Positions 1 through 64,000 of a DNA stretch of 64,000 nt are shown here, one piece after another. A program made the translations under genes and the position numbers. The stretch spans positions 1 to 64,000 of the forward strand of contig JAKQNP010000009.1 of the NCBI GenBank assembly GCA_029565675.1. Direction: 5' to 3'. Source of the DNA: a bacterium. Its GTDB lineage: Bacteria > Zhuqueibacterota > Zhuqueibacteria > Residuimicrobiales > Oceaniaggregativiventaceae. Positions within the stretch are counted from its first letter, which is position 1. Every line of letters starts with the position of its first letter. The notes under the pieces were generated by a model. It saw only the letters and a list, made by a program, of their open reading frames with translations. It searched no databases and was not told the origin of the DNA.

Positions 1-1
1 T

Positions 2-1741
2 AGTGCCCGGGTAATATCCTACGAAGTAACTTTCCCAGATACCGGGAGCTATGACCTTTTTGTCCGTTTACGAACGGGAGCAGATACATTTAACGATGAC
101 AGCTTCTTCTATGGCAAAGGATTTGGAGAAAAAGATCCCTCAGTTGATTCTGTTTGGGTTTGTATAAATGGACTTGCGGATGCCGGATTCTCAGGACCGA
201 ATGAAATTGTTCGTGACGCAGGCGGTCTTGGTTCTGGGGTTTGGAAATGGGTTAATCTTTCACGAAATGTATATCAGGGTTCCGTTGAGAGCCTTGTTAC
301 TTTTATTGTTGACGATTCAGATAGTTTAACCCAAACTTTTCAAATTGGCGCACGCGAAGATGGATTGGATATTGACAAGATTGCCTTTGGTAAGTCATAT
401 CTATATTATACGGTAGGAAATCTTGATAATAGAGAACCCGGTTCAACAGACCTGCCAGGTGAAGTATGGGAAGGTCCACCGCTGGCTCATAAACAACCAA
501 AATTTGTTGGAAATATTTACAGTTCTCCGCAGATAAGTAATTTCGAAGCTTACTGGAACCAGGTTACTCCAGAAAATGCCGGCAAATGGGGTAGTGTGGA
601 GGGCACTCGTGACGTTATGAATTGGAGCGGATTAGATGCTGCCTATAAACTTGCCAAGGATAATGGTTTCCCGTTTCATTTTCACGTGCTCGTTTGGGGT
701 GCTCAGCAACCTAGCTGGATAAACGATTTAACACCTGAAGAGCAACTTGAAGAAATTAGAGAATGGTTCGAAGCCGTTGCCGAAAGATATCCCGATATTG
801 ATTTTCTGGAGGTGGTCAATGAACCATTGCCTGGTCATAATCCGCCGGATGGCACTAGTGGACGAGCTAACTATAAGGAGGCTTTGGGCGGTAACGGTGA
901 AACCGGTTGGGATTGGGTGATTAAGGCATTTGAAATGGCACGTGAGATTTTCCCCGAAGGGACTAGACTGATGATAAATGATTTTAATATAATCAGTAGC
1001 TCAAGCAGTACATCCCAATATCTTAAGCTCATTAGATTGCTCCAAGAGAGAAATTTAATCGATATAATTGGCGAACAAGGGCATGCATTTACTACAACTG
1101 CCGCTGTAGCCACAATGAAAAAAAACCTCGATTCTCTTGCTTCTACCGGATTACCAATTCAAATTACTGAATTAGATATTGATGGACCTTCTGATGCGGT
1201 CCAATTACAAAGTTATCAAAGAATTTTCCCGACTCTTTATGAGCACCCTGGAGTAGAAGGAATTACCTTGTGGGGCTGGCGACGGGGTCTTTGGAGAGAC
1301 GAACAGGGAGCTTACCTGATTAATCAGGATGGTTCGGAAAGACCGGCTTTGGTATGGTTAAGAACCTATCTGGATACTTTAAACCTCAACGTTATGGTCA
1401 AAGAAGACATTATTAACGTTCTCGATGAATTTAGCTTAGGTCAAAATTATCCCAATCCCTTCAATCCGACGACCACCATACCGTTTGCGTTGCCCTATGA
1501 TATGTCGGTCAAAGTGGAAATCTTTAATGTCCTGGGCCAACGCGTTCGTTCGTTGGTCGATCAAATTCTGCCCGGCGGGCAACATCGGATCGTTTGGGAC
1601 AGCCGCAATGAGGAAGGCATTCCGGTTTCAGCCGGTCTCTATTTCTATCGCCTGCAGGTATGGGAAAATACCGTCCGCAATGGCATGAAGGTCAAAGAAA
1701 ACGATATGACGTTTACCCGAAAAATGCTTTTGATCAAATGA
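2..1741 (+). CDS. GH10 endo-1,4-beta-xylanase with type IX secretion tail (5' end outside window)
   Basis: The frame is open from the first bases, so the N-terminus lies upstream. The first ~130 visible codons form a beta-rich carbohydrate-binding-like module ending in DGLDIDKIAFG. A GH10 barrel follows: the acid/base Glu is in VVNEP (codon at 821) and the nucleophile Glu is in ITELDID (codon at 1169). The late barrel motif WGWRRG is also present. From about 1430 a FlgD-like tail with NYPNPFNP and a GLYFYRLQ end matches the sorting domain of type IX secretion cargo. GH10 enzymes hydrolyse internal beta-1,4 bonds in xylan; here the enzyme should be secreted or surface-bound. The catalytic part is AT-rich while the tail has the GC content of the neighbouring genes, which suggests a transferred enzyme joined to a local tail. 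Confidence 0.93.
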   Translation, partial: SARVISYEVTFPDTGSYDLFVRLRTGADTFNDDSFFYGKGFGEKDPSVDSVWVCINGLADAGFSGPNEIVRDAGGLGSGVWKWVNLSRNVYQGSVESLVTFIVDDSDSLTQTFQIGAREDGLDIDKIAFGKSYLYYTVGNLDNREPGSTDLPGEVWEGPPLAHKQPKFVGNIYSSPQISNFEAYWNQVTPENAGKWGSVEGTRDVMNWSGLDAAYKLAKDNGFPFHFHVLVWGAQQPSWINDLTPEEQLEEIREWFEAVAERYPDIDFLEVVNEPLPGHNPPDGTSGRANYKEALGGNGETGWDWVIKAFEMAREIFPEGTRLMINDFNIISSSSSTSQYLKLIRLLQERNLIDIIGEQGHAFTTTAAVATMKKNLDSLASTGLPIQITELDIDGPSDAVQLQSYQRIFPTLYEHPGVEGITLWGWRRGLWRDEQGAYLINQDGSERPALVWLRTYLDTLNLNVMVKEDIINVLDEFSLGQNYPNPFNPTTTIPFALPYDMSVKVEIFNVLGQRVRSLVDQILPGGQHRIVWDSRNEEGIPVSAGLYFYRLQVWENTVRNGMKVKENDMTFTRKMLLIK

Positions 1742-1849
1742 GCGGTTGCCAAAAGCGACCGGATGAGCTTTTGCTCTCTCCTCCAACCGGTGGTCGTGAG
1801 ATGTCATGGGCGGCGTCTCGCGGCCACCAATTTTTTTGCAAACCACCAG

Positions 1850-1878
1850 TTGACAGAAAGAAATAGTTTCATTATATT
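1850..1878 (+). promoter_or_regulatory. Sigma-70-type promoter of the polysaccharide export operon
   Basis: TTGACA at 1850-1855 and TATATT at 1873-1878 are separated by 17 bases, a near-ideal pair. It is the only good promoter seen between the xylanase stop and the SLBB gene at 1974, leaving a leader of about 90 bases that begins with a hairpin. Confidence 0.75.
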
Positions 1879-1883
1879 TATTG

Positions 1884-1910
1884 ACTGGTGTCTGGTTGCT
1901 GGACTCCAGT
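1884..1910 (+). repeat. Imperfect palindrome in the leader, related to the GGTGTCCGG hairpins
   Basis: ACTGGTGTCTGG faces CTGGACTCCAGT across three bases; the arms pair imperfectly. It begins six bases after the -10 box, so it would form at the very 5' end of the transcript. Related palindromes lie at 28550, 28682 and 32200. Confidence 0.5.
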
Positions 1911-1973
1911 AAAGTTGACCGATTTTCGACCGAAGAGCGGAAGCTGTTCAGAAGAGATCCGCATGGGTGAAAA

Positions 1974-3920
1974 TTGACTAAGGCATCGAACATTGTGAAA
2001 AAACAACTGGCATTTTCCATCCTCTTGCTGGTGAGCGGCGTTCTGGTTGCGCAAAATTTGTCGGTGGAAAATCCTCTGGCCTCCTCAACCGGGCAACCCG
2101 CTCCATCTTCTCCTGCTGCCTCCTCATCCGTCGCCAATCAGGCGGATTTGCAGATGTTTGGCTATCAGCTCTTTACCCAGCAAAAAATGTCCGATGAAAC
2201 ACCGCAAGGCAGTGTTCTGCCGCCCGGTTATCGCCTTGGTCCCGGCGACCGCGTCGCCATTTTCCTCGGCGGTAAAACGCACGAGCGGTTCGAGGTGACC
2301 GTCACCGTGGACGGCAAAATCTATGTGCCGACTGTGGGCGTTTTAAACGTGCAGGGGATGGAGTTTGATCGCTTTCATCAGGTTCTCGATCAGGCTCTGC
2401 GCCGCTATTACAGCAACTATCAGCTCGAATTGATGCTGCTGCAGCCAAAATCGATTCGGGTAGCTGTGCTGGGACAGGTGGTCGCACCGGGTTATGTAAC
2501 CCTGGGCGGATTTGGCACCGTGCTCGACGCTCTGGTTTCGGCGCAAGGCCCAACACCCGGTGGTTCACTGCGCAATATCCGCATCTATCGAGCCGATTCG
2601 GCGGTTGCAGTTGTGGATCTGTACCAATTGTTGCTCAATCCACAGCAAAATGAGCAGGTGCTGTTGCAAAACGGGGATCGGATTTTTATTCCGGACGTCG
2701 AGCATCGAGTGGTGGTTCAGGGAGAGGTTAAAAGATCAGCGATCTATGAGTTGCGCGATGTGCTCGATGAAAATGCGGGCGACCTGATCCAGTGGGCAGG
2801 CGGACCGACGGATCTGGCCTATCTCGACAAGATCGAGCTCAGCCGCCAGAATGCGGATGGCAGCCGTTCGGTCTATTATTTTTCTCTGACCAACAGCGCG
2901 GATTCCATATCCCAACGGCCGTTGAAAAACCTCGACAGCATCACTCTCTACAATCGGTCGCAACAACTGCCGGTGCAGCAGGTCACCTTGTACGGCGAAG
3001 TGCAGAAACCAGGAGTCTATCCGCTCGAGCAAAACATGCGGGTCAGCGATCTGATCCTGAAAGCCGGCAATTTGTTGCGCAGCGCTTATATGCTGCAAGC
3101 AGAAGTGGCCAAAGTAGACCCACAGAGCTCACCGACCATTCTGACCATCGATTTGGCCGCCGTCATGGCAGGAGAAAAGCCTGAAGAGGATATTCTGCTC
3201 GACGCGGACGATCAGATCTTTATCCGCCGCATACCGCAATGGCAAGTAGGACCGACAGTGGAAGTGACCGGCGAGGTGCTTTTCCCCGGTGCCTATACCA
3301 TTGTCAGGGATTCCACCACCTTGAGCGATATATTGCGCCAAACCGGTGGCTTTACCGCAGACGCCCTCCTCCCTGAAGCCAAACTAATCCGCCGACACGT
3401 GCCCGCGGTTGAAGACAAAGAATATGAGCGGCTCAAGGAGATGACCCGCGATCAGATGAGCAATGCCGAATATGAATATTTTGTGATGAAACAAAACACC
3501 TCGGAGATCCGCGAGATCGTGGTCGATTTTTATAAATTGATGATCACCGGCGATCGATCAGAGGATGTGGTGCTGCTGAACGGCGATCAAATCGTCATTC
3601 CGCAAAAGCCCAATACGGTTATGGTCACTGGCCGGGTGGGAAGAGCCGGCGGCATTCTCTACAAACCGGGAGCCGATTTAAAGTACTATATCGCCAGGGC
3701 AGGCGGCTATACCTGGGACGCCGACTCCAGGCGCATCAAGGTGATCAAAGCCTCCGGCGAGGCGATCAACGACGAAGATGTTGTCTCTTTTGATCCCGGC
3801 GACCGGGTCTGGGTGCCGAGAAAACGCGACAGAACCTTTTGGCGGACCTTCGGCGAGGTCATGACCACACTTTATCAACTGGCAACCATTTACCTGGTGA
3901 TTGATTCGGTAATCGAATGA
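1974..3920 (+). CDS. Polysaccharide export outer-membrane channel, SLBB repeats (Wza-like)
   Basis: 648 aa. Residues 1-27 are a signal peptide ending near VLVAQ. A polysaccharide biosynthesis/export domain starts near residue 80 (YRLGPGDRV). Soluble-ligand-binding beta-grasp (SLBB) repeats start near residues 163, 245, 335, 428 and 548, each with a GEV-x-x-PG-like signature. A hydrophobic C-terminal segment (about 625-645) could cross the outer membrane. Wza-type proteins form the periplasmic tunnel and outer-membrane pore for capsule or exopolysaccharide; this one has more SLBB repeats than E. coli Wza. Start chosen: TTG 1974 behind GGGTG; GTG 1995 (giving KKQLAFSILL) is an equal alternative. 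It overlaps the chain-length gene by four bases (ATGA), so the two are translationally coupled. Confidence 0.9.
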   Translation: MTKASNIVKKQLAFSILLLVSGVLVAQNLSVENPLASSTGQPAPSSPAASSSVANQADLQMFGYQLFTQQKMSDETPQGSVLPPGYRLGPGDRVAIFLGGKTHERFEVTVTVDGKIYVPTVGVLNVQGMEFDRFHQVLDQALRRYYSNYQLELMLLQPKSIRVAVLGQVVAPGYVTLGGFGTVLDALVSAQGPTPGGSLRNIRIYRADSAVAVVDLYQLLLNPQQNEQVLLQNGDRIFIPDVEHRVVVQGEVKRSAIYELRDVLDENAGDLIQWAGGPTDLAYLDKIELSRQNADGSRSVYYFSLTNSADSISQRPLKNLDSITLYNRSQQLPVQQVTLYGEVQKPGVYPLEQNMRVSDLILKAGNLLRSAYMLQAEVAKVDPQSSPTILTIDLAAVMAGEKPEEDILLDADDQIFIRRIPQWQVGPTVEVTGEVLFPGAYTIVRDSTTLSDILRQTGGFTADALLPEAKLIRRHVPAVEDKEYERLKEMTRDQMSNAEYEYFVMKQNTSEIREIVVDFYKLMITGDRSEDVVLLNGDQIVIPQKPNTVMVTGRVGRAGGILYKPGADLKYYIARAGGYTWDADSRRIKVIKASGEAINDEDVVSFDPGDRVWVPRKRDRTFWRTFGEVMTTLYQLATIYLVIDSVIE

Positions 3921-5182
3921 TGCAGCACAACAACGATGTCAAGGCCGAGCAGATTGATCTGCTCGATTTTCTTTTGGCGCTGGTCAACCGGCGGTGGATG
4001 ATCGTCAAGACGACTTTCCTGGCGGCGGTGCTGGCTTTGCTGCTGACGTTTTTGATCCCCAAAAAATATACCGCCACTGCGATCCTCATGCCGCCTGCAG
4101 AAGGCGAAAAGAATTCGATGTTAGGGGTTTTTTCGCAGGTTTCCGTACCCGGTTTATCGTTGCCGAGCAACACCACTTCAGCGGAAATTTTGGTACAGAT
4201 ATTAAAAAGCCGTGCCGTCGGGGAGCGTGTTCTGAATCGATTTTTTCATGTTGAAAACGATACTCTGCCGCTCTACCGCATTCTAAAGGCGCCGTCAAGC
4301 GACATCGCCTGTTGGGGGCTGCCCAATATTGTGGCATTTACGGTTTCTGAACAAGGTTTTATCGCAATTGCCGCCAAAATGCATAACCCGCAAATTGCCG
4401 CTGATGTGGCCAATGCGTTTGTTGCTGAGCTGGACAATGTCAACCAGGAAAAAAGTGTTTCACGGGCAAAAAGTTCGCGGATTTATATTGCAGAGCAACT
4501 GGTTGAAACCGAAAAAAAATTGACAGAAGCCACCGAGCGCCTGGCGCTGTTTCAGCAACAGAATAAGACAATCGCATTGGAAGAACAGACAAAGGCATCG
4601 ATCGAGCAGGCCGGCGAGCTAAAGGGGCAAATTCTTGCTCAGGAAATCCAACTCGGGGTCATGCTCAAGAGCATGAAGTCGGAAAATCCTCTCGTGGTTC
4701 AAACACGCCGTCAGTTGGAGGCGCTAAACCGTCGCTACCAGGAACTTCAACACGGCGGTTCGCCGACAAGCAAAAACGATGATGTCTTTTTACCCATCAC
4801 CGACGTCCCGCATGTGGGAGTACAGCTGGCGTTGCTTTTGCGCGAAGCCAAAGCTCAGGAGACGGTTTGGCAGTTGCTCAATCAGCAGTACTATCAAGCA
4901 AAAATTGAAGAAGCTCGCAACACGCCGACTGTTCAGGTCCTGGATGTTGCGGTTCCGCCACCCTTTCCCAGCTCTCCCAAACGCAAAATGTGGGTTTTTG
5001 TATTTGCCTTGCTCGGCTTTTTTCTTGGTATTGTCGCAGTCTTTTTTCAAGCCTATGCAAAACAGCTGGAATCTCGCCCGCAAGAAAAGGCTCGCTGGCT
5101 GCAGATGATAGGCAATCTTCGCGATGACGTTCATGCCGTGAAATCCCGGTTTTTGCACCAGTCGCAACACCACCGGAACTAG
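3917..5182 (+). CDS. Polysaccharide chain-length determinant (Wzz/GumC-like), no kinase domain
   Basis: 421 aa. Two transmembrane segments, near residues 35-53 and 355-378, flank a long periplasmic part with a coiled coil at about 185-290. The N-terminal DLLDFLLALVNRRWMIV resembles the Wzz domain start. There is no Walker A or tyrosine-rich tail after the second membrane segment, so this is the Wzz/GumC form rather than a full Wzc/BY-kinase, and no separate kinase gene is seen nearby. It should set polymer length and connect synthesis in the inner membrane to the SLBB channel encoded just before it. Confidence 0.88.
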   Translation: MMQHNNDVKAEQIDLLDFLLALVNRRWMIVKTTFLAAVLALLLTFLIPKKYTATAILMPPAEGEKNSMLGVFSQVSVPGLSLPSNTTSAEILVQILKSRAVGERVLNRFFHVENDTLPLYRILKAPSSDIACWGLPNIVAFTVSEQGFIAIAAKMHNPQIAADVANAFVAELDNVNQEKSVSRAKSSRIYIAEQLVETEKKLTEATERLALFQQQNKTIALEEQTKASIEQAGELKGQILAQEIQLGVMLKSMKSENPLVVQTRRQLEALNRRYQELQHGGSPTSKNDDVFLPITDVPHVGVQLALLLREAKAQETVWQLLNQQYYQAKIEEARNTPTVQVLDVAVPPPFPSSPKRKMWVFVFALLGFFLGIVAVFFQAYAKQLESRPQEKARWLQMIGNLRDDVHAVKSRFLHQSQHHRN

Positions 5183-5337
5183 ACCGAATTCGCCAAAAGT
5201 CGAGCGTCGCCAGATTATGGCAGAAGAAGCGCTCGACTGCCACTCAGGCTGGTCACTGATCCGAAGCGGCAGTTGTTGCTTTTCCCTCTGTTCGTCCCCA
5301 TTTTGATTGTTCAACCTTTCAATGAAGAGGAGCATAC

Positions 5338-6090
5338 ATGACAAAATCGATTCATGTGTCAGTGAAAATAGAACCAGATACAGAGATTGGCGAATTTTGC
5401 GTCATCGAAGAAGGCGTTCAGATCGGCAGAAATTGCCGTATCAGCCATCATGTGGTGATCCACGCCGGCACCGTTATCGGCGACGAGGTGCGCATCGATG
5501 CTTTCTCGGTCATCGGCAAACGGCCCATGCGGGCAAAAAGATCGATTTTCAAAGACCAGGAGCTCGAGCCGGCGCGCATCGGCTCGCATGTGATGATCGG
5601 CGCTCAGGCTGTGATCTATCGCGGTTGCACCCTCGACGAGCATGTTCTGATCGCCGACGGCGCTGCCGTGCGCGAGCAGGTCACCATCGGCGCCTATACC
5701 ATCGTCGGTCGCAATGCCACGGTGGAAAACCTGACCACCATCGGCCGCAAATGCAAGCTGGAAACCAATTGTTACATCACCGCCTATTCAACAATCGAGG
5801 ATTTTTGTTTTATCGCTCCGGGTGTGCACACCACCAACGACAACTATATGGGTCGCACCCAGGAGCGCTTCAAACATTTCAAGGGTGTGACCGTGCGCCG
5901 CGGCGGGCGGATCGGCGGTCACAGCGTTATTTTGCCCGGCAAGGAAATCGGCGCCGATGCCATGGTTGCAGCCGGATCGGTGGTGACCCGCGATGTACCG
6001 CCGCGCACCGTGGTGGTGGGATCGCCGGCACATCCGCTGCGCGCCGTGCCCGACGAGCAACTGCTCGAAAACCAGGGATGGGAAGAATGA
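5338..6090 (+). CDS. Left-handed beta-helix acyltransferase (sugar N-acetyltransferase, WbpD/LpxA-like)
   Basis: 250 aa made almost entirely of hexapeptide repeats (pattern [IV]-G-x4), e.g. TEIGEF, VQIGRN and TVIGDE, which fold as a left-handed beta-helix. The centre (FIAPGVHTTNDNYMGR) and the end (VVVGSPAHPLR) match sugar acetyltransferases of surface-polysaccharide pathways. It probably acetylates an amino-sugar nucleotide using acetyl-CoA in the cytoplasm. The ATG at 5338 has GAAGAGGA seven bases upstream. Its last bases overlap the UDP-GlcNAc 2-epimerase start, linking the two in precursor supply. The exact sugar substrate cannot be told from sequence. Confidence 0.85.
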   Translation: MTKSIHVSVKIEPDTEIGEFCVIEEGVQIGRNCRISHHVVIHAGTVIGDEVRIDAFSVIGKRPMRAKRSIFKDQELEPARIGSHVMIGAQAVIYRGCTLDEHVLIADGAAVREQVTIGAYTIVGRNATVENLTTIGRKCKLETNCYITAYSTIEDFCFIAPGVHTTNDNYMGRTQERFKHFKGVTVRRGGRIGGHSVILPGKEIGADAMVAAGSVVTRDVPPRTVVVGSPAHPLRAVPDEQLLENQGWEE

Positions 6091-7172
6091 AAACCGTGAT
6101 GACCGTGGTCGGCGCCCGGCCGCAATTCATCAAGGCTGCTCCGGTTTCAAAATTGCTTCGCCGACAGGCCAGGGAAATTCTCGTCCATACCGGCCAGCAC
6201 TATGACGCCAATATGTCGGAACTCTTTTTTGCCGAACTCGAAATCCCGGAACCGGACTTTAATCTCGGTATCGGCTCAGGGCTGCACGGCGAGCAGACCG
6301 GCCGCATGCTCGTCGCTTTGGAAAAACTTTTACAAGAGCATAAACCCGATTGGATGCTGGTCTATGGCGACACCAATTCAACTCTCGCCGGTGCTTTGGC
6401 AGCGAGCAAATTGCATATCCCCGTTGCGCATGTCGAAGCCGGCTTGCGCAGCTTTAACCGGACGATGCCGGAAGAGATCAATCGCATTCTCACCGACCGA
6501 ATGGCTGATCTGCTGTTCTGCCCCACCACCGTTGCAATTCACCATCTGCAGCGCGAGGGAATCGTCCGCGGGGTGTACCTGACCGGCGATGTGATGATGG
6601 ATGCCGCGCTCCATTTTTCGGCGCTGGCGGAGAGCAAAACCGATCCGTTTGCCGATCTCGGCATCGACCGCAAAGGCTATTGCCTGCTCACCTGTCATCG
6701 GCCGCAAAACACCGATGATCCGCAGGTGCTCGGCGAGCTGGTCGATGCATTTCTGCAGGCTGAAAAGACACTGATTTTCCCGGTTCACCCGCGAACGCGC
6801 AAAATGCTCAGCCAATTCGACTTCTGGCAACTGTTACAAAAGGCTCCTCATATCCGCCTGATCGAGCCGGTCGGCTATCTCGAGATGATCCAGCTCGAAA
6901 AACAGGCGGAAATGATCATCACCGATTCCGGAGGGGTGCAAAAGGAAGCTTATTTCTTCGGCGTCCCGTGCATTACTCTGCGGTCCGAGACCGAATGGGT
7001 GGAAACCGTGCAAGACGGCTGGAACCTGCTGGTCGGCCATCAGCGCGAACGGATTCTCGATGCGTTGAACCATTTTCAACCTGCCGGCGAGCAGGCCCGG
7101 CATTATGGCGACGGCCATGCCAGTGAAAAAATTGTCGATCTCATTCTGAATGACGGGCATCGATCACCATGA
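6087..7172 (+). CDS. wecB: UDP-N-acetylglucosamine 2-epimerase (non-hydrolysing)
   Basis: 361 aa. Interconverts UDP-GlcNAc and UDP-ManNAc, the first step toward ManNAc-type sugars in the polymer. Visible family motifs: VVGARPQFIKAAP at the N-terminus, HTGQHYD, the Asp in YGDTNST, HVEAGLRS with the catalytic Glu, MPEEINR, the HRPQN region and DSGGVQKEA near the C-terminus. These are GT-B-fold epimerase landmarks. The ATG at 6087 is nested in the stop of the acetyltransferase (ATGA). The frame is open further upstream to 5307, but that part runs out of phase through the acetyltransferase and is not coding. The next gene overlaps by four bases. Confidence 0.95.
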   Translation: MKTVMTVVGARPQFIKAAPVSKLLRRQAREILVHTGQHYDANMSELFFAELEIPEPDFNLGIGSGLHGEQTGRMLVALEKLLQEHKPDWMLVYGDTNSTLAGALAASKLHIPVAHVEAGLRSFNRTMPEEINRILTDRMADLLFCPTTVAIHHLQREGIVRGVYLTGDVMMDAALHFSALAESKTDPFADLGIDRKGYCLLTCHRPQNTDDPQVLGELVDAFLQAEKTLIFPVHPRTRKMLSQFDFWQLLQKAPHIRLIEPVGYLEMIQLEKQAEMIITDSGGVQKEAYFFGVPCITLRSETEWVETVQDGWNLLVGHQRERILDALNHFQPAGEQARHYGDGHASEKIVDLILNDGHRSP

Positions 7173-8893
7173 ACCGCGCTGCTGACTTTTGCAGGGAACA
7201 CTGTTGCTTTCGGTTTGTTCTCTGCTTTCTGCTGTTCCTGAGGTTCACTACAGGTGAAGCGCAGACGGTGTATGTTCCCAGTTCGCATCGGATCTATCGA
7301 TATATCGAGCGGCTGACAGCCACAGGAACAATCGAAACGGCACTGCTCACCACCCGTCCCTGGACGCGCAAGGAGATCGGTGCCTATCTAGAAGAAATCC
7401 ATCGCAAAAGCGACGGCGGCCGTCTTTTATCCCGCGTCGACCGGCAGGCGCTGGCTTATTTCGCCGTCGAGTTTCGCGAAGAGGTGGACGCCTGTGCGCC
7501 ACTACCGCCGGATTCCACGGATTTTAGCCGATTGATGCGCCATCGCTGGGTCGATCCGTGGATGCCGGATTTGCTCTATCGCAATGGCCGCAACTTTTTC
7601 TCTGTTCAGGACGGCCCATTGGCGCTCTATTGGGATCCGGTTTTCCGGCGATCGCGGCTGTTTGCCGTTGCCGATACGCTGCACGATCGCGAGCGGCAAT
7701 TCAGCGACACCAACGGATTTGTCCTCTGGGGGACAATCGGCGGTCATGTGGGATTCATCACTGACGTCCGCGACAGCAAGGAGTGGGGCACCCAGATCTA
7801 TCCCGGTACAGTGAACGTGACCCGCGAGCGCCTGGGATTTGCTCAGGGCGGCGGCGATCATCTCTACCACGATGAAACAGCTGCCTCGGTGGTCCTGGAC
7901 CATCGCTGGTTAACCGTGCAATTTGGCAAGGACAGCAACCGCTGGGGTCCGGTTCAGAACGGTCAATTGGCCCTCTCCGATTGGGCCACCGGCACTGACC
8001 AGGTCAAACTGCAGGTGCGCACCCGGCGCATCAAGTTCACTTCTTTGTGGGCGTTGCTGCAACACACTGATGAGGGTTTTTTTTACGGCAATCATCAGGA
8101 CAAATCTTTCGCTGCTCACCGGCTGGAATTCGCGCCCTTTGGCCGGCTGCAGATCGGTATCCATGAAACCGTGGTCTATGCCGATCGCCGTTTTGAACCG
8201 GCTTATCTCAATCCCCTGATGTTCTTCCGCTCGGCCGAACACTATCTGGGCGACCGCGACAACGCCACCATGGGAATCGACGCGCTGTGGAGCGCTCCGG
8301 CCAAACTGCAGATCTATGGTGAGTATTTTATCGACGACCTCAAGACCTCCCGCTGGGGCAGCGATTTCTACGGCAACAAAACCGCCTGGTCCGTCGGCTG
8401 CTATCGCGTCGATTTGCTGGGAATCGACAACCTGGACGGCCGGGTGGAATACACCCGTATCCGGCCTTTTGTCTACAGCCATAAATTCCCGCTGACCGCC
8501 TATCGCCACTTTTCCACAGTTCTCGGCCATCGCCTGGGTCCTAACGCCGATGAGTGGAACGCATCGCTGAGTTTGCAGCCCAGCCGGCCGCTGGAGATGT
8601 TGTTCGGGTTTCGATATCGCCGACAAGGCCTGAATTCGGAAGCGACCAATGTCGGCTCGGATATCGACCGGCCAAGTGGGGCGGACGATGGCGAAAACGC
8701 GCCATTCCTCGCCGGCGATCGGCTCGAACAGCAGAGCTGGAATGTCGATGTGCGCTGGGAACTGCTGCGCAAACTGACAGTCCGCGCAGCCGGGCAGTGG
8801 AGCAGAACCGACGGCTCGGCAGTGGAGAAAACAACCGGCAAGCGTTCGATCGACCGCACCGAATGGGCGGTGGGGATGGAATTCAACTATTGA
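7169..8893 (+). CDS. Outer-membrane beta-barrel, capsule assembly Wzi-like
   Basis: 574 aa. A signal peptide ends near TTGEAQ, followed by YVPSSHRIYRYIERL, which resembles the N-terminal helix motif of Wzi-family proteins. The rest alternates hydrophobic and polar residues as in membrane beta-strands, with the Wzi-like core FGKDSNRWGP-x4-LALSD. The protein ends in an aromatic residue (EFNY) as outer-membrane barrels do. E. coli Wzi helps anchor or organise capsule at the surface; here the gene sits inside the polysaccharide operon with a four-base overlap to wecB. Assignment rests on these motifs and on context. Confidence 0.78.
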   Translation: MNRAADFCREHCCFRFVLCFLLFLRFTTGEAQTVYVPSSHRIYRYIERLTATGTIETALLTTRPWTRKEIGAYLEEIHRKSDGGRLLSRVDRQALAYFAVEFREEVDACAPLPPDSTDFSRLMRHRWVDPWMPDLLYRNGRNFFSVQDGPLALYWDPVFRRSRLFAVADTLHDRERQFSDTNGFVLWGTIGGHVGFITDVRDSKEWGTQIYPGTVNVTRERLGFAQGGGDHLYHDETAASVVLDHRWLTVQFGKDSNRWGPVQNGQLALSDWATGTDQVKLQVRTRRIKFTSLWALLQHTDEGFFYGNHQDKSFAAHRLEFAPFGRLQIGIHETVVYADRRFEPAYLNPLMFFRSAEHYLGDRDNATMGIDALWSAPAKLQIYGEYFIDDLKTSRWGSDFYGNKTAWSVGCYRVDLLGIDNLDGRVEYTRIRPFVYSHKFPLTAYRHFSTVLGHRLGPNADEWNASLSLQPSRPLEMLFGFRYRRQGLNSEATNVGSDIDRPSGADDGENAPFLAGDRLEQQSWNVDVRWELLRKLTVRAAGQWSRTDGSAVEKTTGKRSIDRTEWAVGMEFNY

Positions 8894-8903
8894 GAAACAG
8901 CCA

Positions 8904-10397
8904 ATGATCCCGATCCGCAGCCTGTCGCGTGCTGTTCTGTGGAATCATCTGACCAAAATATCCGGCTATGGACTGGACTTTGTATTGTCCGTCGTGCTGG
9001 CTCGGGGATTGGGCAACCACCTGTTCGGGGTCTATTCGGAACTCTATAATTTCATCTTTCTCTTCTCTCTCTTTTCCATCATGGGCATGGACACATCGGT
9101 CAATGTCTTTTTGCCGATTTTTAAAAATGACTCTTTGCAGGTGTCCGGGTTTTTAAAACAAACACTCGTTCGCCTGCTGTCGAGTTCTTTGTTGACTTGC
9201 CTGGCCGTCATCATCGCCAGAACCTATTTGGGTCGACTGGTTCAGTCGGAACAACTGCCATCGCTGCTCGGCGTTGCGGCTGTTTTTCTGCTGTTCTACA
9301 ATCTTCAGGTCTTTTGGCAGGCGGTGTTGACGAGTTTTTATGCGACAAGATTTCTGTTTTTTGTCAATACGCTGTTTAAATCGATGATGATCGTTGTTGC
9401 TGTGGTTGTGTTGAACAACCGGGTGGATCTCTATCGATTGATGCTCTCCTTTGCACTGATCTATTTTATTGTAGTTCTGTTCTATATGCTGAAAATCAAG
9501 CGCAAGGTTTCCGGCAAGTCGATAAAAGTTGATTTGGCTGCTTTTTCCCGATTTGGCTGGAAAGCCTGGTTGATCAATTTTGTCAATTATTTCCTCGGCC
9601 GCTATTCCGATATTCTGTTGATGGGAATTCTGGGTGTCAGCAAGGCGAGCATCGGTTGCTACCATATCGCTTTTACGCTTTCGATGGCGCTTTCGTATAT
9701 GTTTACCGCCGGTTTGACCGGGGTGATGTTGACCGCTTTTGCAGAAATGCACCAGAGCCATTCTTCAGACCTGTTAAAGAAGAGCTGGTCGACGATATGC
9801 AAGTTCATGATTTTTGTTTGTACGCCGGTTTTTGTTTTTGCCCAGATCAATGCGCGGACGATAATTCCGCTGCTCTATTCTTCTGATTATCAAGAAAGCA
9901 TTGTTTTGTTTCAGGCTTTTTCATCGATCTATTTAATTTCTGTTGTCATGGGCGGCGGATTGAATTCAACGGTTTTGTATGCTGTCAGAAAAGAAAATCT
10001 GATTCTGATAAGCCGGGTCATTCTGGGATTGTTGAATGTCGGATTGAACCTGATTCTGATTCCGCCCTACCAGGCTCTGGGCGCCGTGATCGCCACCGGC
10101 ATCTCCCTGGTCTTGACGATCCTCGTTGAACTTGTGGTGTTGATTCGGGTGGTCGGGGTTCGATTTCCGGCCAAATTTCTTTCTCAGATTCTCATCGCGG
10201 TTGGCGGTGCGGCAGCGGTCAGTTGGAAAGCGGTTCCTGCAGAAAATGGCGTGCAGTTGATTTTCCACGGAGTGGTTTTCTCTATCGCAGCAATCGTTCT
10301 GCTGGTGTGGATGAAACCGTTCGCAAAGAGCGAAGTCGACCATCTCGCCCGGATGAATTCTGTTGTCGGCAAGTTGGTAAACCTTTTTTCCAGATGA
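8904..10397 (+). CDS. Wzx-like flippase / polysaccharide transporter (MVF/MATE superfamily)
   Basis: 497 aa with about 12-14 hydrophobic segments across its length and few polar stretches. The start (RAVLWNHLTKISGYGLDFVL) is typical of RfbX/Wzx-type transporters. Such proteins flip undecaprenyl-diphosphate-linked repeat units across the inner membrane. It follows the Wzi-like gene by ten bases and precedes methyltransferase and glycosyltransferase genes, as expected for a Wzx/Wzy locus. The transported glycan cannot be read from the sequence. Confidence 0.88.
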   Translation: MIPIRSLSRAVLWNHLTKISGYGLDFVLSVVLARGLGNHLFGVYSELYNFIFLFSLFSIMGMDTSVNVFLPIFKNDSLQVSGFLKQTLVRLLSSSLLTCLAVIIARTYLGRLVQSEQLPSLLGVAAVFLLFYNLQVFWQAVLTSFYATRFLFFVNTLFKSMMIVVAVVVLNNRVDLYRLMLSFALIYFIVVLFYMLKIKRKVSGKSIKVDLAAFSRFGWKAWLINFVNYFLGRYSDILLMGILGVSKASIGCYHIAFTLSMALSYMFTAGLTGVMLTAFAEMHQSHSSDLLKKSWSTICKFMIFVCTPVFVFAQINARTIIPLLYSSDYQESIVLFQAFSSIYLISVVMGGGLNSTVLYAVRKENLILISRVILGLLNVGLNLILIPPYQALGAVIATGISLVLTILVELVVLIRVVGVRFPAKFLSQILIAVGGAAAVSWKAVPAENGVQLIFHGVVFSIAAIVLLVWMKPFAKSEVDHLARMNSVVGKLVNLFSR

Positions 10398-10403
10398 GCA
10401 TCG

Positions 10404-11255
10404 ATGGATAAAAAAGAATTGCGAAATCAATTATCCGACTATTACTCCACGTCGACCGGATATTTGGCTGGTCTGCAGGAAAAGGGGCCGACCTATTTCC
10501 GCCATTACATGGAAATGGTCAGCAATCTGGCCAAAGAAGAATCCATGATTCTCGATCTGGGCTGCGGCCCGGGCATTTCGACGCGGTTGCTGAAAAGCAG
10601 GTTCGGCAACACTTTTGGTGCAGACCTCTCTTTCTTGTTCGTGCAGAGCGATGGCGACGGCGATAAAATCGTCTGCGATGCCCACGATCTTCCCGTCAGC
10701 GACAACTCTCTCGATCTCGTCGCTTCCTTTGAATTCATCGAACACATTTGTGATGCTGAAAAAGTGCTCGACGAGATGGTGCGGAGCGTCAAATCAGACG
10801 GCACGATTCTCATCATGAGCCCCAACCTGTACTCTCCCTTGATACCGGTGAAGGCTCTGCTGTCCTATTTGCATGGCCAGAAAAGATCTTCTCCGTGGAC
10901 GTCCACATTTTTCTCGATTTTCAGCCGATTTTTTTATAATCTGTCAATGATTGTGGTGCGCAAAGCGGATCCGAACCCCCGCTTTCGCTATCGCACACCG
11001 GATCTGTCACCGCGGGCTGACCAGGGCGGCGATTTTGACAGCGTCTTTATGGCCAATCCGTTGGACATCAGCAAATACCTCAGGCGCAGGGGGTGCCGCA
11101 TTCTATCGACCAGCATTGGCCAGAGCAGAGCCGGCAAACTCATCTCCAGGTACTTGCCCTCTTTCGCCACCGGGATGGTCATCATCGCCGAAAAGAGGGG
11201 AGAAGGGGTGCAGAACAAGCTGAAAAGCAGGATTGATGGGCAGTCGCGGCGCTGA
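10404..11255 (+). CDS. Class I SAM-dependent methyltransferase (polysaccharide locus)
   Basis: 283 aa. The SAM-binding motif I is ILDLGCGPGIST near residue 50, followed by DLPVSDNSLDLVASFEFIEHI, the post-II motif of the methyltransferase-11 family. The C-terminal half (from about residue 140) is a variable lid with two hydrophobic stretches. It lies six bases after the flippase and overlaps the next gene's start, so it belongs to the operon and probably methylates a sugar or lipid-linked intermediate. The target is unknown. Confidence 0.85.
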   Translation: MDKKELRNQLSDYYSTSTGYLAGLQEKGPTYFRHYMEMVSNLAKEESMILDLGCGPGISTRLLKSRFGNTFGADLSFLFVQSDGDGDKIVCDAHDLPVSDNSLDLVASFEFIEHICDAEKVLDEMVRSVKSDGTILIMSPNLYSPLIPVKALLSYLHGQKRSSPWTSTFFSIFSRFFYNLSMIVVRKADPNPRFRYRTPDLSPRADQGGDFDSVFMANPLDISKYLRRRGCRILSTSIGQSRAGKLISRYLPSFATGMVIIAEKRGEGVQNKLKSRIDGQSRR

Positions 11256-12111
11256 TGTTATCTGCAGAAAGGCAAGCGTGAGCGAGGTTGATCTGACAAT
11301 TGCGTATCGAGTCTATCCGCATGTTTCAAAGACGCCGGCGATCTATCCCGAGGATAAATACAAGCTCGCCGAGTTCTGTGTTCGTTCGCTGAAAAAATCC
11401 CTTGGCGATTTGCGGGTCAAGATCATCGTGTTGCTGGACAATTGCCCTGCAGAGTATCGCGCGATGTTCAGAAAGCATTTCAGCGATGACTCACTGGTCT
11501 TCATTGAATTGCCGGGTATCGGCAACCGCGGAACCTTCCTCCGCCAGATCGACGAATTGCTCCGTCAGGAGTTTTCCGAACTGGTCTATTTTGCCGAGGA
11601 TGATTATTTTTATCTCGAGGGTCAATTTCATGAAATGGTGTCGTTCATCCAGAGCCGCAGCGATGTGCATTTCGTAACACCTTATGATCATCCAGCCTAT
11701 TACCGGGAGGTTTACCATCAGCCGTCTGCAGGAATCGAAGTTGCTGGCGCCAGGTATTGGAAACGCGCTCGCTCCACCTGTCTGACCTTCCTTACGACCA
11801 AAAAGGAGCTGAAAAAGTGTGAAAAAATCATGAAAAGCTACAACGACGGCAATCATGATTATGGGATCTGGATGGCAGTGACCAAATTCGACGGGTTGAA
11901 CGCCATCGCTTTGTTGCAGGTGCTCTTGCAGGATTGTGGATTTTTGAAAAAATTCATCTCGACGATCTACTTTGGTTGGCGGCACCTGCTTTTTGCGAAA
12001 AAAATGCTCCTCTGGTCGCCTATACCGACAATTGCAACTCATCTCGAAAAAGAGTGTCTGGCGCCCGGAATTGAGTGGCATAAATATTTCGCTACAGCAA
12101 AAGGAGCATGA
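11236..12111 (+). CDS. Putative GT-A glycosyltransferase-like protein
   Basis: About 291 aa. It opens with DLTIAYRVYP, a Rossmann-like strand, and contains LVYFAEDDYFYLEG near residue 120, where an acidic cluster resembles the DxD metal site of GT-A enzymes. It has no signal peptide. The start is ambiguous: ATG 11236 (used here, overlapping the methyltransferase by 20 bases) or GTG 11278 behind AGAAAGG, which begins right before the conserved part. Context among polysaccharide genes supports a sugar transferase, but I do not recognise a defined subfamily. Confidence 0.65.
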   Translation: MGSRGADVICRKASVSEVDLTIAYRVYPHVSKTPAIYPEDKYKLAEFCVRSLKKSLGDLRVKIIVLLDNCPAEYRAMFRKHFSDDSLVFIELPGIGNRGTFLRQIDELLRQEFSELVYFAEDDYFYLEGQFHEMVSFIQSRSDVHFVTPYDHPAYYREVYHQPSAGIEVAGARYWKRARSTCLTFLTTKKELKKCEKIMKSYNDGNHDYGIWMAVTKFDGLNAIALLQVLLQDCGFLKKFISTIYFGWRHLLFAKKMLLWSPIPTIATHLEKECLAPGIEWHKYFATAKGA

Positions 12112-12121
12112 GAAAACAGGA

Positions 12122-13048
12122 ATGGCCGCGGTTTTTTGCAAAATATGTCGTTCCGATCAGACTGAATTTCTGTTTGAAAAGAATGGCTTTGATCTCTATT
12201 CCTGTGCGCAATGCCGGGTAGTTTTTGCTTATAATGAACTCTCGCAAAGCCAACTGGAGGAATTGTTAGGTTCGCTCTACTCAGAGCCGTATTTTTCGCT
12301 ACAAAAAGAACCGCAACATGGGAATCTGGGCTATCAGACCGATTATTTTTCCCAGAAGAAAGAAGAAAAATACCGTTTTGCCGCGCGCATGTTGAAACAG
12401 ATCGACAGGATCAAACCTCAGATGGGACGGATGCTGGATGTCGGATGTGCTGCCGGATTTTTTCTGCATGCCGCAAAACAGCGCGGTTGGCAAACAGTTG
12501 GGATTGAATTGTCGCAGACCGCTGCTGCTTTTGCTCGCGATCAATTTGGTCTGGATGTGGTTGTCGGAACATTGGAAACCACAGAAATGGGATCGGCATC
12601 TTTTGATGTGATAACCGCCTGGGATGTGATCGAGCACGTGACCGATCCGCAGAAATTTGCGCAAGCCGCCGCTCGATTGCTCAAGCACGACGGGATTTTG
12701 GTGCTCGGGACGCCAAACGCGGGCGCTTTGGCCGCTCGCCTGCGCGGCAAAGCATGGAAGATTTACAAACCACCGGAACATCTATTTTATTTCAATCCAG
12801 GCTCGCTGCGCTATTTGCTGAAAGCTTATTTTGGAATTCTCAAAATCAAAAATTCACCGGCGCCGCCGACGCGGATTTATGGATCTCTGTTCAAAAAAGC
12901 GAAATATGCCGCTTATCGGATTTTTGATGCTGCAGCAACATTTTTGCAGCACAGCGAATACCTGGTTGCCTGCGCATCCTTTCCAGAGCTGACCAAAAGA
13001 ATTGATGCCGAGTTTACCGCCGAGTCGAAAACTCGTAACCGAGATTAA
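12122..13048 (+). CDS. SAM methyltransferase with N-terminal zinc-ribbon
   Basis: 308 aa. The N-terminus carries two CxxC pairs (CKIC and CAQC, 22 residues apart), a zinc-ribbon seen in sugar-modifying methyltransferases. The SAM domain follows with MLDVGCAAGFFL (motif I), VGIELS, and FDVITAWDVIEHV (post-II). The frame is open upstream to 11972, but that part overlaps the preceding glycosyltransferase, so ATG 12122 is preferred. Likely methylates a nucleotide sugar or terminal glycan residue; specificity is unknown. Confidence 0.85.
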   Translation: MAAVFCKICRSDQTEFLFEKNGFDLYSCAQCRVVFAYNELSQSQLEELLGSLYSEPYFSLQKEPQHGNLGYQTDYFSQKKEEKYRFAARMLKQIDRIKPQMGRMLDVGCAAGFFLHAAKQRGWQTVGIELSQTAAAFARDQFGLDVVVGTLETTEMGSASFDVITAWDVIEHVTDPQKFAQAAARLLKHDGILVLGTPNAGALAARLRGKAWKIYKPPEHLFYFNPGSLRYLLKAYFGILKIKNSPAPPTRIYGSLFKKAKYAAYRIFDAAATFLQHSEYLVACASFPELTKRIDAEFTAESKTRNRD

Positions 13049-13056
13049 AAACAGCC

Positions 13057-14211
13057 ATGACCATAGAGATTTTTTCGATCAATTTTCATCTTTTTGAATT
13101 GCCGTTCATTGTTTTTTTACTCGGCGCCGCTATATGGCGGCTGCTGCAGGAGGGTACTGCGGTGCAGTTGTCGGACGCCAAACCTGTCCGGCTGTTTTTT
13201 GTTTTGCTCATCGTTTACATTTTTTTGGTGCAGTTGTCCATCGTCAACGCGATTGCCCCGATCATGGTTTTCAAATCGGTGTTCAAATGGTTGGAGGTGT
13301 TGCTGGTCACCCTGTTGGTGTTTTTCTATGTTTCTGATCAGCAAAAATTCAAAAATATTTATTGGTTTCTTTTCTGGTTCAATTTTAGCGGTCTTGCATA
13401 TATATATATACAAATCATAATGGGCAACAAAAATATCTTGGAATATCGTCTGTTTTCTTCATTTCAATTTGTTCTAGTTTATGGTATGATTTTTCCAATC
13501 TATCTTAAAACTTTTAAGAAAGCTCTTTTAATTTTATTATTGATAATCACAACCGCGATTATGTTATCTCTTTCTCGACTTCTTTATTTATCTGCATTTA
13601 TTGTAACAATCGTTTCTCTTTGGCATTTTTCACATAAAAGACGCCAAGTCGCAATACTATTTTTTCCATTCATTACACTTTTATTATTTATCACTATCAG
13701 GTACCCAGAAGTCTTTAGCCGTTTATTTACCTTTTTTTCTCCAAAGTCCGGATCAAATCAGGAAAGGATGACACTTTTTTGGCTTAGTCTTTTAGCATTT
13801 TCACAGCATCCATTCATTGGAATAGGTTCATTAAATTTCCAAGATTTTTATGAAAAAGCAGGAATTCCTTTTGGCTACTCTGTTGAAAATTTATTCCAAC
13901 TTCCAAATCCGCACAACACGTTTCTGCAAATCGCTGCTGAAGAGGGTGTTTTTGCCTTGTTGGTTTTTTCTGCATTGGTTTTATTGGGATTCTATTTGTT
14001 GAACAAGCATTCCAAACGGCGAATTATTTCGACTGATTATATGTGCGGTCTGCAAAATTTCTATCTGATTCTTTTTTTTACTCTGTTTGTCGGTTTTATC
14101 TCTTTTCAAAACAGGATTAATCTGTCTGTGATCTGGGGGATTGCTCTGGCGCTGTTGCGATTCAGCGACCAGAAGATAATTGCGAATCGGGAAACAAAGG
14201 ACGATGCATAA
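13057..14211 (+). CDS. O-antigen polymerase/ligase-like membrane protein (Wzy/WaaL family)
   Basis: 384 aa with at least ten hydrophobic segments. The signature NPHNTFLQIAAEEG, with a His before an H-N-x2-L-x5-E-x-G pattern, lies in the large loop near residue 285, as in O-antigen ligases and polymerases. It should join lipid-linked repeat units in the periplasm. The middle of the gene (about 13380-13920) is strongly AT-rich: a hand count of 13501-13560 gives 14 G+C of 60, against 35 of 60 at 13141-13200. Both ends match the GC-rich neighbours. The reading frame is intact, so this looks like a recombinant gene rather than a broken one. Confidence 0.85.
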   Translation: MTIEIFSINFHLFELPFIVFLLGAAIWRLLQEGTAVQLSDAKPVRLFFVLLIVYIFLVQLSIVNAIAPIMVFKSVFKWLEVLLVTLLVFFYVSDQQKFKNIYWFLFWFNFSGLAYIYIQIIMGNKNILEYRLFSSFQFVLVYGMIFPIYLKTFKKALLILLLIITTAIMLSLSRLLYLSAFIVTIVSLWHFSHKRRQVAILFFPFITLLLFITIRYPEVFSRLFTFFSPKSGSNQERMTLFWLSLLAFSQHPFIGIGSLNFQDFYEKAGIPFGYSVENLFQLPNPHNTFLQIAAEEGVFALLVFSALVLLGFYLLNKHSKRRIISTDYMCGLQNFYLILFFTLFVGFISFQNRINLSVIWGIALALLRFSDQKIIANRETKDDA

Positions 14212-15535
14212 CTCATTCTGGCGACAATTCCTGGTTATCCTGGTTTTGGCTGCACTTTTGCGCCTTATCTTTTTAGCAGTGATCATCCCTCACCCTGAAC
14301 GAACGGTCAGACGCGACACACCAACCTATGTGCGGCCGGCTGAAAATATCCTGAACGGCTTGCCGTTCAGCGAGCCCGGCATCGAATGCGCTCGCCGAAC
14401 ACCGGTTTACCCGCTGTTTTTAGCCGCCGTGTTCAAGGTTCTTGGCCATTCACTTTTGGCCGTGGCTGCGGTACAAATTATGCTCAGCGTGCTCTCTGTT
14501 GCTCTGCTCTTTTTTCTCGCCAGGTTGTTCGCCCCCGAACGCGCAGCCCTGTTTGCCGCTCTGTTGTTCGCTCTCAGTCTGAACAGCATCGTTTATTCGA
14601 TCTATATTCTCAGCGAAACTCTCTTCACTTTATTATTTCTTTCTATGGTGTTCGTTCTGGTTGTTTTCGCTCACAGGCAGAACTTGCAGTGGATTTTTAT
14701 TGCTGGCATTTTTACCGGACTGGCGATCTTGTGCCGCCCTCTTGGCCAGTTTCTTCCTGTGGTGATAACCGGATGGATCCTTCTGATCGGAGGAAATTTT
14801 CGCAATAAAATCAAAACACTGGTACTCTACCTGTTACCGATCCTGCTTCTGGTTTTACCATGGATGGTTCGCAATCAAAAGGCATGCGGAACCTTTACCA
14901 TTTCCACCATTTCGAGCTATAATTTATTGTTTACTTATGCCGTCGCTTTGGAAGCAGACTTGACAGATCAAAATGAAGAGACGATAAGAGAGAAAATCAG
15001 ACAAAAATTCATGCAGACCATGTCCCCGCCGACTAAAGAATCCGATGCAGCACGTGCAGCCCGGCTGCAAAAGGAATGGGCGTGGGAAATCATTAAAAAA
15101 CATCCTTTTCGCTATGCGAAAATTCACCTGGCTGGATTGCCGCATACTTTCTTGCCCAATATCACCGATCTCTTTGAAATAGCCGGCGCAACTGCCGGTG
15201 GTAAAGGGACTCTGGCTATTCTCAATCGCGATGGTTTGTTTGCTGCAGTCAGGCACTATTTTGCCGGTCGAATTGAGCTTTTGTTTTTTGCCGTACCCTT
15301 TGTTCTCGTTTTGTTTACGACCTATTTATGCATGATTTTCGGATTTTTTCGCTCTCTTTCCAGGCAAAAATTCGCGTTGCTGTTTTTGTTGATCGTTCCG
15401 TCATTGTTGTTGCTCATCTCTTCAGGCCCGGCATCCGTGCCCCGTTTCCGCGCCCCGGTCATGCCGATCATCTGCCTTTTTGCCGGCATCGGCCTGGACG
15501 CTCTGGTGCTGAAATACAAAGTCAAGAACCATTGA
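14204..15535 (+). CDS. GT39/ArnT-like membrane glycosyltransferase (PMT_2 family)
   Basis: 443 aa with about ten membrane segments. The first periplasmic loop has RRDTPTYVRPAENI and ARRTPVYPLFLA, which match the acidic DxP loop and RxPxYP motif of GT39/ArnT-type transferases. These use polyprenyl-phosphate-linked sugars in the periplasm to modify proteins, lipid A or polysaccharide. ATG 14204 has AAAGG just upstream; a TTG at 14180 is possible but less likely. It overlaps the polymerase gene by eight bases. Confidence 0.82.
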   Translation: MHNSFWRQFLVILVLAALLRLIFLAVIIPHPERTVRRDTPTYVRPAENILNGLPFSEPGIECARRTPVYPLFLAAVFKVLGHSLLAVAAVQIMLSVLSVALLFFLARLFAPERAALFAALLFALSLNSIVYSIYILSETLFTLLFLSMVFVLVVFAHRQNLQWIFIAGIFTGLAILCRPLGQFLPVVITGWILLIGGNFRNKIKTLVLYLLPILLLVLPWMVRNQKACGTFTISTISSYNLLFTYAVALEADLTDQNEETIREKIRQKFMQTMSPPTKESDAARAARLQKEWAWEIIKKHPFRYAKIHLAGLPHTFLPNITDLFEIAGATAGGKGTLAILNRDGLFAAVRHYFAGRIELLFFAVPFVLVLFTTYLCMIFGFFRSLSRQKFALLFLLIVPSLLLLISSGPASVPRFRAPVMPIICLFAGIGLDALVLKYKVKNH

Positions 15536-15554
15536 TCCTCTGCAGGCATAGCTT

Positions 15555-16454
15555 ATGATTTCGGTGATCATTGTCAGCTGGAACACGCGGGAATTGACTC
15601 TGCGCTGTCTGCAGTCGGTCTGCCGCCATTTTCAAGGCGAGTTCGAGATCATTTTGGTCGACAACGCCTCGAGCGATGATACCCTGGCAGCAGTCAAAGA
15701 ACAGTTTCCGCTGGTCGAAATCATCGCCAATGATCGGAATCGCGGCTATGCGCAAGCCAACAATCAGGCCATTCACCGCGTCCGGGGTGATCTGGTGTTG
15801 CTCCTGAATTCGGATTGCCAAATCACGACCGCCGGGTCGGACCAGGAGCTCACCCGCTATTTCTCCGTTCATCCGGAATGCGGAGTGGCGGGTGCTTTGC
15901 TGTTCTTGCCAAACGGCGACCTGCAGACCGACAAGCGCGTGTTCAATACCGCAGCCCGGGTTTTTCTGACGCAAATCTGTTTTCTCGATGCGCTGCGCAA
16001 CAAAAAACCGCCTTCTTCAAGCGAGGCCTACGAGACTGATTATGTTGACGGCGCGTTTCTGTGTGCGAGAAAAGAACTCTTTCAGCAGGTTGGTCTGCTG
16101 GATGAAAGCTTTTTCATGTATGCCGAAGATATGGAGTGGTGCGCCCGCGTTAAGGCCCGTGGTTGGGCGATACACGTCTTGCCGACACTTGCGGTTGTAC
16201 ATCACCATGCGCAAAGCGCGAAAAAAGACTATTGCCGTATGTTGCTGCACAATGCGGTAAACAACTGCCGGTTTATCCGCCTGACCCAGGGCAGGGGAGC
16301 GGCTCATCTTGCCTATGCATTCTATCTCGGCGGTATGCTGATCCGCGTTTTTCTCTCTGTAGTGCGTCGAAACGGCCTGGCCAGGGACTATTGGTGCGGT
16401 TTCAGGACCACCTTTGCGAATTGGAAACATCTGCATGCGCGTTTCAACTGGTAA
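15555..16454 (+). CDS. Family 2 glycosyltransferase (rhamnosyltransferase-like)
   Basis: 299 aa. Classic GT2 start SVIIVSWNTRELTLRCL, then ILVDNASSDDT and LLLNSDCQI as the nucleotide-sugar and DxD-like sites. MYAEDMEWCARVKARGW matches the acceptor-side ED motif of WbbL-type rhamnosyltransferases. A short C-terminal hydrophobic segment could touch the membrane. The enzyme would add one sugar to the undecaprenyl-linked unit in the cytoplasm. Its end overlaps the next glycosyltransferase start by 20 bases. Confidence 0.9.
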   Translation: MISVIIVSWNTRELTLRCLQSVCRHFQGEFEIILVDNASSDDTLAAVKEQFPLVEIIANDRNRGYAQANNQAIHRVRGDLVLLLNSDCQITTAGSDQELTRYFSVHPECGVAGALLFLPNGDLQTDKRVFNTAARVFLTQICFLDALRNKKPPSSSEAYETDYVDGAFLCARKELFQQVGLLDESFFMYAEDMEWCARVKARGWAIHVLPTLAVVHHHAQSAKKDYCRMLLHNAVNNCRFIRLTQGRGAAHLAYAFYLGGMLIRVFLSVVRRNGLARDYWCGFRTTFANWKHLHARFNW

Positions 16455-17589
16455 AAAACAGATCATCGCGGTCAGCGCACTTTTGGCCGACATCCCGGGC
16501 GGCGTAAACGCCTATATCCGCAATCTGTGTTCGGGTTTGTCCAGCTGGACCGATCGATTCGATTTCATCCTATTCACCAACCCGCGTTCAGGCGGCCCCA
16601 TCCCCGATTGGCCCAATACCGTGCCTTTTCCCCTGTGGCGCTCCAACCCGATTTCCAGGATTATTCAGGAGCGGTTGACATGGCCGCGATTGATAAAAAG
16701 GCACCATATCGATCTCTTTCATTCACCGGTATCCTATATCCCTCCGGGAGTGAAGGTGCCGGCTGTATTCACGGTTCACGATTTGCGCGCATTTCATTTT
16801 CCCCAAACCTATCAAAAACTGCGGGTTTTGTTTTTACAGCGACAAATTCCGCACTCAATCTCGCAGGCGCAGCGCATCATCGCCGTCTCCGATTATACCC
16901 GCAACGATTTGATCCGCCTGTTTTCCGTGCCGGCGGAAAAGATCGTCACCATCCATGAAGGCATCGACTCCAAAAAGTACCAAACTCCGACGATGAACCG
17001 CGATGCGATTCTGCATAAATTTCAACTTCCAGGGCGCTACCTGCTGGCTGTCGGCCATTTGGAACCGCGTAAAAATTATGTCCGCCTCTTCCGCGCCCTT
17101 GCCCTATTGCGCGATCGTTTTCGCATCGATTTGCCGCTGGTCGTGTGCGGCCGCAAAAATTGGCAGGTGGATGAAATTCAAAAGGAGATCGACCGACTGC
17201 ACCTTGCCGACCAGGTGCGGTTGTTCGGCGCTGTGGATGAAGCGGATTTAATCGGCTTGTATCAATCCGCATTTATTTTTATATTTCCTTCGCTATTCGA
17301 GGGATTCGGCTTTCCGCCCCTCGAAAGCATGGCTGCCGGGGTACCGGTGGTTGCTTCCAATACCACCAGCATACCTGAAGTGTGCGGAGACGCAGCCCTC
17401 TATTTCGATCCCCATGACGAAGAAGAGATGGCGGAACGCATTTATCAATTGATCGACGATCCACAACTCTATAAACTGCAAGTCGTTAAGGGAAACGAAA
17501 ACATCAAGAGATTTTCCTGGGAACGCTGTGTGCGGGAAACCGTAAACCTCTATCACAATGCTTTGGAAACCGCGGAGATCGGTGCTTGA
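16435..17589 (+). CDS. Family 4 glycosyltransferase (mannosyltransferase-like)
   Basis: 384 aa, GT-B fold. N-terminal domain with VNAYIRNLCSGL; the C-terminal domain begins near YLLAVGHLEPRKNY and contains the EX7E motif in SLFEGFGFPPLESMAAG, which binds the nucleotide sugar. This arrangement is typical of retaining GT4 enzymes adding mannose or similar sugars. ATG 16435 is chosen over TTG 16414 because the shorter protein starts right before the first Rossmann strand. It overlaps the GT2 gene, so the two are coupled. Confidence 0.9.
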   Translation: MRVSTGKKQIIAVSALLADIPGGVNAYIRNLCSGLSSWTDRFDFILFTNPRSGGPIPDWPNTVPFPLWRSNPISRIIQERLTWPRLIKRHHIDLFHSPVSYIPPGVKVPAVFTVHDLRAFHFPQTYQKLRVLFLQRQIPHSISQAQRIIAVSDYTRNDLIRLFSVPAEKIVTIHEGIDSKKYQTPTMNRDAILHKFQLPGRYLLAVGHLEPRKNYVRLFRALALLRDRFRIDLPLVVCGRKNWQVDEIQKEIDRLHLADQVRLFGAVDEADLIGLYQSAFIFIFPSLFEGFGFPPLESMAAGVPVVASNTTSIPEVCGDAALYFDPHDEEEMAERIYQLIDDPQLYKLQVVKGNENIKRFSWERCVRETVNLYHNALETAEIGA

Positions 17590-17643
17590 TTTTATTTGGC
17601 AGCTTTTGATCATCCTTTGACTCTGTTGGAATGAAAAGCAGCA

Positions 17644-18816
17644 ATGATTAAAATAGTGCGCATCCAATCCCGAATCTGTATCGGCGGTCCGGCATTGCAC
17701 ACCGAGATCCTCACTACCTATTTGCCTGGCGAGCGTTACCAAACGATATTGGTCGGCGGTCAGCTGCAGGAACACGAACAGGACCTTTTTCGCTCGCTGC
17801 GCGAAAAAAAGCTCGATGTTCGTTTGTTGCCGGAAATGAAACGCGATCTTTCGCTATCAGATGATCTACAAGCCATCTGGAAACTGATTTGCCTGATCAA
17901 AAAAGAAAAACCTCAGATCGTTCATACCCACACAGCCAAGGCGGGGACCCTGGGACGTATTGCCGCGCTGATTTGCGGTGTGCCTGTTGTGGTCCACACC
18001 TTCCATGGTCATGTTTTTTATGGCTATTTCTCTCCTCTAAAAACCCGGCTGTTCATTCTCGTAGAAAGAGTGCTGTCTCTGATGAGCGATCAGATCATCG
18101 CCATCAGCGAATCCCAGGCCGCGGATCTTGTCCAGAAATATAAAGTGGTCTCCTCGAAAAAGGTCAGCGTGATTCGTCTGGGTTTTCATCTGCAACGCTA
18201 TCAATCTGACCGCTCGCCATGGCTGAAGAAGCAGCTGGGGATCGGGACTGACAGCGCGCTCGCCGCGGTAATCGGCCGGCTCGTGCCAATCAAAAATTTA
18301 CCGATGGCCATTGGGGCTATCAAGCTTTTGGTCGACCGGGGAAGAGATGTTCATCTCTGCATCGTTGGCGACGGCGATGAACACGAACGTCTGAATCGGC
18401 TGGTGCAGGAATCCGAATTGCAGGATCGTGTGCATTTTATGGGTTGGATAACAGAGATAAATAGGGTATATTGTGGAATAGATATGCTTTTACAGAGTTC
18501 GCTGAATGAAGGTACTCCGATTTCGATCCTGGAGGCGATGGCGGCAAAAGTGCCGGTGATCTCCACTCCGGTCGGTGGGGTTCCGGATTTGATCCAGGAA
18601 GGCATTTCCGGATTTTTGTGCGAGACGGACAATCCCCACGACATGGCGCGTCAAATCGATTTTGTTCTGCAAAATCCACGGATCGTTGGAACCGTGACCG
18701 CCAACGCCAAGGAATTCGTGCTGAAAAACTATGACTATTCACGCCTCATCGGGGATATCGATTCTTTGTATCAAAAATTGGCTTTGCTAAAGCTGCCGAC
18801 CGAATTTTCCTGTTGA
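17644..18816 (+). CDS. Family 4 glycosyltransferase
   Basis: 390 aa, GT-B fold. N-terminal motif RIQSRICIGGPALHTEIL; VHTHTAKAGTLGRIAA and VHTFHGHVFYGYFS are typical of GT4 enzymes of WcaL/PglA-like type. The C-terminal domain carries VIGRLVPIKN and the EX7E site in SLNEGTPISILEAMA. It is the last gene of the first run, 54 bases after the preceding transferase. A new promoter follows its stop. Probably adds one sugar of the repeat unit. Confidence 0.9.
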   Translation: MIKIVRIQSRICIGGPALHTEILTTYLPGERYQTILVGGQLQEHEQDLFRSLREKKLDVRLLPEMKRDLSLSDDLQAIWKLICLIKKEKPQIVHTHTAKAGTLGRIAALICGVPVVVHTFHGHVFYGYFSPLKTRLFILVERVLSLMSDQIIAISESQAADLVQKYKVVSSKKVSVIRLGFHLQRYQSDRSPWLKKQLGIGTDSALAAVIGRLVPIKNLPMAIGAIKLLVDRGRDVHLCIVGDGDEHERLNRLVQESELQDRVHFMGWITEINRVYCGIDMLLQSSLNEGTPISILEAMAAKVPVISTPVGGVPDLIQEGISGFLCETDNPHDMARQIDFVLQNPRIVGTVTANAKEFVLKNYDYSRLIGDIDSLYQKLALLKLPTEFSC

Positions 18817-18847
18817 ATTCGTCTCATTTAAAAATTTATGATCGTTT

Positions 18848-18875
18848 TTGATACATTTCGCTATCGCTTTATAAT
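18848..18875 (+). promoter_or_regulatory. Sigma-70-type promoter before the first WecA-like gene
   Basis: TTGATA (18848-18853) and TATAAT (18870-18875) with a 16-base spacer in an AT-rich gap, about 100 bases before the start at 18975. It would let the initiating transferase, and perhaps the C25 protease, be expressed apart from the upstream run. Confidence 0.72.
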
Positions 18876-18974
18876 CTCTGTTACCGCCAATTTGGGAATG
18901 GTACAAAATTTGATGCAATGCTCAGGAAGATCAAGTCGCAAATTCAAGACCTGACCAGCTGAAGGCTTGGCCAC

Positions 18975-19967
18975 ATGAAAATGATCGCCACTCTGTTTGT
19001 TCCATTTTTGCTCGCGCTGTTGACGACACCGTTGTTTCGCCGGCTTGCCCTGCGCTACCGTGTCTATGCCCATACCAACGATCGCACGGTACACAGCGGT
19101 TCGGTACCAAAGCTTGGCGGCGCCGCCATCATCTGTGCATTTTTGGCCGGTTTGTGGCTGCTGGGGCTTTATATGCCCGAATGGAGTCTGTTCGCCAACG
19201 CCAAAGTCTATTCGCTGGCGTTGGCCGCTCTGGTCGTTTTTATTTTGGGATTTTTGGATGACAAATTTGTTCTCGATTGTAACATCAAGTTCTTTGTCGA
19301 GATCGTTGTCGCTGTCTTTTTGTCCACCATTGGCGGTTGGCGCGTCGCATCCTTGATTTTGCCCGGGATGGCTGCAATTGATCTCGGCTTTTTTTCCTAT
19401 CCTTTGACCGTCTTGTGGATCGTCGGTCTGTCCAACGCCGTCAATCTCATCGATGGCCTGGACGGTTTGGCCTCAGGCATCGTGATCTGTGCCGCATTGA
19501 TCAATGCCGCAATCGGATTGTTGTTTGGCAATGCGCTGTCGATCTATGCAGGTTTGTTGGTGGCAGGTGCTGTGGCTGGATTTTTGGCCTATAACATCAA
19601 CCCTGCATCGATTTTTATGGGCGATTCGGGCAGCCTGACTTTGGGAATGATTTTGGCGTGCCTGACAATCGATGCAGCTGCCATCTCACCTGGACAAGTC
19701 GCACTGTTTGTGCCTGTTGTTTTGTTCGGCATCCCCCTCCTGGATACCGTTCTGGCCATCGTACGCCGATTGCGCCGCGGCATCCACCCCTTCCATGCTG
19801 ACCAGGAACATATTCATCATCGGTTGGTTCGTCTTGGACTCAGTCAACCGGGCGCGGCTCTGTTCATGGTGGGAATGAGCCTTATCCTGGGAATCCTGGC
19901 CTTTTTGCTCGCGCATGGCATTCATACGGATCTCGAACTTTTATCCTGCTTGCAATTGTTCTATTGA
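18975..19967 (+). CDS. Polyprenyl-phosphate HexNAc-1-phosphate transferase (WecA/MraY family), copy 1
   Basis: 330 aa, about ten membrane segments. Family motifs in order: VHSGSVPKLGG, FLDDKF (acidic Mg site), NAVNLIDGLDGLASG, FMGDSGSLTLG and the cytoplasmic HADQEHIHHRL histidine motif that marks WecA-type enzymes rather than MraY. It transfers a sugar-1-phosphate from a UDP-sugar to undecaprenyl phosphate, starting the repeat unit. A second paralogue lies at 27437. ATG 18975 follows its own promoter. Confidence 0.9.
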   Translation: MKMIATLFVPFLLALLTTPLFRRLALRYRVYAHTNDRTVHSGSVPKLGGAAIICAFLAGLWLLGLYMPEWSLFANAKVYSLALAALVVFILGFLDDKFVLDCNIKFFVEIVVAVFLSTIGGWRVASLILPGMAAIDLGFFSYPLTVLWIVGLSNAVNLIDGLDGLASGIVICAALINAAIGLLFGNALSIYAGLLVAGAVAGFLAYNINPASIFMGDSGSLTLGMILACLTIDAAAISPGQVALFVPVVLFGIPLLDTVLAIVRRLRRGIHPFHADQEHIHHRLVRLGLSQPGAALFMVGMSLILGILAFLLAHGIHTDLELLSCLQLFY

Positions 19968-20115
19968 TGTGTCTTCGATCGACAGCTGCTGATGGATCTT
20001 GGCATCAACTCATCAATGCTCTGCATGGGAACCCTGAAAGATTCGGGCCGTACAATCGTTTTAAACGACCAGCGTCGCTTTCTTTTTATCATCAGAATGA
20101 GATTTAAAGCAGCGA

Positions 20116-23100
20116 ATGAAAAAGAATCTTCTCATCATTGGCCTGCTGTCTGCTCTTCTCCTGCAGTATCCACCGGTCCATGGACAACTTCCCAACGGCA
20201 GTTTCGCGCTTGTCGAAGAGACCAACCGCCAGGCAATTTTTGCATGGAACGCACCTGAACTGGCCTGGGACTTGTTCGAATGTCAGGGGGAGGTCTACGC
20301 AATCCCGGTTCTGGGAGATCTGCTAAAACTGCAGAACCCTGGATTTCCCCAATTGCCGGTCATCTCTGCCAGTATCGCCATCCCCGGCGACAGCGACGTG
20401 GCGATCACGGTCCTTGATTCAGTCACAGCGGTTTATCCGTGCAAACCGCTCATGCCATCGCCAATGCGAATCATCGACGCAGATACGCTCTCGCATATCG
20501 AATTCAAAACCGATCCACTCTATGAATCGATGCCTGTCTATCCTTCCTCTTTCCTTCTCAGTGAGATCTATCAAAAAAATGACGAAAGAGTTCTCCGTCT
20601 GCAGCTCATGCCGATAAAAGCAATGCCGGCGGTACAGAGCATCTCCCTTTTGCACCATTTAAAAGTGCAAGTGACTTTCACCGAAGCAGCAACAGCCGCC
20701 AGGCGCAAGCCGGAAGCTATTGCCGCCCTGCCTGGTGAGCACGTTGCGATGGTACCAGAGTGGCTGCCGCCTGATCCTGCAGTCAAACTGGTTACCGTCG
20801 AACAAGGCGTCTATCAAGTCAGCGGTCAGGATTTGCGAACGGCCGGCATCGATATCGATAACATTCGACCTGCAACCCTTCAAATTTGGAGCGATGGGCA
20901 ACAGCAAGCCTGTAGAGTATCGTCGCTGCAGCCGGACAGAATGAGCGCAACCGACCAGGTGCTGGTCTATTTGCCGCGACGAGCTGGACACGAGACCTGG
21001 TATCACCCTTATTCCGATACCCTGATATCCTGGCTGACGTGGGGTAAGGAAAACGGCAAACGTTACTACCAGATTGCCCATCATGACGGCAGCAGCGCAA
21101 ACAGGATATCGGCTGTTTCTGACACTCTCCATTTGGAAAAGGAGCTCTTTTATTACGCCGGCGATTCCGACCTCGATATACAAAATACCGACCTGGTATC
21201 CGGTGAGGGGTGGGGATGGCAGATCATCAACCTGGGCGGCCAGTTTCGGCACCGTTTTGAGTTTGAACATCAACTGTTACCCGGCGATAGCGTCCACATC
21301 AGAATTCGCTTGCGAGGTACCACGCTGGCCCCTCAAAAGCCAGATCACCATGTCCAACTCAATCTGAACAGCCGAATGATTAACGAAGCCTATTTCAATG
21401 ACCGGGAAGAATTGGTGATTCTGACCGCCGTTCCTGCACAAGAGATCCGACGAGGGCAGAATACCATCGAACTTTTTTCGCTCGATGACCTGGGCGCGGA
21501 ACGCTCACAGTTTTATGTCGATTGGATCGATCTGATCTATCATAAGGTTCCTCGCGCTTTGCAGGGGACAATCGATTTTCATCTGTCGACACCTGGATCG
21601 ATTTTGTTGTCCGGCTTTGTGGCACAAAATATCACGGTTTGGGATCCCATCCAGGCTCGGGACCTCGTTCCATCGCACCTCGGACAGGCGCAATTTCTCA
21701 ACTATGTTGTCCGTTCCGCCGGTCTGGATGATGGCAACCGCGCCCAATTCTATCAGGGCGATCAATTGATTTTTACCGGCAGTCGCGGCCACAATTTGGT
21801 GATTGTCGACCCGCAGACAGCGGTTGTCACCGCGCAGCAGCGCTTCGACACCTGGTCTTCTCCGGCAAATGCAGACAGCCTGGCTGTTTTTCTCAACCGC
21901 TTGCCAGAGGGGATGATTGTGTTGGCGGCTGTTCGAGATGAAGGTTCGCACAACCTTAACGAGGCGGTCTATAAGGCCTATGAACAGTGCGGCAGTGGTT
22001 TGATTCGCGATGTCGGATCCCGCGATTCGTGGGCCTTTATCGGCAGAAAAGGCGATTCCAAAGCGATTGCTGAAGTTCACCAACCTCGTTTGACCGGCGG
22101 CGCCGATTGCCAAACACAGCTCTATTTTCCCGCAGGCGGCGACTCCTACAGCGCGCTCTTTGATTCCCTGGCCGTCGGCCGCTATATCGCCTTCGATTCG
22201 ACTGCATGGCTCGCCCCTCTGCGAATTGAGCAAGAAAAGCCCTCACATTGGCGCATGTCGAACAACGGCGCCGATTATCTGGTTATCGCGCATCCGCGCT
22301 TTTTGCAGGCAGCACAACAACTGGCCGATTATCGGCGAACCCAACATGGCCTTCGTGCTGCAGTGGTTCTGATTGACGATATTTATGATGAGTTCAACGC
22401 CGGCCTGGCAGATCCCATTGCGATCAAGGACTTTCTGCGCTATTGCCACGACCATTGGCAAAAACCTTCACCGACCTATGTCCTGTTGTTCGGCGATGCA
22501 TCATGGGATCCAAAGCGCCATATCGGCAGCAAAATCGATTTTGTTCCAACTTTCGGCAATCCGGCAAGCGATGTCTGGTTCGCCTGTCTGGATGGTCCGG
22601 GAGACCTGATCCCGGATATGCACGTCGGCCGCCTCGCCGTCGAAACCGCAGAACAAGCTGATGAGGTTCTGCATAAAATATTTACTTATGAGGATGCCGA
22701 ATCAGATATTTGGAAAAAAACATTTGTTTTCATCTCCGGCGGATTCGATGCATTTGAACAATCGGTTTATATTCAACAATCGGAAAAGGTCGATCAACAA
22801 TATGTACAGGCCTTCCCGGTCCGCGGCAAAAGTGTCAAAATACACAAAACGACATCCGGTGTCAGTGAAGGCGAAAATCGACAAGAAATACTCGACGCTC
22901 TGGACCAGGGCGCTGTCTGGTGCAACTTTATCGGCCATGGCGGCAGCTGGACATGGGACCTGATTTTCCACAATCCGGATATCGACGAATTGCGCAATGC
23001 ACCGGCCTTTCCCTTGATCACCAGCATGACCTGCCATACCGGCAGGTTTGCGGAACCAGCGCAGAACTGTTTTGGCGAATCCTTTATCCGTGCTCCTCAG

Positions 23101-25797
23101 AAAGGCGCCATCGCTTTTCTTGGCTCCTCTGGATGGGGCTATTCCTATGAGGATTTTTTGTTCCTGCAGGAACTTTATCCTGTTGTTCTGCGGGATTCAG
23201 TTCGCACCCTTGGAAAGGCAATCGACCTGGCCAAAGAGCGGCTTTTTGTTTCAATGGGCGGCAGCGTGACCATTAAAAACATGGTCAGACAGTACAACCT
23301 CCTCGGCGATCCGGCTCTGGTATTTGCCCTGCCAACCCAACCCGACCTGGCCTTGCAGGCGCAATCGATCTCTGCCGATCCCAACCGTCCCAGCGAAGCC
23401 GACTCGATTGCTCGAGTCGCTGTGCGCATCTCCAACTTTGGTCTGCAAACCCGCGACAGTGTCCAGGTGCGTTTGTCTGCCAAACATCCAACCGCAGGCA
23501 CCCGCATCATTGAACCGATTGCTCAGGTGCCGCCAGTCGGGTTAGAGGCTGAAGCTGATTTCATCTTGCCGTTGCGAGATCTGGCAGGTCAAATCCAGCT
23601 GATCGCCGACGTTGATCCGTTTGGCAATATCATCGAATCCGATGAGTCCAACAACCAAAGCGAAATGCGGCTGATCATTCTCTCCACCCATATCGCTCTT
23701 TTTGCACCACAAACCAATGCCTTGTTGCCGGCCGAACAGGCCGTTCTAAAAATCAGCAATCCTGGATTGATAGCGGACGAAAATCTGTCCTTTGTCTTTG
23801 AAATCGATACGGTCTCCACCTTTACCAGCTCCTTCAAGCGCATGTTTGGCCCGACCCCTGCCGGCGAATTGCTGACCCGCTGGTCTCCAGATCCTCCTCT
23901 GCCGGCAGGCCGCTACTTTTGGCGGGCGCGCAATGCGAGCGAGTTGACAGACGACGCCTGGAATTCTTCCACTTTTTCTGTCTCAAACGATGGCACTTTC
24001 GGCTGGCGGCAAAGCGCCGGTCAGTTCAGCAATAACCAACTCACCGCTCTCGCCGCTGACGATCGAGTGACCTTGGCAAGTGAATCCATACCGCTCTATG
24101 TCGAGTCCGCTGCCTATCAAGATGGCAATTATGCTCGGATCATCGTCGGCGATCGCCCAACCATCGAGCCCAAACGCGGTTTGAATGCGGTGATCTATAA
24201 TGCCGCGCAAGGTGTGGTCCGGTCGATTGGAGCGTTTGATACCTATGCCGACTCGACAGCTGCGAACCGGTTTGCTGATTTTATCGCCACTGCCGCAGAA
24301 ACCGATGTGATCCTGATTGCGGTGAAGGATGAAGCCTCTACTCGCCTCAACACAAACGCGCTTGCCGCCATGGAGACTATCGGCAGTCAATATTGCCGCC
24401 AGATCGGACCACGGGATTCCTGGTGCATCATCGGCAGGAAAGGCGCAAAAATCGGTTCGGTGCCGGAAAAACTGGCAAAAGCCGGATCGGGAACCGCGGT
24501 GGCGGTGGATACGCTGTCTCTGTTTTATCCGCAGGGGTCCATCAAAAGCACACGGATTGGGCCGACAGAGAACTGGAAAAATCTGGCCTTTGACTGTATT
24601 GTCCCGGAAATGTGTCGGCTCAATATACGTGTTTGGGGATACGATGAAAAAAGCGGCGCCGAAGTGGCGCTGTTGCAGACAGAGAACAGCCCGGTTAACC
24701 TCAGCGGCATCTCCCCTCAGGATTACTCTTTTCTCGTTTTGTCTGCTGATTTTTCAACAGAAGACCGTTTTCGAACGCCCATCCTGAAGAACTGGTCGGT
24801 CACTTTTGCACCGGCAGCGGATCTCGCCCTGAGCTCCGACACCATTGCCCATGACCGCGATTCCATCCTCGTCGGCAATCCAATTCATTTTTATGCACGT
24901 GTCCATAACCTGGGATACAAGGCGGTTTCTGGATTTTCCCTGGCTCTCGAGGAGATCGATTTGGCAAACGGCAAAAAAATATCGACTCTCTTGCATCAAA
25001 CTCAGATAGTGGAACCGGACAGCTGTGCAGAGATCATGCTCGAATGGCCTACCATGGGCAAGTCAGGAGAATATGACTTGTACTTTTACCTCGATCCCGA
25101 TGATCAGATTGTTGAATTGTATGAAACCAACAACAGCTCATCCGCCCGGTTCAACGTGCTCGCAGATAAACAAGCACCGACGATCGAGCTGTTGTTCGAT
25201 GGCCGGGAAATCCAGACAGGCGATTTCGTTTCGAGCTTTCCTTCCATTGTCGCCCATATTTTCGACAACAGTCCCGTTGCGATCGATGATACGTCAGCGT
25301 TTAATGTCATGCTCGACGGAAACCGGCTTGCTTTCTCCGAAAGCGAACAATTGCGATTGAACCCGGGCAATTCCGCCACCGATCTGCGCGCTTCATTGCT
25401 GATTACACCACAATTGTCCGACGGCGATCACTTGCTGGAAATTTTTTTTAGCGACCTGAGCAAGAATCAGACCTACAGTCGAATTCACTTTGTCGTTGAA
25501 AGTGAACTCAAATTGTCACAAGTGCTGAATTATCCCAATCCCTTTATTGATTTTACCGATTTTGCTTTTATCCTTACCCAACCTGCTGTTGTTCAGGTCA
25601 AGGTTTTTACCATCTCTGGAAGATTGATCAAAGAATTTACTCCCCGAAGGTGTGCAGCCGGATACAACCAGCTGGATTGGAACGGCAGAGACGACGATGG
25701 GGATTGGCTGGCCAACGGCGTCTACCTCTACAAAATCATTGCCAAAACCGATACCGATCAGGTTGAATCTCTGGGCAAGGCAGTGGTGATGCGATGA
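20116..25797 (+). CDS. Gingipain-like C25 cysteine protease with two ILEI/PANDER-like and two CARDB-like domains and a sorting tail (possibly PorU-like)
   Basis: 1893 aa. Signal peptide 1-25 (ends VHGQ). The C25 catalytic core holds His941 in FIGHGGSW and Cys973 in SMTCHTGRF, 32 residues apart, close to the 33 of gingipains. Before it (about 557-645) and after it (about 1353-1450) lie two similar domains sharing FDT-x-n-DE-x-n-RDSW-x3-GRKG, which I assign to the ILEI/PANDER (FAM3-like) fold. CARDB-like beta domains are near 1074-1180 and 1568-1675 (both end in ESNN/ETNNS-type turns). The tail from about 1798 has LNYPNPF and a GVYLYKI end, a type IX secretion sorting domain. It could be the sortase PorU, which is itself C25, or a secreted protease. 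It sits between polysaccharide genes, which fits PorU's job of linking cargo to glycolipid. Confidence 0.85.
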   Translation: MKKNLLIIGLLSALLLQYPPVHGQLPNGSFALVEETNRQAIFAWNAPELAWDLFECQGEVYAIPVLGDLLKLQNPGFPQLPVISASIAIPGDSDVAITVLDSVTAVYPCKPLMPSPMRIIDADTLSHIEFKTDPLYESMPVYPSSFLLSEIYQKNDERVLRLQLMPIKAMPAVQSISLLHHLKVQVTFTEAATAARRKPEAIAALPGEHVAMVPEWLPPDPAVKLVTVEQGVYQVSGQDLRTAGIDIDNIRPATLQIWSDGQQQACRVSSLQPDRMSATDQVLVYLPRRAGHETWYHPYSDTLISWLTWGKENGKRYYQIAHHDGSSANRISAVSDTLHLEKELFYYAGDSDLDIQNTDLVSGEGWGWQIINLGGQFRHRFEFEHQLLPGDSVHIRIRLRGTTLAPQKPDHHVQLNLNSRMINEAYFNDREELVILTAVPAQEIRRGQNTIELFSLDDLGAERSQFYVDWIDLIYHKVPRALQGTIDFHLSTPGSILLSGFVAQNITVWDPIQARDLVPSHLGQAQFLNYVVRSAGLDDGNRAQFYQGDQLIFTGSRGHNLVIVDPQTAVVTAQQRFDTWSSPANADSLAVFLNRLPEGMIVLAAVRDEGSHNLNEAVYKAYEQCGSGLIRDVGSRDSWAFIGRKGDSKAIAEVHQPRLTGGADCQTQLYFPAGGDSYSALFDSLAVGRYIAFDSTAWLAPLRIEQEKPSHWRMSNNGADYLVIAHPRFLQAAQQLADYRRTQHGLRAAVVLIDDIYDEFNAGLADPIAIKDFLRYCHDHWQKPSPTYVLLFGDASWDPKRHIGSKIDFVPTFGNPASDVWFACLDGPGDLIPDMHVGRLAVETAEQADEVLHKIFTYEDAESDIWKKTFVFISGGFDAFEQSVYIQQSEKVDQQYVQAFPVRGKSVKIHKTTSGVSEGENRQEILDALDQGAVWCNFIGHGGSWTWDLIFHNPDIDELRNAPAFPLITSMTCHTGRFAEPAQNCFGESFIRAPQKGAIAFLGSSGWGYSYEDFLFLQELYPVVLRDSVRTLGKAIDLAKERLFVSMGGSVTIKNMVRQYNLLGDPALVFALPTQPDLALQAQSISADPNRPSEADSIARVAVRISNFGLQTRDSVQVRLSAKHPTAGTRIIEPIAQVPPVGLEAEADFILPLRDLAGQIQLIADVDPFGNIIESDESNNQSEMRLIILSTHIALFAPQTNALLPAEQAVLKISNPGLIADENLSFVFEIDTVSTFTSSFKRMFGPTPAGELLTRWSPDPPLPAGRYFWRARNASELTDDAWNSSTFSVSNDGTFGWRQSAGQFSNNQLTALAADDRVTLASESIPLYVESAAYQDGNYARIIVGDRPTIEPKRGLNAVIYNAAQGVVRSIGAFDTYADSTAANRFADFIATAAETDVILIAVKDEASTRLNTNALAAMETIGSQYCRQIGPRDSWCIIGRKGAKIGSVPEKLAKAGSGTAVAVDTLSLFYPQGSIKSTRIGPTENWKNLAFDCIVPEMCRLNIRVWGYDEKSGAEVALLQTENSPVNLSGISPQDYSFLVLSADFSTEDRFRTPILKNWSVTFAPAADLALSSDTIAHDRDSILVGNPIHFYARVHNLGYKAVSGFSLALEEIDLANGKKISTLLHQTQIVEPDSCAEIMLEWPTMGKSGEYDLYFYLDPDDQIVELYETNNSSSARFNVLADKQAPTIELLFDGREIQTGDFVSSFPSIVAHIFDNSPVAIDDTSAFNVMLDGNRLAFSESEQLRLNPGNSATDLRASLLITPQLSDGDHLLEIFFSDLSKNQTYSRIHFVVESELKLSQVLNYPNPFIDFTDFAFILTQPAVVQVKVFTISGRLIKEFTPRRCAAGYNQLDWNGRDDDGDWLANGVYLYKIIAKTDTDQVESLGKAVVMR

Positions 25798-25923
25798 TGC
25801 CAAATTCACAACGGTGATATCTTCTCCACCGCCCGCTCGTGCTCTCAACTGAAAGAGGTGTCGCTTGCCCTTCTTCTATTTGGTTATCAGCAAAACCTGT
25901 CTCTTCAGGTGCTGAAACTACCC

Positions 25924-25952
25924 TTGAATCTATTTTTGATATTTAGTATATT
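25924..25952 (+). promoter_or_regulatory. Sigma-70-type promoter of the WbuB-like gene
   Basis: TTGAAT (25924-25929) and TATATT (25947-25952) with a 17-base spacer, in the AT-rich gap after the C25 gene. The -10 is followed nine bases later by a perfect hairpin, the same layout as at 1850-1910. Confidence 0.68.
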
Positions 25953-25960
25953 AACACCCT

Positions 25961-25980
25961 GATTCTGTTTCAACAGAATC
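25961..25980 (+). repeat. Perfect 9-bp hairpin in the leader
   Basis: GATTCTGTT, two loop bases, AACAGAATC. It lies just after the predicted transcription start, so it would cap the leader RNA; it could also end transcription of the C25 gene, although no T-run follows on this strand. A similar hairpin (GATTCGGT/ACCGAATC) lies at 55160. Confidence 0.6.
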
Positions 25981-26043
25981 CAATAAAAAAATTAACGGCT
26001 CTCGTGCGCTCTGCAAGTCGCATGAACAGTCAGAGTGTCTGGT

Positions 26044-27279
26044 ATGCGCATTCTTTACATCACCCAGTATTTCCCTCCGGAAGTGGGGGCGACGCAAACC
26101 CGTGCGTTCGAGATGGCACACAATCTGAAGTCCTGGGGACATCAGATCGTCATCCTGACCGAAATGCCCAACCATCCGGTGGGCATTGTGCCCGCGCCAT
26201 ATCGCCGCAAATGGCGGGTTGTCGAGCGCTACCGGGGCTTGCCGGTGGTGCGCTCCTGGGTTTTTGCCCGTCCGAAAAAGACTTTTTTTACCCGTATGGG
26301 TTTCTATCTCACTTTTATGGCCTCGGCAGCGATCAATGGCGTTTTCATCCGCGGCGGTTTTGATGTGGTCTTTGCCACCTCGCCGCCTTTTTTCGTCGGA
26401 CTGACCGGTCTGCTGCTCAGCCGTTTTTTCAACGCCAGGTTTGTTTTTGAAATCCGCGATTTGTGGCCTCGCTCTGCCGTGGAACTGGGCGAATTGCGCA
26501 ATCCGCGCGCCATCCGGCTGGCCGAAAAGCTCGAACTTTTTTACTATCGCAAAGCCGATCGCTTGATCGCTGTCACGCAAGGAATCCGCGATATCCTGCT
26601 GACCACGTCGGTCGATCCTGACAAGGTCGCGCTGATCCGCAACGGCACCAATACCCGGCTCTTCCGCCATGCCGGCGCGGAAAAGAAAACCGCCCTCGGT
26701 TTGCAGGACAAGTTCGTCGTCCTCTATGCCGGAATTCTCGGTATCGCGCAGGGCATGGAAACGCTCTGCCGTCTGGTGCAACGCTGTAAAGCCGATCCGG
26801 ATCTTCATTTCATCTTTATCGGAGCCGGACCGCTGCAGGAAGAGGTGCAAACCTGGCGACAACAATGGGAATTGCACAACCTCAGCCTGCTCGGACAACT
26901 GCCGCACCGGGAAATGCCCGCTTACCTTTCTGCAGCCGACGCCTGTCTGGTGCCGCTGAAGAAGAATCCGCTTTTCCTCGGGGCTCTGCCATCCAAAATG
27001 TTCGATTGCATGGCCTGCGAACGGCCGGTGATCTTGAGCGTCGACGGAGAAGCGCGGACGGTATTGGAAAAGGCCGGCGCCGGGCTTTACGCCGAACCGG
27101 ACAACGTCGAGGCTCTCTACAGGGCAGTTTACACGCTGAAATCGATGTCCCTCGCACAGCGGCAGGCGATGGGGCACTCCGGACGCGCTTTTGTCGAAAA
27201 CCGCTTCTCCCGCCAGCAACAAGCCCGCGAACTCGAAGCGGTGCTGCTGGATTTGCTGGCGATGCGGCAGAACGGCTGA
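26044..27279 (+). CDS. Family 4 glycosyltransferase, WbuB-like
   Basis: 411 aa. It starts MRILYITQYFPPEVGATQTR, the hallmark of WbuB/WcaI-type GT4 enzymes that add N-acetyl-fucosamine-like sugars. EIRDLWPRSAVELG and VDPDKVALIRNGTN are further family landmarks; SKMFDCMACERPVI is the late acceptor/nucleotide region. A hydrophobic patch near residue 90 could anchor it to the membrane. ATG 26044 is preferred to GTG 26035 because it gives the conserved start. WbuB homologues often neighbour a WecA-like transferase and an epimerase, which is exactly the order here. Confidence 0.9.
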   Translation: MRILYITQYFPPEVGATQTRAFEMAHNLKSWGHQIVILTEMPNHPVGIVPAPYRRKWRVVERYRGLPVVRSWVFARPKKTFFTRMGFYLTFMASAAINGVFIRGGFDVVFATSPPFFVGLTGLLLSRFFNARFVFEIRDLWPRSAVELGELRNPRAIRLAEKLELFYYRKADRLIAVTQGIRDILLTTSVDPDKVALIRNGTNTRLFRHAGAEKKTALGLQDKFVVLYAGILGIAQGMETLCRLVQRCKADPDLHFIFIGAGPLQEEVQTWRQQWELHNLSLLGQLPHREMPAYLSAADACLVPLKKNPLFLGALPSKMFDCMACERPVILSVDGEARTVLEKAGAGLYAEPDNVEALYRAVYTLKSMSLAQRQAMGHSGRAFVENRFSRQQQARELEAVLLDLLAMRQNG

Positions 27280-27436
27280 ACTTGCCGCGCGCTAAGGTCT
27301 CTTTGACCAACAGCGGTCGGCCGCTTATCCGGCCTGCCAACCGATCCGGTAATCAATCAACCCGAGTTTGTACCGTGTGTCGGGTTTTGCTGTGGATCGA
27401 TGTTCCCGATCCCGTCTCCTCTACAAGGACTGACTT

Positions 27437-28540
27437 ATGAAGTATTGCCTGCTGGCTTTTACGGTTTTTGTCGAATCCTTTGTCCTGGCCTATCTCCTGG
27501 TACCGCTGGTCATCCGTATCGCCGAGCGATTCAATGTCGTCGATAAACCCGGTGCACGCAAAGTCCATCGAACGTCCAAACCCTTGCTGGGCGGAGTGGC
27601 GATCTTTAGCGGCTTTTTCTTCGTTCTGGTGATCAACATTTTTGCTTTTGCCTCCTTCCACCAACAAGAAAAGGTTCTGCAATTTTTGCCATCGGCACCC
27701 CGGCTTTTCGAGCACCTCATCCGCGTCCTGCCGCAACTGCTGATCATCCTGCTCGGCGGTGTGATGATGCATTTGCTCGGCCTCGTCGATGATATTTATA
27801 AAGAAAAACTCACCTATAAACCGAAATTTCTGATCCAATTCGCCATCGCTCTTTTTGTGACGCTGGCCGGCATTCGCACCAACCTGATGCCCGGAACCGC
27901 TCTCGACGTCGCGGTCTCGGTCTTTTGGATCATCGGCATCACCAACAGCTTTAATCTGCTCGACAACCTCGACGGCCTGACGGCCGGAGTGACCGTCATC
28001 GCTGCCCTGATTTTTATCGCGGTTGCCATCCTGCAAGGCCAGATCTTTATCGCTTTGATCCTTGCCGCCCTCGCCGGAGCGGCAGCGGGATTTTGGCCGC
28101 ATAATTTTCACCCTTCTCGTCTGTTCATGGGCGACAGCGGCAGCCTCTTCATCGGCTATATGTTCGGCGTCTTGACCGTGCTCGAATCCTATGTCGTGGA
28201 ATCGAGCGCCTCGCTGTTGCCGGTGGTGATGCCCATTCTCATTCTCAGCATCCCGCTCTACGACACTCTGTCGGTGATGCTCATCCGGCTGCGGGAAAAA
28301 CGCCCGCTGTTTATCGGCGATAAACGCCATTTTTCCCATCGCCTGCTCGATCTGGGTATGAACCATCGCGAAACCGTTGTCTTTATCTATCTGATCTGCT
28401 TTGGCGTCGGCCTGGCCGCTACCCTGTTGCCCTATGTGACTCTGGCCGGCAGCCTTGTCCTCGTCATTCAAGCGTTGATCGTTTACGCCTTGATCACCAT
28501 TTTGATCCGCGTCGGCAAACGCCGAACAAAAGCATCATAG
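27437..28540 (+). CDS. Polyprenyl-phosphate sugar-1-phosphate transferase (WecA/MraY family), copy 2
   Basis: 367 aa, about ten to eleven membrane segments. Motifs: VHRTSKPLLGGVAI, GLVDDIYKE (acidic site), NSFNLLDNLDGLTAGV, FMGDSGSLFIGY and KRHFSHRLLDLGM as the histidine loop. This loop differs from the HIHH of copy 1, so the two may prefer different sugars or serve two pathways (for example exopolysaccharide versus another cell-wall glycan). ATG 27437 is preceded by ACAAGGACTG. A palindrome follows the stop. Confidence 0.9.
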   Translation: MKYCLLAFTVFVESFVLAYLLVPLVIRIAERFNVVDKPGARKVHRTSKPLLGGVAIFSGFFFVLVINIFAFASFHQQEKVLQFLPSAPRLFEHLIRVLPQLLIILLGGVMMHLLGLVDDIYKEKLTYKPKFLIQFAIALFVTLAGIRTNLMPGTALDVAVSVFWIIGITNSFNLLDNLDGLTAGVTVIAALIFIAVAILQGQIFIALILAALAGAAAGFWPHNFHPSRLFMGDSGSLFIGYMFGVLTVLESYVVESSASLLPVVMPILILSIPLYDTLSVMLIRLREKRPLFIGDKRHFSHRLLDLGMNHRETVVFIYLICFGVGLAATLLPYVTLAGSLVLVIQALIVYALITILIRVGKRRTKAS

Positions 28541-28549
28541 GAGGCCACT

Positions 28550-28575
28550 GGTGTTCGGTCGAACGACCGGACACC
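28550..28575. repeat. GGTGTTCGGTCG hairpin
   Basis: Twelve-base arms GGTGTTCGGTCG and CGACCGGACACC around AA, with one G-T pair. It sits ten bases after the second WecA stop. No T-run follows, so it is a poor intrinsic terminator. Its core matches the palindromes at 28682 and 32200. Confidence 0.65.
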
Positions 28576-28681
28576 CCACTACAATTCTATTAGAGTAAAT
28601 TCAATATGTGGGTCGAAAAACAGAATCGACCTGAATCAAATGTTACGAAATCATGGTTTTTTATTTTAAGGTTGAATTGGT

Positions 28682-28704
28682 TGGTGTCCGGTTACCGGAC
28701 ACCA
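28682..28704. repeat. Perfect TGGTGTCCGGT palindrome before the epimerase
   Basis: Two 11-base arms, TGGTGTCCGGT and ACCGGACACCA, around a single T. It ends six bases before the AGGAGG ribosome-binding site of the epimerase, so it could affect translation or bind a protein. With the copy at 28550 it brackets about 105 bases of AT-rich DNA with no gene. Confidence 0.7.
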
Positions 28705-28720
28705 GTGATAGGAGGTCTTT

Positions 28721-29698
28721 ATGAAAGTTCTCATCACCGGTGGTGCAGGTTTCATCGGCTCACATCTGGCCGAGTTGCTGCTCAACAAGGGCCAGGAGGT
28801 CTATTGCATCGATGATCTGTCTACCGGCCGATTGCAAAATGTCCACCACCTGCGCCAAAATCCCAGGTTCCATCTGGCTGTGGAAACCATTCTCAATGAA
28901 TCGGTCATGGATCGGCTGGTCAGCGATTGCGATGTCATCTATCATCTGGCCGCCGCCGTCGGCGTTGAACTGATCGTCAAAAGTCCGGTGGAAACCATCC
29001 AGCGAAATATCCTTGGCACCGATGTGGTCTTGCGCCTCGCCAACCGCTATCTGCGCCGGGTGCTGATCACCTCGACCTCGGAAATCTATGGCAAAAGCGA
29101 GGCCACTCCCTTCCGCGAAGATGATGACCGCGTCCTCGGTCCGACCACCAAAAGCCGGTGGAGCTACTCTTGCTCCAAGGCCATCGACGAGTTTCTCGCT
29201 CTCGCTTACCACAAAGAAAAAAACCTCCAGACCATCATCATGCGTCTTTTCAATACCGTCGGCCCGCGGCAAACCGGCCGTTACGGTATGGTCATTCCGC
29301 GCCTGGTCCAGCAGGCCCTCAAAAATCAGCCACTCACCGTGTACGGCGACGGCAAACAAGTGCGCTGCTTTACCTATGTCCAAGATGTGGTCGCCGCGGC
29401 AGCCCGCTTGATGGAAACTCCAAAAGCGATCGGCCAGGTGTTCAATATCGGCAACACGGAAGGGATTGCTATCGGCGAGTTGGCGGAAAAAATAAAAGCA
29501 TTGACCGGCTCGAAATCGGAAATCGTCCTTATCCCGTACGACAAAGCTTATGAGGAAGGATTCGAAGACATGCGCATCCGGGTGCCCGATCTCAGCAAGG
29601 CCAATCGGGTGATCGGCTACGAGCCCAAAGTCAAATTGGATGAGATCCTCAAGCGGGTAATCGAATATTTTCGTCAACAAGAAGAAGAGGGTCGTTGA
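28721..29698 (+). CDS. NAD-dependent nucleotide-sugar epimerase/dehydratase (SDR)
   Basis: 325 aa, extended short-chain dehydrogenase fold. NAD site ITGGAGFIGSHL at the N-terminus; catalytic STSEIYGKS and YSCSKAID (Tyr-x3-Lys). RLFNTVGPRQTGRYGMVIPR and VYGDGKQVRCFTYVQDVV are the conserved substrate-side motifs of UDP-glucose 4-epimerase and UDP-glucuronate decarboxylase relatives. The exact reaction is uncertain: decarboxylases of this group share GDGKQ-R-F-YV. A strong AGGAGG lies eight bases before ATG 28721. It ends the polysaccharide region. Confidence 0.88.
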   Translation: MKVLITGGAGFIGSHLAELLLNKGQEVYCIDDLSTGRLQNVHHLRQNPRFHLAVETILNESVMDRLVSDCDVIYHLAAAVGVELIVKSPVETIQRNILGTDVVLRLANRYLRRVLITSTSEIYGKSEATPFREDDDRVLGPTTKSRWSYSCSKAIDEFLALAYHKEKNLQTIIMRLFNTVGPRQTGRYGMVIPRLVQQALKNQPLTVYGDGKQVRCFTYVQDVVAAAARLMETPKAIGQVFNIGNTEGIAIGELAEKIKALTGSKSEIVLIPYDKAYEEGFEDMRIRVPDLSKANRVIGYEPKVKLDEILKRVIEYFRQQEEEGR

Positions 29699-29703
29699 TG
29701 AAT

Positions 29704-30010
29704 TGTGGATAAATCCGGCTGTGCCGAAATGTCCAGCTCTTGCGATTCAGCAGAATTTTGCGAAAATTGTCATAAAAAAGCGACAACTCTTGAAATTCGA
29801 TTTGATGAAAAATTGCGAGTTATCGAGATAAATTATAAGATAATAAATATCAAAGATTTATAACTGATTTTATTTATGAGGTTGAGGGGCGTTTCCCGCT
29901 CTTGTTGCTGTAAACTATTGAAATTGTGCTTGGCTATTACAATTATGTTTTTATGGTCCTTCCGCAGAACGGTTTATTGCAGGAGCAAAATGTGGATAAC
30001 TTGGGGATAA
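29704..30010. other. Candidate DnaA-box cluster with AT-rich segment
   Basis: TGTGGATAA, the complement of the consensus DnaA box TTATCCACA, occurs exactly at 29704-29712 and 29991-29999. TGGGGATAA, one base off, is at 30002-30010, 11 bases from its neighbour and in the same orientation. I find no other exact copy in the 64 kb. Between them, about 29795-29880 is very AT-rich. This resembles an origin or another DnaA-binding locus. Against an origin: all flanking genes point the same way and dnaA is not here. Confidence 0.4.
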
Positions 30011-30032
30011 CTAGAGAATATTCTATTCTGCA

Positions 30033-30460
30033 GCCGGCCGGCCCCATCACTCCGGCAAATTCAAGATTGATTTTCACCCCAATCTTCAGCCGGCGGCGTC
30101 AGCCGGCCGGCCCCCCCCACCCATTATTCCAGTAAATTAAAGATTGATTTTCACCCTAATCTTTAGCCGGCGGCGTCAGCCGGCCGGCCCCACACATTAT
30201 TCCAGTAAATTAAAGATTGATTTTCACCCCAATCTTTAGCCGGCGGCGTCAGCCGGCCGGCCCCCCCCACCCATTATTCCAGTAAATTAAAGATTGATTT
30301 TCACCCTAATCTTTAGCCGGCGGCGTCAGCCGGCCGGCCCCCCCATTATTCCAGTAAATTAAAGATTGATTTTCACCCCAATCTTTAGCCGGCGGCGTCA
30401 GCCGGCCGGCCCCCCCCACCCATTATTCCAGTAAATTAAAGATTGATTTTCACCCTAATT
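30033..30460. repeat. Tandem array of 72-77-bp units with alternating subtypes (150-bp dimer)
   Basis: Six GC blocks begin at 30033, 30102, 30179, 30252, 30329 and 30401 (GCCGGCCGGCCCC), each followed by an AT block with AAAGATT facing AATCTTT, itself a seven-base hairpin. Even-numbered AT blocks read CACCCTAAT and odd ones CACCCCAAT, and the C-run after the GC block alternates too. Units therefore pair into a period of about 150 (30102 to 30252, 30179 to 30329, 30252 to 30401). The first unit is diverged and the last lacks the GC block. Not CRISPR: there are no unique spacers. Confidence 0.92.
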
Positions 30461-30667
30461 TTTCTTAAATACCAAGAATGAATGGCCTCTTTCTTTGGTT
30501 TGTTACTCATCATAAGCGCAATAAAAACAAAATAGATCGCCAGGGTGCTGAAATCAAAGAACTTTTTCCTGCGGCATTCGATCCTTCTGGTCGTGCACCC
30601 GGGAATTCGAATGATAAACCCCGTGTTTTGGATTCAAGACAGTAAAATAAATCCGTGAGCCTACCTG

Positions 30668-32170
30668 ATGCCAGCTTCGGATTGGAATTATCTCGCTTTA
30701 TTCGCCGCAGGATTGATCGGGCTGATTGCTGCAGCGGAATGGCTGCGCAAAAAAGTCGGGATCGGTCCTGAAGGTACACGCAAAGCCGTTCATATTTTAA
30801 CCGGCGTTTTGGTCGCTGCCACGCCGTTTGTGCTGCACTCCTTTTGGCCGATCGTCATCCTGGGCAGCGCGTTTGCAGCGATCGACTTTTTTGCCGTTCG
30901 CCACCATCTGCTTTCCGGTTTGCACAATACCAGCCGCCTGACTTACGGGACGGTTTTTTATCCCATCTCTTTTGTCGTGCTGGCGCTTTTGTTGTGGAAC
31001 CACAACCAATTGATCCTGATCACTGCCATGCTCATCATGGCGATTTCCGATGCCGTTGCCGCCATGGTGGGCGGCAATGCGGCAAAACCCATACAGCTGC
31101 ACCCGCATCTGGAAAAAAAGTCGCTGCAGGGATCGCTGGCCATGTTTTTCACCACCCTGGCGATCGTTCTCTTTTCTGTTTCGGTGTTTTCCGAACTCAA
31201 TCCATCTGGCCCGTTGACCTGGCTGTCGCGATTTGGATTGGCGGTAGTCGTTGCGATCATGGCCACGGTTTGTGAAGCCGTCTCCGCCAAGGGATCAGAT
31301 AATCTGACGGTCCCGCTCGGTTCAGCCCTGGTGATGCACTATATGTTGAGCCACGGCGCCGGCGATCAGTTGTTTTTTATCCTGGGCATGTTGTTGGCGG
31401 CGGCCACGGCTTTATTCTCGTATCGCGTTCGTTTTGTCGACGCCAGCGGAGCGATCGGCGTCTATGTGATGGGGACGATTGTTTTCGGCATTGGCCGCTG
31501 GGCGTTTTCGATACCCATCCTCACGTTTTTTATTCTTTCGAGCGTGTTGTCCAAGATGGGGGGCCGACGCAAAAAGCGTTTGGCCGGCACGTTCGAAAAA
31601 AGCGGTGTCCGCGATATCTGGCAGGTGATCGCCAACGGCGGCCTGGCGGTTGTGTTGCTGCTTGCCTGGTACTTTCTAGGCTGGAACGGCTTTTACCTGC
31701 TCTATGTGGCGTCCCTGGCTGCCGTCACTGCCGACACCTGGGCGACGGAGATCGGGGTTTTATCGCGCCAGGCGCCGCGTTCGATCGTGACTCTGCAGCC
31801 TGTGCCGGTCGGCGCCTCCGGCGGGGTGACGCTGTTGGGTTCTCTGTCCGCCTTGGCCGGTGCTCTGATTTTGGCGGCGGTTGGCTACGCTTTCAGCCCG
31901 CACGCTTCACCGCGTGTCCTGGGCTGTAAAGAATTTTTGTTGATTCTGACCGCCGGTGGGTTGGCGAGTTTTGTCGACAGTCTGCTCGGCGCCCTCGTGC
32001 AGGCGCAATATCGCTGCGCGATCTGTCAAAAACAGACAGAAAAAAAGGTGCATTGCGGCCATCCGACCAAAATGATCTCGGGCTTGACCTGGGTTGACAA
32101 CGACAGGGTCAATGCTCTTTCGGCAGTGGCCGGCATGATCTTTGTTCTGCTCGGTTTGCAGTTGATCTGA
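30668..32170 (+). CDS. Fused prenol kinase (VTE5/dolichol-kinase-like) and DUF92 (VTE6-like) membrane protein
   Basis: 500 aa, about 14 membrane segments. Residues 1-200 match the phytol/dolichol kinase family: RKAVHILTG, SDAVAAMVGG and KSLQGSLAMF are its CTP-kinase motifs. Residues about 250-500 are DUF92/TMEM19: DASGAIGVYVMG, TADTWATEIG, VGASGGVTLLG and FVDSLLGALVQ. In plants VTE5 phosphorylates phytol and VTE6 (DUF92) phosphorylates phytyl phosphate. One polypeptide carrying both suggests a two-step route from a prenyl alcohol to its diphosphate, for quinone or lipid-carrier salvage. The substrate is inferred. Confidence 0.82.
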   Translation: MPASDWNYLALFAAGLIGLIAAAEWLRKKVGIGPEGTRKAVHILTGVLVAATPFVLHSFWPIVILGSAFAAIDFFAVRHHLLSGLHNTSRLTYGTVFYPISFVVLALLLWNHNQLILITAMLIMAISDAVAAMVGGNAAKPIQLHPHLEKKSLQGSLAMFFTTLAIVLFSVSVFSELNPSGPLTWLSRFGLAVVVAIMATVCEAVSAKGSDNLTVPLGSALVMHYMLSHGAGDQLFFILGMLLAAATALFSYRVRFVDASGAIGVYVMGTIVFGIGRWAFSIPILTFFILSSVLSKMGGRRKKRLAGTFEKSGVRDIWQVIANGGLAVVLLLAWYFLGWNGFYLLYVASLAAVTADTWATEIGVLSRQAPRSIVTLQPVPVGASGGVTLLGSLSALAGALILAAVGYAFSPHASPRVLGCKEFLLILTAGGLASFVDSLLGALVQAQYRCAICQKQTEKKVHCGHPTKMISGLTWVDNDRVNALSAVAGMIFVLLGLQLI

Positions 32171-32194
32171 TGCCATCGGTTTCGTTGAATTTAA

Positions 32195-33544
<1,350 letters not shown>

Positions 33545-33552
33545 TCCGCATT

Positions 33553-33580
33553 CCAGGGATGGCCTGATGGCCATCCCTGG
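33553..33580 (+). terminator. Strong 12-bp hairpin after enolase
   Basis: CCAGGGATGGCC, loop TGAT, GGCCATCCCTGG, nine bases after the enolase stop. No T-run follows, so it may end transcription with help, or protect the eno mRNA 3' end. Confidence 0.6.
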
Positions 33581-33621
33581 AGTTCAACCTTTGCCGTTGT
33601 CCGGTTGGGGGGAGGAAGTTG

Positions 33622-33930
33622 ATGATTCGCTTCAATCCAATCGACTCGATCGTCGAATTCTGGCACCGTTTCAAATCTCTTATGCTCTGGTTGGCATTGG
33701 CGGCAACCATCTATCTCTTTGTCGCCGGTCAATCCGGTTTTGTTCGTATCTATAAATTGCAGCGCCTCAACAACCAGCTGAAGGCAGAAATTCACCAACG
33801 GCAGACACGCCGCGATTGGCTGGTGAAGGAGCGGGATCGCCTGTTGAACGATCCGGCGCGCATCGAAAGGGAAGCCCGCGAAACCTATGGCATGGCCCGG
33901 CCAGACGAAATCGTCCTTAAAATGAGATGA
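33622..33930 (+). CDS. Septum formation initiator (DivIC/FtsB-like)
   Basis: 102 aa. One transmembrane helix (about residues 22-40) followed by a coiled coil and a short basic end containing DPARIEREARETYGMARPDE, the conserved DivIC/FtsB tail. It would act with FtsL-like and FtsQ-like proteins to recruit septal cell-wall synthesis. ATG 33622 follows GGAGGA by five bases. The position right after eno is common in bacteria (eno-ftsB). Confidence 0.88.
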   Translation: MIRFNPIDSIVEFWHRFKSLMLWLALAATIYLFVAGQSGFVRIYKLQRLNNQLKAEIHQRQTRRDWLVKERDRLLNDPARIEREARETYGMARPDEIVLKMR

Positions 33931-33937
33931 GCCGCCA

Positions 33938-34636
33938 ATGATGGGCGAAAAACCCACAGCCCGCCGACGCCTGCGACAATATTTTGTTGCCGGCCTTTTG
34001 GTGATCATCCCTCTGGCTTTGACCATCGCGATCAGCTGGAAGGTCTTTATCCTCACCGATAGCTTGCTGAGCGAGCTGACCAGCCGGGCGATCTACTGTG
34101 TGTTGGGGCTCGGAGTGCCTGAAAAACCGATTCCGGGTATCGGCATTGTGACCCTTCTACTCCTTGTTCTGCTGGTCGGAATTCTTGCCCGCAATTTCAT
34201 CGGCAAAAGAGCAATTCGCGTCAGTGAAAAACTCCTCAATCGCATCCCGGTCATCCGCCAGATCTACGGCACCCTGCAGCAAATCAGTCAGGCTTTTCTG
34301 GCTGACCACAGCGAAGTCTTCAAACGGGCGGTTTTAATCGAATATCCGCGCCCAGGCATTTATTCGATTGGTTTCATCACTCAGGACACCAAAGGTGTGG
34401 TGCAACAGAATCTCGACGAGGATGTGTTGAGCATTTTCTTGCCCACCACGCCCAACCCGACCTCCGGATTTTTGCTCTTTGTGCCCAAAAATCAAGTCAA
34501 GCTGCTCAATCTCTCGGTCGAAGAAGCTCTGAAGCTGGTCATCTCCGGAGGCGCCATCGTCCCATCGCCCGGTTTTCCCTTGGCTCAGGATGATTCGTTT
34601 GACTTTCCAAATCCGCCTGCCGGATCTTTTTCTTGA
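33938..34636 (+). CDS. DUF502 family membrane protein
   Basis: 232 aa. Basic N-terminus (ARRRLRQYFVAGLLVIIPLALT) leads into the first membrane segment, and a second one is near residues 65-85. The soluble C-terminal part contains RAVLIEYPRPGIYSIGFIT and VFLPTTPNPTSGFLL-like sequence (here SIFLPTTPNPTSG), the DUF502 signature. Function in bacteria is unknown; plant relatives (LCV) are trafficking-related. Eight bases after the DivIC-like gene. Confidence 0.88.
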   Translation: MMGEKPTARRRLRQYFVAGLLVIIPLALTIAISWKVFILTDSLLSELTSRAIYCVLGLGVPEKPIPGIGIVTLLLLVLLVGILARNFIGKRAIRVSEKLLNRIPVIRQIYGTLQQISQAFLADHSEVFKRAVLIEYPRPGIYSIGFITQDTKGVVQQNLDEDVLSIFLPTTPNPTSGFLLFVPKNQVKLLNLSVEEALKLVISGGAIVPSPGFPLAQDDSFDFPNPPAGSFS

Positions 34637-34673
34637 AACGTTGTCTGGCCTGTTGTTGTGATGGAAACGATCG

Positions 34674-36533
34674 GTGAAATCCTATTGTCGAAAAACTCTG
34701 CTGCTCCTTTGGATTGCTGCTGCCGGTCGGCTGATCGCCTCGGTACCGGGACTGGCTCACTCTCCCAGCCGTTATCAAACCGGTTTTTCCCAGGAGTTCA
34801 ACAGCTATATCTGGACCGCCGGGGTGGCGATCCAGGAACCGCTGTCACCGCGCTGGCGCATCGATCTGCAGGAAATGTTCCGTTCTTCCATGCTCCGTCT
34901 CAGCACTGAAGACAAATGGAAAGATGACCAGAGCCTCAGCCTGCAGCTCTCGTTCTTCCTGCAACCGCGCTGGACGCTGTTTACATCGCTGCAATCCCAG
35001 GTTTTTACCGACAAACAATCCGGATTGCAGACCGATCTGCAAACCCATACCGGGCAAATCGGCCTGCGAATGATCCCCAGGCATGGGCTTCGCCTGCAAG
35101 CCGCGGTTGGCCCGAAATGGGACCAGCGCTTCGAGCAGTTCGATCAGGGTCTAAGCTATCAGGTCGATGCCGACGTCCGCAATCTAGAATGGGGGGATTA
35201 TTCCCACCGGGCGGATCTCAAGTGGGGAGGGGACGAATTTCCGGTGCGCCGAAACAAGGATCTCAATTTCCAATATCGACTGACCAAAGATTTTGCTGCC
35301 GGCGCCCGTGACTCGTTGCATTTGGTTACCCAGAACCGGCGGGTCGACAACTATACCTCAGCGCTCGGCGATGTCGAAAGCTATCGCGATCGCGTCATGG
35401 GCTTTGAAAATATTCTGCTCTATCCTGTCTCAACCGCACTGCACTTGAGCGTGCAATCCAAGATTCTGAGCCGCGACGTCCAGGTGATCTCCACATCAAC
35501 AGGTGCAGAAAATCGCGAGCGCAAACGCAATGACCAGATCTTCGACAACAGCTTGCGCTTGCGCTGGAATTATTCTCATCTGACCGGTTATTGTCATCTG
35601 GCCTATTGGAGCCAATCCCAGCGCTACGATCTCGCTTTGCCGCAGGAAAACTCTCCCTTTTCCCGCCGCACCGCGCTCATCACGCCGGACAACACGAGCA
35701 ACCGCCTCTATCTTTCCGGCCTGGCAGCCATCAACATGAGCCGGGCTGACTCCCTCTCCGCCTATTTCACGATCAGCCGCTTCCGTTACGATACTCCGGA
35801 CAGCAACAATTTCGATGACCGCGATGAATTGCGACTCAACGGCCGGCTGATCTTTTCCCATATTTTCAGCCCACAGCTGCGCGCTGAGGTGCAGGCAGGA
35901 GTCAATCTCTATCACATGGTCTATATTTTTGGTGAGCGCAGCGCCGACAACACTTGGAACCGCATCTTCCGGCTGCAGCCCCGCCTCTTCTACGAGCGTG
36001 CGGATCTCTTTGTCTTCAAACAGTCCGCCGAAGTGCTCGCCAACTATATCGACTATGATTTTGAAATCGCGGAGGGCGCAACCCGCAGTTTTGTCTTTCG
36101 CCAATTTGCGCTGGACGATTCACTGCAGATTCGCCTGTTTCAGCGTTCAAAACTGCATCTGAGCTACCGCTTGCAGCTCGAGGACAACGGTCAGCTCTAT
36201 TGGGATCGCTGGAGCGAACGGTTGCTGCTGACCCGCAGGAGTCATTGGCTGCGCTGCCTGTGGAGCACTGACCTTTCTGACCACATCTCTTTGATTCCTG
36301 GCTTTGTCTTTTATCTGCGCGATGAGTGGCGGCACCAAAATGATGCTTTTGGCGTCGAGCGCAAGACCCAATCGGCTTCCTTTCGCAGTCGCGGCCCCAT
36401 ACTGCGCCTCTATATCCGGTTGCCCAACCGATTGCGCTGCTCATTTGAAGGGTTGCGGCAGGTGGTCGACATGCCGGAAAAACGGCGCTATGCGGTCAAC
36501 CAAATCGATATGCAACTGAGCTATTTTTTTTGA
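34674..36533 (+). CDS. Predicted outer-membrane beta-barrel of unknown function
   Basis: 619 aa. GTG start with a signal-peptide-like N-terminus (RKTLLLLWIAAAGRLIASVPG). The rest is rich in alternating hydrophobic/polar strands with aromatic girdles (WRIDLQEMF, LSLQLSFFLQ, WTLFTSLQSQVF) and ends LSYFF, the C-terminal aromatic that barrel assembly recognises. I do not recognise a named family. The repeated strand-turn pattern suggests roughly 20 or more strands. Neighbours are unrelated, so no job can be inferred. Confidence 0.7.
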   Translation: MKSYCRKTLLLLWIAAAGRLIASVPGLAHSPSRYQTGFSQEFNSYIWTAGVAIQEPLSPRWRIDLQEMFRSSMLRLSTEDKWKDDQSLSLQLSFFLQPRWTLFTSLQSQVFTDKQSGLQTDLQTHTGQIGLRMIPRHGLRLQAAVGPKWDQRFEQFDQGLSYQVDADVRNLEWGDYSHRADLKWGGDEFPVRRNKDLNFQYRLTKDFAAGARDSLHLVTQNRRVDNYTSALGDVESYRDRVMGFENILLYPVSTALHLSVQSKILSRDVQVISTSTGAENRERKRNDQIFDNSLRLRWNYSHLTGYCHLAYWSQSQRYDLALPQENSPFSRRTALITPDNTSNRLYLSGLAAINMSRADSLSAYFTISRFRYDTPDSNNFDDRDELRLNGRLIFSHIFSPQLRAEVQAGVNLYHMVYIFGERSADNTWNRIFRLQPRLFYERADLFVFKQSAEVLANYIDYDFEIAEGATRSFVFRQFALDDSLQIRLFQRSKLHLSYRLQLEDNGQLYWDRWSERLLLTRRSHWLRCLWSTDLSDHISLIPGFVFYLRDEWRHQNDAFGVERKTQSASFRSRGPILRLYIRLPNRLRCSFEGLRQVVDMPEKRRYAVNQIDMQLSYFF

Positions 36534-36693
36534 TGATCGGCCACTGTGGCCGATGCAGGTTTACGCAAAACATTGGCAAATTCGCTATTGATTTATTGCT
36601 GCAGAATTCATTAGCTTCCAACAATACGGACGGCTGCGCATGAACAAATTGCCTCATCAACACATACATTGAATCCTGACCGGTCTGGATGGC

Positions 36694-37143
36694 ATGAAAG
36701 AAAAAATCGTGGAAATGGATATCCCTAGCGATCCTGCGCAAATCCAGCGTGTCGAAAAGCAAACCGAAAAATTGGCGCGAAAACTCGGATTTTCCGCCGA
36801 TGATTTGGACAGTCTGGCGATCGCGGTAACCGAAGTGGTGGCCAATGCCATCTATCATGGCAACAAGTGCGATCCACAAAAAAAAGTGAAAATTCGGTTT
36901 ACGATTACCACGGCCGCTTTTGTGGTTTCCGTGATGGATCAGGGGCGCGGTTTTTGTCCGGATGAATTGGGCAATCCCGTGGCGCCGGAAAATCTCCTGA
37001 AAGGCAGCGGTCGGGGTATTTTTATCGTGCAAGCGCTGATCGATCGAGTCACTTTTAAATTTCATCCAAGCGGCACAGAAGTCATTCTCATCAAATATCG
37101 CCGCCGTGAAGGCAAACCCAAAACCTTGGCAAATGAAGGCTGA
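36694..37143 (+). CDS. RsbW/SpoIIAB-like serine kinase (GHKL ATPase)
   Basis: 149 aa. The N-box is TEVVANAIYHGN, the G1 box is VMDQGRGF, and the G2-like region is GSGRGIFIVQALID, so all ATP-binding motifs of the GHKL fold are kept. Proteins of this size phosphorylate anti-sigma antagonists or bind sigma factors. No partner STAS protein or sigma factor lies beside it, so its target is elsewhere. Confidence 0.88.
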   Translation: MKEKIVEMDIPSDPAQIQRVEKQTEKLARKLGFSADDLDSLAIAVTEVVANAIYHGNKCDPQKKVKIRFTITTAAFVVSVMDQGRGFCPDELGNPVAPENLLKGSGRGIFIVQALIDRVTFKFHPSGTEVILIKYRRREGKPKTLANEG

Positions 37144-37328
37144 TCCATCGGCAGCCCGAGCAGAACCAGTCATTGCTCGAAAGACTGCCTGAACGCCGGC
37201 AGCACGTCTCCTTTGGTGCGGCAAACACCCGCCGCCGCGCGCACCAGCATTGCGCCGGGTGCATGTGCTGCTTTTTATCGACTGACGTACAAGACCCTGC
37301 CGGTCTTTTCCCCATTTCAAGAGGACAG

Positions 37329-38687
37329 ATGAAGAAAACCCTGCCTGCTGACCGATCCATGCTGAAAGTCTCGATGGCTCTGCTCATCGCCCTGTTCTTT
37401 GGCCTGATGATGGGGGTTAGCGATGGCATCGGCGCCCCGCCCAACTCCGCCGTCCGAGCCGATGGTGATTCGTTGCGCATCTGCACTGTTGTGGTGGCCG
37501 GCAATGAAAAAACGCAGGAAGCAGTCATCCTGCGCGAAATGCGCTCGCAGGTCGGTCAAATCTACGACTCGCGCCTGGTGCTCGCCGATCAAAAACGCAT
37601 AGAAAATCTGTTGCTTTTCAATCGGGTGGAGATCATGCCGATCCCGACAGACGAAGGGATGAGCCTGCTGGTTCTGGTGGTCGAACGCCTCTACTTTTTT
37701 CCGGCCCCGGTGCTTTTTGCCAATGAACATGATGTGGAAAAACTCTCCTACGGTCTCGCGCTGATCCATCAGAATCTTTTCGGCCGCGCGATCTCACTCA
37801 ATGCCGCAGGTTGGGGAGGATACAATCCGGGGGGACAACTGCAGTTGCGCCATCCCTGGATAGGGGGCAGCAACAATCTTTTTGCCCAGATCGAAGTGTT
37901 TTGGAAAAAACGCGAGACGCATATTCTGATCACCGACCGCTTTGATGAAACTCATCGCGGTGTGGTGATGGCCATGGGAAAACGCTGGGGACACCATTTC
38001 TACAGTTCTGTGCAGGCGGGCTATCGCACCATCGAGTTTCCCGCCGAATACGACCGCTCGATCACCGGTGGTGATACAGTCGAAAAGCTGCCCTCCGTCG
38101 GTGTCAGCCTTCGCTATGATGGCCGCGATCGCCTCACCTACCCCAAGTCCGGGTTCTATCTCGAGGGCTATGGGCAGAAAATCATCGGCAATATGGACGT
38201 CAAGTCGATTCAATGCGGTACCGATGGCCGGATCTATTTGCCGCTCGGCGCCGGCGTTTCAGTGGCGATGCGGGGCGCAGCCGATTTTCTGCTCGGCGAT
38301 CAACCGCAGTTCCTGTGGCAGTCCATCGGTTTTGACGAGCGCGTGCGCGGACGTTTCGAACAGTGCGCCGCCGCCGATTCGCGTTTGCTCGGCAGCGTTG
38401 AATTGCGGTTGCCGATTCTGCCGATTCGCTACATCTCCCTGCCGCCGGATGATCTCCTGGCTCTGTTTGCCCAGGAGATGCCGATCGGCCTCAGCGCCGG
38501 CATTTTTTACGACGGCGCCGCTCTGTGGCAAAATCAATCTCCTTTGCAAAAGGCCGAATGGCTCGATGGATGGGGCATCGGGCTTCATTTTCACTTGCCC
38601 TATATCCACCTTTTGCGCTTTGAAGCCGCCTGGAACAGCCGCCAGGGGAAACCGGAATATTTGCTGGACTTGAGTGTCTGGTTTTGA
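37329..38687 (+). CDS. BamA/Omp85-type surface antigen with one POTRA domain
   Basis: 452 aa. A signal-anchor-like N-terminus is followed by one POTRA domain (about residues 50-125; VVVAGNEKTQEAVILREM is its start). The rest is a Bac_surface_Ag barrel (YNPGGQLQLRHPW, GVSLRYDGRDRLTYPKSGFYLEG) ending in VWF. This short one-POTRA layout resembles TamA- or patatin-type Omp85 relatives, not the five-POTRA BamA. ATG 37329 behind AGAGGAC is chosen; the frame extends to 37173 but lacks a signal peptide there. It abuts rsmE. Confidence 0.85.
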   Translation: MKKTLPADRSMLKVSMALLIALFFGLMMGVSDGIGAPPNSAVRADGDSLRICTVVVAGNEKTQEAVILREMRSQVGQIYDSRLVLADQKRIENLLLFNRVEIMPIPTDEGMSLLVLVVERLYFFPAPVLFANEHDVEKLSYGLALIHQNLFGRAISLNAAGWGGYNPGGQLQLRHPWIGGSNNLFAQIEVFWKKRETHILITDRFDETHRGVVMAMGKRWGHHFYSSVQAGYRTIEFPAEYDRSITGGDTVEKLPSVGVSLRYDGRDRLTYPKSGFYLEGYGQKIIGNMDVKSIQCGTDGRIYLPLGAGVSVAMRGAADFLLGDQPQFLWQSIGFDERVRGRFEQCAAADSRLLGSVELRLPILPIRYISLPPDDLLALFAQEMPIGLSAGIFYDGAALWQNQSPLQKAEWLDGWGIGLHFHLPYIHLLRFEAAWNSRQGKPEYLLDLSVWF

Positions 38688-38689
38688 CT

Positions 38690-39415
38690 ATGCCGCATCT
38701 GGAACAATATTACGCCGCACCCGAATCGATCAACGGCGATCGAATTGCCCTGCTGGACGAGGAATTCATCCATGCCGTACGGGTGCGCCGCAAAACGATC
38801 GGCGATCGCCTGGTGGTGGTCGATGGTCAGGGATGCCGTTACAGCGGCCCGATTGTCGTGCTGCAAAAACACCAGCTGCAGATCGAGATCGAAACCATCG
38901 CCAGAGAAATCAATGAGCCCGATCTGTATTTGACTCTGGCACACGTCTGGCCGAAAGGACAGCAGATCGACTGGGTGATCGAAAAAGGCACTGAAATCGG
39001 CATTCGACGTTTTTTGCCGGTCATGAGCGAGCGCTCGATCATCGATCCGGCCGCCCGGTTGCAGCGGTTGCAGAAAAAGGCAATCGCCGCTATGAAACAA
39101 TGCGGCCGGTGCCGGTTGCCGCTGATCGATTCGCCGATTGATTTTGCCGAGTGTATCGATCGTCCCGATGGCACACCCTGGATCGCCCACGATGTCGATC
39201 AGCCGATGATCTCGACTTCGGTCTTGGAAGAGATGCGACAGAACAGGCGCGCCACCGTGCTGGTCGGCCCCGAAGGCGGATTCAGCGATGACGAATTGCA
39301 CAGGGCTCTGCAGGCAGGATGGAATCCGCTGCGCCTGGGCGACCGCCGGCTGCGCAGCGAAACCGCGGCTCTGGTGGCGGCGGTCAAAATATTTGCCGCC
39401 ATCGGCGAGATCTGA
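38690..39415 (+). CDS. rsmE: 16S rRNA (uracil-1498-N3)-methyltransferase
   Basis: 241 aa. N-terminal PUA-like part (AVRVRRKTIGDRLVVVDGQG) and C-terminal SPOUT domain with the knot motifs LVGPEGGFSDDEL and LGDRRLRSETAAL, the RsmE signature. It methylates U1498 of 16S rRNA using SAM. ATG 38690 starts two bases after the preceding stop. The upstream TTG at 38684 is possible but less likely. Confidence 0.95.
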   Translation: MPHLEQYYAAPESINGDRIALLDEEFIHAVRVRRKTIGDRLVVVDGQGCRYSGPIVVLQKHQLQIEIETIAREINEPDLYLTLAHVWPKGQQIDWVIEKGTEIGIRRFLPVMSERSIIDPAARLQRLQKKAIAAMKQCGRCRLPLIDSPIDFAECIDRPDGTPWIAHDVDQPMISTSVLEEMRQNRRATVLVGPEGGFSDDELHRALQAGWNPLRLGDRRLRSETAALVAAVKIFAAIGEI

Positions 39416-39438
39416 TTGACATGCCTTGAGGAAATACC

Positions 39439-39780
39439 ATGACCTGTATCTTTTGCCGGATCGTAAACAAGGAAATCCAGGCTGACATCGTGTATGAAGA
39501 CGATTGGGTGATCGCTTTTGCCGATATTCATCCTCAGGCTGCGACCCATCTCCTGATCGTGCCCCGCAAACACATCTCCACCATCAATCAGCTGCAGGAA
39601 CAGGATGCCGAACTCGCCGGCCGCATGATCCTGGCAGCCAAAAAATTGGCCCACGAACGAAAACTTTCTGAAAACGGCTATCGCCTGGTGATGAATTGCA
39701 ATGCCGACGGCGGCCAAACGGTCTTTCACCTGCATTTGCATTTGCTGGGCGGCAGACGGTTCGGCTGGCCGCCGGGATAA
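39439..39780 (+). CDS. HIT-family nucleotide hydrolase (HINT-like)
   Basis: 113 aa. The histidine triad is HLHLHLLGG at the C-terminus, and the N-terminus CIFCRIVNKEIQADIVYED is typical of bacterial HINT proteins, including a CxxC pair. They hydrolyse nucleotide phosphoramidates such as AMP-lysine. AGGAAATACC precedes the ATG. Confidence 0.95.
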   Translation: MTCIFCRIVNKEIQADIVYEDDWVIAFADIHPQAATHLLIVPRKHISTINQLQEQDAELAGRMILAAKKLAHERKLSENGYRLVMNCNADGGQTVFHLHLHLLGGRRFGWPPG

Positions 39781-39844
39781 CCGCTCAGTTTGATGAGTTA
39801 ACTCTCATAAAAACAGTTTATCATTGCTAAAAAATCACTTGATT

Positions 39845-39874
39845 TTGATGAAAATTAGCTTTACTTTTTATAGC
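39845..39874 (+). promoter_or_regulatory. Possible promoter of rpsU
   Basis: TTGATG (39845-39850) and TATAGC (39869-39874), 18 bases apart, in an AT-rich gap. A strong AGGAGGG at about 39898 precedes the S21 start. Only moderately close to consensus. Confidence 0.4.
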
Positions 39875-39914
39875 TAAGTACAAAAAAACGTTGAGAGAGG
39901 AGGGTTGATCTTTC

Positions 39915-40112
39915 ATGCCGGGTGTTCGTGTCCGTGACAATGAAGCGTTCGAAAAAGCGCTCAAGCGGTTCATGAAGGCTTGCGAAAAGGCTGGCTTGAT
40001 GTCTGACATCAAGAAGCACCAGCACTTTGAAAAGCCAAGCGAGCGCAAAAAGAGAAAATTGGCAGCAGCACGGCGCAAAATGCGCAAGCTGCAAATGATG
40101 GAAAATCGTTAA
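39915..40112 (+). CDS. rpsU: 30S ribosomal protein S21
   Basis: 65 aa, basic: [19 protein letters not shown] at the start and [17 protein letters not shown] in the middle are the S21 pattern. S21 sits near the anti-Shine-Dalgarno end of 16S rRNA. It is followed closely by the YqeY-like gene, a usual pairing. Confidence 0.96.
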
Positions 40113-40143
40113 CCGGGCAATCCCTTAAACGGTTAGATTTCGT

Positions 40144-40587
40144 ATGACCATCTTTGATCAGCTCACAGAAGACATGAAGCGCGCTCTCAAAGCCGGAGAA
40201 AAAGAACGGCTTTCAACCATACGATTGTTGCGCGGTCAGCTGAAAAACAGTGCTATCGATAAACAAGCCGATTTAACCGAAGCCGAGGAAATCGCTGTTC
40301 TCAACAGCGCCGCCAAAAAACGGCGCGAGTCGATCGAAGCCTTCGGCCATGCCGGTCGGCAAGACCTTGTCGACAAGGAAACCGCTGAACTCGCGGTCAT
40401 CCTTTCTTATCTGCCCCAGCCTCTTTCTGATCGCGAGGTGGAAGCGATTGTCGATGAAGTGATTGCACAAGTCGGAGCTCTATCGCCAAAAGAGATCGGC
40501 AAAGTGATGCCGCTGGTGATGGCGCGTGTGCAAGGCCGGGCTGACGGCAAAAAAGTCAACGAAATGGTTCGGTTAAAACTGAGTTGA
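40144..40587 (+). CDS. GatB/YqeY domain protein
   Basis: 147 aa. Start FDQLTEDMKRALKAGEKERLSTIRLLRG and end KVMPLVMARVQGRADGKKVNEMV match the YqeY family, which shares the tail domain of the amidotransferase GatB and is thought to bind tRNA. Its role is not well defined. It forms a unit with rpsU and ends at an intrinsic terminator. Confidence 0.93.
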   Translation: MTIFDQLTEDMKRALKAGEKERLSTIRLLRGQLKNSAIDKQADLTEAEEIAVLNSAAKKRRESIEAFGHAGRQDLVDKETAELAVILSYLPQPLSDREVEAIVDEVIAQVGALSPKEIGKVMPLVMARVQGRADGKKVNEMVRLKLS

Positions 40588-40611
40588 GATTCAGCGCCTG
40601 ATGAGACGCAT

Positions 40612-40651
40612 AAAAGTGAATAGAGGGCAAATTTCCTTTATTCACTTTTTT
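40612..40651 (+). terminator. Intrinsic terminator after the rpsU-yqeY unit
   Basis: AAAAGTGAATA (40612-40622) pairs perfectly with TATTCACTTTT (40639-40649); the T-run continues to 40651. The loop is 16 bases. Because the arms begin with A-run and end with T-run it could work on both strands. Confidence 0.8.
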
Positions 40652-40722
40652 CGTTTCCAGACCTTGGAGCGGCTACCCGAAAATACAAAGCGTGTTTCGT
40701 ACACAAAGAGGCGGCGCTACCC

Positions 40723-41289
40723 ATGAATGAAATCGATATAGCAATTCTCCTCGGTATAACGATTTTTGTCTATCGCGGTGCCAGGCACGGTATGGCCCAG
40801 GAATTGTTGGGGATAACCGGTTGGGTTCTGGCCCTGTTGATCGCGATGCGCATGGCCGCTCGCGTGGCCGGCTGGATTGTGCACCGCGTTCCGGAGCTGC
40901 CCGGACAGATCGCCATGATGATCAGCTTTCTGCTCCTGCTCTTTGCTTCACGCATCTTTTTCCAGATTTTTATCCAATTTTTTCAACATCTGTTCAGCAA
41001 AGAAATGCACACCAAAGTCAACCGTTTGGTCGGTGCGCTATTGGGATTTATCAAAGGCGCATTTTTTATCAGTGTGTTGGTCTTGGTGCTGCAAACCCTT
41101 CCTGTCAGCACACGAATTGAATCCCTCAGAAAGAGCTCTGCACTATCTGGCCATATGAGCAAATTCGCTCGCCTGTTGGTCGATGTGGCGATCCGTTTTG
41201 CGCCGCAGATCGAAGAGCCCCTGCAACAAGGCGCCAAGCGCATCAATGAACTTAAAGAGGTGCCGAACGATTCCCAACCCGATCTGTAA
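40723..41289 (+). CDS. cvpA: CvpA family membrane protein
   Basis: 188 aa with four membrane helices. N-terminal IDIAILLGITIFVYRGARHGMAQELLGITGW matches CvpA, needed for colicin V production in E. coli and tied to envelope or cell-division functions elsewhere. The order cvpA-mutS2 is widespread, which supports the call. Confidence 0.88.
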   Translation: MNEIDIAILLGITIFVYRGARHGMAQELLGITGWVLALLIAMRMAARVAGWIVHRVPELPGQIAMMISFLLLLFASRIFFQIFIQFFQHLFSKEMHTKVNRLVGALLGFIKGAFFISVLVLVLQTLPVSTRIESLRKSSALSGHMSKFARLLVDVAIRFAPQIEEPLQQGAKRINELKEVPNDSQPDL

Positions 41290-41307
41290 ATTTCCTGTGA
41301 GCGCCCA

Positions 41308-43698
41308 GTGGAACATTCCTTTGAAATCCTCGAATTCAACAAAATTTGCCAAAAGCTAGCCGAACAGGCAGCCTCTCCTCTGGGTGCCGAAGCGGCTCTC
41401 AAGATCCAACCCTCACGCGATCGGCAGGTTGTCTGCCGCTGGCAGGCAGAAACCACCGAGATGCGCGCCATCCTGGAGTTCGATCAGCCGCTTCCCCTCG
41501 ATGGTCTGCTGGATGTTCGCTCGGAAGTGCAACGGTTGAAACTGCCTGGCAGTGTGCTCCTGATCGATGAGTTGGTTCGCCTGCGCTCGACCATGAACGT
41601 CGCAGGACAGCTGGAGAATTATTTTCGCCCTCGCCGGCAAAAAATATCCGCCCTGGCGGAAATTATCGACCCTCTTCGCGGTCTTGCGCAAATGCAAAAA
41701 GAGATCGATCGCTGCATCGATATCCAAAACGGCGAAATTCGCGACGATGCCAGTCCTGAGCTGAGCCGCATCCGCCGCCAATTGTTGCGCGTTCAGCGCC
41801 AGGCGCGTTCAAGCATCGAAAAACTGCTTCGCTCTTATGCCGCGCAAGGCATGCTGCAGGAACAGGTTGTGGCAGTGCGCAACGGCCGCCTGGTTTTGGT
41901 GGTCAAGGACGAATACAAACGGCGGATCGCTGGCCTGGTGCACGATCGCTCGTCAACCGGTTCAAGCGCTTTTATCGAACCGCTCGAAACGGTACAAGAC
42001 AACAACCAGCTGCGCGAACTCGAGGCTGAAGAACACAAAGAAATCGAACGCATCCTGGCCAGGCTCACCGACACCTGTCGCACATTCCTTGCCGACATTG
42101 TGACCAACCTCGACGCTTTGCAGGCATTCGATCTGGTCTTTGCCCGGGCGGGGTTGTCGCTGGCCATGAACGCACAAGCCCCGGAATTCACCGATGAAGT
42201 CGAATTGGTGCTGGTGCAAGCGCGCCATCCTTTGCTCATGATCCGCATGGGCGAGGCGCGTGTGGTGCCGCTGGATTTGACTTTGCAGGGCAAAGATCGC
42301 ATCTGTATTATCAGTGGGCCCAACGCCGGCGGCAAAACAGTGGCGCTCAAAACAGCAGGCCTGCTGGTGCTCATGGCACGCGCCGGTCTGCATGTCCCCG
42401 CTCTGCCGCACTCGAAAATCGGCTCTATCGAACGAGTCTTCGCCGCAATCGGCGATGAACAATCGCTGGACAACGATCTGTCCACTTTCTCGTCCCATCT
42501 CCGGCGTTTGCAGGAGATCGTCGAGCAGGCGAACGAAAAGAGCCTGGTTTTGGTCGATGAAATCGGTTCCGGAACCGATCCGGATGAAGGGTCTGCCCTG
42601 GCGATGGCGATTCTGGACCATTTGATCCGTCTTTCCTGTCTTTGTGTGGTGACCACCCATCAGAGCGCTCTGAAAGCCTATGGCTACGAAACGCCCGGCG
42701 TGATCAACGGCTCGATGGAATTCGATGTCAAAACTCTGCAACCCAGCTATCGATTCCGCATGGGCGTGCCCGGATCGAGCTATGCTTTTGAAATCGCCCA
42801 GCGCCTTGGTTTGGCCGATGAACTGGTCAACCAGGCCCGTCTGCGGGTTGGCAGTCAAAAAGACAAATTTGAAGGCTTGATCTTGCAGCTCGAAGCTGAA
42901 CTGCAGCGCGCCAAGGAGCTCAAACAGGAAGCATCGATCAAAGAGGTCGAATACCGTGGACTGAGCCAACTCTACCACGACAAGCTGCAGGAAATTCGCA
43001 AGGAAGAAAAACGGTTAAAAAAACAGGCTGTGCAGGAAGCCGAGTCGATCATCCAGGATGCCAATGCAGCGGTCGAGCGGGCTGTGCAGGAGATTCGCGA
43101 ACAATCAGCAAGCCGGGAAGCGATCCACTCGGCTCATACCCGCATCAAGGAACAACGCGACCGCATCGACGAACAGAGACACAAGATCCGCGATGCGGAA
43201 AAGAAAACGCCGCCTGTATCCGCCGAGATCGCGATCGGCGATTCGGTGCGCTGGGAAAAGCTCGACACCGTGGCAGTGGTTTTGACCCAACCGGACAAAC
43301 GCGGCCGCGTGCGGATACAGGCCGGAACAGCCAGCCTCATGGTGCCCTTTAACGAACTGGTGCGCGTATCCGGTAAAAAGGCGGCTCGCGGTGGCATGGT
43401 CAAAATCAACCTGCACGATCCCGATCAGTCGCCGCGCAATGAAGTGGACTTGAGGGGCTTGACCGCCGAAGAAGCCATTGAGCAGGTCGAGCGGTTTATC
43501 GATTCCGCCATCCTGGCCGGTTTTCACGAGATCCGCATTATTCACGGAAAAGGCGGCGGAAAATTGCGCAAAGAGATCGGCCTCTACCTGCGGGGCAATC
43601 CGCAGGTGATCGAATCGCGTCTGGGCAACTGGAATGAAGGCGATTCCGGCGTGACGGTCGTGACTTTGGTTAAGGATCAAGAACAAAGGCAAAACTAG
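41308..43698 (+). CDS. mutS2: Endonuclease MutS2 with Smr domain
   Basis: 796 aa. GTG start. Walker A GPNAGGKTVALKT near residue 336, Walker B LVLVDEIGSGTDPDEGSA, then a long coiled coil (about 500-650). The C-terminal Smr nuclease domain (about 711-796) has EVDLRGLTAEEA and IIHGKGGGKLRKEI. MutS2 lacks the mismatch-binding domain; it suppresses homologous recombination and rescues collided ribosomes in other bacteria. All motifs look intact. Confidence 0.97.
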   Translation: MEHSFEILEFNKICQKLAEQAASPLGAEAALKIQPSRDRQVVCRWQAETTEMRAILEFDQPLPLDGLLDVRSEVQRLKLPGSVLLIDELVRLRSTMNVAGQLENYFRPRRQKISALAEIIDPLRGLAQMQKEIDRCIDIQNGEIRDDASPELSRIRRQLLRVQRQARSSIEKLLRSYAAQGMLQEQVVAVRNGRLVLVVKDEYKRRIAGLVHDRSSTGSSAFIEPLETVQDNNQLRELEAEEHKEIERILARLTDTCRTFLADIVTNLDALQAFDLVFARAGLSLAMNAQAPEFTDEVELVLVQARHPLLMIRMGEARVVPLDLTLQGKDRICIISGPNAGGKTVALKTAGLLVLMARAGLHVPALPHSKIGSIERVFAAIGDEQSLDNDLSTFSSHLRRLQEIVEQANEKSLVLVDEIGSGTDPDEGSALAMAILDHLIRLSCLCVVTTHQSALKAYGYETPGVINGSMEFDVKTLQPSYRFRMGVPGSSYAFEIAQRLGLADELVNQARLRVGSQKDKFEGLILQLEAELQRAKELKQEASIKEVEYRGLSQLYHDKLQEIRKEEKRLKKQAVQEAESIIQDANAAVERAVQEIREQSASREAIHSAHTRIKEQRDRIDEQRHKIRDAEKKTPPVSAEIAIGDSVRWEKLDTVAVVLTQPDKRGRVRIQAGTASLMVPFNELVRVSGKKAARGGMVKINLHDPDQSPRNEVDLRGLTAEEAIEQVERFIDSAILAGFHEIRIIHGKGGGKLRKEIGLYLRGNPQVIESRLGNWNEGDSGVTVVTLVKDQEQRQN

Positions 43699-44493
43699 AT
43701 GAGCATGCGAAATTTGGCGATCGATGCCGCGCAGGCAGCCGGTCGGGTGTTGATGGAAAACTATGGCCGATTGCAGCAATCGCAAATCGACAACAAAAAG
43801 CCCTTCGATTTTGTCACTTTTGTCGATCAGACCGCCGAAGCGGAGATCATCCGTGTCATCAGCAGTCGTTTTCCGGATCACAAATTTTACGCCGAAGAAG
43901 GGGCCAAACAGGAGAGCGGCGGCCATCGCTGGATCATCGATCCCCTCGACGGCACCACCAACTATATCCACTCGGTGCCGGTCTTTGCCGTGTCGATCGC
44001 TCTGGAAATCGACGGTGATATCGTCCTCGGCGTGATCCTCGATCCCAACCGCAATGAGCTGTTTATCGCGGAAAAGGGAATGGGCAGCTTGTTGAACGGC
44101 AAACCGATCCATGTTTCCGAGGTGGCCGGTCCTGCACGCGCGTTGTTGGGCACCGGATTCCCGTTCCGCGCCAAACAGCACCTCGATCTCTATCAGCAAT
44201 CGTTCAACCGCCTGTTTGTGCAGATGTCGGGCATCCGGCGGCTCGGTGCAGTGGCGCTCGATTTTTGCAACGTCGCTTGTGGTCGTTTCGACGGCTTTTG
44301 GGAGATCGGTCTGGCGCCATGGGATGTCGCTGCCGGATATCTGCTGATCCGCGAGGCCGGGGGAATGATCAGCGATTTTGCCGGCGGCGATCGTCCGGTA
44401 TGGACCGGCAATGTGGTCGCCGGCAATCCGCACATCTTCCCGCCCATCCTGCAGGTCGTGCAAGAGGTCTTTGCCGGGCGGATAGACGAATGA
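43699..44493 (+). CDS. Inositol monophosphatase family protein
   Basis: 264 aa. Metal-binding motifs EEGAKQES, IIDPLDGTTNYIHSVP and APWDVAAGYLLIREAGG are all present. Bacterial relatives dephosphorylate inositol-1-phosphate or 3'-phosphoadenosine phosphate, or act as SuhB in rRNA transcription. The start abuts the mutS2 stop. Which substrate applies cannot be told. Confidence 0.93.
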   Translation: MSMRNLAIDAAQAAGRVLMENYGRLQQSQIDNKKPFDFVTFVDQTAEAEIIRVISSRFPDHKFYAEEGAKQESGGHRWIIDPLDGTTNYIHSVPVFAVSIALEIDGDIVLGVILDPNRNELFIAEKGMGSLLNGKPIHVSEVAGPARALLGTGFPFRAKQHLDLYQQSFNRLFVQMSGIRRLGAVALDFCNVACGRFDGFWEIGLAPWDVAAGYLLIREAGGMISDFAGGDRPVWTGNVVAGNPHIFPPILQVVQEVFAGRIDE

Positions 44494-44930
44494 GCACCCA
44501 GCGATTGCTGCGCATCGCCGTCCTGCTCCTGGCCCTGGTCGGCTTGTCCGTGTATGGAAAGATGACTTTCCCTTATGTGACTTTACAGGATTGCCTGCGC
44601 GATCCGCAGCGCTTCGACAGCACAAAAGTTGCCGTTGCCACCGAAACCGTGGTGCATGGATTCATCGACGGCGGATTCACCATTCAGCAGATGGGCCGCA
44701 TCGTGCCGGTGATCGGCGACACCACCGGAATACAAGTGGGTGAATTTATCCACCTGACCGCGATCTTTCGCCAGCCGGGAGTGCTGGAACTGCAGAAGGC
44801 GTATGTCGCCAAATATCGCCGGCTCAAGATCGCGGTGTCGCTTTTTTCAGCTGTTGCGGTGCTGGTTCTCTTTTTCAGCCGTTTTGCGCTGCGCCGGGGG
44901 CAATTCGTGCAAAGAAGACGCCATGCCTGA
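44490..44930 (+). CDS. Small membrane protein, possible OB-fold domain
   Basis: 146 aa. A membrane helix at about 7-25 and another at about 118-135 flank a soluble part (VTLQDCLRDPQRFDSTKVAVATETVV) whose beta-rich pattern suggests an OB-like fold. I recognise no family. ATG 44490 overlaps the phosphatase stop and the next start lies inside its end, so the three are coupled. The frame is open upstream to 44265 but that part runs through the phosphatase. Confidence 0.65.
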   Translation: MSTQRLLRIAVLLLALVGLSVYGKMTFPYVTLQDCLRDPQRFDSTKVAVATETVVHGFIDGGFTIQQMGRIVPVIGDTTGIQVGEFIHLTAIFRQPGVLELQKAYVAKYRRLKIAVSLFSAVAVLVLFFSRFALRRGQFVQRRRHA

Positions 44931-45432
44931 TCTGGTCACCCATGCCTTTGCCGCCTATCTTATCATCCGCTGGTGGCAAAATCCCGCTCATCGCGCTGTT
45001 TTCTATCTGGGCACGTTCTTGCCGGATCTGCTGTCCAGGCCGATCTATATCCTCTTCCCGCAATTGAACCTCTACACCGTTGCCCTGCATACTCCCATTA
45101 CCGCCCTGATCGCCTGTCTGTTGCTGGCCGAATTTTTCGCCGCCGAACGCGGCAAAATCCGCTGGTTGCTCTGTGGCGGTGCGGCCTTGCATTATTTTCT
45201 CGATTTGATGCAAAGGCATCTGGATAACGGCTATTTCTGGGGATTTCCCTTGACCTGGAAATCCGGCGAACTCGGCTGGTTCTGGCCGGAAACACCGCTT
45301 CGTTTGATCTGGTTGTGGCTGTTGGGAATGGCAATGATCGAGGTGATAATCGCGCTGCGCCGCCGACAGGGTCGAGTTCGGCGCGAGCCGGCGCCGCAAC
45401 AGGGGGACTCTTCGCCGGCCGATCGCGGTTAA
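44923..45432 (+). CDS. DUF457/YdjM-like membrane-bound metal-dependent hydrolase
   Basis: 169 aa with four hydrophobic segments. DLVTHAFAAYLI, LGTFLPDLLSRP, HTPITALIACL and HYFLDLMQRH carry the His/Asp pattern of the YdjM family of putative zinc hydrolases. The C-terminus is basic. Its end overlaps the convergent TPR gene by four bases. Confidence 0.72.
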   Translation: MPDLVTHAFAAYLIIRWWQNPAHRAVFYLGTFLPDLLSRPIYILFPQLNLYTVALHTPITALIACLLLAEFFAAERGKIRWLLCGGAALHYFLDLMQRHLDNGYFWGFPLTWKSGELGWFWPETPLRLIWLWLLGMAMIEVIIALRRRQGRVRREPAPQQGDSSPADRG

Positions 45433-46475
45433 GGAGCAGGGCCGGGCGAAACCGCCATTTCTTGCCGCAATTGCTGCAGCAATTTATCCGCTTTCCTGAA
45501 CATCTGTTCGGCGCGGTCCGCCACTTCGGGATCGGGCTCGAGCGCCAACAGCTGCTCACAAGCGCTGATCGCTTGCGGGATCATTTCCAATTCCGCACAG
45601 CTGTTGGCTATTTTCCATTGCACGACGATTTCGTTGTAGCGGTTGTTGATCGGTTCCTGACGAATGGAGTTCAGCAGTCTGACAAAGTAGAGGAGGCTGG
45701 AGCGATGGTCGCCGGCGCGAAAATGCGCTTCAGCCAATGGCCAGAGGAAAAAGCGGCTCTGCGGAAATAGGGCCAGACCCTGTTCGGCGGCTTCGACGGC
45801 CTCGGCATACCGCTCTTCTTCGATATAGATCCAGGCAAGGTTCGAAAGCGCAAAATGCCGGGTCAGAAGCGAACACCGGCCCTTCTCTTTGAGCATCTCG
45901 ATGCCTTTTTCGCGTTCATCCGCAAAAAAAGGCAACCAGTTGAACATGCGGGTCAGACGGCTACGCCAATAGAGATAACTGCCGATGCCGACCAGTGGAT
46001 CGCAAAAAGTCGAATCACGGCTGGTGGTGTTTTTCAAATGGCGGATCGAGGTAAGGCCGAGTTTGATCGCGGCGAGAGGTTTTTTGTCGCGAGCGAGCTG
46101 GTAGCTTTTATAGGAGAGCGCGGCGCCGAGAAAAAAATCGGCCGGGATTTCATCGTCGGGATCAGGCGGTGAATTTTCCGCCAGGTCGATGGCGCGGTCG
46201 ATCCAATGGTAAAATTGTTCTTCCCACCTCTTGGTTTCGAAATCGAGCATCATCGATTGATAGACCGCGGCCAGGAAAAACGGCGGCGCCGGATGATCGG
46301 GGTAGCGCTCATGCAAATCGGCAAAGAGGTCCAGCGCCGCCTGATACTCCTGCTGCAGACTGCATTCTATGCCGGTGCGCATTTCGTCAAGGGTTGGTTG
46401 AGCGGTGAGCTGTGGGCCTGCGGCGAACAAGATGAACAAGAGGCCGAGTGCACAATCGCGACAGAGGTTTTTCAT
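45429..46475 (-). CDS. Secreted or lipid-anchored TPR protein
   Basis: 348 aa. Signal peptide MKNLCRDCALGLLFILFAAG, then tetratricopeptide-like helical pairs throughout (QEYQAALDLFADLHERYPDHP, EERYAEAVEAAEQGLALFP, QAISACEQLLALEPDPEV). Probably a periplasmic scaffold. The frame is open to 46538, but the start at 46475 gives the signal peptide. It is preceded by a terminator, so it has its own promoter or is poorly transcribed. Confidence 0.78.
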   Translation of the reverse strand: MKNLCRDCALGLLFILFAAGPQLTAQPTLDEMRTGIECSLQQEYQAALDLFADLHERYPDHPAPPFFLAAVYQSMMLDFETKRWEEQFYHWIDRAIDLAENSPPDPDDEIPADFFLGAALSYKSYQLARDKKPLAAIKLGLTSIRHLKNTTSRDSTFCDPLVGIGSYLYWRSRLTRMFNWLPFFADEREKGIEMLKEKGRCSLLTRHFALSNLAWIYIEEERYAEAVEAAEQGLALFPQSRFFLWPLAEAHFRAGDHRSSLLYFVRLLNSIRQEPINNRYNEIVVQWKIANSCAELEMIPQAISACEQLLALEPDPEVADRAEQMFRKADKLLQQLRQEMAVSPGPAP

Positions 46476-46497
46476 GCAGCCTATCCAGGATGACCAA

Positions 46498-46526
46498 CAA
46501 AAAAAGCCTGTCTCGCAGGACAGGCT
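46498..46526 (-). terminator. Intrinsic terminator of the M23 peptidase gene
   Basis: Eight-base arms AGCCTGTC and GACAGGCT around six bases, followed on the minus strand by a run of seven T. It lies about 140 bases after the peptidase stop. Confidence 0.85.
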
Positions 46527-46666
46527 CTGCATCAGCAAAGGATCCGGCGAACGAACGCCGGTTCCGGCAATTTTGTGGTTTGTCGTTGACCCGATCTCAA
46601 GTGCATTGTCTCGCCTCTTGGTGAACCTTCAACAAGGGTCGATCGCAAAGGCGCGACAATCGCTGT

Positions 46667-47590
46667 TCAGTCGAGTATATAGTGTTCCGGATTGACCGGT
46701 TTTCCCTCGACCAGCACTTCATAATGGACATGCGGTCCGGTGGAGCGTCCGGTGTCGCCGACATGCCCGATGATGGTATGCCGGGTAATTTTTTGGTTCT
46801 CTTTGACCAGAATGGCGTTCAAATGGGCATAACGGGTCTTGACGCCATAGCCGTGGTCGATTTCAACCAATTTGCCATAGCCATAGTTCGGCCGATATTT
46901 CTCAACCACCAGGGTGACGACACCGTCGGCAGATGAATGGATCGGTGTGCCGCGGGCCGCAGCGATATCCAGGCCGTGGTGCGGGCGCACTTTGTCCAGC
47001 AACGGATCCAGGCGATAGCCAAATCGATCCGTGTAACGGCCGTTGACGACCGGGCAAATGGACGGTGTGTGTTTGATTTGTTTCAGATCTTGTGAGTATT
47101 TATCGATAATTTCGTTGCGGCTTTCAGAAGCGATCTGGATGCGCTGTTCCAGATTGTCGAGCAAATTTTTGATATGCAGAGCCTCGGTGCGGGAATCTTC
47201 GGGGATGGCGGCGATGTTGCCATAAGCGGCCAAAGACTGACCACCTATTCCCAGTTTGCGCACATCGCTGTCGATTTGCGGCAAATCGACAAAAATGCGC
47301 AGATCATTGTCTTCTTTTTCCAGATTTTGAACTTGCGATTCCAATATCGAAACCCGCCTGGTCATATCATCCAGCAGGTTTGTCAATTGGGTGTTGGCCT
47401 TGGATAAATGACTGATTTGCCAATTGTGGAAAAAGTCAGTCGTCAAGCCAACCACAACAGAAACAAGGAAGATGAGGATCGTGAACACGGTGGAAGAAAT
47501 TAAAATAATTTTTTTCCAATTTAGGCTAATCTCTCTTACGTCTGATCCCCCAAATGAAAAATAGATAACCTTGATCTGTTTGTTTCGCAT
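46667..47590 (-). CDS. M23/LytM-type peptidase with membrane anchor and coiled coil
   Basis: 307 aa. A short cytoplasmic part, a transmembrane helix (about 28-50), a coiled coil (about 60-110) and the LytM domain. Zinc ligands are in HHGLDIA (H-x3-D) and HVHYEV (H-x-H). Such proteins cut peptide cross-links in peptidoglycan. The start at 47590 behind AAGGGA is chosen; the frame runs to 47719. Its promoter lies at 47705-47733 with a leader of about 110 bases. Confidence 0.9.
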   Translation of the reverse strand: MRNKQIKVIYFSFGGSDVREISLNWKKIILISSTVFTILIFLVSVVVGLTTDFFHNWQISHLSKANTQLTNLLDDMTRRVSILESQVQNLEKEDNDLRIFVDLPQIDSDVRKLGIGGQSLAAYGNIAAIPEDSRTEALHIKNLLDNLEQRIQIASESRNEIIDKYSQDLKQIKHTPSICPVVNGRYTDRFGYRLDPLLDKVRPHHGLDIAAARGTPIHSSADGVVTLVVEKYRPNYGYGKLVEIDHGYGVKTRYAHLNAILVKENQKITRHTIIGHVGDTGRSTGPHVHYEVLVEGKPVNPEHYILD

Positions 47591-47704
47591 TTCCCTTTCC
47601 TTCTCGGCTGACGAGACACTAATGAAGTTGTTTGGCAGTGGCTGCAGGGTGCCAAGTGCTTTTCTCAAATCCCGTAAGACAATCCCAAAAAAAGGGTTCC
47701 TTCC

Positions 47705-47733
47705 AATATAGTAAACCAACTCAGATTTGTCAA
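47705..47733 (-). promoter_or_regulatory. Strong sigma-70-type promoter of the M23 gene
   Basis: On the minus strand TTGACA (47733-47728) and TATATT (47710-47705) are 17 bases apart, with an AT-rich upstream stretch. Confidence 0.8.
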
Positions 47734-47863
47734 GAAAAAATCACAAATTGTAAAAAACGTGATCTGGATTACAGCCTTTATTTGTGGGTCTCGATCGGCC
47801 GAACTCGGTTGCTCACCAAGGCAACAAGCGTGTCGATCCGGTCGCTAAAAAATGCGGCGGGCA

Positions 47864-48745
47864 TCAGCCGAGGTATTTCCGCAGAATTTTGCTGCGCGAT
47901 TTGTGTCGCAAGCGGCGCAACGCTTTCTCCTTGATCTGCCGGACCCGCTCGCGGGTCAAATTGAAGCGGATGCCGATCTCTTCCAGAGTCAAGGGATTGT
48001 CCTCACCAACGCCGAAATAGAGACGCAAGACGCGCGCTTCGCGTTCGCTCAATGTATTGAGGGCGCGTTCAACTTCGATGCGCAACGACTCTTCGATCAA
48101 ATCCCGATCCGGCGCCGGCAAGTCGTCGCTTTCCAAAACATCGATCAATTTGTTGTCTTCTTCATCGTTGAACGGCGCATCCAACGACATGTATTTCCCG
48201 GTTATGGACAGCGCTTCCGAAACATCATCGGTGGCCATGCTGAGCTGCTCGGCGATCTCGTTGGCCGATGGCTCGCGCTCGTATTCCTGCTCCAGACAAT
48301 TGAAAATTCGCTCGATTTTATTCAAAGCGCCGATGCGATTGAGCGGAATTCTCACGATGCGGCTCTGTTCGGCAAGGGCTTGCAGAATGGATTGGCGGAT
48401 CCACCAGACTGCGTACGAAATGAATTTGAATCCCCGGGTTTCATCAAAGCGATTGGCGGCTTTGATCAATCCCAGGTTGCCTTCATTGATCAGATCGCCG
48501 AGCGAGAGTCCCTGATTTTGATACTGCTTGGCAACACTGACCACAAAACGGAGATTCGACTTGGTCAGTTTTTCCAGCGCTTCTGCATCGCCGCCGCGAA
48601 TCTCTTTGGCCAGCGTGATCTCTTGCTCGGGCGATAACAGCGGCACCTTGCTGATCTCGTACAAATACCGGTCCAGCGAATCTTCAGAACCGATTCCCTG
48701 GCCGTAAAAAGCTCGTTTGCTGGTTGTGTTTTGCTCGTCAACCAT
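47864..48745 (-). CDS. rpoD: Primary sigma-70 factor (short, Bacteroidetes-like RpoD)
   Basis: 293 aa. Region 1.2 begins [17 protein letters not shown]. Region 2 has [17 protein letters not shown] and [16 protein letters not shown] for -10 melting. Region 3 follows, and region 4.2 has [22 protein letters not shown] for the -35 box. It lacks the long 1.1 and non-conserved regions of E. coli RpoD, as in Bacteroidetes. The promoters I find nearby are nevertheless TTGACA/TATATT-like. The neighbours do not form an obvious operon with it. Confidence 0.93.
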
Positions 48746-49330
48746 GCGCCAATTCGCTTGTCAGCTCAATCCGGTTATAAAAACAGATTCCGCACGCGAA
48801 TACCGCAACGCGGACAATCGAAAATCTCGATCTATCGGAGGGCGCAAAATAAAAAAATAGATCAGAATGCATCAAATGGTCGGGCGAGTGAATACTCATT
48901 TTCGGGTAGGGATAAACTCACTTTCGCAATCGATCCCTGCATCTGCAAGCCAGTGCCCGGGCCTGAACAGTCAGACGATGTCGCAGCAAAGTAAAGATTC
49001 TTATCAATAAAGTCAATATTATTGTTTGCCCCGGCCCCGCCCTGTCGGCGATGCAGCCCTCTCCTCGCCAAATCCGGGGTGCAGCGGATTGCCTTTCTTA
49101 CCTGGCAAAACATGCCAAACCTGAAAAAATGAAATAATTCTTGTATTTCGTGTAAAAATCGTTATATTGAATCAGTACCGTTGAATTCCGGTCTGACCCT
49201 CCATTGTCGCTGCGGCAAAGCGATAGCAGCTCAGCCTGTCACCTGCAGTTTTCTCTGTGGTTGTCCGGAAAGATCGCAATGGCGGTCAGCATCGAATCGA
49301 CACACCCCAATTGTTTAAATCAGGTGAACA
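48746..49330. other. 585-base gap between divergent sigma factor and a small secreted protein
   Basis: No convincing gene or RNA gene. Short frames (e.g. 48862-49113 minus) lack codon bias and a family. One promoter-like pair lies at 49141-49168. The region must also hold the sigma factor's promoter, which I could not place. Confidence 0.5.
49141..49168 (+). promoter_or_regulatory. Probable promoter of the FN3-like gene
   Basis: TTGTAT (49141-49146) and TATATT (49163-49168), 16 bases apart; the -10 is identical to other strong promoters in the window. The leader would be about 160 bases. Confidence 0.5.
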
Positions 49331-49747
49331 ATGAGATCGGTTATCCCTTATTCGGCTGTCGCGCTTGTGCTTGTTCTGGCTGGCGGTTTGTTTGCCGGCG
49401 CCATTATCTCTGAATTTCGCGCCGAACCTGGAACAAATCGGGTGGAATTGAAATGGATCGTTGCGCATGAGAGCATGACCAGAGGGTATCGCATCTACCG
49501 CGGTATGGATGGCGCGTCTTTTGACGCCCTCGATTTTATTCCATGCAAAGAAGGTGCAAACGGCGAAAAAACCTATACCTATATCGATGAAACCGTTTTC
49601 AAGTCCAGCGGCAACATTTTTTATTACAAGCTCGCTGTCGTGAACAGCGATGATGCAGAGTTGTTCTACGACCGCATCTTGACCGTTGCTCCCCAAATCT
49701 CCTCCGCTCGCCATACCTGGGGCAGTATCAAAGCGATGTTCCGCTGA
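49331..49747 (+). CDS. Small secreted protein with fibronectin-III-like domain
   Basis: 138 aa. Signal peptide (VIPYSAVALVLVLAGGLFAG), then a single beta-domain: ISEFRAEPGTNRVELKWIV, GYRIYRGMDG and YYKLAVVNSDD are the strand pattern of fibronectin type III modules (V-x-L-x-W and Y-x-I-Y). No catalytic motif. It stands alone between the sigma factor and the MinD-like gene. Function unknown. Confidence 0.72.
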   Translation: MRSVIPYSAVALVLVLAGGLFAGAIISEFRAEPGTNRVELKWIVAHESMTRGYRIYRGMDGASFDALDFIPCKEGANGEKTYTYIDETVFKSSGNIFYYKLAVVNSDDAELFYDRILTVAPQISSARHTWGSIKAMFR

Positions 49748-50300
49748 TCCCCACTGCTTTAACCTGCAGCGCTTATCCGGCACCACAAAATACCAGGCTT
49801 GCATAAGAAGGCTCACGGTGAATTTTGCCTTCAGGTTGACATCGCTCAATTTCGCGACTCCAGAAGCTCCTTTTTACTGGATCGCGGTTTCTCGTCCGCC
49901 GGCCAGTTCACGACCGCCATCTGAACCGGGTTTCATGGGTTCAATTGAATTACAAAAAGGAAATCGTCAGTCCTCAACAATCGCCCAAGTCGCCGCTTGC
50001 TGCCAACCCTTGTCGTTGGAAAGACAACCCAACATCTGTCAGGCACCAGCAGAACCTGCCAAAGTTTTGTTCCCGCTCTATTCATTAAGAAACAAAATCT
50101 TAACTGCTGAATAAACCTGTGGGAATTTTTGCATTCCAGAGCACCAGCGATCGGGATGCGAAACAATGCCGGGTCGATCCGCTGATTGATGGTGGATTTG
50201 GCATATTGTTTGCTTTTAACCGTCGGGGCGCGAAAAGCAAACAACGGCAAAGTGCCTTGCGCCTGGACAAAACCGGAATTTTCAGCGAAGGATAACAAGT
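49748..50300. other. 553-base gap, nothing recognised
   Basis: A frame at 49686-50114 (+) overlaps the preceding gene, has proline/serine-rich low-information sequence and no family. I see no RNA gene, repeat or clear promoter. It presumably holds the promoter for the MinD-like gene. Confidence 0.4.
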
Positions 50301-51437
50301 ATGCTGACCGAAATTCGAATCGATAAAACCGACACGCTGAAAAGCGCCGCGGATGTTCAAAAACCGCAACGACCGTCGCAGCCGCAAATCATCGCGGTAG
50401 CCGGAGGCAAAGGCGGGGTAGGCAAGACCGTGGTCACAGCCACCATTGGCCTTGCGCTGGCGGAAAAAAACCACCAGACCGTGTTGCTGGACGCCGACTT
50501 TTTTGGCCCCAATCTGCATTATCTGTTCGGCGTCTATGCCTCCCGGCAAAGCCTGAGCGATTATTTTGCGCAAAATTGCGACATCAACGACATGGTCGTG
50601 CCCACTCCGGTCGAGCATCTCAGACTTTTGCCTGCGGTTTCGCAAACCAGGCGCTCTCTGCAGCCCGCAGCCAGGCAAAAAGCCAAGCTCATCCACAATC
50701 TGAGCCGCATCGAGGCCGATTATCTGGTTATTGACCTCGGTCCCAGCGCCCATTTCAACAATATCGATCTCTTTCTCAACGCCGATGTACAGCTGCTGGT
50801 TTCGACCGCGGAAAACACCTCGCTTTTCGGCGCCTATCAGTTTCTGCGCGCTTCGCTGTTTCGCAAGCTGCAGCGCAGCCATCCGCACTGGGCCCGTTTT
50901 GCGGCGGAGTTTATGCAGTGCGGCGATCTGACTCATGGCCGCAGCATGAAGACTGTTGCCGAATTTATCGACGAAACCATGGATGCTGACTTGGAGGATC
51001 GGTTTCATCTCCTTGCCGATATCGCCGGCCTGCGACCGCAACTGCTGATCAACAATCTGCGCGATACCGATGCGCGCGACCCATTGCAGGCGCTGCGCCT
51101 GGCCGCCAAGGAAGCTCTCAATCTCGAATTGAGTCTCTGGGGTGTTCTGCATCACGATATCGGGGTTATCGCTGCGCTGCGACGCAACCAGCCGATCGAT
51201 TTGCTGCATTCGACCGCCATTGGCAACCAGTTGCGCAACATCGTGCAACGCAAACTGGTTGCGCAAAAAAGCGACAGGCGAGCCGTCGACAACGATTTGC
51301 CGCTGCATGATTGGACCAAAGTGCGGATCTGCAGTTCGCGGTGCATCGCCTGGACCTGCTGCTGCAGGCGCAACGGCGGCACCCCCTGTGCGGTCATGCA
51401 TCCCGATCTGGCCTGCGGCAAAGCCGCATCCGGTTAA
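50301..51437 (+). CDS. MinD/ParA-family ATPase (FleN-like) with odd cysteine-rich end
   Basis: 378 aa. Deviant Walker A AVAGGKGGVGKTVVT, LLDADFFGPNLHYLFG and YLVIDLGPSAHFN are typical of MinD/FlhG-like ATPases. Such proteins switch on membranes to place flagella, pili or other machines. The last ~40 residues (from about 51316) have eight cysteines in an otherwise unlikely sequence. If one A were missing in ACCAAAG near 51317-51323, the next frame would give an amphipathic ADLQFAVHRLDLLLQAQ instead. So the end may be a frameshift. No flagellar or pilus gene is nearby. Confidence 0.82.
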   Translation: MLTEIRIDKTDTLKSAADVQKPQRPSQPQIIAVAGGKGGVGKTVVTATIGLALAEKNHQTVLLDADFFGPNLHYLFGVYASRQSLSDYFAQNCDINDMVVPTPVEHLRLLPAVSQTRRSLQPAARQKAKLIHNLSRIEADYLVIDLGPSAHFNNIDLFLNADVQLLVSTAENTSLFGAYQFLRASLFRKLQRSHPHWARFAAEFMQCGDLTHGRSMKTVAEFIDETMDADLEDRFHLLADIAGLRPQLLINNLRDTDARDPLQALRLAAKEALNLELSLWGVLHHDIGVIAALRRNQPIDLLHSTAIGNQLRNIVQRKLVAQKSDRRAVDNDLPLHDWTKVRICSSRCIAWTCCCRRNGGTPCAVMHPDLACGKAASG

Positions 51438-51447
51438 CAGAAGCAGG

Positions 51448-51476
51448 GCTGCGGCGCAATCGCTCCGTGCCGCAGC
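51448..51476. terminator. Hairpin between convergent genes
   Basis: GCTGCGGC and GCCGCAGC, perfect eight-base arms with a 13-base loop, between the MinD-like stop and the DUF58 stop. No long T-run on either side, so termination is likely but unproven. Confidence 0.45.
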
Positions 51477-51515
51477 AAAGGCAGGCTTTTCGGTTGCTTC
51501 GGTTTCTTGCGTTCC

Positions 51516-52415
51516 TCAGCCGCCGATCTTTTTTCGTTTGATCAAATAGCCCAACAAGGCGTGATCAAAAGGCTCGCTGGTCCGCAGCTGGATGTAGTCG
51601 ATCCGCTGTTCGCGGCACTGTCGTCTGTAGGCAGCGACAAACTCGGCCACTTGCCGCTGATAGTCGGCGCGGATGTGCCAGGGCTGGGTGGTCAACTTTT
51701 CTCCGCTTTCCATGTCCTCGAAGCGAGCCGCCTGTTTGAATCCAAAATCCAGTTCAGAGGGATCGAGCAGGTGAAAAACAATGACTTCGTGCTTTTTATG
51801 GCGAAAGTGTTTCAAGCCGGTCATGACGCTCTGCGGATCGTCGAACAGATCGGAAAGCACGATGATCAAGCCTCGCCGGCTGATGCGGTCCGCCAATTGG
51901 TGAAACGTCTGCCCCACCCGGGTGCCGCTGCCGCTATCCGCCGCATCCAACTCGTGCAAAATCCGATTGAGATAAGAGTGAACCGATCTGGGAGGCAAAA
52001 ACTTGCGGATCTGTTCATCAAAAGTCACCAATCCCACCGCATCCCGTTGGTGCAACATGAGATAAGCCAAAGCCGCACTCAACAGTGCACCGTAGCGCAG
52101 TTTGCTGATCTGTCCGGAGCGATATCCCATCGATGCCGAACAATCGAGCAGAATAGTGCTCTTCAGATTGGTCTCTTCTTCAAATTCCTTGACATAGTAG
52201 CGATCCGTCTTGCCGAACACCTTCCAGTCCAAATATTTGATGTCATCCCCGGGCATGTACTGGCGATGTTCGGCGAATTCGACGCTGAAACCGTGATAAG
52301 GGCTGCGGTGCAGACCGGTGAGAAAGCCTTCAACCACCAAACGCGCGACCAGATTGAGATTGCCCAATCGCGACATCACTTCCGGGGTGAGAAACTGTGG
52401 CAGATCGCTGCGCAT
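51516..52415 (-). CDS. DUF58 protein (von Willebrand-like)
   Basis: 299 aa. The DUF58 hallmark RSPYHGFSVEFAEHRQYMPG, GDDIKYLDWKVFG, and a vWA MIDAS start LDCSASMGY are present. Partner of MoxR ATPases in envelope or metalloprotein assembly. It follows moxR by three bases, a conserved pair. Other members of the operon (aerotolerance-type BatA/B proteins) are not in the window. Confidence 0.92.
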   Translation of the reverse strand: MRSDLPQFLTPEVMSRLGNLNLVARLVVEGFLTGLHRSPYHGFSVEFAEHRQYMPGDDIKYLDWKVFGKTDRYYVKEFEEETNLKSTILLDCSASMGYRSGQISKLRYGALLSAALAYLMLHQRDAVGLVTFDEQIRKFLPPRSVHSYLNRILHELDAADSGSGTRVGQTFHQLADRISRRGLIIVLSDLFDDPQSVMTGLKHFRHKKHEVIVFHLLDPSELDFGFKQAARFEDMESGEKLTTQPWHIRADYQRQVAEFVAAYRRQCREQRIDYIQLRTSEPFDHALLGYLIKRKKIGG

Positions 52416-52418
52416 GCA

Positions 52419-53426
<1,008 letters not shown>

Positions 53427-53532
53427 ATCGATGGTTTCCTCGTTTGCGTGGTTGTCGGGTGTCTGGCCGAAACGGCGCCGGCGCTTGCAGCTGCGGCTGA
53501 GCCGTATAAAAGTGCCGCAGTTGTCTTGACAT

Positions 53533-54909
53533 TTATCGATCGGCGATGAGCAGTTTCATATAGTCGCGCACCGGTTTCGGCGTTTCACCGAGTTGCATCG
53601 TCGCTTCGATGACCGCTTGCTGGCGTTCGGCCGATAAGACCCCGGCGCTGTTGGCGCGGAATTTTGCAATCACTTCTTCATCGGTCATTGGATTTTCCGG
53701 ACTGCCTTTGGCGTGGTCGACCTGGGCGCTGACCTCGCGGCCGTCGCTCAGCGTGATGATCACCCGCGCTCGTTTGATGCGCGGGAAAAGCGCATCGATT
53801 TCCCGATCTGCGGTCACCTCGATTCGCTCGAGCAGGCGCCGAATGATTGGATCGTGGATCTTGTCTTCTTCGAACGAGGAAGGCAGGACTGCACCGTCGG
53901 CGAGCGCGGCGGCGATGCAATAGGGCAGACTGTGGTCCGCGGTCTCTTTGGTCGTCGGGTGATACTTGCTCGGATCGGAAAGAATATCCGCCCCGCGGGT
54001 GGTGGTGAAAACCTGCACCTTGGCGATCCTCTCCGGCGTCAGATCGTGTTTGGCGCGCAAATTCAGCGCCGCGGTGATCGGTTGATGGGTCAGCGCTTCG
54101 GTCGGAAACGGTTTGGTGCTGCATTCGGTGATCAAAAACTTTTTCCCGAGCCCGTCCAGCAACACATCCGTCGACCAGACCACCGACTTCAAAACCTGCT
54201 GCAAACCTTCCTTGCCTTCGATGACCTCAACCGGGCCGCTGTAACCCTCGGCCGCCAACAGAGCAGCGGTCACACCCGCCTGGGTCGCCAGCGGATCGGC
54301 CGTGTTTTTCATGTTGGTCAGGTGGCCGGCGACCACGCCGCCGAGGGTAAAGTGACTCGAACCGCTGATTCCCGCCGCGGCAACCGTCTGCGATTCATCC
54401 AGACCCAACAGCCGGGCGGCGACGAACGGCGAAACAAACTGGGTGAGCGTGGCGTGGTGCCAACCGATTTCCCGAATGCCGGGATCGGCGGCCAAACACC
54501 AGCGCATCTCCAGTTCATAGGCGATCAGCACCGCGACGATCAACTCGCGGCTGTCGCGCTGCGCTTTCTCGGCGCTCGCCCAGGCCGCCGGAATGATGTC
54601 CGACGGATGGCTGGGATCCTGCTTCCAATAGATGTCGTTGTAGTCGATCGCCCGCACCAGCAGCGCATTCATCAGCGCGGCGTTCGGCGCGTTGGTCTGC
54701 AAACCGCTGCCGATGACCGTTGCCTCAGGTGTGCCGCCCAACTTTTCGATAAACCGGTGTGCCGCCTGCATATCCGCATTGTGCAATGCGGTCAAAGCGC
54801 AACCAACACTGTCCAGGATAAAGCGCCGCGCTTCGCGTCGCGCCGCTTCCGGGATGTCGGTATAGCGCAGCGAAAGGGCAAAGCGCGCCATTTCTTGCGT
54901 CAAACTCAT
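53533..54909 (-). CDS. MmgE/PrpD family protein (2-methylcitrate dehydratase-like)
   Basis: 458 aa. EARRFILDSVGCALTAL, AIDYNDIYWKQDPSHPSDIIPAA and GWHHATLTQFVSPFVAARLLGLD match the MmgE/PrpD fold. Members dehydrate 2-methylcitrate or similar hydroxyacids. No prpB or prpC is beside it, so methylcitrate-cycle use is unproven. The start at 54909 has AAAGGCGGTG upstream; the frame runs to 55023 without a better site. Confidence 0.87.
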   Translation of the reverse strand: MSLTQEMARFALSLRYTDIPEAARREARRFILDSVGCALTALHNADMQAAHRFIEKLGGTPEATVIGSGLQTNAPNAALMNALLVRAIDYNDIYWKQDPSHPSDIIPAAWASAEKAQRDSRELIVAVLIAYELEMRWCLAADPGIREIGWHHATLTQFVSPFVAARLLGLDESQTVAAAGISGSSHFTLGGVVAGHLTNMKNTADPLATQAGVTAALLAAEGYSGPVEVIEGKEGLQQVLKSVVWSTDVLLDGLGKKFLITECSTKPFPTEALTHQPITAALNLRAKHDLTPERIAKVQVFTTTRGADILSDPSKYHPTTKETADHSLPYCIAAALADGAVLPSSFEEDKIHDPIIRRLLERIEVTADREIDALFPRIKRARVIITLSDGREVSAQVDHAKGSPENPMTDEEVIAKFRANSAGVLSAERQQAVIEATMQLGETPKPVRDYMKLLIADR

Positions 54910-55047
54910 ACCGTTCACCGCCTTTGCTTTTGGAGTCAACAACAAACCGCAGAAATGCAAAAACGCGTTGCCGTTTCGCAAACGGGAAACGATTCCGCGG
55001 CTCTTAAAAGGCTTTGTGGCCATTCGTGATTATTCAGACCGTGACCC

Positions 55048-55072
55048 AGATCCGGTGCGCAGCACCGGATCT
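55048..55072. repeat. Perfect 11-bp palindrome, three-base loop
   Basis: AGATCCGGTGC, GCA, GCACCGGATCT. It has no T-run. It lies about 140 bases upstream of the MmgE/PrpD start, so a regulatory role is possible. Confidence 0.6.
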
Positions 55073-55159
55073 CATATAAAATCAATCTGATAGCAATGTA
55101 CAGAGGGTGACAAGTGCCCATTTCACAACCGCATAAAGAACAAGAGATTGAATGTTTTT

Positions 55160-55179
55160 GATTCGGTTAACACCGAATC
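55160..55179. repeat. GATTCGGT/ACCGAATC hairpin
   Basis: Perfect eight-base arms around TAAC. It resembles the leader hairpin at 25961-25980 (GATTCTGTT/AACAGAATC). Confidence 0.5.
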
Positions 55180-55240
55180 TGGGTGTGATAAGATACTAAA
55201 AAAAAGTGCAAAAGGGGAAATTTTTCTCTGCGGCAAGGAC

Positions 55241-55271
55241 AAAAAGCCGGGCGGCATGCAACCGCCCGGCT
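55241..55271 (-). terminator. Intrinsic terminator of hcp
   Basis: Ten-base perfect arms AGCCGGGCGG and CCGCCCGGCT, seven-base loop, then five T on the minus strand. It ends 13 bases before the hcp stop codon region at 55284. Confidence 0.88.
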
Positions 55272-55283
55272 TGTGGAGAGCGG

Positions 55284-56942
55284 TCAGTTGCCCGCCATCA
55301 TGGCAGCAACGTCTTTTTCCGGGGTGCCGATCGTCCGGATGGCGAATTTTTCCACCAGGACTTTGGCAACATTCGGTGAGAGAAAAGCCGGCAGAGTTGG
55401 CCCAAGGCGGATGCCCTTGACACCCAGATAGAGCAAAGCCAAAAGCACGGTGACGGCTTTTTGTTCATACCAGGCGATATCGTACGAAATCGGTAAATCG
55501 TTGATATCGTCTGCGCCGAAAATTTCTTTCAGTTTCAATGCGGTAACCGCCAGCGAATAGGAGTCGTTGCATTGGCCGGCATCGAGAACCCGGGGAATCC
55601 CGTCGATGGTGCCGAGATCGAGCATGTTGTAGCGGAATTTGGCACAACCCGCTGTGAGAATAACCGTGTCGGACGGCAATTGTTCGGCTACCTGGGTGAA
55701 ATAGGCGCGCGAGTTCTGGTGACCGTCGCAGCCGCCCATCACCACAAATCGTTTGAGCTTGCCGGCCTTGACCGCTGCCACCACGGCGTCTGCATGCGAC
55801 AGCAGCGCATCATGCGCAAAACCGATGGTCAGGGTCTTGCCTTCGGTTTTGGCCAGCCCAGGCGCCAGGCTCAGCGCTTTTTCGATCACCGGGCTGAAAT
55901 CTTTTTCGCCGTTTTCCTGGCGGTCGGCGATGTGGCGCAAACCCGGCCAACCCACCAGTCCGGTGGTGAAAATCCGATCGCGATAGGATGAGCGCGGCTT
56001 TTGCAGACAATTGGTCGTCATGAGAATGGCGCCGTTAAATGCTTCGAATTCTTTTTGCTGGTTGTACCAGCTCGTGCCATAGTTGCCCTTGAGGTGGGAG
56101 AACTGTTTCAGCTTGGGATAGGCCAGGGCGGGCAGCATCTCGCCATGCGTATAGATGTTGACGCCTTTGCCCCTGGTTTGCTGCAAAAGCTCATAGAGAT
56201 CCTGCAGATCATGACCACTGACCAGAATGGCCGGCCCGGGCTCGGTGCCCGTGGAAATCTGCGTCGGTTCCGGATGGCCGAAAGCCGTGGTGTTGGCTTT
56301 GTCCAACAACGCCATGACCCGCACCGCATTTTCCCCGGTCTTCAACACCCAACCCACCAGATCGTCGGCGGTCAACTGGTCGTCCAAGGTCGCCACCAGC
56401 GCATCCTGAATGAAATGGTTCAGATCGCGATCCATATGCTTCAGCACATAGGCGTGATCGGCATAAGCGCAAATGCCTTTGAGACCATAGATGATCAGTT
56501 CGCGCAGCGAACGGATGTCCTCGTCTTCACAGGCGAGCACGCCGCTGGAAGCGGCTTTGGCGACCCATTTTTCGCGTCCGCCATGCCAATCCCAGGAGGC
56601 CGCATCGGGTATCGCCTGGCTGAGAGGGGCATTCTTATCGGCAGACTTTACACGCTCGCGCAGGCGGTCGCGCAGCACAAAACCGCTCTCGATTTTGTCG
56701 GCAATCGCCTGGGGATCGAAATTGACGTTGGTGATCGTGGTGAACAGCGCCTGGATAACAAAAAGATCGGCAACGGGGTCGCCAACATTCACTGCACGGC
56801 CTTTTTGCGCCCAAAAAGAGATCCCTTTGGCGGCGAAGACCAGCAGATCCTGCAAAAGAGCGGTTTCTGCATCCTTGCCGCACACCCCGCGCACGTCACA
56901 GCCGTTGTTGTGCTGGGTTTCTTGGCACTGATAACAAAACAT
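55284..56942 (-). CDS. hcp: Hybrid-cluster protein / hydroxylamine reductase
   Basis: 552 aa. N-terminal cluster cysteines C3, C6, C15 and C21 (C-x2-C-x8-C-x5-C) match the class I Hcp of strict anaerobes, not the E. coli spacing. Hybrid-cluster ligands are visible in the C-terminal half: TNCLQKPRSSY, LTAGCAKFRYN and LDAGQCNDSYS. Hcp reduces hydroxylamine to ammonium in vitro and acts in nitric-oxide stress in vivo. It is divergent from an octaheme HAO-like gene. Its promoter (57052-57080) is followed by a palindromic site like that of the rrf2 gene, and a strong terminator follows the stop. So hcp is transcribed alone and probably repressed by Rrf2. Confidence 0.97.
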   Translation of the reverse strand: MFCYQCQETQHNNGCDVRGVCGKDAETALLQDLLVFAAKGISFWAQKGRAVNVGDPVADLFVIQALFTTITNVNFDPQAIADKIESGFVLRDRLRERVKSADKNAPLSQAIPDAASWDWHGGREKWVAKAASSGVLACEDEDIRSLRELIIYGLKGICAYADHAYVLKHMDRDLNHFIQDALVATLDDQLTADDLVGWVLKTGENAVRVMALLDKANTTAFGHPEPTQISTGTEPGPAILVSGHDLQDLYELLQQTRGKGVNIYTHGEMLPALAYPKLKQFSHLKGNYGTSWYNQQKEFEAFNGAILMTTNCLQKPRSSYRDRIFTTGLVGWPGLRHIADRQENGEKDFSPVIEKALSLAPGLAKTEGKTLTIGFAHDALLSHADAVVAAVKAGKLKRFVVMGGCDGHQNSRAYFTQVAEQLPSDTVILTAGCAKFRYNMLDLGTIDGIPRVLDAGQCNDSYSLAVTALKLKEIFGADDINDLPISYDIAWYEQKAVTVLLALLYLGVKGIRLGPTLPAFLSPNVAKVLVEKFAIRTIGTPEKDVAAMMAGN

Positions 56943-57035
56943 AATAAGACCTCCTGTCTATCATTTCATGGCGAACGGCGGACGGATTGGAAAGTGCAGA
57001 GACAGAGCCTCTCCTGTCCATCGACGGCGAATAAA

Positions 57036-57049
57036 AGACTTGTTTGTCC
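57036..57049. promoter_or_regulatory. Putative Rrf2 operator in the hcp promoter
   Basis: On the minus strand GGACAAACAAGTCT, two bases after the hcp -10 box and so over the transcription start. It matches the site at the rrf2 promoter (62212-62225) at 11 of 14 bases. Position and sharing suggest a repressor site. Confidence 0.6.
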
Positions 57050-57051
57050 GA

Positions 57052-57080
57052 AATATAGCACAATTTGGTGTCAGGATCAA
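57052..57080 (-). promoter_or_regulatory. Promoter of hcp
   Basis: On the minus strand TTGATC (57080-57075) and TATATT (57057-57052), 17 bases apart. The leader to the hcp start is about 100 bases. Confidence 0.72.
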
Positions 57081-57091
57081 GTTTTTTTTAG

Positions 57092-57120
57092 TTGCCTGCA
57101 TGAAGTTTTTACCTTATTTT
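57092..57120 (+). promoter_or_regulatory. Possible promoter of the HAO-like operon
   Basis: TTGCCT (57092-57097) and TATTTT (57115-57120), 17 bases apart, back to back with the hcp promoter. Weaker than the others. No copy of the operator-like site follows it; the hcp site lies about 45 bases upstream. Confidence 0.45.
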
Positions 57121-57234
57121 ACGCCAGTTGCTTGCCACCCGCCGCAAGTGAGAGGGAGGACATGCGTTGCCGGTCCACAGAGCATGGATTGTCTGCCGGG
57201 TCGTGCAGCGCTGTGAATCTGAAGGAGGAGGCTT

Positions 57235-58569
57235 GTGCAGAATCGAAGCGCTGTCGCATTGCTCATCGCCGTTTTGAGTTTCTGGCCGTTTCCGGCCGAA
57301 GCGCAAAAAAACAAAGAGTTGGCCGGCAAGTGTTTGACCTGCCACAAGCAGGTATCGCCTGGTTTGTATCAGCAGTGGTACGAATCATCGCATGCCGTGC
57401 ATCAGGTGACATGTATCGATTGTCACGGCGCCGACAAGAGGGATATCGATGCTTTTTCTCACAACGGCGCTCAGATCGCGGTTTTGGTCACGCCCAAGGA
57501 TTGCGGAGTTTGTCACGCCAAGGAGCGCGACCAGGTGGGAGGGTCTCACCATGCCCGCGCCGGGCAGATTTTGGAGTCTGAAGACGCCTACCTGGCCCAT
57601 GTGACAGCCGGCCATCCGGTGGCGATCACCGGCTGTGAAGCTTGTCACGGCGCCAACGTCCGGATCGATAAAAATTCGCCCAACAAATTGTCGCCGCTCA
57701 GCTGGCCAAATTCGGGAATCGGCAGGATCAATCCAGACGGATCACTGGGTGCCTGCAACGCCTGCCATCCGCGCCACCTGTTCAGCCGCGCCCAGGCCCG
57801 CCAGCCGCAATCGTGCTCCAAATGCCATCTCGGTCCCGACCATCCGCAAAAAGAAGTGTATGAAGAATCCAAACATGGCAACTCGTATGCAACGGCCATC
57901 GAAACGATGAATCTGCACAGCGATCGCTGGGTGGTGGGGCAGGACTATTACGCCGCTCCGACCTGTGCGACTTGCCACATGTCGGCGACAGCGGAACAAC
58001 CGGTGACCCACGACGTCGGCACCCGTCTTTCCTATTCGCTGCGGCCGGCGATCTCCAAGCGCCAGGATAATTGGCAGCAAAAACGCCAGGCTATGAAACA
58101 AGTCTGTTCGGCTTGCCACCGCTCCGGCTTTATCGACGGCCACTATGCGCAGTTCGATGCGACGGTCGCTCTCTATGATGAAAAGTTCGCCAAACCCGCC
58201 ACCGAATTGATGACCCTCATCCGGAAACGGCAGCTTTTGGAGAAACCGGCCTCGTTTGCCAATGACATCGAATGGACCTACTGGGAGATTTGGCACCACG
58301 AAGGCCGCCGCGCCCGCCATGGGGTCTCCATGATGGGGCCCGATTATACCTGGTGGCACGGCCTGTATGAGGTTGCCCAGCACTTTTACTTCAAGTTTCT
58401 CCCCCAGGCGATGGAACTGCAAGATCCGGAAGTCGATGCCTGGATCGATCGTCTGCTCGCTGAACCCGAGCACCGCTGGATGGAGGAGCAAACCGAGGTG
58501 CTGCGCAAGCAAATCCGCGATGGCAAAGTCCAGGCTATCTACCGCGATCTTTTTCCGCAAAAACCGTGA
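57235..58569 (+). CDS. Octaheme cytochrome c, hydroxylamine oxidoreductase-like (epsilon-Hao type)
   Basis: 444 aa. Signal peptide ends near PAEAQ. Eight CxxCH haem sites begin at C33, C60, C90, C134, C174, C194, C244 and C291. After them, SMMGPDYTWWHGLYEVAQ (about 365-382) is the conserved HAO-family segment. In anaerobes that lack ammonia oxidation, HAO relatives paired with a NapC-type partner are proposed to reduce nitrite to hydroxylamine in the periplasm. GTG start behind a strong AAGGAGGAGG. The next gene follows after ten bases. An alternative is an octaheme nitrite or tetrathionate reductase, but all eight sites are CxxCH here (no CxxCK). Confidence 0.85.
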   Translation: MQNRSAVALLIAVLSFWPFPAEAQKNKELAGKCLTCHKQVSPGLYQQWYESSHAVHQVTCIDCHGADKRDIDAFSHNGAQIAVLVTPKDCGVCHAKERDQVGGSHHARAGQILESEDAYLAHVTAGHPVAITGCEACHGANVRIDKNSPNKLSPLSWPNSGIGRINPDGSLGACNACHPRHLFSRAQARQPQSCSKCHLGPDHPQKEVYEESKHGNSYATAIETMNLHSDRWVVGQDYYAAPTCATCHMSATAEQPVTHDVGTRLSYSLRPAISKRQDNWQQKRQAMKQVCSACHRSGFIDGHYAQFDATVALYDEKFAKPATELMTLIRKRQLLEKPASFANDIEWTYWEIWHHEGRRARHGVSMMGPDYTWWHGLYEVAQHFYFKFLPQAMELQDPEVDAWIDRLLAEPEHRWMEEQTEVLRKQIRDGKVQAIYRDLFPQKP

Positions 58570-58579
58570 GGCGGTTTAG

Positions 58580-60061
58580 ATGCTGCAACGCTATCTCAAT
58601 TTTTTGCGCGGTATTTCCGTCAATTGGCTGGGAAAAATCGGGGTGATTCTGGTCACTTCTTCGTTTATCGCTTTTCTGACCATGGAAATGCTGCGCCTGA
58701 CTGGGGCGATCACCAATGACTATATCGGTCTGATCACCTATATGCTCTTCCCGGCGCTGTTTGTGTTCGGTTTGCTGCTGATACCCTTTGCCTGGATGCG
58801 CTACCGCCGCCAACGCGGCAAATCGACACGGGAGCTTCTCGATGAAACTTTTTCCACCGAAGACCTGCGCAGCCACATGTTCGGCTCGCGACTGGTCCTC
58901 AATATCGGCGCCTTGACCCTGCTCAACGTGATCTTTATGCTGGCCGTCAGCGCCCGCACTCTCCATTTTATGGACAGCGCCCATTTTTGCGGCACCGCCT
59001 GTCACCGGGTGATGAACCCCGAGTGGACCACCTATCAGCGCTCGCCGCATGCGCGGGTCGCCTGCGTCGAATGCCATGTCGGCGAAGGAGTCAAGGCGTT
59101 GATCGATTCCAAACTCAACGGTTTGCGGCAAATGGTGCTGGCCGCCACCAATACCTACAACCGGCCGATACCCACCCCGGTGCACCAGTTGCGGCCGTCG
59201 CGCGAAACGTGCGAAAAATGCCACTGGCCGGACCATTTTTACGGCGAACGGCTGTTGCGTCAGACGCATTATGCGCCGGACCGCCATTCAACCGCAAGCC
59301 ACACCAGCCTGCTGCTCAGGATCGAGTCGTACGCAGCCGATGGCAAGGCGGGGATCCACTGGCATATCTCCGACCGCCATGCGGTGCGCTATGCCGCGGC
59401 AGATGCCAGACGAGAAAGCATCGCATGGACCGAAGTGGTGCATCCCGACGGCTCAACCACCCGCTATCAAAATACCGCGCTCGACCCGTCGATGGCTGCA
59501 ACAGCGACCGAGGTGCGGACCATGGATTGTGTCGATTGCCACAACCGCGCCACCCATATCTATGAAGAACCCGGGTCTGCCGTGGATCGTCGGCTGGTCG
59601 CCGGCGAATTGCCGCTGGAGTTGCCCTTCATCAAGCGTGAAGGCCTGGCCGCCATCCGCCCCTTCTATCCCGATACCCTTGCCGCCCGGCAGCGGATCGA
59701 CGCCCATCTCCGCGGTTTTTACCGCCGCCTCGGCGAACCGGTCCAGGCCGAACTGGTGGATAAAGCCGTCGTAGTTCTCCAGAGCACCTATACGCGCAAC
59801 GTCCATCCCCAAATGCAGCTCGACTGGAACACCTATCCCAGCTTGATCGGCCATCGCACCGAGAACAGCGGCTGCTTCCGCTGTCACCAACCTGCGATGC
59901 AAGGGACAAAAGGCGATACGCTGGCGCATGATTGTTTCATGTGCCATCGCCTGGTTGCCTGGGACGAAAGCGATCCCTATCGCTACTTTTCGCCGGCGCC
60001 CGATTCTGCGCGCGACCGCGCCCTGCACGACTATCTGCACCGGCAGCTGGTGCAGCCTTGA
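58580..60061 (+). CDS. NapC/NrfH-like membrane multihaem quinol dehydrogenase, six haem sites
   Basis: 493 aa. Three membrane helices (about 18-38, 50-72 and 104-124), then the haem domain. Sites: CxxxCH at C137 (one base triplet longer than usual) and CxxCH at C162, C211, C317, C432 and C452. SPHARVACVECHVGEG is typical of the NapC/NrfH family that oxidises menaquinol and hands electrons to periplasmic reductases. Six haems rather than four, and a long C-terminal part with no match I know. Cotranscribed with the octaheme protein, so it is its likely electron donor. Confidence 0.85.
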   Translation: MLQRYLNFLRGISVNWLGKIGVILVTSSFIAFLTMEMLRLTGAITNDYIGLITYMLFPALFVFGLLLIPFAWMRYRRQRGKSTRELLDETFSTEDLRSHMFGSRLVLNIGALTLLNVIFMLAVSARTLHFMDSAHFCGTACHRVMNPEWTTYQRSPHARVACVECHVGEGVKALIDSKLNGLRQMVLAATNTYNRPIPTPVHQLRPSRETCEKCHWPDHFYGERLLRQTHYAPDRHSTASHTSLLLRIESYAADGKAGIHWHISDRHAVRYAAADARRESIAWTEVVHPDGSTTRYQNTALDPSMAATATEVRTMDCVDCHNRATHIYEEPGSAVDRRLVAGELPLELPFIKREGLAAIRPFYPDTLAARQRIDAHLRGFYRRLGEPVQAELVDKAVVVLQSTYTRNVHPQMQLDWNTYPSLIGHRTENSGCFRCHQPAMQGTKGDTLAHDCFMCHRLVAWDESDPYRYFSPAPDSARDRALHDYLHRQLVQP

Positions 60062-60080
60062 TCCATGCCTTTCGGCTTTT

Positions 60081-60106
60081 GGGGTGAGCCCTTTCGAGCT
60101 CGCCCC
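60081..60106. terminator. Hairpin between convergent NapC-like and iron-sulfur genes
   Basis: GGGGTGAGC faces GCTCGCCCC (nine pairs including one G-T) with an eight-base loop, in the 46-base gap between the two stops, so it can serve both strands. Confidence 0.55.
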
Positions 60107-60107
60107 T

Positions 60108-60854
60108 CTATTTTCCCGCCATTTCTTCCACCCGCTCGAACAACTTTTGTCCCTGCAGGCTGTACTGGATCGCTGTGATCGGCAGCCTGGATCCGGCAAG
60201 ATCGCGCGCCTGTTGCACCAGATAGACCATCGCGGTGCAGCAAGGCACTTGCATATAGGCAACGGTCAGGCTTTTGGGCTGGTTGAGACGGATGATGTCG
60301 CTGATTTTTTGCACGTAGGTGCTGGTATCGTCGAGTTTCGGGCAAGCCATGGCGATCGCCCGCCCGCGCAGCAGATCGCGATGCAGCGCAGGGACGGCCG
60401 CCGCACAACAGTCGGCCAAAAACACCAGGTCCGCCTCTTGAAAAAACGGCGCCAAAGTCGGCAGCAAGTGGAGCTGGATCGGCCATTGGCGCAACTCGCT
60501 GGGGATATCCGCCTCTGCGGCGGCCCCGGCTGCCGTGCCGACGCCGTCAAACTGCATGACCCGGCTGCCCGGGCAACCGGTCGGCAACGGCTCGACGCGC
60601 TCGTTTCGCCCCAGCCGCTCCCGCACCGCCGCCTCGCTGTAAGCCTCTGCCTCCCGCTCTTCGATCGTCAATGCGCCGGTGGGACAGGCGCCCAGACAAT
60701 CGCCCAATCCATCGCAATAGATCTCTTTGACCAGTCGCGCTTTTTTCCCGGCCGGAGTGTCGACCAACTGGATGGCGCCTTCATGGCAACTGGGTATGCA
60801 CAACCCACAACCATCGCACAATTCTTCATCGATATTTATAATCTTTCGTTTCAT
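60108..60854 (-). CDS. Iron-sulfur protein with ferredoxin-like N-terminus
   Basis: 248 aa. Cluster 1 is complete: C13, C16, C19, C23 (CDGCGLCIPSC). The second site is CDGLGDCLGAC (C47, C53, C57): one usual Cys is Leu50. The C-terminal domain has further cysteines (PTGCPGS, LADCCAAA, AMACPKLDD, VPCCTAM) that could bind another centre. Proteins like this often lie beside hcp in anaerobes and may carry electrons to Hcp. It is the last gene of the rrf2 unit. Confidence 0.82.
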   Translation of the reverse strand: MKRKIINIDEELCDGCGLCIPSCHEGAIQLVDTPAGKKARLVKEIYCDGLGDCLGACPTGALTIEEREAEAYSEAAVRERLGRNERVEPLPTGCPGSRVMQFDGVGTAAGAAAEADIPSELRQWPIQLHLLPTLAPFFQEADLVFLADCCAAAVPALHRDLLRGRAIAMACPKLDDTSTYVQKISDIIRLNQPKSLTVAYMQVPCCTAMVYLVQQARDLAGSRLPITAIQYSLQGQKLFERVEEMAGK

Positions 60855-60875
60855 CGCTTTGCTCCTGGTGAACGG

Positions 60876-61643
60876 TTACTCGGGTTTGGCCGCTGCGCAG
60901 ACGAGGTCTCGGCTCGTCTCGCTCGACCACGGCGTTTGGTTCAGATCCGCATACATCGCAGGTGCGCTGAATCCTGCATCGATCAGCGCTTTTTCCAATT
61001 CTGTGCGGGTGTAGGGATAGAGCAAGGTTTCCTGCAATGTCGTCTGCAGCTTTTCCAGCCCGCGGTCGATTGTGACAATCGTGAAGCGCAGCAGCGTATC
61101 TAAAAAGGTGTAATAGCGCAGATAATCGCGTCGGCCGTCGCTGTTGATGCCAACCACCCGCTCGCGGCGGGCCAGAATGCGGTCATAGTTGAGCAGCTGG
61201 ATGATCAGCTGCCCGCCGGGATGCAGCAAACCATGGAAACCCTGCAAAGTCACCTGCAACTCTTCAGCATTCAGCACATGGGGCAGCGAGTTGCCAAGGC
61301 AGAGCACGGCATCGACGTTTTTCTCCAACTGCCCGTGGTCCTGCAGCCGCAAATGCAGCCAGTCGATGGCTACACCGTGCTGCTGCGCGTTCCTGCGCGC
61401 CTGCTCGAGCATCGCCGCGGAAGCATCGCTGGCTGTGGTTTTGATGCCGAGCGAGGCAAGAGCGATGGCGTGCAACCCGGTGCCGCAGGCGGCATCGAGC
61501 ACCGTCTGCCAGCAGCCGGCTTCTACCCAGAATTTGAGCAGATCGCGTTCGCGCCCCAGCCGCTCGTCGAAACGCGTCATCGCGTCATAACTCTCCGCGA
61601 GCTGGTTGTAAAAATCAACTTCCTGCATGGTCGGTTTGTCCAT
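60876..61643 (-). CDS. Class I SAM-dependent methyltransferase (in rrf2 operon)
   Basis: 255 aa. Motif I VLDAACGTGLHAIAL, then TTASDASAAMLEQARRN and VDAVLCLGNSLPHVL. It resembles small-molecule methyltransferases, but no substrate can be named. It lies between rrf2 (gap 54) and the iron-sulfur gene (gap 21), all on one strand, which ties it to the nitrogen-stress cluster. Confidence 0.85.
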   Translation of the reverse strand: MDKPTMQEVDFYNQLAESYDAMTRFDERLGRERDLLKFWVEAGCWQTVLDAACGTGLHAIALASLGIKTTASDASAAMLEQARRNAQQHGVAIDWLHLRLQDHGQLEKNVDAVLCLGNSLPHVLNAEELQVTLQGFHGLLHPGGQLIIQLLNYDRILARRERVVGINSDGRRDYLRYYTFLDTLLRFTIVTIDRGLEKLQTTLQETLLYPYTRTELEKALIDAGFSAPAMYADLNQTPWSSETSRDLVCAAAKPE

Positions 61644-61697
61644 GTCAATTCAATCGGATGGTGAGATTGAAAAACCATTCATTGCTGCGGCAAGAGC

Positions 61698-62159
61698 TCA
61701 CACTTTTTTCTCGGGTTCCTCGATCAGGTCGATCAACCGATAACTTCCCTCTGCGATGCGCTGCGCGACCGATTTGAGGGTGCTTTGATTGAAAAGCTCG
61801 GTGATTCCGCTGCGGATCGAGACCCATTGCCTGTGCAGAGGACAGGGATGCTGGTCGCTGCAGCCGTTGAGCCCCAACACGCATTCGTTCAACAGCCGTG
61901 GCCCGTCGATGGCGATGACTATGTCCATCAGGTTGATCGAGTCGGCCGGACGCGCCAGGCGCACTCCGCCGTGCGGTCCTTTCGTCGACACCATCAAGCC
62001 TTTTCGCGTCAGAGTCTGCAGGATTTTGGTCAGAAAATGAAAGGACAGACCAAGGGCCTTTGCCATCTCGCTGATCGAGACAAACGACTCTTCCCGCTCA
62101 GAGGCAGCCAAAAAGAGCGCCGCCCGCAAGCCATAATCACAGGATTTCGATAAAACCAT
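61698..62159 (-). CDS. Rrf2-family regulator with three cysteines (NsrR/IscR-like)
   Basis: 153 aa. Winged helix (SISEMAKALGLSFHFLTKILQTLTRKGLM) with the Rrf2 wing GPHGGVRLARP. C93, C100 and C106 (C-x6-C-x5-C) could hold a 2Fe-2S or 4Fe-4S cluster, as in NsrR (C-x4-C-x5-C) and IscR (C-x5-C-x5-C), but the first spacing is longer. Its own promoter carries the same 14-base site as hcp. It probably represses both and lets go when the cluster meets NO or is lost. Confidence 0.92.
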   Translation of the reverse strand: MVLSKSCDYGLRAALFLAASEREESFVSISEMAKALGLSFHFLTKILQTLTRKGLMVSTKGPHGGVRLARPADSINLMDIVIAIDGPRLLNECVLGLNGCSDQHPCPLHRQWVSIRSGITELFNQSTLKSVAQRIAEGSYRLIDLIEEPEKKV

Positions 62160-62211
62160 GAACCGGCTCCTGCTGTGTCAGTTGGATTTGCAGTCAAAAG
62201 CAACTTAATTC

Positions 62212-62225
62212 AGACAAGTTTGTCT
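62212..62225. promoter_or_regulatory. Putative Rrf2 operator at its own promoter
   Basis: AGACAAGTTTGTCT: six-base arms AGACAA/TTGTCT around GT, one base after the -10 box on the minus strand. Shares 11 of 14 bases with the hcp site and has the same position relative to the promoter. Confidence 0.62.
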
Positions 62226-62226
62226 T

Positions 62227-62255
62227 AAATTAGGGAAAATCGGTCAAACTGTCAA
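62227..62255 (-). promoter_or_regulatory. Promoter of the rrf2 operon
   Basis: On the minus strand TTGACA (62255-62250) and TAATTT (62232-62227), 17 bases apart, about 65 bases before the start at 62159, which has AGGAG upstream. Confidence 0.75.
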
Positions 62256-62293
62256 GGGATTTATGGGGTTTTGGCCGGGGCGGCGACCGGGAA

Positions 62294-63253
62294 TCAGCGC
62301 CGCTCGCTGAGGCAATAGAGGGTCTGGCCGTCCTGCTGCAGGCTTTTCAGCAGGTTGTGGTCGAGCAGATGAAAGACGGTTTTGCGCACCGCATTGGGGT
62401 GGGCGTTCAGGCCGCGGCTGATGTCGTCGATCGAACAGGGCCGCCGCCGCACCAGTTCGAGCACGGCGTTTTGCAGATCCGCCGGCGCGTCGCCGGTTGC
62501 GGTCGGCGTTGCTGACGGGCCGATCAATTCGACTGCCGGGTAGTCGAGCGCCCGGGCTGCGGCGGCAAGGACCTCCGGCGAAGCGGCGACCAATCCGGGC
62601 AGGGTGCCCGGACGATGCATCGAATTGAGCTGCACGCGGTCGGGCCGGATGCGATGCACTGCTGTGGCCAGGGCTTGCAGATCTTGCGGATGGTTGTTGA
62701 TCCCGTCGAGGATAAAGATTTCGAGCCAGATCTGGCCGTTATATTGCTCGCGGAAGGCGACCAGCCCGTCGATGATCCGCTGCAGATCGAGTTTGGGATG
62801 CGGGCGGTTGATCGCGCGAAAGGCTGATTGGGTGGCGGCGTCGAGGGAAGGCAACACAATATCGGCTTGTGCCGCATCCTGACGGACCTGCGGATCATCG
62901 AACAGAGTGCCGTTGGTCAGCAAGGCGACTGGAATATCGGGCAGGGTCTGGCGGCTAAAAGCGATCATCTCGCCGAGGCCGCTGTGCAGCGTGGGTTCGC
63001 CCGAACCGGAAAAAGTGAGGGTGTCGGGCACCGGTCCGCCGGCGGCATAGTGGCGCAGCTCTGCCTTGACCGCGTCGATATCGACCCAGGCTGCGCGTTT
63101 GATCGTCAATCGGGTGGTGGCGCCGCATTCGCAATAGATGCAATTCAAGGAACAGGTTTTGAACGGCACCAGATCGATGCCGAGGGAACGGCCCAGCCGG
63201 CGCGAGGGCACGGGGCCGAAAAGGTGATGATAGGCGTTAGCGGAATCAGCCAT
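62294..63253 (-). CDS. Radical SAM protein (COG0731-like)
   Basis: 319 aa. HLFGPVPSRRLGRSLGIDLVP then the cluster motif C34-x3-C38-x2-C41 (CSLNCIYC). TFSGSGEPTL and ALLTNGTLF are further core motifs. The C-terminal ~70 residues look like a winged helix (SIDDISRGLNAHPNAVRKTVF), an addition that may bind nucleic acid or sense something. ATG at 63253 has GGAGG upstream and is two bases from the DUF89 stop. The substrate is unknown. Confidence 0.88.
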   Translation of the reverse strand: MADSANAYHHLFGPVPSRRLGRSLGIDLVPFKTCSLNCIYCECGATTRLTIKRAAWVDIDAVKAELRHYAAGGPVPDTLTFSGSGEPTLHSGLGEMIAFSRQTLPDIPVALLTNGTLFDDPQVRQDAAQADIVLPSLDAATQSAFRAINRPHPKLDLQRIIDGLVAFREQYNGQIWLEIFILDGINNHPQDLQALATAVHRIRPDRVQLNSMHRPGTLPGLVAASPEVLAAAARALDYPAVELIGPSATPTATGDAPADLQNAVLELVRRRPCSIDDISRGLNAHPNAVRKTVFHLLDHNLLKSLQQDGQTLYCLSERR

Positions 63254-63255
63254 TA

Positions 63256-64000
63256 TCAAGCCTCCGGAACCGGTCGGTTTTGTCCCGACCGTTTTTTGAT
63301 GACGAAATCGCCCTTTTTGACGCCCAGATTGGCGCCGATCAGATCGCATTTGACGACCAGCACGAAAGTGATCTCTCGGGGTGCGTTCATCAGCCCTTCG
63401 AGATTGCCCTGACCTTTTGACACCACCACATCGGCCGCCGCGACCGCGGCGCGGAATTCGTTCGAAGACGATTCCCATATTGCGCCCGGCGCGTCTTCGC
63501 CGGTGGTGAGCAGGCGGGCGTGGCGGTCGATGCCCACCTCGTTCGCCTCGACCAGGGTGGCGTCGTTGATGACCGGGCTCGACCGCACCACAAAAGTCAC
63601 ATTCGGGTGATTGAGCGTTTCGAGAAAGAGTTTGTCGAGCACGATCTCGCCGCAGTTGTCGCCGATGTAGAGAATCGACTCGGCGCTTTGCAGATCCGCC
63701 AACAGCTCGGCGCTGTCATCACAGGCGAGTCGCGCGTGCAGCACTCTTTCGATGGTGTCCATGATTCCAAGGCCGTGATCGACGCCGAAATCGATGACAT
63801 TGCCGGCCATGGCCAGGCGCAGAGCGGTTTGCAGCGGTTGTTCGGATTCGGCGATGATCTGCCGCAAGCGGGGCACGAGGTCGAGCATCTGTTGATTGCT
63901 TTTCAGCTTGATTTGCCGATAGGGATCGGGGTCGTTCAGCTGATCGCGGATGAGTCGGTGCAGATCGCGGCCGAGCGCAGCCGGGCAGCGTTCATAAGGC
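63256..64000 (-). CDS. DUF89/ARMT1-like damage-control phosphatase (5' end outside window)
   Basis: The minus frame stays open to the window edge and reads YERCPAALGRDLHRLIRD beyond the internal Met at 63888, so the gene starts outside. SILYIGDNCGEIVLDKLFL (metal Asp/Asn), VRSSPVINDATL, and VVSKGQGNLEGL are the DUF89 core. Members are metal-dependent phosphatases that clear damaged sugar phosphates. Paired with the radical SAM gene in one unit. Confidence 0.9.
   Translation of the reverse strand, partial: PYERCPAALGRDLHRLIRDQLNDPDPYRQIKLKSNQQMLDLVPRLRQIIAESEQPLQTALRLAMAGNVIDFGVDHGLGIMDTIERVLHARLACDDSAELLADLQSAESILYIGDNCGEIVLDKLFLETLNHPNVTFVVRSSPVINDATLVEANEVGIDRHARLLTTGEDAPGAIWESSSNEFRAAVAAADVVVSKGQGNLEGLMNAPREITFVLVVKCDLIGANLGVKKGDFVIKKRSGQNRPVPEA

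Follow-up and report, generated by a model that had tools for sequence, protein, structure and literature searches.

The window, the whole stretch of 64,000 nucleotides analysed here, carries a gene cluster that lies entirely on the + strand and represents a Wzx/Wzy-type polysaccharide locus. Within it is a gene (20116..25797) for a C25 peptidase built on a PorU scaffold and containing two ILEI domains. Upstream of this gene are two GT4-family glycosyltransferases (16414..18816), identified by domain matches and often conserved in the loci of relatives, and a WecA-type polyprenyl-phosphate glycosyl-1-phosphate transferase (PNPT; Glycos_transf_4; 18975..19967), a conserved neighbour. Downstream, domain matches identify a WbuB-like GT4 glycosyltransferase (26035..27279), a second WecA-type transferase (27437..28540) and a NAD-dependent sugar epimerase/dehydratase (28721..29698), which is often conserved nearby in relatives' loci. 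The remainder of the locus (1974..16454) encodes SLBB/Poly_export (Wza-like), Wzz, UDP-GlcNAc 2-epimerase, Wzi, a Wzx-type flippase, methyltransferases, Wzy_C, PMT_2 and GT2 proteins. The polysaccharide setting that an earlier note had read from the DNA alone is borne out by these genes, from the Wza-like SLBB protein, Wzz, Wzi, flippase and Wzy_C to the GT2/GT4 enzymes and the two WecA-type PNPTs. At the start of the contig (365-1741), a GH10 glycoside hydrolase with a tail resembling those of the type IX secretion system (T9SS) and FlgD_ig adjoins the polysaccharide export genes.

The C25 gene begins with ATG and encodes 1893 amino acids, whose domains were assigned using Pfam, NCBIfam and alignment. 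Residues 1-23 (MKKNLLIIGLLSALLLQYPPVHG; 20116..20184), as read by eye in the translation, probably form a Sec signal peptide, and are followed by a Propeptide_C25 domain (Pfam; residues 68-200, 20317..20715) and a PorU-like N-terminal region (residues 224-505, 20785..21630), with canonical PorU proteins aligned over 85-100% of length. The Peptidase_C25 catalytic domain (residues 721-1068, 22276..23319; E 3e-88, 297 bits in Pfam) has an ILEI domain on either side, ILEI1 at residues 557-647 (21784..22056; Pfam, alignment and a fold model) and ILEI2 at residues 1354-1444 (24175..24447; profile match and alignment). The C25 dyad comprises His941 (22936..22938), invariant in 44/44 relatives, and Cys973 (23032..23034), invariant in 43/43; the earlier note had placed both residues correctly between the two modules. 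Pfam detects CARDB in two stretches (E 7e-17), the better scoring at residues 1580-1676 (24853..25143). The protein ends in a T9SS type A sorting tail/FlgD_ig-like domain (residues 1806-1879, 25531..25752; Pfam and NCBIfam), with FlgD_ig itself at residues 1817-1878 and the tail model TIGR04183 scoring 25 bits on the protein and 30 in the genome search, against a cut-off of 23. Both the CARDB domains and the sorting tail had been anticipated in the earlier note. A single-sequence AlphaFold2 model of residues 480-1090 was of low confidence (pLDDT 36).

The ILEI family (PF15711) matches the protein in two stretches, with a whole-protein E value of 2e-49. ILEI1 and ILEI2 score 94 and 84.6 bits against a curated cut-off of 27, and a profile search of the 4.43 Mb genome detects only these two ILEI copies; with scores this high in the sole ILEI domains of the genome, the layout lies far beyond chance. 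The FDT, DE and RDSW-x3-GRKG motifs by which the modules had originally been recognised occur in each of the two copies, just as the earlier note stated, and the proposed ILEI/PANDER (FAM3) fold is upheld by sequence matches of both copies to the POMGnT1 stem and to FAM3A/B/C chains. An AlphaFold2 model of ILEI1 from a four-sequence alignment (pLDDT 83.5) matches 21 PDB chains at E<=0.001 and probability 1.00, all of them POMGnT1, FAM3 or TMEM2, and the first match beyond these has an E value of 0.17. As modelled, ILEI1 has the FAM3/POMGnT1-stem fold; the fold match rests on this model, and ILEI2 is assigned by sequence.

POMGnT1 binds beta-linked GlcNAc through Arg129, Asp179 and Arg207 (PMC9802357; also PMC9437275). 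In vitro, FAM3C and FAM3A likewise bind sugars, and no binding is seen with a C. elegans domain lacking two of the three triad residues (PMC9802357). When positions are counted along a sequence alignment with POMGnT1, the triad maps to R557/D608/R636 in ILEI1 and R1354/D1405/R1433 in ILEI2. Among relatives, the putative ILEI1 triad is near-invariant (R557 in 31/32, D608 and R636 in 32/32), and that of ILEI2 is kept in most (R1354 in 41/45, D1405 in 38/43, R1433 in 39/43), with degraded versions in a few relatives (L045, L049, L067 and L076). This conservation argues for retained glycan binding by the ILEI domains, and the earlier suggestion that they could bind a glycan gains from the presence of the putative triad in both copies. 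The window domains share their fold and the three sugar-contacting residues with the POMGnT1 stem, FAM3 (ILEI, PANDER) and TMEM2; however, they are bacterial, occur as two copies and are fused to a C25 peptidase.

The C25 portion of the protein is related to PorU, and shares with it (NF033707; PDB 6za2) the Cys/His dyad, the propeptide, the N-terminal region, a C-terminal beta region and the T9SS tail. When the window protein is aligned with eight canonical PorUs, a common scaffold emerges at residues 224-505, 700-1075 and 1685-1893, interrupted in the window type by two insertions. The first (about 505-690) carries ILEI1 and is absent from canonical PorU and from single-ILEI relatives; the second, relative to canonical PorU (about 1080-1680), holds ILEI2 and CARDB, so that two ILEI domains and two CARDB stretches are added in all. 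Gingipain chains match the catalytic domain, but over the whole length the closest scaffold is that of PorU.

One possibility is that the window protein serves as the PorU sortase of this genome and has gained further domains; this view could draw on the shared scaffold and on a score of 372 bits to the PorU model. However, that score is below the equivalog cut-off of 420, and the genome encodes a separate canonical PorU of 891-892 bits on a different contig (G000:C42:43326-46577); across the class, 56/63 genomes contain a PorU that exceeds the cut-off. When 107 C25 catalytic domains are placed in a tree, every ILEI-bearing protein falls within a single clade (SH-aLRT 100), and PorU and the remaining C25 paralogues branch elsewhere. 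Identity with canonical PorU was rejected on these grounds, and we consider the elaborated-PorU explanation very improbable. As judged from sequence, the window protein is a paralogue on the PorU scaffold, separate from canonical PorU. The earlier description of a PorU-like sortase holds for the scaffold but not for the role of the genome's PorU, which belongs to another gene. That note had also held that a clear porU beside other type IX genes would speak against its view: a clear porU does exist, but no other gene of the T9SS machinery was seen next to it. Several genomes have canonical PorU as two adjacent copies (G047:C259, G026:C253, G015:C392, G043:C232, G060:C206 and G062:C55).

The genome contains four C25 proteins, including the window protein. 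Among them, the window protein has the highest score to the model for PorU2, a putative second T9SS sortase (NF052324), exceeding the other three at 324 bits, with a match that spans the catalytic domain to residue 1180; however, this is below the cut-off of 450. No PorU2 paper turned up in the library that was searched. The two other non-canonical C25 genes (L010:332-6250 and L012:5835-11768, G000:C62) are each followed directly by a PorV-like gene and, unlike the window gene, look like PorU/PorV-type pairs. A tblastn search of plasmids found only three C25/PorU-type matches, each covering at most a quarter of the window protein.

Profile searches of the genome detect SprA, canonical PorU and PorZ, the last two above cut-off, together with 16 PorV-family proteins above cut-off and about 130 matches to T9SS type A tails. 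Given SprA, PorZ, the PorV family and 130 tails, the window protein would be exported like any other T9SS substrate, in keeping with the sorting tail predicted for it earlier. PorU of P. gingivalis removes the tail from cargo proteins and attaches them to A-LPS (PMC8545088; PMC10202324) through an amide link to an amino sugar (PMC7468200), with the A-LPS being delivered to PorU by PorZ, a carbohydrate-binding protein (PMC8545088). Because canonical PorU and PorZ are both present here, general T9SS cargo does not need the window protein.

The window gene differs from canonical porU, with which it coexists, in being located among glycan genes. This linkage was assessed in flanking DNA from the phylum, for 45 genes of the ILEI-C25 type and 21 of canonical PorU, using for both sets the same profiles, built from the window neighbours, and a distance of 5 kb; the ILEI-C25 loci counted were the 38 with at least 1 kb of upstream flank, 29 of which are of the two-ILEI type. 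A WecA-type PNPT is present in all 29 two-ILEI loci, and in 24 of these it directly precedes the ILEI-C25 gene on the same strand. Either a PNPT or a glycosyltransferase occurs in 37/38 ILEI-C25 loci, compared with 0/21 canonical PorU loci. The genomes are related, and these counts are therefore not independent. Gene order varies, with the PNPT upstream in most families, downstream in family f8 (L045, L049), and downstream behind a GT4 gene in family f6 (L043, L046, L047), and such shifting order with linkage kept is a better argument than the raw counts. The link between ILEI-C25 and glycan genes is conserved across the class. Of the two neighbours, wecA and wbuB, that the earlier note proposed to look for in sister genomes, the wecA-type gene is kept, but the wbuB-type gene is less constant.

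The genes of the locus also bear on a different role, that of a polysaccharide assembly or quality-control factor, which would bind nascent glycan by its ILEI domains and cleave an outer-membrane partner, thereby regulating export or chain length. The Wza-like, Wzz, Wzi and flippase genes in the same co-directional run are consistent with this. However, the nearest constant partners (PNPT and GT4) are cytoplasmic or inner-membrane proteins rather than outer-membrane parts, and no precedent was found; we regard this role as improbable.

The window protein has a relative of the same family in candidate division KSB1 (L005, WJME01000211.1), an uncultured phylum now named Zhuqueibacterota (PMC11683472). 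ILEI domains were detected in 50/63 genomes of the class, with at least two copies in 36 and one copy in 14, although four of these 14 belong to two-copy families and have their genes on short contigs. Outside the class, ILEI was found in 4/19 further genomes of the phylum. A chance or local oddity is ruled out by this distribution; the layout that the earlier note had called unusual is a real combination of domains, but one conserved throughout the class rather than a one-off. In families f12, f13, f15 and f16 there is a single ILEI copy, which corresponds to ILEI2.

Some genomes appear to be without the ILEI-C25 gene, and several cases run counter to a glycan-dedicated reading. In G060, a window-type C25 protein (L142:2-2845) still has the dyad, but its ILEI2 position no longer carries an ILEI domain, and a search of G062, a 100% complete genome, revealed no protein of the window type. 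A single-ILEI gene in G066, from a sister class (L110:160-7300), is the exception to the glycan linkage: its neighbours are two phosphofructokinases, pyruvate kinase and radC rather than glycan genes. The degraded triads of some relatives belong with these counter-examples.

The explanation that we propose, to which we give about an even chance of being correct, is that the window protein is a PorU-like transpeptidase/protease that uses its own lectin domains on the polysaccharide of its locus. We infer export first by Sec and then by the type IX system, for which the protein would use its tail. Once it is at the cell surface, its two lectin-like ILEI domains would keep the polysaccharide, whether as such, lipid-linked or ligated, close to Cys973/His941. 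The enzyme would then cleave a surface protein or a T9SS cargo and pass it to the glycan by transpeptidation, much as PorU does with A-LPS; alternatively, as a last step, cargo may be processed while the enzyme is bound to the glycan. The ILEI domains would thus perform in cis the task that in Porphyromonas falls to PorZ, acting in trans. The likeness to PorZ is in this proposed role of bringing glycan to a C25 sortase (PMC8545088), whereas PorZ itself is a separate beta-propeller protein, also present in this genome, and the putative lectin here is within the enzyme and of another fold.

The main rival to this explanation is a surface protease that is tethered or targeted to capsule or exopolysaccharide via its ILEI domains and cleaves proteins with no glycan transfer, perhaps in the maturation of surface proteins or in degrading nutrients or rivals. 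The C25 family includes the gingipains, which are plain proteases and, as described above, match the catalytic domain; the T9SS tail is like about 130 others in the genome, and layouts that combine a lectin with an enzyme are common among secreted proteins. On the other hand, the whole-length scaffold is closest to PorU, not gingipain, and class-wide linkage to genes for lipid-linked glycan synthesis would be unexpected for a general exoprotease. The present data fit both explanations; we consider a protease of this kind possible but rather unlikely.

Transpeptidation onto the polysaccharide, if correct, may extend to a second KSB1 protein-anchoring system, in which a PorU-derived, lectin-bearing sortase would attach dedicated secreted proteins to the Wzx/Wzy-type polysaccharide of the same locus, independently of PorZ and A-LPS. 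We advance this extension only tentatively. Protein-sorting enzymes with genes in exopolysaccharide loci are familiar from the exosortase/PEP-CTERM systems, but exosortases are integral membrane enzymes and are unrelated to C25. The conserved glycan-gene setting points to a second route for attaching proteins to polysaccharide. No study was found of how T9SS-bearing bacteria of phylum KSB1 fix proteins to their surface; for this question, a conserved PorU relative that combines sugar-binding-type domains with polysaccharide genes provides a direct candidate for both the enzyme and the glycan.

In the literature on PorU2, on KSB1 with T9SS and on ILEI with C25, nothing was found that describes the ILEI-C25 layout, which is apparently undescribed in papers, although Pfam/NCBI domain tables may already list it. 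C25/PorU and ILEI are each known; the new elements are their fusion and the association of this fusion with glycan loci throughout the class. Descriptions of the FAM3/POMGnT1 domain often come from animal cytokine-like proteins; here it occurs in bacteria, joined to an enzyme whose gene lies in glycan loci, and ILEI-C25 offers a simple test of sugar binding as the shared function of this domain. A second kind of ILEI protein, of about 960-980 amino acids, occurs at L068:5760-8636 (G027), L069:7634-10585 (G026) and L070:5296-8178 (G036); the two of these three that were scanned for domains contain a lamin-tail domain, ILEI, a CotH kinase-like domain and a T9SS tail.
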